Shown here: piece after piece, positions 1 to 31,866 of the stretch
How the letters are laid out: each line of letters opens with the position of its first letter
How positions within the stretch are numbered: the first letter of the stretch is position 1
DNA from: a virus
Reading direction: 5' to 3' (one strand)
Virus record (IMG/VR): IMGVR_UViG_3300008450_000250
Coordinates: 1 to 31,866 of that record
Length of the DNA: 31,866 bases
Program-made: the position numbers and the translations under genes
The notes under the pieces: generated by a model
The model's database searches: none
Told to the model about the DNA's origin: nothing
What the model saw: the letters and a program-made list of their open reading frames with translations, nothing else

Positions 1-47
1 CCATGAACCAATTTCAACGTAGGAAAGTTGATATTTTGGTATGCCAT
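1..47 (-). CDS. Start of a tail gene downstream of the tape measure (partial, cut by left edge)
   Basis: An ATG at 47 opens a frame that runs off the window edge and reads MAYQNINFPTLKLVH. It begins directly after two consecutive TAA codons that close the tape-measure frame. A GGAG ribosome site lies inside the end of the tape-measure gene. In siphoviruses the gene after the tape measure usually encodes a distal tail or minor tail protein, so that is the inferred role. With 15 residues visible the family cannot be assigned. Confidence 0.6.
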   Translation of the reverse strand, partial: MAYQNINFPTLKLVH

Positions 48-50
48 TTA

Positions 51-2405
51 TTAAACTCCAAGGTTGTATGTTCTACTAGCTTTATTTACCATATCTGCCA
101 ACCAACGATTATCTCTTTCGAGTGCTCTTCTAACGTCTTGACTATCCATAGCAGTAATGTTAACTGTAACAGAAGCACCACTACTTCCCATAGAAGCGAT
201 TGAACTGTTAGGCATAATCGTACCAGATACAGAAGGAATGAAAGGCTCAGGACCTTTTTCTCCTACCATATACATTCTACCAGCTTGAACAGGTCCACCG
301 GAAGCTCTAGCACCACTGAATAAGCTAGATAAGTAACCTACGCCTTGAGCAGCGAATCCACCTAGATTACCAGTCTTTCCAAAGTCTTTACCGAAGATTG
401 CTTCTGCGAGATTAGCAGCAAGTGCATCAGCTACCATTCTATCTAACATCTGTTTGAATCTATCGCCAAGACTTGTAATCTTACCTTGCATTGCGTCGAA
501 GAAGAATGAAGACATAGATGATTGCATTCCTTTTGCTGCTTCTTGCCAGAATACAGTAATTTCATCTGCTGCTTCTTTGTTAACTTCTTTCAATGACTGA
601 AGACGGATAGTAACTGCTTGAATGTATTCATCTTCTGATTTAATTTTACCAGCTTGATATTGCTCATACAAGAAATTTACATCTTCAAGTGCACGTTTAG
701 ATTGTTCAGCCCAAGTACCACCCATCAAGCCATTAAGACGTTCTGCATCAGACATAATTTCTTTTGATTTAGCACGTTTAGCTTGAAGAGCTTTAATTTC
801 TTCTTCAATCTTTGTCTTAGATTCACCAGTCAAACCATTTGTTAATTTTCGTACTTCAGCTTCATCTAACAATACTTGAACTGCTGCGTCGCGTTCTCTC
901 TTTGACACACCTACTAATCTTGCTTCAGTTTCAAGAATTTGGACTTTAAGTTTTTCTTCCTCAACTGTAGTAGATGCGGCTTTAAGAAGTTCCTTAACTT
1001 TTTCTTCATCGCGTTTAACTTTGTTAAGTTCAATCTGCGCGTTAGCTTCGAGTAAAAGTCCATCAGCAGTTGCTCTAGAAATACCAGCTTTTATGTCTTT
1101 AGCATATTTTGCGTCAGCTTCTAATTTCTTCTTGACAGATTCATCCATTCCGAATGACTCGTTAGCCATCTTAAGAGATGCAACCATTTCTTCCAAAGAA
1201 GATTTTACCTCTTTAGTGGCTTTAGCAACTTCTTTAATCTTAGGAGCTGTCTTCTTGGCTGTTTCACCGACTTTGTCAAGTGATTTGTTCATTACGACAG
1301 TTGCATTTGACGCATCGAATACTTTGTCTTTAAATTCTACATGAGAATCTGCAACTTTAGCTACGTCTTCTTTGTATGCTTTCCAAATTACTTTAGCACC
1401 TTCGATGTCACCTTTAGCGACAGCAGCTATAATTGCTCCTAATGCACCTAGAGATTTACCAGCAATATCCATTACATCTGCAAATCCACGGAATACAACG
1501 ATGACTGCTTTAATAGCTGGGATAAGGACACCAATTGCAACAACTTTAATTGCATCCATTATCTGTGCAACCATACCACCAGACTTATAACTGTCTAAGA
1601 ATGATTGAATAAGGACGTTGAAAATAGGAACTAATTCTGCTGCAATTACATTTACTAGGCCTTCGATTATTTTCCAGACTTTATTAATTCCGTCAAACAA
1701 ATCGCCAGATGATGCAGTGTATGCGTCAAATGCTTCTGGTCCCATTTGTCCCAATAGTTGAGATTCTTCACGAAGAGCCGCAATGCCTTCTGAACCCTTA
1801 TTCAACATTGGAACTAATTCTTTACCAGCTTGACCAAATATAGCAAATGCTAATGCGGCTTTTTCTGGACCATCTTTAAGGTCTTTAAACTTATCAGCAA
1901 TATCACCAAATGTTTCTTCTGATGAACGTAACGAACCGTCAGCATTAGTTGTTTTAATGCCAAGAGCTTCGAATGCTGCCGCTTGTTTAGATGTTTCTTC
2001 TTCTGATTTTGCGATAGAACGATTTAGTTTATCTAAACCAGAAATCATTCCTTCTAGCGATGTGTCAGATTGTTCTGCTGCGAATTGATAATCACGCAAC
2101 TTATTTGCAGCGATGCCTGTTTTACCAGCTAATTCATCTAATTTGTCTGCTGCTTGAATAGACTGTGCGAATGCTTGAAATATATCACCAGCTATTTTAA
2201 GGCTCAATAGGCCTGTAACTACATCACCTAACGATAGTGCTAATTTCTTTTGACCTTCAGCAGCCTTTTCACCAGACTGCTGAAGTTTTAATTCTTCTGC
2301 GGCGCCTTCTTTGACGCCTTTTGCGAACTCGCCTACAAGAGATGTCAGACTCTTTAGAGGGCCTGACATCTTATCGACTAGTTCAACTACTGCTTGTAGG
2401 CTCAT
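51..2405 (-). CDS. Tail tape measure protein
   Basis: This 784-residue protein sets tail length, fills the tail tube during assembly and is released at infection. The N-terminal 240 residues are helical and charged, with the phrase FGQAGKELVPMLNKG (about 190-204) that recurs in tape-measure proteins. Hydrophobic stretches lie at about 245-330, followed by a long Lys/Glu-rich coiled-coil region. Near the C-terminus is a segment starting at about 701 with GGPVQAG and MVGEKGPE (713-720), a recurring tape-measure tail motif. It is the longest gene in the tail cluster and directly follows the frameshifted chaperones, the usual siphovirus order. By the usual rule of about 1.5 angstrom per residue, a tail of roughly 120 nm is inferred. 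The start has AAGGGA eight to nine bases upstream. Confidence 0.95.
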   Translation of the reverse strand: MSLQAVVELVDKMSGPLKSLTSLVGEFAKGVKEGAAEELKLQQSGEKAAEGQKKLALSLGDVVTGLLSLKIAGDIFQAFAQSIQAADKLDELAGKTGIAANKLRDYQFAAEQSDTSLEGMISGLDKLNRSIAKSEEETSKQAAAFEALGIKTTNADGSLRSSEETFGDIADKFKDLKDGPEKAALAFAIFGQAGKELVPMLNKGSEGIAALREESQLLGQMGPEAFDAYTASSGDLFDGINKVWKIIEGLVNVIAAELVPIFNVLIQSFLDSYKSGGMVAQIMDAIKVVAIGVLIPAIKAVIVVFRGFADVMDIAGKSLGALGAIIAAVAKGDIEGAKVIWKAYKEDVAKVADSHVEFKDKVFDASNATVVMNKSLDKVGETAKKTAPKIKEVAKATKEVKSSLEEMVASLKMANESFGMDESVKKKLEADAKYAKDIKAGISRATADGLLLEANAQIELNKVKRDEEKVKELLKAASTTVEEEKLKVQILETEARLVGVSKRERDAAVQVLLDEAEVRKLTNGLTGESKTKIEEEIKALQAKRAKSKEIMSDAERLNGLMGGTWAEQSKRALEDVNFLYEQYQAGKIKSEDEYIQAVTIRLQSLKEVNKEAADEITVFWQEAAKGMQSSMSSFFFDAMQGKITSLGDRFKQMLDRMVADALAANLAEAIFGKDFGKTGNLGGFAAQGVGYLSSLFSGARASGGPVQAGRMYMVGEKGPEPFIPSVSGTIMPNSSIASMGSSGASVTVNITAMDSQDVRRALERDNRWLADMVNKASRTYNLGV

Positions 2406-2416
2406 AATTGTTTCCC

Positions 2417-3075
2417 TTATCCGTATCTAAGTCGGTTAACAAAGTTCGTGTAACCCATTTCGTCCATTTGTCTTCCATTTGCTGCAATAAAAGTTTGCAT
2501 TTGTTGAATGGTTTCAATTTCTTTCAACCGATTGTTCACTTTAGAGAGGAACATTACCTGTCTAACGCCTAACTTGTAAATTTCGCTTAGGGACATTCCG
2601 CGACTTACTAGTGTTAGCAACATTAATGCATACGGATGTTCCTCAGTTATTTCATCCCCTTGATTGCTGGGAGCACCCGTTTCATAAAAAAACCTATGTT
2701 CATCATCAAGAATTCTTGCATGATTGTTACGCCATCTTCAGGAGACATAGTGTCGAAAAATTTGCGCTCTTTGCCAGTATTAAGTGCTAAAGCTTGAATC
2801 AAGTTCTCGCCACCATTTCCGATGATATCCATGATACCTTCGACTGAATGTACTGTACCTTGCTGTTGGTGATGTGCGAAAATTGAGCCGACCCCTTTAA
2901 GTAAAGAGATGACGATTGGTAATTCGCCGAAACTAAATGGGCGAATCGTAATTGATTCAGAGCCTACAGTGAAAGTTTTTTTAGATTCGAAAAGGACTTC
3001 CATTTCGTCTACTTTAGCTGATTCTGCTGGTTTGTTTGATAGTGCTTTCGCGAATACTTCTTCTTCGTTCAACAT
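2417..3075 (-). CDS. Tail assembly chaperone, -1 frameshift extended form (lambda gpGT-like role)
   Basis: Joining codons 1-130 of the short chaperone to the -1 frame gives a continuous product of about 219 residues. After the slip the frame reads YETGAPSNQGDEITEEHPYA and enters the frame that ends at 2417, without any stop. That second frame (residues from LMLLTLVSRGMSLSEIYKLG) has no convincing ribosome site of its own, which fits expression only as a fusion. In lambda and many siphoviruses the T domain of such a fusion binds the tail tube protein and the G domain binds the tape measure. The offset between the two frames is exactly -1. The ATG at 2623 could in principle be an independent start, but the fusion is the more economical reading. 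Confidence 0.85.
2647..3075 (-). CDS. Tail assembly chaperone, short form (lambda gpG-like role)
   Basis: This 142-residue soluble protein sits between the tail tube gene and the tape measure, the position of lambda gpG. Such chaperones coat the tape measure and recruit tail tube subunits; they are not in the virion. The central phrase ITIRPFSFGELPIVISLLKG resembles small tail chaperones of this class. Codons 129-130 are TTT TTT, preceded by the T of GGT, making a slippery run at which some ribosomes move to the -1 frame (see the extended form). The start is chosen for the AGGAG nine bases upstream. It follows an intrinsic terminator, so its transcription probably comes by readthrough of the tail tube transcript. 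The family call rests on position and on the frameshift. Confidence 0.85.
   Translation of the reverse strand: MLNEEEVFAKALSNKPAESAKVDEMEVLFESKKTFTVGSESITIRPFSFGELPIVISLLKGVGSIFAHHQQQGTVHSVEGIMDIIGNGGENLIQALALNTGKERKFFDTMSPEDGVTIMQEFLMMNIGFFMKRVLPAIKGMK
2686..2692 (-). other. Programmed -1 ribosomal frameshift site (T TTT TTT)
   Basis: The minus strand reads GGTTTTTTTATG, with the zero frame GGT TTT TTT ATG. This gives a T_TTT_TTT heptamer of the X_XXY_YYZ class, on which both tRNAPhe can re-pair after a one-base backward slip. The -1 frame from here is open to 2417. No Shine-Dalgarno-like stimulator or strong downstream hairpin was obvious by eye. Confidence 0.8.
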
Positions 3076-3102
3076 AATTTGATTCTCCTAATATAAAATA
3101 TG

Positions 3103-3134
3103 AAAAGGGACTAAAGCTTTCACACTTTAGTCCC
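3103..3134 (-). terminator. Intrinsic terminator after the tail tube gene
   Basis: A perfect 10-bp stem (GGGACTAAAG and its complement, 3107-3116 with 3125-3134) closes an 8-nt loop. It is followed on the minus strand by TTTT. It lies between the tail tube stop and the chaperone start, so it should lower expression of the chaperones and tape measure relative to the abundant tube protein. Confidence 0.85.
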
Positions 3135-3158
3135 AGTGTGTAATACTATTTACAAATA

Positions 3159-3899
3159 TTACGCAAAGTCTTTGATAGTCATAGTCAAGAACTGTGAAGT
3201 ACCATCAGTAATTTCCTGTGCTGGAAGCAAAGAACCACCCATTGTGAAACGCGCTGTGTTCGTATTCAACAGAGCCAAAGCTTGTGAAACGTTCATGTAT
3301 GCGCGATGCAAACGAGTAATAACTGGGGTACCGCTCATGTTCATGTTTTTACCTTCAAACACGATGATGTACTCACGATTCAATGTGTTGGTTACCGCTT
3401 CAACAACACCATCAACACCACCATGAGTGTAAGCAACTGTGATAGCTGCACCATCAGTGATACCAGAACCAGTAGGGAAATCGATACGACCAGCAACTGC
3501 ATCGACAACATAATCAGTACCAGCAGACAATGCACCAATAGACACTGCACTTACATCAGGGTACTTCAAGAAGATTGAACTTCCTTTGTACGCTTTGTGT
3601 GACTCAGATGCAATTGTGGCACCAGCAACTGTTGAAGTTGTACCTAACAATGCTTTAGACAAGTTAGCTTTTGAAAAATTCAACACTGTCAATTCGAAAT
3701 CCATATTGTACTCGATAGCTGAGTGAACAACTTTAACACGAGCACCAGATTGGGATTCATTTACAGTATCGTAAGTTTCAGATTGATTGATGTTGAGTGC
3801 TTCAGCATCACCAATTTCAGTGAAACCTGAGGTACGACCAGCAGAGTCACGGGATGCAATCCAGACTTTACCTTGACCTCTAAAATACGTATTTGCCAT
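3159..3899 (-). CDS. Major tail (tube) protein
   Basis: This 246-residue protein polymerises into the non-contractile tail tube. The opening (NTYFRGQGKVWIASRDSAGR, then GFTEIGDAEALNIN) is the beta-sandwich start common in siphovirus tube proteins: a short G-x-V strand, then 'IGDAxxLxI'. The rest is beta-rich with few charged runs, and the length is normal for the family. It sits between the tail terminator and the chaperone pair. It has its own strong terminator, as expected of a gene needed in high copy. The GAAGGAG ribosome site is near consensus. Assigned from composition, motif pattern and position, not from a database match. Confidence 0.88.
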   Translation of the reverse strand: MANTYFRGQGKVWIASRDSAGRTSGFTEIGDAEALNINQSETYDTVNESQSGARVKVVHSAIEYNMDFELTVLNFSKANLSKALLGTTSTVAGATIASESHKAYKGSSIFLKYPDVSAVSIGALSAGTDYVVDAVAGRIDFPTGSGITDGAAITVAYTHGGVDGVVEAVTNTLNREYIIVFEGKNMNMSGTPVITRLHRAYMNVSQALALLNTNTARFTMGGSLLPAQEITDGTSQFLTMTIKDFA

Positions 3900-3919
3900 T
3901 TATTTCTCCTTCGAAGGAA

Positions 3920-4339
3920 TTAATTTGTGTAAGAAGCTGACACTAAAAATGAAAGCTCGTATACTAATCTATCGTCAAAAACGTCTACCAATTGGGCGCC
4001 CTGGTAAGACCATCTTGTACCGAAATTAGTGCTTTCCTTACCACTGACGCTGCGGGCAACCGCTTCAATGGTAGGTAACTGTGTATTTATTAAATCTGGT
4101 TGGTCTTTGTAGCTGACCATTAGTGCTAATGTAAATCTGTATGAGATGTCTTGAACTGGACCATTAAATCGTTCTCCATCAACATTATCACCTTCAAACA
4201 TTAACCATGCAGCAGGTAGTGGTACAGATGCCATAGATGGGTCAGTTGGACCACCAGCTGCTGCTAAACCTACTCTATTTCCTAAAGCTGGTACTGTTTT
4301 AATCTTATCAATAAGATTTTGCGCGAATTCTGCTATCAT
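3920..4339 (-). CDS. Tail terminator / tail completion protein
   Basis: This 139-residue protein probably caps the tail tube at the head-proximal end and joins it to the head. It starts with a helix (MIAEFAQNLIDKIKTVPALG) and then alternates strands, including PAAWLMFEGDNV and YRFTLALMVSYKD. This is the alpha/beta pattern of the lambda gpU / gp37-like terminator group. Its ATG overlaps the TGA of the upstream gp10-like gene (ATGA). It lies directly before the tail tube gene, the usual slot for this function. The call is by position and fold pattern. Confidence 0.65.
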   Translation of the reverse strand: MIAEFAQNLIDKIKTVPALGNRVGLAAAGGPTDPSMASVPLPAAWLMFEGDNVDGERFNGPVQDISYRFTLALMVSYKDQPDLINTQLPTIEAVARSVSGKESTNFGTRWSYQGAQLVDVFDDRLVYELSFLVSASYTN

Positions 4340-4749
4340 TCATTTATCCATTTCTTCCAAAGAGACTGCATTGATTTTTCTTCACGAGGACCAGTACCTA
4401 AGAAAGGACGAGCGGGCATTCTACTTGTACCATTTTGTAAGTATTGGGCATATTGTTCTCTTGACCTAACAACTACTTTAGGTCCTTGAACTTCATATTC
4501 GATACTATCACGAAGTTTACCAGTTCTTAAAAGTAAACCCGTTCCAGCTGTGCCTTCTTTACGTCTTGCTCTAGCTGTAGAAGATGCCCACGGTGCCCAC
4601 TTATCACCTTCAGGACTGGCTTTTGTTTTCTCGATTCTTTCGCGAGCTAACTGAACCAACGCTTGACCTACTTCGTCTAAGTACTGATTCTTATTTAACC
4701 ATTTCTGACTTAATGATTGAGTTAGATTTTTATTACCGGTTAATTTCAT
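4336..4749 (-). CDS. gp10/virion morphogenesis-type head-tail joining protein
   Basis: The 137-residue protein carries hallmarks of the phage virion morphogenesis / HK97 gp10 group. These are WAPWASSTARAR (about 46-57), a TGKLRDSI strand-turn (about 76-83), REQYAQYLQNG (about 97-107) and the PARPFLG end motif (about 113-119). Proteins of this group act in head-tail joining or tail completion. It is translationally coupled to both neighbours (a TAATG overlap before it and ATGA after it), within the stopper, gp10, tail terminator, tube series. A second gp10-like protein is encoded at 15636-15995 near the portal. Confidence 0.75.
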   Translation of the reverse strand: MKLTGNKNLTQSLSQKWLNKNQYLDEVGQALVQLARERIEKTKASPEGDKWAPWASSTARARRKEGTAGTGLLLRTGKLRDSIEYEVQGPKVVVRSREQYAQYLQNGTSRMPARPFLGTGPREEKSMQSLWKKWINE

Positions 4750-5369
4750 TATGCTTTAACCTCTGTGCATTGAAATACTTGCACCATTTCATTTGTAGTA
4801 ATGCTGTTGATTAATAGAATAGTTCCATCTGCGAATACAATATTATCAGTCTGTTTTATTTCATCAGTAGCAGACCAAATACGTACTTCCCATCTATTTG
4901 CTTGAGATGCATTCTGTACATTAGTAACTCGAATGTCATCTGCTGAAGAAAGTTTAGTTACTGTAGCAGGTACATTCTTAGCGATTCTAGTACGAGTTTG
5001 TTGTAAGCCGTTTGTCGTATCCCACCCAGTAGAATAGATTTCTACCAAATCTGTTGTTCGAATAGCAAGTGGGTCTTCAATACCTCTACCCCAAACTAGT
5101 ACAAATGTTTCAGAGTCGTCATGTAGAATATCTCCTACTCTTAAATTGAGATAATCTGTGTAAACGATATAGTGCTTAAAACTTTCGCCTTGAGGTGTAG
5201 TGAATTTCTCTGTAAGAGTCAATGCAGCATGTTGGTCAAAAATAAAATTTGCTGGACTTAAAGAGTCATTTAAGGCAACTGGTCGAAATACATGGTAATT
5301 ACGCCCAAGTATTTTTCCAGCTTTCTTGTATGATTTAGATAATTTCTTTTGGATTGATGCTTCGCTCAT
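4749..5369 (-). CDS. Probable head-tail stopper (head closure) protein
   Basis: This 206-residue protein is not recognised by clear motif. The N-terminus is basic and helical (IQKKLSKSYKKAGKILGRNY). A central beta segment with LNLRVGDILHDDSETFVLVWG, then PLAIRTTDLVEIY, resembles the barrel of head-closure proteins, in which 'VGDIL' precedes a strand and a later strand ends in 'VEIY'. It begins the run stopper, gp10-like, tail terminator, tube. It overlaps the spanin gene before it by ATGA, so structural and lysis genes here share one transcript. The stopper assignment is inferred mainly from order. Confidence 0.5.
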   Translation of the reverse strand: MSEASIQKKLSKSYKKAGKILGRNYHVFRPVALNDSLSPANFIFDQHAALTLTEKFTTPQGESFKHYIVYTDYLNLRVGDILHDDSETFVLVWGRGIEDPLAIRTTDLVEIYSTGWDTTNGLQQTRTRIAKNVPATVTKLSSADDIRVTNVQNASQANRWEVRIWSATDEIKQTDNIVFADGTILLINSITTNEMVQVFQCTEVKA

Positions 5370-5623
5370 TTGACTTCCTTTTTAATGCGATACGCGTCTA
5401 AGGCTGCTTCTAATTCTAATCCCCATTTTTGGAGAGTCTTAATTGTGATTCTATGTAGCTGAATCACGGTACCATCGTCATCGTCAGGTTTAATGTTGTC
5501 TGTGTCAAGAGCAGGACGAGCAATTACTGGTGGCTCTTTTGGAGGAACTTTAACATATATCGGGTCGCAAGCACAACCAACAAGAGCTATTGTCCATACA
5601 ATACAAATTATTTTTTTGACCAT
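5366..5623 (-). CDS. Rz1: Outer-membrane spanin lipoprotein (Rz1-like)
   Basis: The 85-residue protein has a lipoprotein signal: basic MVKK, a hydrophobic core, then the lipobox LVGC with Cys17 as the predicted lipidated residue. The mature part is Pro-rich (VPPKEPPVIARP), typical of o-spanins. It probably sits in the inner leaflet of the outer membrane and pairs with the i-spanin encoded just upstream to fuse the two membranes in the last step of lysis. Its start overlaps the i-spanin stop by 16 nt, a common overlapped-spanin layout. Codons 6-11 contain a copy of the 16-nt sequence repeated at 20139-20767. Confidence 0.85.
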   Translation of the reverse strand: MVKKIICIVWTIALVGCACDPIYVKVPPKEPPVIARPALDTDNIKPDDDDGTVIQLHRITIKTLQKWGLELEAALDAYRIKKEVK

Positions 5624-5964
5624 GATAAATCGCCTTTATTGTCTTTTGCCCATTGAACTGCTGCTTTACATTCCTTAGGAACATTTTGTTTCCTAATATT
5701 ATTTACCTGTTCTGTTAGAATAGCTACAATCTCTAATCGCTTTTGTTCGGACAATGCAAAAGATTTTTCAGCTTCAAGCACAGCTTTTTCATACACTGCT
5801 ACTTTAGCGTCAAGGTCTTCCTTATCTTCTTCACATTTGGCTAATGAGGTTTGAAGCAGGTTAATTTGCTCTGATTTAGAACTGATTACAGCGCCTGAAG
5901 CAATTAGCATTGTAAGGACAATAGCGAGTGCTATTTCTTTCCAATAAGTTATTAGTGCTATCAT
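5608..5964 (-). CDS. Rz: Inner-membrane spanin (Rz-like)
   Basis: This 118-residue protein starts at the ATG at 5964, which has GGAGG six bases upstream. A longer frame exists but would overlap the preceding gene by over 150 nt. A single N-terminal transmembrane helix (about 10-28: EIALAIVLTMLIASGAVI) is followed by a long Glu/Lys/Leu coiled coil. The end (VPKECKAAVQWAKDNKGDL) closely resembles Rz-type C-termini. With the overlapping o-spanin it forms the periplasm-spanning complex that disrupts the outer membrane. It starts one base after the stop of the upstream membrane-protein gene. Confidence 0.88.
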   Translation of the reverse strand: MIALITYWKEIALAIVLTMLIASGAVISSKSEQINLLQTSLAKCEEDKEDLDAKVAVYEKAVLEAEKSFALSEQKRLEIVAILTEQVNNIRKQNVPKECKAAVQWAKDNKGDLSWSKK

Positions 5965-5965
5965 T

Positions 5966-6364
5966 TTATTCCTCCGGTGTTTTTGCTGCGCCACGCTCTT
6001 CATAATTTTCATTATTGCGCGAAAAGTTTTGTGGTCTATAAGGTTGTTGGTGAGAATAGTTATTTGAGTCTTTATTGCTAAATTTAGCTTGAATGACTTT
6101 ATTGAAGCCGTCAACACCTGCTACATACGCAAGATAAATGGCAAAAATGTCCCAATTGATTCCTGTAGTGAGTGTCAATTTGATAACTATCCATGTAGCA
6201 CAGACACCACCCACTACCTGAAGAATCTTTGATGTTGACAATTTACCATTGTGAGCAACAAGGTCCAAGAAGGAAACATCCTGCTTAGAATCTCTGCTAA
6301 CAGCTATTAGGTAACCTGCCAAAATACAGATGAATCCTAATATTGAAATATGCCAAATACTCAT
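5966..6364 (-). CDS. Small multi-pass membrane protein, holin candidate
   Basis: Translated from the ATG at 6364, which forms an ATGA overlap with the upstream stop and has AGGAG ten bases before it, this is 132 residues. Three hydrophobic helices are visible: IWHISILGFICILAGYLIAV near the N-terminus, ILQVVGGVCATWIVIKLTLT, and WDIFAIYLAYVAGVDGF. The hydrophilic tail is rich in Asn, Gln and Arg. The size, helix count and position immediately before the spanins fit a holin or related lysis protein, but no family-specific motif was recognised. An earlier start at 6412 would add a charged leader and overlap the upstream gene more deeply. Confidence 0.5.
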   Translation of the reverse strand: MSIWHISILGFICILAGYLIAVSRDSKQDVSFLDLVAHNGKLSTSKILQVVGGVCATWIVIKLTLTTGINWDIFAIYLAYVAGVDGFNKVIQAKFSNKDSNNYSHQQPYRPQNFSRNNENYEERGAAKTPEE

Positions 6365-6792
6365 CTTGACCATACTCCTAATTCTACTTCTGTCGTCCAC
6401 AGTCCATGACAAATATATGAAGCGTGGACGTGAATTTTATTTCCAGTTGGTTGAATAGCCCATAGTCCTAAGTTTTGATAACCCACTGGGTGTTTAACAG
6501 AACCGATGCCATCGTCAATCATCCATATTGAACCTTTCTTAGGAAGACCTGTGCCATTATCAACCAAAACACGTAAGTCATTTAGAGAGCAATTCCTAAC
6601 TAGATTTCCCTTAGTCTGGAAAATCATTTTGTCTTTATCTTGACTTACCATTTCGATAGTAAAGTCTTTAATTACAGGGAAATATTTCCCGTCGACCCAT
6701 GGTCCGAATGTGAACACGAATACAAATAGAACCAGCATGATTCCAAAGTTTATAATTGTAGTCACAGATGATTTTATCTGCTTACTTAGCAT
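6361..6792 (-). CDS. Membrane-anchored protein with exported beta domain (lysis cassette, unknown function)
   Basis: The start at 6792 has AGGAG eight bases upstream and overlaps the previous gene by 11 nt; the product is 143 residues. One N-terminal transmembrane helix (about 13-32: INFGIMLVLFVFVFTFGPW) is followed by a roughly 105-residue, beta-predicted domain that should lie in the periplasm. That domain has just two cysteines (in VRNCSLND and SYICHGLW), placed to form one disulfide. It lies between two small membrane proteins and just before the spanins. It is not recognised. It might modulate holin timing or act in superinfection exclusion, but nothing in the sequence decides this. Confidence 0.7.
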   Translation of the reverse strand: MLSKQIKSSVTTIINFGIMLVLFVFVFTFGPWVDGKYFPVIKDFTIEMVSQDKDKMIFQTKGNLVRNCSLNDLRVLVDNGTGLPKKGSIWMIDDGIGSVKHPVGYQNLGLWAIQPTGNKIHVHASYICHGLWTTEVELGVWSR

Positions 6793-7171
6793 CAGCGGTT
6801 CTCCTATTAGTAATAAGTTTTTCGAGAGTTTTGTTTCTCTCACGTTCTCTTTCGAGGCAATTGTCATTTTGTTCCGTTAACTGTTCTATTTGGTTCTTCA
6901 TCTGTTCAAATAACGCAGCATTCTTTTCATCAGCGCGTCTAATAAGTACAGAGAAAATCCAACCTAATGCAGTAATAAGGACACCACCTGTACCGCCCAT
7001 CAACAAGTAAGGACTAGACATTACTTGTACAAAAATCGCTTGTCTGTTTTCGTATGTGTAGTATATAAACACAAACCCAATACCGAGACTTAAAATTAGT
7101 AGTACTCTAGGATATGAAATTTCCTTTAGCAGTGTTCCCACCGCATTTAGTATTTTTAATAGTGTTTCCAA
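6782..7171 (-). CDS. Two-helix membrane protein with coiled-coil tail, holin candidate
   Basis: This 129-residue protein has two transmembrane helices (about 22-40: YPRVLLILSLGIGFVFIYY, and about 54-76: PYLLMGGTGGVLITALGWIF). A strongly charged, helical C-terminus follows (about 79-129, rich in Glu, Lys, Arg and Gln). Two-helix proteins with a charged cytoplasmic tail at the head of a lysis cassette are often holins, so it and the gene ending at 5966 are the two candidates. A Glu/Arg-rich coiled coil this long is more than usual for a holin, so a regulatory or scaffold role is an alternative. Confidence 0.55.
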   Translation of the reverse strand: METLLKILNAVGTLLKEISYPRVLLILSLGIGFVFIYYTYENRQAIFVQVMSSPYLLMGGTGGVLITALGWIFSVLIRRADEKNAALFEQMKNQIEQLTEQNDNCLERERERNKTLEKLITNRRTADAK

Positions 7172-7180
7172 GGTTATTCC

Positions 7181-7378
7181 TCATGTTATTATCCAGTTAG
7201 AGCCATCCCACCTTTTGAGCGGTTTGACTGTCCAATTAGCACCATCCCAAACTTTGAGCGGTTTCTTTTCGAAGGAATAGCCCATCCAGACTTTTAATCC
7301 TTGAGGAGTAAGTATAAGCACAGGACCCCAACTAGAGCCCCATGCATTACCCCAAGCTTTTGACCAAGAAGACGTCAT
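7181..7378 (-). CDS. Tryptophan-ladder small protein
   Basis: Started at the ATG at 7378, which overlaps the upstream stop (TGATG), this is 65 residues with nine tryptophans. The first part is SSWSKAWGNAWGSSWGP, with Trp at residues 5, 9, 13 and 17. The second holds two copies of a KPLKxWDGxNW unit (about 39-49 and 52-62) and a diverged copy with KVWMGYSF (29-36). Similar WDG repeats occur in phage virion proteins, so a virion or cell-surface-contact role is possible. It lies between a fibre-type gene and the lysis cassette. The function is not known to me. A TTG at 7393 is an alternative start. Confidence 0.7.
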   Translation of the reverse strand: MTSSWSKAWGNAWGSSWGPVLILTPQGLKVWMGYSFEKKPLKVWDGANWTVKPLKRWDGSNWIIT

Positions 7379-7920
7379 CACTGAGGTCCCCAAGGGTCAG
7401 ATTCAGTTCCTGTTCCCTTAACTAATAATGCATTAACCGCTTCAATGTTTGCGTCGACTTTACCTGGTAAAGTAAAAGTGAGACCAGCAATTTTAGCCAT
7501 TTCCATAGCGAGTTCTTCTCTAACAGCTGCTGCAATCTCCTCAGCAGACGGACCACTTGAGCCCGAAGTTGCGATACCTTGAGCCTGCACTGGTACTGTA
7601 AATTGGATTGATACATTAAAGTTCCCTATAGTTCGAACAACTGGGACTCCACCTCCGAGAACAGAAATATTACCCGTGATAATAAGGGTCTGTTCCTGTT
7701 CCATAGGGCGTAATCTCCAACCATTCATTAGAAAGAAGTATGATGCAACGTACAAATCATTTCCAAGTGGGTCTCCACCTATAACTGAAAAGGCTTGAGG
7801 CCACTTGGAATTATCTGAGATTTGCACCCACTCTTTCCATCTCGAGTAGACTTCCTTAACTTCTACGTTTGTAGAGTCAAGTATAATCCGCTTATTGATT
7901 GGGTCGAATGTGAGTGCCAT
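7378..7920 (-). CDS. Putative minor virion / fibre-associated protein
   Basis: The 180-residue protein has a beta-rich N-terminal domain (MALTFDPINKRIILDS, then VYSRWKEWVQISDNSKW). Then comes a Ser/Gly linker at about 120, a short amphipathic helix with AEEIAAAVREELAMEMAKI (about 127-145), and a tail ending GTGTESDPWGPQ. The helix phrase 'EIAxAVRxEL' is common near the C-terminus of phage minor structural proteins. The neighbours (7933-12703) are beta-rich appendage proteins, and GAGGAAAG precedes the start. Function is inferred as part of a virion appendage; the exact family is unknown. Confidence 0.6.
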   Translation of the reverse strand: MALTFDPINKRIILDSTNVEVKEVYSRWKEWVQISDNSKWPQAFSVIGGDPLGNDLYVASYFFLMNGWRLRPMEQEQTLIITGNISVLGGGVPVVRTIGNFNVSIQFTVPVQAQGIATSGSSGPSAEEIAAAVREELAMEMAKIAGLTFTLPGKVDANIEAVNALLVKGTGTESDPWGPQ

Positions 7921-7932
7921 TTCTTTCCTCTA

Positions 7933-9288
7933 TTATACAGGGTTGCTGTAGTTACGTTCTTGAGCTGGTGATAACAAGATTGACTGTCCTTGTGCACGAG
8001 CGATAGATGTTTCAACTTCAACATACTGTCCACCTATAAGTCCAATACCGAGTGCTCTAACTGCTGGCGTTGTTCCAGGAGTGCGACCACCCTGTGTATT
8101 TGTATCATACGCAAATGAGAATGCAACTGGAGAACCAGCGTATGTACCAGTGATAGGAACACCATCTTTATCATTTACAATAATCGCATTGTCCGTTCCA
8201 AAATTACCAGAAGGAGTTGTCTCAAAGAACAACCAGTATTTAAAGTCACCCGAGCCTGCATTAGCACCAAAAGAAATAGTACCAGCTGCAACGAATGGGT
8301 AAAGACGCTTAACACCGTTTTTGTCATACAATTCAACAGCATTCAAGAAGTTAGAATTCAAATTGTCAATTGCAAGACCGATTGCACCTACTAATGTATC
8401 ACCAACAAATGATGTAAGAGCATCAGCAGTAGCACCAGTAACTGTGCCAGCTCCAGAGTCAATGTCTGAGTTCTGACGTAGCAAGTATTGAAGCTTCTCA
8501 TAGATTTGCTGAGTAGTCGCAGTTCCAGCAGAGTCAGTTACGATGATACGGAATGGTTCAGTTCCACCACCATCAATGTCCCTCAATTGGTCTGTTGTAA
8601 AGTACTCAACAGAGATATTAGTCCAAGGAGCAGTCGTTGAAATAGTTGCATCATCTGTACTAATCTTCAAGTCTGTCGTGTTAGACAATGGGAAACGGTA
8701 CGTGATGTATGATAATGCTACAGCACCAATTGCGGTGTTGTTAGACTGCGAAAATGTTTTACCTTGTTCACGTACATAGATAGTAAACGTATCTCCACCA
8801 TCTGTGTAGTCAAAATTTCCATTTGACGTATCACCGTAAATTTGTACTGCCTGATTTACTGGACCAGCGTATGCAAATGTTGCTTTAGAACCAGTATTCC
8901 AACGGAAATAAGGTTGGTCAGCGCCACCAATTGAACCTAAGGATACGACACCCATGTACTTACGCAATACTGTACCAGATGAGTTCTTTTCAGCCCATCC
9001 AGCTGTGCGAATAAGATTACGTGTCGTGTCATCTTTTGGCTTCCATCCAGATACAAATTCAAACTGTTCTGGTGTGATAGCTTCCATAGGGAATGGATAC
9101 TTAATGAATGTTGCTGATGTCTTCCATTGTTCTTTTAGCCATGAATACAATGCCTGTCCAGATACACCGCCAGTAGAACCAGCATTAGTGACAGAGCCTG
9201 TAGTCTTAATTTCAATTGTCTTTGCAGTAGTGTCAATAACAATGTCAGTTGTTAGTACAAGGTTGTCTGGGTCGATTATAATTGCCAT
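7933..9288 (-). CDS. Putative appendage/fibre protein with shared RNYxNPV C-terminus
   Basis: This 451-residue protein is beta-rich and Gly/Thr/Ser-rich. It opens MAIIIDPDNLVLTTDIVIDT, similar in style to the next gene's MALTFDPINKRIILDS. A central region has FRWNTGSKATFAYAGPVNQA and a YLLRQNSDID segment. The last 16 residues (SILLSPAQERNYSNPV) match the end of the 859-residue protein at 9480-12059 in spacing and in SIL, RNY and NPV. It follows a 59-codon gene with a two-base gap, and GAGGAG lies before the start. A virion decoration, whisker or fibre role is inferred. Confidence 0.6.
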   Translation of the reverse strand: MAIIIDPDNLVLTTDIVIDTTAKTIEIKTTGSVTNAGSTGGVSGQALYSWLKEQWKTSATFIKYPFPMEAITPEQFEFVSGWKPKDDTTRNLIRTAGWAEKNSSGTVLRKYMGVVSLGSIGGADQPYFRWNTGSKATFAYAGPVNQAVQIYGDTSNGNFDYTDGGDTFTIYVREQGKTFSQSNNTAIGAVALSYITYRFPLSNTTDLKISTDDATISTTAPWTNISVEYFTTDQLRDIDGGGTEPFRIIVTDSAGTATTQQIYEKLQYLLRQNSDIDSGAGTVTGATADALTSFVGDTLVGAIGLAIDNLNSNFLNAVELYDKNGVKRLYPFVAAGTISFGANAGSGDFKYWLFFETTPSGNFGTDNAIIVNDKDGVPITGTYAGSPVAFSFAYDTNTQGGRTPGTTPAVRALGIGLIGGQYVEVETSIARAQGQSILLSPAQERNYSNPV

Positions 9289-9290
9289 TT

Positions 9291-9470
9291 TTACTCCTCT
9301 AATTCAATCTGATAATTCGGGTTGGAAAGTAGTACATTTTTATTGTCAAGACGGTTAATTGACTGTACTACGAATTCGAAATCCCCAAGCATTACAGATT
9401 GACCTTTGCTTGGGAGTACTTCTATATTTACATTTAAATTACGACCGTCGGTGCTTTTTACAATTTTCAT
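9291..9470 (-). CDS. Small conserved-looking gene between appendage genes
   Basis: An ATG at 9470 with AGGAG five bases upstream opens a 59-residue frame ending in TAA at 9291. It starts nine bases after the 859-residue protein's stop and ends two bases before the 451-residue protein's start, so it fills the gap exactly. The protein starts MKIVKSTDGRNLNVNIEVLP, has GDFEFVVQSINRL in the middle and ends QIELEE, suggesting a small beta-barrel or beta-sandwich. No family is recognised. Position suggests a connector, chaperone or accessory for the flanking appendage proteins. Confidence 0.75.
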   Translation of the reverse strand: MKIVKSTDGRNLNVNIEVLPSKGQSVMLGDFEFVVQSINRLDNKNVLLSNPNYQIELEE

Positions 9471-9479
9471 TTTAACTCC

Positions 9480-12059
9480 TTATACTGGGTTAACATAGTT
9501 TCTATCAACTACTTGCTGGATTAAGATACTGTCATCAACCGCCTTAAAAGTATAAGGTAAGTATATCGGTTGGTAGCCCATAGCAAATATAGCTATGTAA
9601 CCGTTCTGTCCAGCATTATCGTGTGTAATACTAAATGTAGAACCTGATGTAGATTCAACACCGCCAATCTCAACAGAAGTTGCAGGGTCTGTCCCAGTAT
9701 AGATTCTTACTTCTGAACCAGTAACAAGATTCGTAAATCCTAAATTTACCGTGTCTAATGGATACAGATTGTCAGTTTGAGCTGTAGATGTTGATACAGT
9801 GGCTATTTTAATAGTATAAAGAGCATTTGTGGTAGAAGCTGTAGCGCAAACAATTTTAATTTTTAACTTGAATCCTATAGAAGCATCAACACTTTCTGAA
9901 GATAAATTTGAAGCATTTAATGTTTTCCAAGTACCATTCCAACCACTTCCTACATCTATTTGATACGTATATGTTAGATTACCAGTGTTCGTTCCAGATA
10001 GAGTTGGTGCTGTATTTGCTAATGCGGTGTGGCCTTTAGTAAAATATGGCATCTCAATAGTGTACGTGTCATTTATTGACTTCATGCGTATATATCCATC
10101 ACCAGACAAACCAGATGATGCAGCAAGAGATGTTGTCACATAAGGAGCGGTTTTTGACGATACATCATTAAAGAACAAGTAAACAAATCCCGCAGTGCTA
10201 GACGTAAATGAATCTAACCAATGAGAGCCTAGAGTATTAGCATGTGTAGTTGCTGCCGATGTAATACCACAAGCTCTTACTGTCAAATCAGTACCATTTA
10301 CAGTACCTGTACTATTCATAGTACCGTATACATGTTCCATTAGCACGTCAGTCGTAGCGTAATCTGATATGCTAGCTATACCATTACGTGTACCATTCAA
10401 ATATACTCTTTGGACTTTTATGTTACTATCATTTGCTATTGATGTTAGTACTACCAAAGGATAATTTGCAGAGTTAGTATTTGTTACTAATGGAGAAGCA
10501 CGGGTGCCAATATTTCTAACTCGTATATTGTTTGAACCACCAGATGTAGATACAATAGAACCGTAATTAGCGCAATTAGAAATTTCACCATTATTACCAA
10601 ATGTCAATCCATTTATTAAAATGTTTGAACTTGTTGATATGTCAAATAACTGCCCGCTAGTACCTGTTGTCATGTCACCATTCGTTCTATCAATATAATC
10701 TACTGAATTTAATTCTAATCCATTACATACTGAAAGTCCAATTCTTCCTCCCCAAAACTTACAATTATTAACTACACCAGAAGTATTATCAAATACAGCA
10801 GCACTCGTAGATGAGGTTGCTTTGCTGAAGACCAAACAGAATTTATTATTTGACACAGAAATATTTGTAGCGTAGGATGGAGAGAAACAGGTAGTATTAC
10901 CAGTAGCCACAAACACTGAGTCTGTACATGTGAATCCTTTTTTAACGTTAGATAATGCTAAGACATTCTGTAATAGAGTTGTCACAGCAGACACTGCAAT
11001 TCTTGTTAGCGTTATAGGTTGTTTTGCCCCAGTAAAAGACAGTCGCGAATCAAATATACTGTCTGTTAAATTAACAACTCCTGGTGTAGTAGCAGCAACA
11101 TACTGGTCAGACATTATCTTTGACGCATTATATGAGCCGCCATTTGTGAAAGAGAATTGTGGTCTTACTGAATTTGTGGCAGATGGTGCTGCGTTTGATG
11201 CGCGAGCAGCTGTAGTACATTGCCTGAACATTACGTTAGGTATTCTGATTTTGCATCCAGATGCTGGTAAATAGCCAATATTACTTGTTCCATCACTGCC
11301 TATGCGCACTTGTCCACTTCCAAGATTTTGAACAAATTTTGCGCGTGCATCTGTAGCAAGAGCATTTGTGGCCCATCCAGTTGCATTTAAAGCCGGATAC
11401 CATTCATAGACATCTGACCCTGGCGATGTCTCTACTTGAATACCCAGTAAAGTAGTACCTGCGCCACCACCATTTGTAGGAGCCTGAAGTATTTGTCCTC
11501 TTGAACCAGAAGCATTGTCTAGATAGAACCATTCTCCATATGCCTCGAACCCACTACCGAGTGCGGAATTAGTGAAGTATGTACTTTGGTCTAATACTAT
11601 TTCCATCCAACCAGTTACGTCTGTAGATGTTGCATTAGCGCTAATACCGGTCAATGCGCCTACAGAGAATGCTCCGCCGGAGACTTCACGAAATTTTAAA
11701 TATCCTGTCGCCGGCATAGCACCACCAACTGCAATAGGAGCGCTAACATAATCAGCCCATACACCTAAAAGATATCCAGACACTCCACCTTGTGTAATAG
11801 TTGTGCCAATTGCTGGAACTGTCCCAGAACCTGTGTCGAATGGCATCCATCTTACATTTCTTCCTTCAACAAAAAAACCTCCACCTAAAGATGCTGAAAT
11901 AGTTGTGGCACCTAAAGAACCGGTCATAGATGCAGGCGAATTGGCGTGCCATCTAGTATCTGTGCGAATTGTAAGTTTAGCTCCGTTAATTGTCCAAGTT
12001 TCACCAGCGGTACGAGCAGTTCCGCCATCTAAAAACGTATCTACGGTTATTGTTGCCAT
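9480..12059 (-). CDS. Large beta-rich appendage / tailspike-like virion protein
   Basis: This 859-residue protein opens MATITVDTFLDGGTARTAGE, and its middle (about 270-600) is dense in short strands with Asn, Ser, Thr and Val. It includes IKVQRVYLNG- and NILINGLTFGN-like turns, which suggests a parallel beta-helix such as in tailspikes. A C-terminal globular part holds GSEVRIYTGTDPATSVEIGG and GYIAIFAMGYQPIYLPY, ending SILIQQVVDRNYVNPV. That terminal peptide recurs on the 451-residue protein. The start is preceded by AAGGAT. It probably binds or modifies a host-surface glycan as a head or neck appendage, but no catalytic residues can be assigned by eye. Confidence 0.65.
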   Translation of the reverse strand: MATITVDTFLDGGTARTAGETWTINGAKLTIRTDTRWHANSPASMTGSLGATTISASLGGGFFVEGRNVRWMPFDTGSGTVPAIGTTITQGGVSGYLLGVWADYVSAPIAVGGAMPATGYLKFREVSGGAFSVGALTGISANATSTDVTGWMEIVLDQSTYFTNSALGSGFEAYGEWFYLDNASGSRGQILQAPTNGGGAGTTLLGIQVETSPGSDVYEWYPALNATGWATNALATDARAKFVQNLGSGQVRIGSDGTSNIGYLPASGCKIRIPNVMFRQCTTAARASNAAPSATNSVRPQFSFTNGGSYNASKIMSDQYVAATTPGVVNLTDSIFDSRLSFTGAKQPITLTRIAVSAVTTLLQNVLALSNVKKGFTCTDSVFVATGNTTCFSPSYATNISVSNNKFCLVFSKATSSTSAAVFDNTSGVVNNCKFWGGRIGLSVCNGLELNSVDYIDRTNGDMTTGTSGQLFDISTSSNILINGLTFGNNGEISNCANYGSIVSTSGGSNNIRVRNIGTRASPLVTNTNSANYPLVVLTSIANDSNIKVQRVYLNGTRNGIASISDYATTDVLMEHVYGTMNSTGTVNGTDLTVRACGITSAATTHANTLGSHWLDSFTSSTAGFVYLFFNDVSSKTAPYVTTSLAASSGLSGDGYIRMKSINDTYTIEMPYFTKGHTALANTAPTLSGTNTGNLTYTYQIDVGSGWNGTWKTLNASNLSSESVDASIGFKLKIKIVCATASTTNALYTIKIATVSTSTAQTDNLYPLDTVNLGFTNLVTGSEVRIYTGTDPATSVEIGGVESTSGSTFSITHDNAGQNGYIAIFAMGYQPIYLPYTFKAVDDSILIQQVVDRNYVNPV

Positions 12060-12068
12060 GTTTTATCC

Positions 12069-12389
12069 TTAATTTGTGTCAACCCACAATTCACCAATCT
12101 TTGGAGATGGTGGAGGAGTTGTTCCTACTGTTATCTTTGTATATGGGACCCATTGAACGTCGAATGATGTTGATGAACGTTTGGCTAATATCTCTCCTTC
12201 AAGACCATTAGCCGGGATACCTGGCTCTGAATCTGTTAGCAATTCAAGAGTCTCATCCTCAACAATTATTTCTACATCATCTTCGACAGTTAATTCTAGC
12301 CCATCATCCACAAACACTAATTCGGTAGCACCTTCAAATGCTAACTCTAAATCGTTTTCTTCGATGATAATTTCTAGAATATCGCTCAT
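12069..12389 (-). CDS. Acidic appendage-associated protein
   Basis: The 106-residue protein is extremely acidic in its first 55 residues. These form a ladder of alternating hydrophobic and Glu/Asp residues (such as LEIIIEENDLELAF and VEIIVEDETLELL), as in a single-sheet or solenoid structure. The end, VGTTPPPSPKIGELWVDTN, matches a linker phrase (Gly-Thr-Thr-Pro-Pro then GxLWVDT) that is common at subdomain junctions of phage tail fibres. The start overlaps the previous stop by TAATG. A role in attaching or joining the 859-residue protein encoded next is inferred. Confidence 0.6.
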   Translation of the reverse strand: MSDILEIIIEENDLELAFEGATELVFVDDGLELTVEDDVEIIVEDETLELLTDSEPGIPANGLEGEILAKRSSTSFDVQWVPYTKITVGTTPPPSPKIGELWVDTN

Positions 12390-12703
12390 TATGCTTCTAC
12401 CACTAAGTTACCTGAGATTAATGTTTGCACTGTTGTATCTGAATATACGCAAATAACTTCAATAGGCCAAACGCCTGGAGGAAGAGCTGCTGTTTGCATA
12501 CTAGACAGTTCAAATTTGAATTGACCAGCGGTTGCATTTGTAATAACACATGTTAACGCGACTACGCCGGTGCTCGCTGAAACAGTACCCGTAATTGTAG
12601 CTCCAGTTAAATCAATCGGAGCTTTTGATTCTTTGTGCCTAAAGGTAGTATTCTTACGAAATGTATCTCCTTTGATTACGCTGAAATTTGCTTTTGCTGA
12701 CAT
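12389..12703 (-). CDS. Ig-like / baseplate-upper-type small virion protein
   Basis: This 104-residue protein has the start FSVIKGDTFRKNTTFRHKES, then APIDLTGATITGTV. This closely follows the N-terminal domain pattern of phage BppU-type proteins ('GDTxxxxxxxx...DLTGATVxxxV'), an Ig-like beta-sandwich used in receptor-binding assemblies. The end (PPGVWPIEVICVYSDTTVQTLISGNLVVE) also fits. It heads the appendage gene block. AAAGGA precedes its start. A decoration or fibre-adaptor role is likely; the attachment site on the virion is unknown. Confidence 0.65.
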   Translation of the reverse strand: MSAKANFSVIKGDTFRKNTTFRHKESKAPIDLTGATITGTVSASTGVVALTCVITNATAGQFKFELSSMQTAALPPGVWPIEVICVYSDTTVQTLISGNLVVEA

Positions 12704-12715
12704 ATTATTAGTCCT

Positions 12716-13384
12716 TTAAATTGTTGTGGTGCCTACTTCGTCAATCTCTACCGTGACCAATGGACCAGTAATGCCGCCTAAATCTGTAGCACCATTCTTA
12801 CCGAAATTTCCTACATCATCATGGTCTCCAGGAAATACATTTGCTGACAGTACTAAAAATTCTGTCCAATAGTTAGGTGCATTCAAGTATTCAGTTTGAC
12901 GTGATGTTGCATACGCTGGAGACATATTAGAAATTCTCGGTCTAATAACAACATCGTCAACTACAGGAGTCATTGTCGGGTCATATTCGCCAACTTGAGT
13001 ACCGAATGTATTTAACATACTCTGAGGTTGTTCATATTGATTGGTGACCTTGTACATCAACTTAGTGTCATCAGTAGCGAGTGGTACTTGTTCTCCGCCT
13101 ATTTTCTGATATAACGATGGTTTTTTGATTGTGATTTTGATATTCTTCATTCTGGTGTAATTGCCAGTAATGCGAAATGCAATATAGCGCTGCATAGGTT
13201 GAGTAACAAACGTCTCTGGTGTCCCAAATAACGGACGTTGAATATCATAGCCGTAATAGACGACATTAGGGTCAGTAATAGATTTAAGAGACAAGTCTGA
13301 AACCGGCGTACGATTTAAAGAAATTGTATCCAAATTATCAGTAGATGGTCCCCAGAATTCATACGCTGTAACTGCTATAGCCAT
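12716..13384 (-). CDS. Uncharacterised structural protein
   Basis: The 222-residue protein is beta-rich and aromatic-rich, with no recognised family motif. It opens MAIAVTAYEFWGPSTDNLDT and contains QPMQRYIAFRITGNYTRMKNIKITIKKP and a GDHDDVGNFGKNGATDLGG loop rich in Asp/Gly that could bind metal. Its ATG overlaps the stop of the head-tail adaptor gene (TAATG). The position between adaptor and appendage genes suggests a virion protein, perhaps at the neck. Confidence 0.55.
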   Translation of the reverse strand: MAIAVTAYEFWGPSTDNLDTISLNRTPVSDLSLKSITDPNVVYYGYDIQRPLFGTPETFVTQPMQRYIAFRITGNYTRMKNIKITIKKPSLYQKIGGEQVPLATDDTKLMYKVTNQYEQPQSMLNTFGTQVGEYDPTMTPVVDDVVIRPRISNMSPAYATSRQTEYLNAPNYWTEFLVLSANVFPGDHDDVGNFGKNGATDLGGITGPLVTVEIDEVGTTTI

Positions 13385-13884
13385 TATAGCACCATAATTC
13401 CGTTACCACCAGACTCGATAGTAACTCCAGGGCCTATTGCTTCGATTAAGTCTTCGACATGGTCAGGGAATGACTTAGCATTTGGACCAATTTTGTATTT
13501 GATAGGACCAATTTCTACAGAATCCATATTGTCAATCTCAAATTTGCCAGCAAGACGGTCATCTTCTGTAAGATTCCAAATTGCTAATTCGCAAACAGCA
13601 GCTTTGAGTTGTTTAGGGATACCATCTACGAAATATCCATCATAATCATATATTGCTAGACGAGGCCACGCAAGATTTTGGTCTTTCGTTTCTCTTCGAG
13701 ATGCCCACTGTTCTTGGTCTATTTCACGCGTAGCAGATACAAGAGATGCTTTTTGCTTCTCTGAATCAAATGCTAGCCATGTTGATGCTTGAAGGTGTGC
13801 TTCAAGATAAGTGTTTGCTTCTGCTAAAGTTACATAGCTATTTGCGTCTGATGCTTTAGGTGTTGCGTTAATTGTAATAGTCAT
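13384..13884 (-). CDS. Head-tail adaptor (DnaT-like / gp6-type connector)
   Basis: The 166-residue protein starts at the ATG at 13884, with AAGGAG eight bases upstream (a TTG six bases earlier is weaker). It reads SDANSYVTLAEANTYLEAHL, then about 25 residues later LVSATREIDQEQW and LAWPR. This 'NSYVsxaeAdaYf…a…ATr.lD…W.G…Q.LaWPR' pattern is the phage family often labelled DnaT-like ssDNA-binding protein, which structurally is a helical connector adaptor bound under the portal. It is the first gene after the capsid terminator. Confidence 0.8.
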   Translation of the reverse strand: MTITINATPKASDANSYVTLAEANTYLEAHLQASTWLAFDSEKQKASLVSATREIDQEQWASRRETKDQNLAWPRLAIYDYDGYFVDGIPKQLKAAVCELAIWNLTEDDRLAGKFEIDNMDSVEIGPIKYKIGPNAKSFPDHVEDLIEAIGPGVTIESGGNGIMVL

Positions 13885-13947
13885 TTTCAATGCTCCTTAA
13901 TAACGTTATATTTACATATTATCTGCAATATCACGTTCGACAGAAAC

Positions 13948-13979
13948 TAAAAAGGGGAACCCTTTTAATGGCTCCCCTT
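13948..13979 (-). terminator. Intrinsic terminator after the major capsid gene
   Basis: On the minus strand AAGGGGAGCC and GGTTCCCCTT form a 10-bp stem with one G-U pair around an 8-nt loop, followed by TTT. It begins 18 bases after the capsid stop. It limits readthrough from the most abundant head protein into the adaptor and appendage genes. Confidence 0.85.
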
Positions 13980-13997
13980 AATATTACTTAAACTGAA

Positions 13998-14921
13998 TTA
14001 AGCTGCGTTTGCACCAACTGAAGAGCTAGTAACACCAACGAATGCTGCATCAGTATCGATGATACCATACTTAGCAACTGTGTACCAACCGACATTTGCG
14101 AAACGACCAAGTGCATCGAATGGACCTGTTACGCGGATAGACATGTCTTGTGAAACAGCTTTACCAAGAGCATTTGAACCCAAGAACAAACCACGGTATG
14201 CATCAACAGTACCAGCGCCAGATTGGTCACCAAATACGATGTTGTTGTCGCGCAAGATACGGAAGCCTTTAAACATACCGACTTCGTTCATCAAAGCTTC
14301 ACCAGGCAAAGCGTACTTAGTTACATCAACCCATGAACCAGCGTCTGTAGAAGCACGCAAATCGTGAATTTGGTCATCATGCAAAACAGCTACATAAGTA
14401 CCGTTAATCATTGGAACACTGTTACGTGCCAATTTGTTGTACATCTTGTTCAAGAACGATGCCGACATAACGTCACCAGCAGCAAGAGCGGCTTCAGAAC
14501 CCGCACCAGCAAAGATTTCATTACCATTGTTCAATGCCAAGATAGCAAGCTTGTCCATAGTTTGACCAGCGTTGATACCTACGATTTGAGCAGCAGCCAA
14601 GTCCGCTTTACCACCAGATTGTAGAGAAGCAAGGTTAGTAGTAGTAACTACATTACCGTATTCTGCTGGAGTAAGCAAGATTTGTGTGTCTGACATTGCA
14701 GAACGAGTTACATCTTCGTCTTCTGTCAAAGGTGTAGTAGCAAGTGCAAGACGTGCATACTTTGTTAATTGAATGGACTTAGCACCGATGCTAACGTTGG
14801 TTTGTGCCAACTGGTCCATAACGTTGTTTTGTCCGTTTGCAATCAAGAAAGATTGTTCGAACGCAAGTACTAAACTGTCGTCTAATTGAGTAGTACCGGT
14901 CATATTAGCTACGAATGGCAT
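13998..14921 (-). CDS. Major capsid protein (HK97 fold, N4 gp56-like type)
   Basis: This 307-residue protein forms the icosahedral shell. It opens MPFVANMTGTTQLDDSLVLA with the helical N-arm LAFEQSFLIANGQNNVMDQL. It continues with IQLTKYARLALATTPLTEDEDVT and the AEYGNVVTTTNLASLQSG region, a pattern I associate with the N4-gp56 family. The LHDDQIHDLRAS segment followed by GEALMNEVGMFKGFRILRDNN is typical of the P-domain to A-domain region in this group. It lies directly after the scaffold and before a strong terminator, and AAGGAG precedes the start. Confidence 0.9.
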   Translation of the reverse strand: MPFVANMTGTTQLDDSLVLAFEQSFLIANGQNNVMDQLAQTNVSIGAKSIQLTKYARLALATTPLTEDEDVTRSAMSDTQILLTPAEYGNVVTTTNLASLQSGGKADLAAAQIVGINAGQTMDKLAILALNNGNEIFAGAGSEAALAAGDVMSASFLNKMYNKLARNSVPMINGTYVAVLHDDQIHDLRASTDAGSWVDVTKYALPGEALMNEVGMFKGFRILRDNNIVFGDQSGAGTVDAYRGLFLGSNALGKAVSQDMSIRVTGPFDALGRFANVGWYTVAKYGIIDTDAAFVGVTSSSVGANAA

Positions 14922-14942
14922 ATTTGTTGCTCCTTAAAGGGG

Positions 14943-15560
14943 TTAGATTTTACCGTATTTCTTCATAACAGCATTAATTTCATTTTGCGATTTTGCCGCC
15001 CGCATCTCTGTTTCAAAACCGCCTTGTGGATTACCATCTGAAGGTCTTTTAACAGGGGGAAGATTAGTACCTTCGCCTACGCCAAATAAAATTGGGTCTG
15101 TCTTTTTCAATTCTTCAATCTGAGCTTGAATTGTTTCAAGTTTGACATTAAAGTCTGCACCATCAACTTCAACCTTAGATTTGTCGATTAGCTTAGATAC
15201 AGTATCCACTGACCTAGCACCAGCCTTAGTTAAAACATCTTTTAATGCTGATTCGACTGCTTTATTCTTTAATCCAGTTTTCAAAGCTTCTTTTTCTGCT
15301 TGAGCAGCTTCATAAAGCTCTTTAAACTTTCCTTGCTCTGTTAACAGAGTCTGTTCACGCTGCGTTTGCTCATCTTCGAAAGTACGTAGTTTTGCATTGG
15401 CTTTATCTCGAGTCTGAATAACTTCTTTGTTGATACCTTTTAGGTTTTCAATAAGAGCCATTGCTTCTTCAAGAGTTTTTGGACCATCTACATTTGTATT
15501 TTGAGATTGAGACTCTGCTGCTGTGGTTTTGCCATCCGGCTGAACTGTTTCGGTGGTCAT
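14943..15560 (-). CDS. Capsid scaffolding protein
   Basis: The 205-residue protein is a helical, highly charged coiled coil (about 30-110, rich in Glu, Lys, Gln and Ala). The N-terminus is disordered and Gln/Thr-rich. A Pro-rich hinge (about 165-178: GEGTNLPPVKRPSDGNPQGG) precedes a C-terminal basic helix ending MKKYGKI, as in scaffolds whose C-terminus binds the coat. It directly precedes the capsid gene. It should assemble the procapsid interior and leave before or during DNA packaging. AAGGAGG sits before the start, and a TATAAATA box lies about 60 bases upstream. Confidence 0.88.
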   Translation of the reverse strand: MTTETVQPDGKTTAAESQSQNTNVDGPKTLEEAMALIENLKGINKEVIQTRDKANAKLRTFEDEQTQREQTLLTEQGKFKELYEAAQAEKEALKTGLKNKAVESALKDVLTKAGARSVDTVSKLIDKSKVEVDGADFNVKLETIQAQIEELKKTDPILFGVGEGTNLPPVKRPSDGNPQGGFETEMRAAKSQNEINAVMKKYGKI

Positions 15561-15615
15561 CCGACCCTCCTTAAGTGAATTGATATGTTATATAGAGCTA
15601 AGTAATTAGCAAACT

Positions 15616-15623
15616 TATTTATA
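15616..15623 (-). promoter_or_regulatory. T4-late-like promoter box TATAAATA upstream of scaffold gene
   Basis: The minus strand reads CTATAAATAAG 56 bases before the scaffold start codon, in one of the few gaps in the operon. No TTGACA-like element is seen 16-18 bases upstream, so it looks like the single-element TATAAATA late promoter of T4-type phages and not a host sigma70 promoter. The same octamer lies upstream of terS. Confidence 0.5.
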
Positions 15624-15635
15624 GTTTTCCCCTGA

Positions 15636-15995
15636 CTACTCACTATTAGGTTCATAATCAGGAACTTCTATACTTACAGTGACTTGTCCTTTAGGCTTTC
15701 TACCCAAATACCCTCTTATTATAGACGGTAAACGATTAATAGCTTTTTCTAGACACCCATCTGGCGCTTGCTCTGACCATCCGTCTTCCAAGAAAGACGC
15801 ATATTCTGAAGGATTAGATATTTCAAAAATGTCGTCAGATAATTGGACAATTTCCCAAGCGCTTTGGAAAGCCCCAGTATCAACAGGAGAATAAGCAACA
15901 CACAAATCATACACATCAAAGCAAATAGACTCCCAAATATCAGGAGTAATTTCATAGGGATTGCTATTGATGAGCGTAGCATTGATTGAAGGCAT
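15636..15995 (-). CDS. HK97 gp10-like neck protein
   Basis: This 119-residue protein shows the family pattern clearly: YSPVDTGAFQSAW (about 35-47), then ISNPSEYASFLEDGWSEQAPDG (about 59-80). This is the 'DTG…W…N…YA..lE.GwS.QAP.G' series of phage neck/tail-completion proteins. It is encoded between portal and scaffold, unlike the second gp10-like gene at 4336-4749. Family members join completed tails to heads. The start overlaps no other gene and follows the 52-residue gene by one base. Confidence 0.75.
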   Translation of the reverse strand: MPSINATLINSNPYEITPDIWESICFDVYDLCVAYSPVDTGAFQSAWEIVQLSDDIFEISNPSEYASFLEDGWSEQAPDGCLEKAINRLPSIIRGYLGRKPKGQVTVSIEVPDYEPNSE

Positions 15996-15996
15996 T

Positions 15997-16155
15997 TCAT
16001 CTTTCCATTTCTTCCATAATTTCCCTACGATTCAGCTTTTTCTTACATCGCTGTTTCGTAGGTTTCTTTACATCTATAACTACATCTTCGTCAAATCCCC
16101 TAGGTTTTAATTTAGGGGCTTTAGTTTTAATGAAATAGCTATTTGAATATGTCAT
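15997..16155 (-). CDS. Small basic protein after the portal gene
   Basis: An ATG at 16155, one base past the portal stop, opens a 52-residue frame that ends one base before the next gene's ATG. It therefore fills this gap exactly. It reads MTYSNSYFIKTKAPKLKPRG, then FDEDVVIDV, then KKPTKQRCKKKLNRREIMEE. The Lys/Arg-rich end suggests nucleic-acid or portal contact. The ribosome site (GTGAGAG, about nine bases upstream) is weak, so translation is probably coupled to the portal. Unrecognised. Confidence 0.7.
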   Translation of the reverse strand: MTYSNSYFIKTKAPKLKPRGFDEDVVIDVKKPTKQRCKKKLNRREIMEEMER

Positions 16156-16156
16156 T

Positions 16157-17578
16157 TTATAAGACTCTCACCGTTGTATTTCTTGCTGTGGCTGTTGGAT
16201 TAAGTGTATTTAAAGAATCTATTTCCGCTACTTTTGCGATTGCTTCTTCTCTACTAAGTCCTTTCGTCTCCATGAAATAGTCTATACGAGATGCGCGACC
16301 TTCAGAGATTCTACGTGACCATACTTCCTCCTGTGCTTTATCATCTACTGGTAAAGAAGGTACTCCGAAAGTTACATACAAAATACCATCTAAAGGAAGA
16401 TTAATTCCTGGGATTGTTGCCGTAACGAATGTCATTACTTTATATAATCTAGCAAATCCCGCTTGGAACATTTTCTGACGCTGTCTACGCAATTCGAGAT
16501 TAGGCATTTCTTCTACAACTAATTGGAATCCAGATGTAGCAGCTGCATCACCAGATGATTCTAGTCGTACAGACCAGTCACCTGCAAAATCTTTTACCCA
16601 TTGACTGAATATATCTTCAATTGGTGTAAGGTTAACGTCTGGTCCTTTATATTCAACGTAAGGAGAAGAGCCTGGAGGAGCATCTACTTGTACGATTCTG
16701 CCAGGGCCACCGACAGTTGCAGGTGATGCAGGTACTTGACGAGGAACACCTGTCTGTGGGTCAACATAAGTCTCAGTTGTATTTGAAGAACCGGATATGT
16801 CGGCATTTGTGAACAATGTCTTCACTTTAGACCATGCAGCTGAATATTCAGAATCCATGATGTGAAGATTATACATCTCGTTCAAACCAATTAAATCAGT
16901 AGGAGCAGTATTCCACAAACCATAACGTGGGGTATTTGTATCATGGAAAGGAGCAACAGGAATAATACCATAAGGATTAGGATATTGCGCTTTAACGGAC
17001 AACTGCTTCGTCTTTTCGTCATATTCATAGTCTGTTATTGTTTCCATATCGAAGTGCCTAAAGTCATCTAAGTCTTCAGTGTCTTCACCAGTAATCATGA
17101 GCAAATCTGTTACCATGCGAGTGTTAGGGTCAACAGCAATTGCGCAATTGCCACGATGCAAAGCGTCAAATATTGGTTTATTATTGATAGGGTCCCATTG
17201 AATCAAGACAAGACCAGACTTGAGCATACGTACTTGATTGTCGAAGTTTGTAAAGAATTCAATCCAATCAGCACTATCCATAAGGTCAAGGAATGTTTGC
17301 GAAGCTTGTTGATTAACAGCACCATCTGTCCATACTTCTAACAAAGGTTGATTGCCAGAGAATAGTAAGCCGGACTTATCTACAATAGCTTTTGTGATAT
17401 TACGAGTACGAGGCTGTAGACCTTTTTCGCGCCAATTCTTTCTAAAGTTTGTAGGATTAGACAACGCTTTGATTAACTCTTCAGGCTGTTTGCCATCGTA
17501 GTAATTGATTGCTTTACGAGCAAACATTGCGTCTGGTTCACCTAATGCCTTGATTAGTTTTTCAATGATTTTGTTCAT
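16157..17578 (-). CDS. Portal protein
   Basis: The 473-residue protein forms the dodecameric ring at the head vertex through which DNA is pumped. The N-terminus holds INYYDGKQPEELIKAL and, 20 residues on, a PRTRNITKAIVDKSGLLFSG segment. This is the 'Y..g……N….iVd…..lfg' pattern of SPP1 gp6-type portals. A NEMYNLHIMDSEYSAAWSKVKTLF helix follows, with an ATSGFQLVVEEMPNLELRRQRQ stem-helix region at about 360. It starts directly at the terL stop (TAAATG) with AAGGA upstream. Length and position are normal. Confidence 0.9.
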   Translation of the reverse strand: MNKIIEKLIKALGEPDAMFARKAINYYDGKQPEELIKALSNPTNFRKNWREKGLQPRTRNITKAIVDKSGLLFSGNQPLLEVWTDGAVNQQASQTFLDLMDSADWIEFFTNFDNQVRMLKSGLVLIQWDPINNKPIFDALHRGNCAIAVDPNTRMVTDLLMITGEDTEDLDDFRHFDMETITDYEYDEKTKQLSVKAQYPNPYGIIPVAPFHDTNTPRYGLWNTAPTDLIGLNEMYNLHIMDSEYSAAWSKVKTLFTNADISGSSNTTETYVDPQTGVPRQVPASPATVGGPGRIVQVDAPPGSSPYVEYKGPDVNLTPIEDIFSQWVKDFAGDWSVRLESSGDAAATSGFQLVVEEMPNLELRRQRQKMFQAGFARLYKVMTFVTATIPGINLPLDGILYVTFGVPSLPVDDKAQEEVWSRRISEGRASRIDYFMETKGLSREEAIAKVAEIDSLNTLNPTATARNTTVRVL

Positions 17579-18853
17579 TTATAATGTCCTTAAAGTGGTT
17601 CTACCCTGTACAGGGAAAGCGTAATGAATATAGTAACCGCCGGCATCTAATGGATGGTCAACATTATTCGATTTGTCAGGTTCGCCCTTTATCCAAGCTT
17701 GCCGTTCAAGAGATTTAGTGTATTGTTTGCACGTATGTGTATTTACTTTATATCTTCGTTCTCCGTTACTATTACAGAACATAGCATTCATACTGTTGAT
17801 GCGGTCACCTACGGCAGGATTGGCGCCATTTACCATTAGTTTGAAACCGAATTCGCGAAGAATTGCATGTGATGTGTCTATACCAGCAGCATTTCTGTTC
17901 TTACCAGATGCATCGGGATAAACGTAAATCGATGTGTTAGGATATTTGCGGACTATCTCCCTACACATTGCTCTTGTATCTTTTAGTCCGCAAATCTCAT
18001 CGACAGCATAAGGAGCACCATCTTTACTAATATGAACTATTGCTGCCATATTGTCAACGTTAAAGTCCATACCAATATGTAGGGGTGCTCCACGAGGATT
18101 GTCTGCTACAGTGTAGTTAGTATGATTTTCGAATCTGTCAAAATCTTGGTAAACGATTGAAGTGTATATGTTTGCAAATTGCCCATTAATGTAGGCAGAG
18201 TGCTTTGACTTAGGAATGTTAGCAAGACGTGATGCGATATAATTCTTAGGAAGCAAGAAGTTATCGGTCATCTTCACATGCCAAATCTTTGTCATCTCAG
18301 ACGCCTCTTCTACAAATCGTCTATGCATGAAAGCAAAACCTTCTGGGGTACTTACCGCAAATTGAATGGCATTAGGAGCTTCTGACAAACGATTACCTAA
18401 TTCTGTGAAAGCATTATATCCAATCTCAGCATTGCGGCATAAGTCTGCTTCGTCCATTCCACCCCAAGCAAGAGACATACCATTCATACGAGTGTAGTTC
18501 TCAGCTGAAACATTTAACCAAATACGTGACATCTTTTTACCAATTTTGAATTCAATGTAGTCTACATAATTGTTGTTCAACCGTTCAGCATCATATTCTA
18601 AGCCAGTCGTAGGCAATATGCGCTTTAAGATAGGAACTATATTTCGTTGATTCATACCAGCAATTGGACTAATGATGACACCATGTTCACCAGGAAATAC
18701 TTCAGTAGCGCAACGAAGAGCTTTCCACGTTAATGCTTCTGACTTCCCAGAGCGGTACCCACCAACAAATCCTTGTATAGGCGTTTTGTCGTCCATGACA
18801 AATTCGACTTGATGAGGCATAAGTCTAGGCCGTAATTGAAGTATTTTACTCAT
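17579..18853 (-). CDS. terL: Terminase large subunit
   Basis: The 424-residue motor packages DNA into the procapsid and cuts it. The ATPase part has Walker A GGYRSGKS (31-38), Walker B ending GGMDEAD (131-137) and coupling motif STP (168-170). The nuclease part has the acidic residues Asp263 (GMDFN), Asp314 (YPDASG) and Asp399/Asp403 (NVDHPLDAGGYY), as in RNase H-fold terminase nucleases. Its ATG overlaps the terS stop by TAATG. The length is normal for the smaller terminases. Confidence 0.97.
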   Translation of the reverse strand: MSKILQLRPRLMPHQVEFVMDDKTPIQGFVGGYRSGKSEALTWKALRCATEVFPGEHGVIISPIAGMNQRNIVPILKRILPTTGLEYDAERLNNNYVDYIEFKIGKKMSRIWLNVSAENYTRMNGMSLAWGGMDEADLCRNAEIGYNAFTELGNRLSEAPNAIQFAVSTPEGFAFMHRRFVEEASEMTKIWHVKMTDNFLLPKNYIASRLANIPKSKHSAYINGQFANIYTSIVYQDFDRFENHTNYTVADNPRGAPLHIGMDFNVDNMAAIVHISKDGAPYAVDEICGLKDTRAMCREIVRKYPNTSIYVYPDASGKNRNAAGIDTSHAILREFGFKLMVNGANPAVGDRINSMNAMFCNSNGERRYKVNTHTCKQYTKSLERQAWIKGEPDKSNNVDHPLDAGGYYIHYAFPVQGRTTLRTL

Positions 18854-19296
18854 TATTCTTCGTCAGGTCTTTCAATTATGATTGGTTGTGACTCGACTTT
18901 GTCATAGGCAATTGCACCTTCATGGACAATAGTTTGTTTGGAGCCCATACCTTCATATTTCTTAGCGTGTAGTTCGATTGCTTTTAGGAGTGTATTAACA
19001 GGAATGTCAGAGCGGGCAAATTGACCAGGCTCTAAAGAGGCGAAATCGTCAAGGATTCTATTGAGTAGCATTCGAGGTTTTTGCATTGCAGAATTCTTTC
19101 CTTCACGGAAAGCTTCGCCATGTAGTGCTTCTAGGGTTTGACTAGTAACATTAAAGTACTTACAAATTTCCTCGAAAGTGTAGTAATGTCGCGCTAAATC
19201 ACATACAGACTCATCTGTCATAGCTTTAGGCTTATAGGTACTCTGATTGGCAACTTTTACAGTAGTTCTCAAGTCTTTAGGTGTTTCATCTTTCAT
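18853..19296 (-). CDS. terS: Terminase small subunit
   Basis: This 147-residue protein probably recognises phage DNA and loads the large subunit. It has an N-terminal helix-turn-helix (about 29-62), in which YTFEEICKYFNVTSQTLEAL reads as helix, turn, recognition helix. A helical oligomerisation region follows (LLNRILDDFASLE, LLKAIELHAKKYEGMG). The end is acidic (IERPDEE). The terL gene overlaps its stop. It lies behind a terminator and a TATAAATA box, so it appears to open the late packaging/head operon. Confidence 0.88.
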   Translation of the reverse strand: MKDETPKDLRTTVKVANQSTYKPKAMTDESVCDLARHYYTFEEICKYFNVTSQTLEALHGEAFREGKNSAMQKPRMLLNRILDDFASLEPGQFARSDIPVNTLLKAIELHAKKYEGMGSKQTIVHEGAIAYDKVESQPIIIERPDEE

Positions 19297-19348
19297 TGGC
19301 TTTTCCTCTCCAGGATTAGTTTAGACGCAATCCAGCATCTGATAGGTA

Positions 19349-19356
19349 TATTTATA
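19349..19356 (-). promoter_or_regulatory. T4-late-like promoter box TATAAATA upstream of terS
   Basis: The minus strand reads TTTTATAAATATACC 53 bases before the terS start. It sits just past the terminator of the upstream gene, where a fresh promoter is needed. The bases 17 upstream (CTCCTT) do not resemble a -35 element. This supports a phage-specific late promoter recognising an extended -10 alone. Confidence 0.55.
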
Positions 19357-19370
19357 AAATCCTAGGCGAG

Positions 19371-19399
19371 AAAAAGGAGAGTGAATTTTCACTCTCCTT
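19371..19399 (-). terminator. Intrinsic terminator upstream of terS
   Basis: AAGGAGAGTGAA and its complement (19374-19385 with 19388-19399) form a near-continuous stem closed by a short A/T loop, followed on the minus strand by TTTTT. It ends the transcript of the Cys/Gly-tailed gene that stops at 19421. Confidence 0.85.
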
Positions 19400-19420
19400 A
19401 TGGATTTAGTACGTAACCTA

Positions 19421-19852
19421 TTATCCGTTACCGTTACCATTTCCATTGTTACCGTTACCACAACCGCAGCAACAAGCCAAGCGAGCACGTAATTCATCAA
19501 TAGTAGTATGATTCATCAAGTCACGTGTTTTTTGGTTTTCAGCAGCTATTAACATATTTGTATTAGCTGATGTTGTAGCAATTGCCATTTGCGTTTGGTT
19601 ATGCTCTTTTAGATTTCCAATGGTGATTAGAAAATCGCGATGAACTCCGCTAATAAACTGCGCAGTATTTTGAGCAACAACTCTGTCACTTTCAACTCCT
19701 ACTCTATCAGCCACATTCCACCCTGTTGACTTTACATTATCATTAATGTGACAAGCATCTTCAGCTGTTTCGTGTCTCATATCTGCTACATCACGATGAA
19801 CTTGAGACAAATCCATGAAGCCAGCTGTACCTCCGGTAATTACATCTGCCAT
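19421..19852 (-). CDS. Unknown helical protein with Cys cluster and Gly-Asn tail
   Basis: The 143-residue protein is mainly helical and rich in His, Asp, Asn and Thr. It ends RARLACCCGCGNGNNGNGNG: a CCCxC cluster followed by a repeated Gly-Asn tail. The ribosome site AAAGGAGGTG is the closest to consensus in the window, and a strong terminator follows, which suggests high, self-contained expression. The Cys cluster could bind metal or form disulfides, and the Gly-Asn tail is likely flexible. The family is not recognised; a virion-internal or DNA-packaging accessory role is possible from position alone. Confidence 0.75.
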   Translation of the reverse strand: MADVITGGTAGFMDLSQVHRDVADMRHETAEDACHINDNVKSTGWNVADRVGVESDRVVAQNTAQFISGVHRDFLITIGNLKEHNQTQMAIATTSANTNMLIAAENQKTRDLMNHTTIDELRARLACCCGCGNGNNGNGNGNG

Positions 19853-19874
19853 AATACACCTCCTTTAAGTTATG

Positions 19875-20243
19875 TCAGAAGTCTTCTGACTGCTTATTTA
19901 GGAGCATAGTGTTAGAAGAAGTATGCAAAAGTACTGTATTGGTACCGTTTATATTCAGGAAGTCAACAAAGCCGTTAACTAAAGCAGATGGATTAGGACA
20001 AAGGGGTATTAATAAAGGTGCTTTGAATTTCTTCTTATAATGATGTCCAGTTGTTAAATTAAAACGTCGTAGCCATTTAACAGTTTCAGCGTGTCCTGAT
20101 TTATTGACTACACTCAGGATGAAGAAGTCATGATTGGGGTATTGTATGGACAATGCGGTGATGTTTGGATGAGTAGATTGAAGGACATGGACGGGAATTC
20201 CATTTTTGAATATACCGATTACTAAGATAGGATTAGTCATCAT
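19875..20243 (-). CDS. Unknown small protein
   Basis: The 122-residue protein opens MMTNPILVIGIFKNGIPVHV and contains PNHDFFILSVVNKSGHAETVKW and KKKFKAPLLIPLCPNPSALVN. The hydrophobic strands are spaced like a small alpha/beta domain; there is no signal peptide. Two adjacent ATG codons (20243 and 20240) follow GGAG. The second gives the better spacing. The gene contains one copy of the 17-nt repeat (20139-20155) in coding sequence. The stop overlaps the palindrome GTCAGAAGACTTCTGAC. Function unknown. Confidence 0.6.
   Translation of the reverse strand: MMTNPILVIGIFKNGIPVHVLQSTHPNITALSIQYPNHDFFILSVVNKSGHAETVKWLRRFNLTTGHHYKKKFKAPLLIPLCPNPSALVNGFVDFLNINGTNTVLLHTSSNTMLLNKQSEDF
20139..20155 (+). 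repeat. 17-nt repeat copy 1 (plus orientation, inside a gene)
   Basis: GTATTGTATGGACAATG, followed by CG. It is identical to the copies at 20405, 20726 and 20751 (core 17 nt). This one lies in the minus-strand gene at 19875-20243, where it encodes part of ALSIQYPN. Confidence 0.8.
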
Positions 20244-20404
20244 ATTACTCCATCTAGATTTGTAATATTATTTAAGTGAATATTTCTTTTTGTCCATCAA
20301 GTGGTACTCTTTTGCGTGAAAAGTTCTTAGTGCTTTGAGTAGTTGCTGAGTGAGACTGTTATGAAGCAATGGTTTTTACTTCTATTTGAAGCGAAGGAAT
20401 TTTT

Positions 20405-20421
20405 GTATTGTATGGACAATG
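20405..20421 (+). repeat. 17-nt repeat copy 2 (plus orientation, intergenic)
   Basis: GTATTGTATGGACAATG followed by CG, as in copy 1. It lies just downstream (minus-strand sense) of the terminator at 20436-20462. On the plus strand its ATG would open a 12-codon frame ending at a TAA inside the terminator stem, with only a distant AAGGA upstream, so a coding role is doubtful. Confidence 0.8.
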
Positions 20422-20435
20422 CGAATATCCGGAGC

Positions 20436-20462
20436 AAAAAGAAGCCCTAAATTAATAGGGCT
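20436..20462 (-). terminator. Intrinsic terminator after the 65-residue gene
   Basis: AGCCCTA and TAGGGCT (20443-20449 with 20456-20462) form a 7-bp stem with a 6-nt loop, followed on the minus strand by TTCTTTTT. It closes the transcript of the small-gene cluster starting near 22921. Confidence 0.8.
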
Positions 20463-20465
20463 AAA

Positions 20466-20487
20466 GAGTTGTCATGTCAAACAACTC
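20466..20487 (-). other. Hairpin upstream of the terminator
   Basis: GAGTTGT and ACAACTC form a 7-bp stem with an 8-nt loop, immediately before the intrinsic terminator in the direction of transcription. It could protect the mRNA 3' end or be processed. Confidence 0.5.
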
Positions 20488-20537
20488 GGAGATTACAACA
20501 AAAACTATTAAGTCTGTATTTATTATGGCTATTAATC

Positions 20538-20735
20538 TTATTTGTTTTTCTTTTTGCGATTGTCTACACCACGTACTTCTAAACACATGTTCAGGAAATT
20601 GATTGCATCTTGTGGATTTTCTGTGACTTTATCTAATAAAGCTTGAATTGATGCTCTTGAAAGGGCGAACCGAGTATATCCGTCTGCTGCTGTCGTACAT
20701 TTACAGTAATCTGCTAATAATTTTACATTGTCCAT
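20538..20735 (-). CDS. Small unknown protein with start codon inside the 17-nt repeat
   Basis: Translation is placed at the ATG at 20735, six bases after AAAAGGTG, giving 65 residues: MDNVKLLADYCKCTTAADGY, then RFALSRASIQALLDKVTENP, ending in a basic KKKNK. It is helical and has three cysteines. The ATG lies in the loop of an AUUGU/ACAAU hairpin formed by the repeat. A second, tandem copy of the repeat with its own ATG is 25 bases upstream in another frame. Translation may be regulated by this element. Function unknown. Confidence 0.6.
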   Translation of the reverse strand: MDNVKLLADYCKCTTAADGYTRFALSRASIQALLDKVTENPQDAINFLNMCLEVRGVDNRKKKNK

Positions 20736-20742
20736 ACAATAC
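20721..20742 (-). repeat. Tandem 22-nt repeat, copy 3 (contains a start codon)
   Basis: On the minus strand GTATTGTATGGACAATGTAAAA, identical over 22 nt to 20746-20767, with the three bases GGT between. The shared 17-nt core matches copies 1 and 2. Its ATG is the start of the 65-residue gene. Confidence 0.85.
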
Positions 20743-20745
20743 ACC

Positions 20746-20767
20746 TTTTACATTGTCCATACAATAC
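20746..20767 (-). repeat. Tandem 22-nt repeat, copy 4
   Basis: Same 22 nt as 20721-20742, with a period of 25 bases. It contributes the AAAAGG part of the ribosome site of the 65-residue gene. It directly follows the 12-bp hairpin at 20768-20800 in the direction of transcription. Confidence 0.85.
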
Positions 20768-20800
20768 GCACAGGTAGTTTTTGTTATTAACTACCTGTGC
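20768..20800 (-). other. 12-bp hairpin without U-tract
   Basis: GCACAGGTAGTT pairs perfectly with AACTACCTGTGC around a 9-nt loop. It lies between the stop of the 79-residue gene and the tandem repeats. No T-run follows on either strand, so it is not a standard intrinsic terminator. It may be an mRNA processing or stability element, or an operator. Confidence 0.65.
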
Positions 20801-20810
20801 TACACCTGTC

Positions 20811-21050
20811 TTACTTCACATGCCAAAGAATAGGTGCATATTTTAATGCTCTTTCGTAATCAGCCATTGTTTCAAGATGTGGTGTAATTTCTTCATAAAA
20901 TCCGCGAAAATCACCAATAACTTCTTTCCCAAACTCATTAGATATATCCCAAACATTCAGCATGTGTTCATCAACATAGACAATTGCTGCTGTGTCTGTC
21001 AATTTTACTTTAAGGTGGCGATTTTCAATAATAATTCTTGATTTTGACAT
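20811..21050 (-). CDS. Small unknown protein
   Basis: The 79-residue protein starts MSKSRIIIENRHLKVKLTDT with a beta-strand pattern, then IVYVDEHMLNVWDI and a helical, acidic second half (RGFYEEITPHLETMADYERA). It starts with AGGAGAATCAA upstream, 10 bases past the stop of the endonuclease gene. It has no signal peptide or membrane helix. Its place among small genes after a sigma70-like promoter suggests an early, host-interaction role. Unrecognised. Confidence 0.6.
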   Translation of the reverse strand: MSKSRIIIENRHLKVKLTDTAAIVYVDEHMLNVWDISNEFGKEVIGDFRGFYEEITPHLETMADYERALKYAPILWHVK

Positions 21051-21059
21051 TTGATTCTC

Positions 21060-21971
21060 CTAGTATAATGGTTTTGTTGCTGCTTTGTATTTTAAGACTA
21101 ATTCTTTGGCTTTAAGTCTGATAGCTTGTTCGCTTAATTTAAGCTGTTTTTCTAATTCTTTTACTTGATTTACCCTTACTTTTTGTTCTTTAGCAAGTCT
21201 GTCAGCTTGTTTCCTTTGTTGTTCTGTTGTAATTTCACCAGATTCACGTTGGTCAACATATTTTCTATTTTCTTGAATTTTAAGTTGAGTATATTTTTGA
21301 TGCTTTAAAATAACTGCGTCATAAGTCTTTTTGCATTGCTCATTGTAATCAGCTAATTTTCTGTATTCTTTATCTAATTCATAAAATGCAACTGTTACTT
21401 TTTGAGAATATCTTTCAAAGAAAGCTTTATTGTAAAGCTGCTTAGGTTGATAAGTGCTAAGAATTCTTTCTTCTTCAGCTTTCAGTTCTTCTGGAGTAGA
21501 ATCCGGCATTGACTTCAGAATTTCCATATAGAATGAATCTACTCCATATTTTTCAACATCATTCTTAAGAGTCAAATTACCAAAGTAAACATTGCTACAA
21601 CCAAATTTCCAGTAATTTTTTAACCAATAATGATGAACTGCTCTTCTTAAGTCTGGTCTTTTTGAAGAGCCAATATACATCCGGTTTGTTTTACGATTAA
21701 TAATTGCGTATACAGAAGGAGTTTGAATATATTTCCACCCATTCATAATAGATTTAGGACTAATAGTCATTCCCATCTCAGCAATACCGTATTCATTTTT
21801 AACTCTAACTTCTTTCCATCCGGTCATTTTCTTTAATCTGTATCTATTAGAAATAGTGTTTTCTAATCCAGCTTTTTCGAGAGCAGCTTTTAGCATTAAT
21901 CTACCGTTATCATCTGTCTTTAATCGTTTGTACGCTGTACAAAATTGTTTGTCAATAGTTTTAGTTGTCAT
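21060..21971 (-). CDS. GIY-YIG endonuclease, probably free-standing homing type
   Basis: This 303-residue protein has a GIY-YIG core at about 86-182. The two motif strands read SVYAIINRKTNRMYIGSS (86-103), with VYA and MYIG in place of GIY and YIG. Arg105/Arg109 follow, a Glu lies in EEERILSTY (about 166-174) as the metal ligand candidate, and NKAF ends the domain. A DNA-contact region of about 80 residues precedes the core, and a long Lys/Glu/Gln coiled coil (about 200-300) follows it. Such enzymes cut related DNA to spread their own gene. No intron is evident here, so it looks free-standing. It is preceded by a GAGG-type site. Confidence 0.75.
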   Translation of the reverse strand: MTTKTIDKQFCTAYKRLKTDDNGRLMLKAALEKAGLENTISNRYRLKKMTGWKEVRVKNEYGIAEMGMTISPKSIMNGWKYIQTPSVYAIINRKTNRMYIGSSKRPDLRRAVHHYWLKNYWKFGCSNVYFGNLTLKNDVEKYGVDSFYMEILKSMPDSTPEELKAEEERILSTYQPKQLYNKAFFERYSQKVTVAFYELDKEYRKLADYNEQCKKTYDAVILKHQKYTQLKIQENRKYVDQRESGEITTEQQRKQADRLAKEQKVRVNQVKELEKQLKLSEQAIRLKAKELVLKYKAATKPLY

Positions 21972-21976
21972 AATTA

Positions 21977-22171
21977 TTATCCTCTTTTTGGTAAGTCGTA
22001 TCCGTATGTCACGTAATCGTATTCATCTACAAAAGTTCCTGCTACTTGAGTTCTAGACTTCCAAACTCTAAAAGCTGTGCTCCTATTCATGTAAGATTCC
22101 CATCTACGTTCTTGACCCGGAGTCAAGTTATTTGGCATTGTGTTTTTTGATTTCTTATCCATCTTTTTCAT
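21977..22171 (-). CDS. Small basic unknown protein
   Basis: The start is placed at the ATG at 22171, five bases after AGGTGA and two bases past the upstream stop; a GTG at 22180 is possible. The product is 64 residues: basic MKKMDKKSKNTMPNN, then LTPGQERRWESYMNRSTAFR, then EYDYVTYGYD. The 'LTPGQERRWESYMNRS' phrase reads as an amphipathic helix that could bind nucleic acid. Unrecognised. Confidence 0.6.
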   Translation of the reverse strand: MKKMDKKSKNTMPNNLTPGQERRWESYMNRSTAFRVWKSRTQVAGTFVDEYDYVTYGYDLPKRG

Positions 22172-22172
22172 T

Positions 22173-22475
22173 TCATTCACCTGTTAAAAGTTTAGTTTTA
22201 ATTTTCTTTTCTGCTCGTTCAGCAGCTCTTTTCATTACATAATCATTCATTTCATCTTTACGTTTGCATTTAATCGCAGCCATTCTTTTTGTTTTCTGTA
22301 CATCCATTACTTTAGAGAATACAGATTCGTTGTCTGTAATGATACAATCAATAGCAGATTCATAAAGTTCTTTAAAGATTTTCGGGTGTTTTCTTTTTAA
22401 CTCAACAGAAATTAATTTTGCTAATTTTCTATCGAAACCTTCTTTAGTTGTAACTTTATAATAAGTCTTTTTCAT
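22173..22475 (-). CDS. Small basic helical unknown protein
   Basis: Translated from the ATG at 22475, whose AAAGGA site lies in the end of the upstream gene, this is 100 residues. It is Lys/Arg-rich (for example FDRKLAKLISVELKRKHPKI and MKRAAERAEKKIKTKLLTGE) and almost all helical, suggesting nucleic-acid binding. A TTG at 22508 would add 11 basic residues. No family is recognised. Confidence 0.6.
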   Translation of the reverse strand: MKKTYYKVTTKEGFDRKLAKLISVELKRKHPKIFKELYESAIDCIITDNESVFSKVMDVQKTKRMAAIKCKRKDEMNDYVMKRAAERAEKKIKTKLLTGE

Positions 22476-22476
22476 T

Positions 22477-22878
22477 TTATTTGAATCCTTTCTGTTCGTT
22501 CTTTTCAATTCTGCGATTTGTTTCTTTTATAAAATTACCAACAAAAACTAACCAATCATTTTTTAGCTTTATGTATTCTTTAGTCGCATCCCAAGTATTA
22601 TTTTCGACTTGTTTTCTATGTTCAAATGAAACTTTTTTAGCTTCTTCTTCTGAATCTAATTCAAGAACAATACCGAAAGGTATAAATGAAGTCTTAACGT
22701 AGTTGTGATTAACAAGACACGCAATCACATAGTATTTTTCAGGCTTCATAAAAGGTGTTAGAATTTGCCATTGTGAAAAATAATTATTGTGCCTTCTTCC
22801 ATTGACATAACTGAAATTAGAACCATGATGTTGAATGACTAAGAGAGTAACTCCTCCTGTCTTTTCGTAAAAATCCAT
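22477..22878 (-). CDS. Unknown protein, first gene of the small-gene cluster
   Basis: The ATG at 22878 has AAGGAGA five bases upstream and gives 133 residues; a longer frame to 22917 would start inside the promoter-proximal region. The N-terminal half is beta-rich (TGGVTLLVIQHHGSNFSYVN, then YYVIACLVNHNYVKTSFIPF) and the C-terminal half is a charged helix region. It lies behind a sigma70-like promoter flanked by GTTAC repeats, so it is likely made early. Function unknown. Confidence 0.65.
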   Translation of the reverse strand: MDFYEKTGGVTLLVIQHHGSNFSYVNGRRHNNYFSQWQILTPFMKPEKYYVIACLVNHNYVKTSFIPFGIVLELDSEEEAKKVSFEHRKQVENNTWDATKEYIKLKNDWLVFVGNFIKETNRRIEKNEQKGFK

Positions 22879-22900
22879 AATAATCTCCTTATTTTTGTAA

Positions 22901-22951
22901 GTTACTGTATGTAACATTTTTATTTATATGGAATGTAACCTGACGTAACAA
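22901..22951 (-). promoter_or_regulatory. Sigma70-like promoter with GTTAC repeats
   Basis: On the minus strand TTGTTA (22946-22951), a 17-base spacer and TATAAA (22923-22928) form a good sigma70-type promoter for the cluster beginning at 22878. GTTAC occurs three times on this strand (22944-22948, 22935-22939, 22911-22915), with an inverted partner at 22901-22905. One GTTAC overlaps the -35 element, one lies in the spacer and the palindromic pair lies just downstream of the -10. This looks like an operator cluster. Confidence 0.6.
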
Positions 22952-22993
22952 TCAGATAAGGTAAATATAGAATTATACCGGATAAGGAACAAT

Positions 22994-23365
22994 ATGACTT
23001 ATAACTTCAGAAGTAAATTTGAGCAGAACTTTTACAAGAGATTGCCTAAAGAATCAGTCACGTATGAATCAGAAGTTCTGAAGTACATTGTTCCTGAAAC
23101 TCCTCACAAATACACACCTGACTTCCACATCCCAAATACAAACATTTACCTTGAATTAAAAGGCAGATTGACCGCAGCTGACAGGAAGAAAATGTTGCTA
23201 GTATTAGAGCAGCATGCTGATAAGCGCATCATTATGGTATTTCAGAACGCAAAACTGCCCATAGTCAAAGGAAGTAAAACAACCTATGCTCTATGGGCAG
23301 AAAAGAACGGGGTTGAATGGATGACCCCGTTAGATGCTGAAGAATTAATTAAACGAAACTTGTAG
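22994..23365 (+). CDS. Holliday-junction resolvase, T7 endonuclease I-like
   Basis: The 123-residue enzyme cuts branched DNA during recombination and packaging. The sequence follows T7 endonuclease I: Glu10 in the first helix, YESEVLKYIVP, YTPDFHIPN with Asp43, and YLELKG with Glu54 and Lys56. The 33, 11 and 2 residue spacings are close to those of the T7 catalytic set. The C-terminal YALWAEKNGVEW aligns with T7's 'SYGEFCEKHGIKF'. It is slightly shorter than the T7 protein (149 residues). It is the only plus-strand gene, with AAGGA before its start. It overlaps the end of the convergent fibre gene by 17 nt and encodes that gene's terminators on its opposite strand. Confidence 0.9.
   Translation: MTYNFRSKFEQNFYKRLPKESVTYESEVLKYIVPETPHKYTPDFHIPNTNIYLELKGRLTAADRKKMLLVLEQHADKRIIMVFQNAKLPIVKGSKTTYALWAEKNGVEWMTPLDAEELIKRNL
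23251..23300 (-). terminator. Terminator-like hairpin 2, antisense in the endonuclease gene
   Basis: CTGCCCATAG (23255-23264) pairs with CTATGGGCAG (23291-23300) in a perfect 10-bp stem with a 26-nt loop, followed on the minus strand by TTTT. It is the second of two hairpins downstream of the fibre stop. The large loop lowers confidence. Confidence 0.45.
23301..23331 (-). terminator. Terminator-like hairpin 1, antisense in the endonuclease gene
   Basis: AACGGGGT and ACCCCGTT (23306-23313 with 23324-23331) form an 8-bp stem with a 10-nt loop, followed on the minus strand by CTTTT. It lies 18 bases past the stop of the fibre gene at 23349 and inside the endonuclease coding sequence. Confidence 0.6.
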
Positions 23366-25382
23366 CGCTTAATAGAGATAATCTATTGTTTGCAGTTGCT
23401 ACATATCTACGAACATATACTGTAGATGAGCTTCCATTAAATGACGGATTTCCAAAAAATGTAAATGAGTTTGACGTAGGGGTGCCAACCGCAGAAGTAA
23501 AATTCATAATAACAGTGTAAATTGTTCCTATTACTAAACCTGTTCCAGTGATATTTAGAGTTACCGTGGCGGCTGAAGCTAAATTATTAGCAGAGATAAC
23601 GTAAGTAGTAGACTCAGAACCATTTACATTAAATGTAGAAGTCACACCACCTGTATTAAGCGTCTCAGGTAATACAGCTTGAGTAGCTGTATATGTATTT
23701 GGTTGATTCAATACTGCAGTATTTACTATGCTAGATAAGAATCCACCTGCATCAACAGTCATAGTAACATTATCTGGCTTCATAATGCCACGTGTAGTTG
23801 ATGTAGCTATAGGAGCATACAATTGCCCACTTCCATTAATTTTTATAGTTGCATTATCCGGTTTAATTGTACCGTATGCGCTTATAGTAGCTATTGGGTA
23901 AATTGCACTTAACAATCCACCAGATGCAGTTGTAGTAATACCATCCGGTTTAACAATACCATACTTAGTTGTTGTTGCTTTAACTGCAGATAAAACACCA
24001 CCAGATGCAGATACTGTAACATTATCCGGCTTTACTATACCAAAAGCGCTAGATGATGCTGCAGGTACAGATAAAACACCAGATGCATTGACTGTCATAG
24101 TAGTATTATCTGGTCTAACTACACCGACTGTTGAGGAAGTAGCTGTAACATAATTTGCCTTAAGAACGCCACCAGTAATAGTTATAGTGATATTGTCCGG
24201 CTTTGATAAACCGTATATAGTTGCAGATGCTGTCGGGACGGACAATATGCCACTAGAAATAGTAATAGATGTATTGTCCGGTTTAACAGCTCCAAGTGAT
24301 GAACTTGTTGCTGTAGGAATAACAGCCTTAAGTAATCCACTATCAATAATAATTGTGCTATTATCTGGTTTTACTAAACCGTAATTTGTTACAGTAGCAT
24401 TTACACCTGACAATACCCCACCAGCACCAACTGTAATGGTTGTGTTGTCCGGTTGAACCCAACCAGCACTAGAAGCAGTCGCAAGTGTAGAAGTCGCAGA
24501 TAAAACACCAGATGCATTGACTGTCATAGTAGTATTATCCGGTCTAGATACACCTAATACTGAACTTGTTGCCGTAGGAATACTAGCAGACAATATACCA
24601 CCAGCAGCAACAGTTATTGTTGTGTTGTCTGGTTTTACTACACCAGCGATAGAAGATGTTGCCGGTGCTGCACTTTGCGCAGAAATTACACCATTAGAAA
24701 TAGTAATAGATGTATTGTCCGGTTTTACTATACCTACTGTCGATGAAGTTGCAGTAGGTATAGACAATACACCATTAGAATCTACTGTGCTAGTAGTTCC
24801 ATTTGGCCGCAATACACCTGTTGAAGAGTTAGTTGCTAATGGATATGTTGCTGTCAGAACACCAGCATTAACAGTTACGTTTGTTCCATTAGGTTTAATC
24901 AATCCATAAACCGAATTTGTTGCTAGTGGTACAGACAAAACACCAGAACCGTCTACAAATGTAGTAACATTGTCTGGCTTAGTTATACCAGAAGTTGTAG
25001 ACGTTGCTGTAGGTAATACTGCGGTTAGAACGCCAGAACCATCGACTGTTATAGTAGTATTGTCTGGTCTTGTAGTTCCAGTAACAGATGAAGTTGCAAC
25101 AGGAACTACTGCAGAAATTACACCACTAGAAATAGTAATCGATGTATTGTCTGGCTTAACCGCACCAAAAGATGAGGTTGTTGCTTTTGGATAAGCACCA
25201 TCTACTGCATTAGAAGTAGCTGAAGTAATGCGACCTTTAGCATCAACCGTGAATGAAGGGAACGAATAGGCCCCAGGCGTAACGGCGGTGTTAGTTAATT
25301 GTGGCGCTAGACCGTCATTGCTGCCCGCCAAATCTCCTGCCAATTTGATTGAACCAAGAGCTGAATTTGTTGCTGTAGTCAT
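23349..25382 (-). CDS. Repeat-built tail fibre A
   Basis: This 677-residue fibre has an N-terminal region with VTPGAYSFPSFTVDAKGRIT (about 35-54), a signature seen in many phage fibres. A shaft follows with 17 copies of a unit of about 29-30 residues, centred on (K/R)PDNTTITV, a short gap, G(V/I)LSA and ATSST. The C-terminal 120 residues (from NTAVLNQPNTYTATQAVLPE) differ from the shaft and should be the receptor-binding tip. Several repeat units are nearly identical at the DNA level, so the array can probably expand or shrink. It is paralogous to the fibre encoded four bases upstream. GGATT precedes the start. Confidence 0.85.
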   Translation of the reverse strand: MTTATNSALGSIKLAGDLAGSNDGLAPQLTNTAVTPGAYSFPSFTVDAKGRITSATSNAVDGAYPKATTSSFGAVKPDNTSITISSGVISAVVPVATSSVTGTTRPDNTTITVDGSGVLTAVLPTATSTTSGITKPDNVTTFVDGSGVLSVPLATNSVYGLIKPNGTNVTVNAGVLTATYPLATNSSTGVLRPNGTTSTVDSNGVLSIPTATSSTVGIVKPDNTSITISNGVISAQSAAPATSSIAGVVKPDNTTITVAAGGILSASIPTATSSVLGVSRPDNTTMTVNASGVLSATSTLATASSAGWVQPDNTTITVGAGGVLSGVNATVTNYGLVKPDNSTIIIDSGLLKAVIPTATSSSLGAVKPDNTSITISSGILSVPTASATIYGLSKPDNITITITGGVLKANYVTATSSTVGVVRPDNTTMTVNASGVLSVPAASSSAFGIVKPDNVTVSASGGVLSAVKATTTKYGIVKPDGITTTASGGLLSAIYPIATISAYGTIKPDNATIKINGSGQLYAPIATSTTRGIMKPDNVTMTVDAGGFLSSIVNTAVLNQPNTYTATQAVLPETLNTGGVTSTFNVNGSESTTYVISANNLASAATVTLNITGTGLVIGTIYTVIMNFTSAVGTPTSNSFTFFGNPSFNGSSSTVYVRRYVATANNRLSLLSATSFV
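23740..25180 (-). repeat. DNA-level tandem repeats of the fibre A shaft
   Basis: Roughly 80-90-base units encode the (K/R)PDN repeats. Two segments (about 24072-24115 and 24501-24544) are nearly identical over more than 40 bases. A GAAATAGTAAT-GATGTATTGTC unit recurs near 24255, 24697 and 25127. Recent duplication or recombination within the array is indicated. Confidence 0.75.
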
Positions 25383-25385
25383 ATA

Positions 25386-27542
25386 TTAAATCCTTATACC
25401 AGAATATGCTATTTTATTTACTTGGACACCAAATGGTAATCCGCCTATATCCACTATTACTATCTCAATAACTGAAAATCCACTACTATCAGAATCAACC
25501 GTTATAGGAGTACTACTATTTGCACTAAAGAATCCACCAAAACCCGTTGTTGAGGAAGTGCTAAATGTTATTGTGCACCCTGCATCTTCTTGACAAAGTA
25601 AAGTCAATGCTGTACCTACTACGAATGTTGAATTTACAAAACCATCTACATTAAGAGTACCAGAAGTTCCCTTAATAATAAAAATATTAGAAGAATTTGT
25701 CCCGGATACATCTAATAATTTCGTACTTGTCCCAGAGATTGTTCTAGGCGATACTGTCTGAGGATCAGGCATTGCATTAAAACTGTCCAAACTTACAGAA
25801 GTATCGCTTATCTCGCCAAGATATAAGCTTAAATTTTTACTTAATGGATTGATACCGACTAACCCCGTGTCAGATGTTGTAGCATATCTAACGTGATTAT
25901 TACTTGTGAATGTGTTATGAATAATTGTATTGTCAAGTTTAACAAAACCATTTACACTTGTAGTAGATTCTGTAAGTATCGTCGACAATATGCCGTCGTC
26001 ATCACATGTGATAGTCACATTATCTGGTTTAACAGCTCCAAAAACTGAATTTGAAGCATTTATTAAATTGATAACACCGCCTGATGCTGCTATCGATGTA
26101 TTATCCGGCTTAACTATACCAATAGTGCTCTCTACTCCTATAATTTGAAAAGGACTGTCAGGGGCATAGATATTGGTGCTTGTTGACTTATTTGCTGTTA
26201 ATACACCGTCGGAAATAGCAATTGACGTATTGTCTGGCTTTACTAATCCCAATGTTGCCGCTGTTGCAAATGTTTCTGGAAGTGCATGTGATAATACACC
26301 TGAATTTACAAGAATAGTATCAGCATCCGGTTTTACTAATCCTAAAGTTGTATTACTTGCATTAGGAACGGATAAAACGCCAACAGTATTAAGAACACTG
26401 CTATTGTCACCCCTAGCTGCACCTAAAATGGTGCTAGTAGCTGTTATAAAAGAAGAAAATTGTAATTTTCCATCGACTATTTTAATAGATGAATTGTCTG
26501 GTTTAACAACACCATATAATGACGGGGTTGAACTTTGAAGAGATAATATGCCTAAATTAATCTTAACGGTCAAGTCATCCGGTTTTGCTAATCCAGGATA
26601 TGAACTTCTGGCAGTTTTTACAGATAATACCTCAGAATTAATTTCTACTGTGGTGTCATCAGGCCGTATTAAACCTTTAGTTGTTGATGTTGCTTTTGCT
26701 AAGCTTAATGTACCTTCACTACCAACATTCAGTGTGTTTTCGTCGGCTTTAACAATACCAACAGTACTAGAAGTCGCATAGACTACAGGAACACTAATGA
26801 TGCCATTTTGAATAGTTATACTAGTATTATCTGGTCGAACAATACCCTTGCCCAATGAATTTGCCTGCGCCGGATGTAATATGCCAGAAGTATTAATCGA
26901 ACAAGTTTCATTATCAGCTTGAAGAATACCAACAGAACTATTAGTAGCAATAGCCAATCCTAATTTTCCATCATATAATTTCAATGAAACATTATCTGGT
27001 TTAGCAATACCGAAATTAGTAGTTGATGTTATGTACGTAGATACTGCGCCACCTATACCACTGTAAGTAGTTACATTGTCATACTTCACCCCACCTAATA
27101 TTGTCGAAGTCGCCTTCGGAACAATAAAAGTTAATACACCGTTAGTGTCAACGAATATGGTTAAATTGTCCGGTCTAACTTTACCTAACGTTGTTGATGT
27201 TGCTAACGGTATTGAAGCTCCAGAAAAACTAATTACACCATCAGATACTGTAACTGAAGTTCCGTCAACTTTAACAATACCAAAAGTTGACGATGTTGCC
27301 ACCACAGATGTTATGGTGTAATTTTCTGATTTCGCATAGGTAATTCTCCCTTTCGGGTCAATTACAGTGTTGGTGATTGTGATGATAGAATTACCTTCCC
27401 CATCAACCCCAACAGCCTGATAATTGTAAGCACCTGGAGTTACACCAGATCCACGAAGCAAAGGCATTTCACCTGTAGATGTAGGGTCTAAATCCCCAGC
27501 AATTAGGATATCGCCTTCTGTTGTATTTGTTGCTATAGCCAT
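25386..27542 (-). CDS. Repeat-built tail fibre B
   Basis: The 718-residue fibre has the same plan as fibre A: N-terminal ATNTTEGDILIAGDL and VTPGAYNYQAVGVD, VIDPKGRITYA, then about 16 more diverged copies of the (K/R)xDN unit. It has its own C-terminal domain of about 170 residues (from GEISDTSVSLDSFNAMPDP). The end (GLPFGVQVNKIAYSGIRI) does not resemble that of fibre A, so the pair may recognise different receptors or form a hetero-fibre. Repeat units here are less alike than in fibre A, suggesting an older copy. AAGGAAAAAT precedes the start. Confidence 0.85.
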   Translation of the reverse strand: MAIATNTTEGDILIAGDLDPTSTGEMPLLRGSGVTPGAYNYQAVGVDGEGNSIITITNTVIDPKGRITYAKSENYTITSVVATSSTFGIVKVDGTSVTVSDGVISFSGASIPLATSTTLGKVRPDNLTIFVDTNGVLTFIVPKATSTILGGVKYDNVTTYSGIGGAVSTYITSTTNFGIAKPDNVSLKLYDGKLGLAIATNSSVGILQADNETCSINTSGILHPAQANSLGKGIVRPDNTSITIQNGIISVPVVYATSSTVGIVKADENTLNVGSEGTLSLAKATSTTKGLIRPDDTTVEINSEVLSVKTARSSYPGLAKPDDLTVKINLGILSLQSSTPSLYGVVKPDNSSIKIVDGKLQFSSFITATSTILGAARGDNSSVLNTVGVLSVPNASNTTLGLVKPDADTILVNSGVLSHALPETFATAATLGLVKPDNTSIAISDGVLTANKSTSTNIYAPDSPFQIIGVESTIGIVKPDNTSIAASGGVINLINASNSVFGAVKPDNVTITCDDDGILSTILTESTTSVNGFVKLDNTIIHNTFTSNNHVRYATTSDTGLVGINPLSKNLSLYLGEISDTSVSLDSFNAMPDPQTVSPRTISGTSTKLLDVSGTNSSNIFIIKGTSGTLNVDGFVNSTFVVGTALTLLCQEDAGCTITFSTSSTTGFGGFFSANSSTPITVDSDSSGFSVIEIVIVDIGGLPFGVQVNKIAYSGIRI

Positions 27543-27550
27543 ATTTTTCC

Positions 27551-27796
27551 TTAAGCAGCGTTAGCCCAAACAAGATTTGCTCTAAGCACCTTTAGTTTTT
27601 GGGATGTGGTATTGAAATATGTAGTACCAGGTCTGTAAGAAGTACCAGGGTCATTTGCTAAATCCCCTAAGTAATTCGTGTCCTGGATGTCTTTAATAGC
27701 AGCATCAATTTTTACAAAACCTTCATTGATAGTTGCTTCTTTTTCTCTCTGTCCTACTTCTAGTAATGTGATACCAAGTCTTGAGGTTGTTGTCAT
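27551..27796 (-). CDS. DUF2793-like small fibre-associated protein
   Basis: The 81-residue protein has TSRLGITLLEVGQREKEATINEGFVKIDAAI (about 4-34), matching the start pattern of DUF2793-type phage proteins ('L.lp.v..gQ.eKe.t.Ne.l..lDa'). It ends with a short YRPGTTYFNTTSQKLKVLRA beta segment. Larger members bear a fibre domain; here only the N-terminal module is kept. It lies between tail tip and fibres, so it probably links them. GGAG is seven bases before the start. Confidence 0.7.
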   Translation of the reverse strand: MTTTSRLGITLLEVGQREKEATINEGFVKIDAAIKDIQDTNYLGDLANDPGTSYRPGTTYFNTTSQKLKVLRANLVWANAA

Positions 27797-27812
27797 TTCA
27801 TTTCTCCATAGA

Positions 27813-30653
27813 TTATATATTTACATTTTCCACTCTACCACCACCGTATTTGTTAGACACCTGATAAAGCGCCGCAATTACGTTAGCTTGAGCTGCGCCA
27901 AAATCAGAAATTTGCATCTGTAGTGTGTAAGTATATTTAGGTTCGTAAACGAATTCATGTCTAATAATTGACGTTCCATTAAAAATAGCAACAAGATAAC
28001 CACCAAAGTCGAAGTCGTGTGTACCGTCAATATAGTCACGTAATTGATTAGCTAAACGAGGGCGTTCTAACCATGTAATATCATAATCAGCCCCATTTCT
28101 AACTATCTTAGGATTACCTACTGTGTAAGGAACTGTATTTTCACCTAAAATTTGAATTTCTTGTGATTCAGTTAAAGAAAGGTCTGACCCGATAGACACG
28201 ACTTTGAATAAGAATTTCTTGCCTCTATCTGCTTCAGTTACTTCTACTTTGAACGGTGAATCATCAAGTACCACAAATAATTCATTATGCTTATGCTGAT
28301 TAACATACCACTCTGTACCTCTACGTCCACGAAGCAATCTTGAGATGTCATATGTATTTGGTCCTACCAATGTAGCAATACCAAATGAAAGACACTCTTG
28401 ACCCACCATCACAAGATTTTCACCAGCGAAAATAGCTGCATCAGTCTTGGAGATTAAAGTACCAGTTTTCAATCTAACACGAATAGTTGTAGTTGTATCA
28501 ATAGAATGGTAATCTGCCGGTTGCGCCGGTTGCTCCACTAATCCCCATGTAGATTCTTTGTTAGTCGTTCCTATCATTTCATAAGAACCACCACCATCAC
28601 GAGAAATATGGACTTGAGCTCCAGACCAACCTTTAATACCATATCCATGGATAGCACAATATGCGCGTGGATTAATATCTTCAGCATTTAAACACGGAGG
28701 GTCGAACCAAACTGCTCCTGTCTCTGTTACAATTAGCGCTTCATTCAATACAGGTACCGGGTACTGTGTATCTAAACCAGTACCTGTATTTGGACTAGGT
28801 GTTGTACCTATAACTTCACCAGTTGCTGGGTCAACAATATTAATCTCAGAATGAAATTCACCATTAAACAATGCTTGCACAGCGGTAACTTCTAAAATAC
28901 CTTCGTCTACTTCTTCAATGGCAATAATACGCACAAATCCGTAATAGAAACTAGGATCCGTTTCTGTTGAGGCGCGCAAACTAATAACATCACCTGGTTC
29001 CAAACGAATACCATATCTGTATGACGTCTTGAATGAGTATACGACTCTCTCATGGTGAGCACCAATCAATAATGTATCTGTAGCAAGTTTAGCTTCATCA
29101 TGTGTCATCATGAATGGAACAGTTAATGATACATCATTACCTTCTGCAAAAGATGGTACTTCTGATTTTTGAGTGAAGTTGTTATAATCTAAATCTTCTG
29201 CCATGTACGTCAAAGAAACAGAGCGTGGTAATTCAACTGACTGAATTCTCTTAACAGTCACAGGAGAAATAGATTCACCATTAGAAGTATAACCCAAAAA
29301 TGTTGGATGCAACGCTGCGACAGCGTTTTGATTACGCGGAACAAACTTCAATGTACCAGAACTATCCACCATATCGAATTGATATCCTTTAGAAAGATTA
29401 TCAAGGACTGTTCTAACAGGCATCATTTGAGACAATGAGAAATGACAAGCTTGTGTGCTTGACAATCTACTTGCATCATAGTTCTTAATTCCACCTTCAC
29501 GACATAAAGATTCTACAACTTTTCTCACAGATGGCGGAACATAAGGTCCTGTTCCTAAACCTCCACCAGTTGGGTCGTTAGGGTCATAAGGATTATTCGG
29601 GTCATCAGGGTCGTTAGGGTCTTCTGGTGTATGACCATTACCGCTACCAGGTCTTCCTGGCTGTGTTCCTGGGTCATATGTTGAACCGCCGCCTGGGTTA
29701 GAACCTACATTACTGTTTCCTGGTTTATTAAACATGTCTAGAATTTTACTTCCAGCCCATGCAATACCAGCACCAATAGCAATAGCTTTAAGCCAATCGC
29801 CTAATGTTGCATTTTTAGCCCAATCAAATATACCATCTAACATTTTATCGAAGAAAGATTTTTCTGGTGGCTTAACTTCTACTATTTTCTGCCAGTAGTC
29901 AATCCAACCAGCAGCACCATCTAATTCATCGTGGAACGGTCTATTAATCGCATCAGACGTGTGAGATTGAATACATACGTAAGCGCATGAGTGGTCGTCT
30001 AATTTAACAACGTCACGATTGTGGCATGTTTCATCGTATCCGTCTTTATATTGTTTTCCTTCTTGCCAGACACCCTGCCATTCCATTCCACGGCAAATAT
30101 CTGGTGATGAATCAACAACTCGGATATTAACGACAGTAGTTGAATCTGCTACGTTAGGAGTACCTACGTCTGTTGCTGTGTATTCCCATTGAGCAACAGC
30201 GCCTGTAAATCCACTAGCAGGAGTGAAAATGTATTCACCTTCTACAGAACCTTTAGTCACTACACCTTGAATACTAGGCACTATAGCAGAAGTATCGGAA
30301 AGAAGTTTAAATTCTACTGGAGGTTTTCTAATTACTGTTCCATCTGGAGATACAACTTGTAGATGGTCTATTTTTGTAGCGTCAACAGTATTAAGTGCTG
30401 ACGCTACATTAAATGTTACAACACTATTTTTCTGACACAGCACAGTATCTGGCATAGCCACAAAAGTGATTAAATCATCTTCTGGAGTTGGTGGTTCTGG
30501 AGTTGGTGGAACAATTACCCCGCAATTATCATCAGAACGCGGAACCGGCGTACCAGGCGTCACAACAGTCGAAGTAGGAGCTGTGTATGCAGTTGGTGTA
30601 GCTGGATTAGTAATTACCGTTGGAACTGAAGTTTGTAGTGCGCAAAAACTCAT
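27813..30653 (-). CDS. Composite tail-tip protein (GTA gp15 / central fibre type)
   Basis: The 946-residue protein appears modular. Residues 1-60 are Pro/Thr-rich. An Ig-like segment follows (to about 180; EYIFTPASGFTGAVAQWEY at 140-158). A Trp/Tyr/Cys unit at about 188-258 (EWQGVWQEGKQYKDGYDETC, then AYVCIQSHTS) resembles small carbohydrate-binding modules. Next are a hydrophobic helix (286-307) and a Gly/Asp/Pro linker with repeated DPNDP (about 310-372). The C-terminal half (from about 375) resembles tail-tip proteins of the gene-transfer-agent gp15 type, including RLLRGRRGTEW at 772-782. It should form the tail-tip hub that contacts the cell. Its ATG overlaps the previous stop (ATGA). Confidence 0.8.
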   Translation of the reverse strand: MSFCALQTSVPTVITNPATPTAYTAPTSTVVTPGTPVPRSDDNCGVIVPPTPEPPTPEDDLITFVAMPDTVLCQKNSVVTFNVASALNTVDATKIDHLQVVSPDGTVIRKPPVEFKLLSDTSAIVPSIQGVVTKGSVEGEYIFTPASGFTGAVAQWEYTATDVGTPNVADSTTVVNIRVVDSSPDICRGMEWQGVWQEGKQYKDGYDETCHNRDVVKLDDHSCAYVCIQSHTSDAINRPFHDELDGAAGWIDYWQKIVEVKPPEKSFFDKMLDGIFDWAKNATLGDWLKAIAIGAGIAWAGSKILDMFNKPGNSNVGSNPGGGSTYDPGTQPGRPGSGNGHTPEDPNDPDDPNNPYDPNDPTGGGLGTGPYVPPSVRKVVESLCREGGIKNYDASRLSSTQACHFSLSQMMPVRTVLDNLSKGYQFDMVDSSGTLKFVPRNQNAVAALHPTFLGYTSNGESISPVTVKRIQSVELPRSVSLTYMAEDLDYNNFTQKSEVPSFAEGNDVSLTVPFMMTHDEAKLATDTLLIGAHHERVVYSFKTSYRYGIRLEPGDVISLRASTETDPSFYYGFVRIIAIEEVDEGILEVTAVQALFNGEFHSEINIVDPATGEVIGTTPSPNTGTGLDTQYPVPVLNEALIVTETGAVWFDPPCLNAEDINPRAYCAIHGYGIKGWSGAQVHISRDGGGSYEMIGTTNKESTWGLVEQPAQPADYHSIDTTTTIRVRLKTGTLISKTDAAIFAGENLVMVGQECLSFGIATLVGPNTYDISRLLRGRRGTEWYVNQHKHNELFVVLDDSPFKVEVTEADRGKKFLFKVVSIGSDLSLTESQEIQILGENTVPYTVGNPKIVRNGADYDITWLERPRLANQLRDYIDGTHDFDFGGYLVAIFNGTSIIRHEFVYEPKYTYTLQMQISDFGAAQANVIAALYQVSNKYGGGRVENVNI

Positions 30654-31866
30654 ATTTGGTCGCCTTTATAATGCTGAACACCGGTAGAGATAGCCATTAA
30701 ACCGCCGTAAGATTTGTTAATAGCACCCATGTATATTCCAGGGAATCTAGCGCAACCAATATTGCCGCCTACATACACAAATATTAAATGCGCTGGTACT
30801 TTAACATTCGTGAATGCGCCATCAGTATAATATTGATATGTGAATTCTGGGGTGTATGCAACGCTTCTTACAGTATTATCATAGAATCTAAATTTGCCAC
30901 CTTTACGTGTCTCTTTATTGTAGTAAACCGCAACACTGTCTCCACCTTCTGTTTTTACTTCCCAGACAGTTGCTCCGGCATCGTATCTATTTAAGGCATC
31001 TGGGTGAACTTTGAACCATTCGTAGTCAGGAATAATAGTAGTTCCTGTTAACAACGCCCAGTAATAATTTCTAGTAGCAGCGTTACCAATATCTTTAACC
31101 ACAAAACCAGTATCAATCTGACTGAATAATGCATTTCTAGACGATACGTAAACAAGCCCGCCATATTCGAACATTTCTTCGACATCTCTATTGACCTCGA
31201 TATATGCCACTAAAGCGCCGGAAACCAAATTGTAAACATACACGCCACGCTTATTATAAGACCCTACATAGATATTATCACCATTTATTACTAAATACCT
31301 TACCATATCTTGCTTACGCCCTGGAATTTCAGTTCTACCGACATAAGCTCCAGTAACAGCATCGTATCTATAAAGCCACTGTGTATCTGCACCTGTCTGT
31401 GTAGATGGTGCAGGTTTTACTGCCCACATGAATAAGTTTGATTGCGCATAAGGACGATTGACGGTATTAGTTATGATGCACTTTGACGAAGGAGTAAATG
31501 CATCCCCATTCTCATCTACAAAAGGTCCAGAATAATAAGTAGGTATAGTGATTGTTGCATTGCTTTTTGGATTTGAAAATGAATTAATTAACGTATAAGT
31601 CGTTAAATCATATCTAAACCATGTATCGTCAGTACAAATAACTGTCATTACGTTATATTCTGCGCGAGAGAATTGCTTAACAGTTTTTCCACTCAAAGTA
31701 AATTGCTTGAAAGTGTACATTTTGGAAAGCCCATCTGGTGCCATTATTCCCATAGTTATCTCGTCAACCGTAGGTTCAGCCCAACGAGGGTATTCATCAT
31801 TGTCAATAATAGAAGTTGTTGAATGTGGACCCCAGAAGTCAGTAACTCTTAACTCTGTATTTGCTC
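30650..31866 (-). CDS. Beta-propeller-like tail-tip or adsorption protein (partial, cut by right edge)
   Basis: At least 405 residues are visible. The frame stays open past an internal ATG at 31753 to the window edge, with coding-like sequence (LRVTDFWGPHSTTSIIDNDE upstream of it), so that ATG is probably not the start. Blade-like units recur: WFRYDLTTYTLINSF, WLYRYDAVTGAYVGRTEIPG, VYVYNLVSGALVAYIEV. The visible C-terminus is beta-rich (VPAHLIFVYVGGNIGCARFP). It is translationally coupled to the tail-tip gene. A role in receptor binding or tail-tip assembly is inferred. Confidence 0.7.
   Translation of the reverse strand, partial: ANTELRVTDFWGPHSTTSIIDNDEYPRWAEPTVDEITMGIMAPDGLSKMYTFKQFTLSGKTVKQFSRAEYNVMTVICTDDTWFRYDLTTYTLINSFSNPKSNATITIPTYYSGPFVDENGDAFTPSSKCIITNTVNRPYAQSNLFMWAVKPAPSTQTGADTQWLYRYDAVTGAYVGRTEIPGRKQDMVRYLVINGDNIYVGSYNKRGVYVYNLVSGALVAYIEVNRDVEEMFEYGGLVYVSSRNALFSQIDTGFVVKDIGNAATRNYYWALLTGTTIIPDYEWFKVHPDALNRYDAGATVWEVKTEGGDSVAVYYNKETRKGGKFRFYDNTVRSVAYTPEFTYQYYTDGAFTNVKVPAHLIFVYVGGNIGCARFPGIYMGAINKSYGGLMAISTGVQHYKGDQI

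Follow-up and report, generated by a model that had tools for sequence, protein, structure and literature searches.

A Predicted Operator Family in the Early and Lysis Genes of an Uncultured Tailed Phage, with Counterparts of Unrelated Sequence in Two Relatives

A 17-nt repeat built around the dyad ATTGT-N4-ACAAT occurs six times in the genome fragment of an uncultured tailed phage, four times among small early genes and twice in the lysis genes about 14 kb away. Its copies are predicted to be operators of a sequence-specific phage DNA-binding protein that would coordinate the early genes with lysis, a reading to which we assign a probability of roughly 0.45. Two relatives carry unrelated words at the same places, which suggests, from the sequence comparison, a control site that changes fast. 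The window analyzed is the whole 31,866-base fragment (IMG/VR record IMGVR_UViG_3300008450_000250).

Results

Genes around the repeat copies

Nearly all genes of the window lie on the minus strand. They include TerL (17579-18853), the major head protein (13998-14921), the major tail protein and the tape measure, together with a GIY-YIG homing-endonuclease-like gene (21060-21971) and a resolvase-like gene (22994-23365). A terminase-small-subunit-like gene (TerS; 18853-19296, minus strand), whose product has a helix-turn-helix-like segment, adjoins TerL and is preceded by the T4-type late-promoter-like sequence TATAAATA (19349-19356, minus strand). Small genes of poor conservation lie between terS and the fibre genes, and we call them the early region, a name given by position only. 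Here a 122-aa ORF (19875-20243, minus strand) and a 65-aa ORF (20538-20735, minus strand, within the ORF 20538-20744) are of interest. The ATG at 20735, with AAAGGTG six bases upstream, is the only plausible start of the latter. No relatives of the 122-aa, 65/68-aa and 79-aa proteins were found in IMG/VR. An intrinsic-terminator-like hairpin (20443-20462, minus strand) lies between the 65-aa ORF and repeat copy B.

In the lysis genes, an Rz1-like outer-spanin ORF (5366-5623, minus strand; 85 aa, proline-rich, with a signal peptide ending in ALVGC), named from its architecture and with homologues in the relatives G001, G003 and G004, overlaps an Rz-like inner-spanin ORF (5608-5961, minus strand). 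The spanin and TerS names rest on position, architecture and homology among these contigs. A comparison of TerL with genome_contigs returned only relatives 32-44% identical (from enterobacteria, pseudomonads and others), and therefore no host is named. Neither tRNA genes nor Rfam matches at gathering thresholds were found in the window.

Six copies of one repeat at two loci

The word GTATTGTATGGACAATG occurs exactly at 20139-20155 (plus, copy A), 20405-20421 (plus, copy B), 20726-20742 (minus, within copy C) and 20751-20767 (minus, within copy D), the four places listed in an earlier note on this DNA. Copies C (20721-20742) and D (20746-20767, 25 nt upstream of C) are 22-nt tandem units, identical over their whole length as the note had it, and the 25-nt period puts the AUG of the upstream unit out of frame with the 65-aa ORF, also as described. 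Copy C contains the ATG at 20735. Copy A has 19 nt in common with B and does fall in coding sequence, as claimed, inside the 122-aa ORF but antisense to it. Copy B is non-coding, just past the terminator-like hairpin and upstream of the 122-aa ORF, and 19 nt of it (20402-20420) are identical to copy E in the lysis genes.

The description of the repeat as four local copies was incomplete. Copy E (5588-5604, minus, one mismatch) occupies signal-peptide codons 7-12 of the Rz1-like ORF, and copy F (5907-5923, plus, three mismatches with the dyad intact) lies in membrane-segment codons of the Rz-like ORF. A possible degenerate copy G (5740-5756, plus, four mismatches with TTGT-N4-ACAA intact), also inside the Rz-like ORF, is weak and may belong as well. 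Copies E and F form a 24-nt inverted repeat (88%). Since they match in antisense, convergent membrane-segment codons do not explain their likeness.

That such a number of copies could not be chance was borne out. In third-order Markov copies of the window, zero matches were expected at 0-1 mismatch, and none of 200 simulations held a 17-mer three times; a shuffle control gave 0.23 matches to the 17-mer at up to three mismatches. The 14-bp dyad was observed six times against 0.135 expected, and all six occurrences are family members, so that every copy has the perfect two-fold arms looked for in a DNA operator. No other dyad stood above simulation in the window. Copies A to D agree outside the dyad too, in an asymmetric ATGG spacer and GT/G flanks. 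A scan of IMG/VR found the exact 17-mer in ten contigs, once in each and without a match to window proteins, and from this sequence context they are treated as chance matches. A strong inverted repeat without a T-run, CACAGGTAGTT...AACTACCTGTG (20768-20799), is located directly upstream of D and C.

Two relatives have other words at the same two places

Four IMG/VR contigs with TerL 66-76% identical to that of the window were read whole: G001 (38,239 bases, near-complete because its ends overlap by 77 bases), G002 (22,901 bases, without the early region), G003 (34,682 bases) and G004 (30,318 bases). All sequences are metagenomic assemblies, and the pattern described here is seen in three phages. 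TerS is the only early-region protein common to the window, G001 and G003. The 17-mer of the window is absent from all four relatives, though they keep TerS, TerL and the spanins. The earlier note had counted relatives that keep the genes and lack the repeat as evidence against its proposal, and this came about only by half: G001 and G003 carry another repeat in the same positions.

G001 has its own 12-bp family, TGTAAGATTTAC, with four copies, and G003 has ATGTTGATACTA, with seven; both are unrelated in sequence to the window word. Copies of these families occur on both strands, in the early region upstream of the TerS gene and within the opening ~100 nt of the outer-spanin gene. G001 repeats a 55-nt stretch without change at the start of its outer spanin (31751-31805) and at an early-gene end (11430-11484), and it carries an inverted 64-nt copy (94%) immediately ahead of terS (6518-6581). 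In G003, the start of the outer spanin (26234-26277) has 44 nt in common (98%) with the homologous early gene (9812-9855), and here too an inverted copy precedes terS (11856-11901). A family copy precedes the TerS late promoter by 22 nt in G001 and by 10 nt in G003, while other copies are inside an early gene. The G001 element contains a perfect palindrome with 8-bp arms, GATTTACC-N6-GGTAAATC, present three times, and the G003 12-mer has almost no dyad symmetry.

The sense to antisense orientation relative to the genes is 3:3 in the window, 2:2 in G001 and 4:3 in G003. In each phage the 12-14 bp core of the family is also found alone, without long flanks, and outside the fibre genes the family is among the most repeated 11-12-mers in all three. 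In every one of the three phages with such a family, the lysis-gene copies fall at the outer-spanin start, within the first ~100 nt of the gene. By simple arithmetic, a random site would fall in the first 120 nt of this gene with a frequency of 0.003-0.004 per genome, a descriptive figure for a coincidence noticed post hoc. With the same places and different words in three phages, position is, as far as these sequences go, more conserved than sequence across the window, G001 and G003. The spanin copy of G001 and G003 occupies an N-terminal extension of ~20 residues that is absent from the window and G004 proteins; the window spanin has no insertion, and the codons that hold its word are ordinary signal-peptide codons. 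The lysis genes of the closest relative, G004, are without such a family, and no comparable repeat family was found in five distant relatives identified by capsid protein (MCP; G005, G006, G007, G009 and G010).

Discussion

Putative operator sites as the best explanation

Operator function is favored because of the mixed orientation, the flank-free cores, the dyads in the window and in G001, and the lineage-specific wording. The balanced orientation suits protein-DNA sites and is unlike promoters or RNA operators. From these features we infer protein binding, its regulatory effect and the identity of the protein as follows. A phage-specific protein would bind the 14-bp dyad as a dimer at two clusters of sites, one (A to D) in the early region, where it surrounds the start of the 65-aa gene and precedes the 122-aa gene, and another (E, F and perhaps G) in the spanin genes. 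Such a protein would control early transcription and restrain or time the expression of the lysis genes. In related phages the regulator and its sites would co-diverge, with places kept and the word changed. No cognate DNA-binding protein for the dyad was found among the proteins scanned. Several observations argue against operators: the agreement of A to D beyond the dyad is also expected from recent copying, the G003 12-mer departs from dyad symmetry, the closest relative is without the family in its lysis genes, and several copies are inside coding sequence, far from any recognizable promoter.

The main rival, which we regard as rather doubtful, is control at the RNA level. Sense copies C, D and E would pair with antisense copies B, A and F in the same minus-strand transcript, in helices of 17-24 bp, with C-B covering the start of the 65-aa gene and E-F the early Rz1 codons; in the relatives, the spanin mRNA would be targeted in trans by the antisense copy. 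Partition-function folding gives ~21 expected pairs for E with F (duplex -26.2 kcal/mol) and ~18 for C with B (-25.9 kcal/mol). However, such pairing in silico is expected of any inverted repeat this long, and therefore folding is not independent evidence. The spanin copies are in the first codons, where antisense control acts, and inverted copies lie just upstream of the TerS late promoter in both G001 and G003, but in these two phages the lysis transcript offers the spanin copies no antisense partner, pairing gives no obvious purpose to many of the antisense cores of 12-14 nt, and in the window the terminator-like hairpin separates C/D from B/A. A different RNA mechanism, a translational operator in which a phage RNA-binding protein binds an AUG in a hairpin loop, was among the options of the earlier note and is the weakest of them; we consider it highly improbable. 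Copy C does present the ATG at 20735 in an AUGG loop, behind a good Shine-Dalgarno sequence, and the 5-bp AUUGU/ACAAU stem exists (six pairs with U-G). Yet the isolated stem is marginal at -1.9 kcal/mol, a fold as good or better was obtained for 18 of 200 shuffles, and the minimum-energy fold in context pairs the two tandem copies together instead. Of the six copies, C alone has its AUG where a gene could plausibly start; A, B and F are antisense, E and F are within Rz1 and Rz coding sequence, and the families of the relatives show neither a hairpin nor a link to start codons. A stable hairpin at a regulated start, kept in relatives, is thus not what was found.

The copies could also be short selfish or template-copied palindromes that resemble in-frame palindromic repeats; they would multiply inside each genome, and both early genes and the spanin N-terminus would tolerate them. 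The N-terminal spanin extensions of G001 and G003 fit this, as do the near-identity of A to D beyond any dyad and the long copies, of 44-67 nt and 94-100% identity, that genes contain in different frames. We find it unlikely, as it leaves unexplained why three unrelated elements occur at the same ~100 nt of one gene; moreover, the window spanin shows no such insertion, and neither a target duplication nor a mobilizing enzyme is in evidence. Replication-origin iterons, or binding and packaging sites of the terminase (TerS), specific to each phage type, are quite improbable. Direct and inverted repeats of 12-14 bp do cluster near terS, with copies close to the TerS late promoter in G001 and G003 and others inside the early gene, and recognition residues differ in the helix-turn-helix-like segment of TerS. 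Nevertheless, the spanin cluster ~14 kb away is hard to explain in this way, the recognition-like residues TLEALHGEAF are common to the TerS of the window and of G004, which lacks the word, and no initiator-like gene was recognized in the window. The repeat may also act as a recombination site, a further option of the earlier note. The interpretation given there is thus partly supported, and the DNA operator is the best-fitting of its options, given the dyad in all six copies, their mixed orientation and the relatives' own words at the same places.

Comparison with known systems

Stoperators of Cluster A mycobacteriophages (L5, Bxb1) are dispersed short sites with a phage-specific consensus that co-diverges between related phages (PMC6550527). 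They are found at promoters or close to them but also elsewhere, and most have the same orientation with respect to transcription (PMC6550527). The multiple near-identical, phage-specific sites dispersed in one genome resemble them. However, stoperators are asymmetric and mostly in one orientation, unlike the balanced copies here, and the repressor that binds them, in temperate phages, is known. The present families have only 4-7 sites at two loci. No immunity repressor or integrase was recognized among the proteins scanned (the window being a 31.9-kb fragment).

Lambdoid repressor operators such as those of 434 have a 14-bp dyad in several local copies of mixed orientation. All of these features recur here, but the 434 half-sites (ACAA..TTGT) face opposite to those of the present dyad, and no HTH repressor gene was found. 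Iterons of lambda-type O genes are type-specific direct repeats in one tight array inside an early gene. The families described here are likewise type-specific and can sit inside an early gene, but their orientation is mixed and their copies are split over two distant loci. Rickettsia palindromic elements and prokaryotic MITE-like repeats provide in-frame palindromes in protein genes, as in the spanin extensions of G001 and G003, whereas the present elements are much shorter (17-67 nt), few in number, phage-specific in sequence and recurrent at one gene. As for the operator hairpins of MS2 type, copy C can be drawn as a small RNA hairpin at a start codon, but this is neither stable nor conserved, and the majority of copies are in antisense or lie in other genes.

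Outer-spanin genes are usually viewed as controlled simply within the lysis cassette. Tentatively, the repeats may belong to a previously undescribed circuit of this siphophage group, in which fast-diverging sites connect the first outer-spanin codons with the early region ahead of terS, the word is re-invented in each lineage, and a single factor or RNA sets the timing of lysis relative to early expression. Should each of the three related phages keep a word of its own at both places, early functions would have a dedicated connection to the last step of lysis, and its specificity would change quickly, like that of immunity systems. The window, G001 and G003 are a natural comparison set for finding the factor.

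Other features of these genomes

The homologous early proteins of G001 and G003 (L017:3497-4528 and L019:7049-8125; 343 and 358 aa, 23% identical) host core repeats in both phages. They have no Pfam match and marginal PHROG matches at best, and their motifs D-x-x-A-x-x-P-[ST], S-x-x-N-G and HDGF recall, by eye, polymerase motifs; the predicted structure of this polymerase-like protein was unusable (mean pLDDT 35.8).

G001 also has a separate family of promoter-like repeats. These early repeats, GTTACA-N7to11-TGTACA followed by a TATAAT-like box ~30 nt on, are all in the direction of transcription and occur in G004 (L020 4680-6976), G001 (7621-10100) and G002 (22882); they are absent from the window and G003. 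A phage promoter was considered for the window repeat and rejected, as its copies are on mixed strands and several are inside genes; it also fails by comparison with the promoter-like repeats of G001 and G004, all on one strand.

Octamers of the T4-type late-promoter-like form (T/G)ATAAATA are found in the window (19356, 15623 and 22928, minus strand), in G001 (6496), G003 (11911), G004 (18939) and elsewhere. All are on the coding strand. Each of the four phages in which the region upstream of terS was read has one immediately ahead of this gene, and a G003 protein matches the late sigma factor family phrog_234. In G004, a perfect 53-nt tandem duplication with a hairpin (GAATTGAGTG...CACTCAATTC; L020 8998-9103) lies upstream of terS. 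Two adjacent fibre-like genes of the window (23349-27542) contain many degenerate repeats of ~27-30 residues, and those of the relatives are repeat-rich too.
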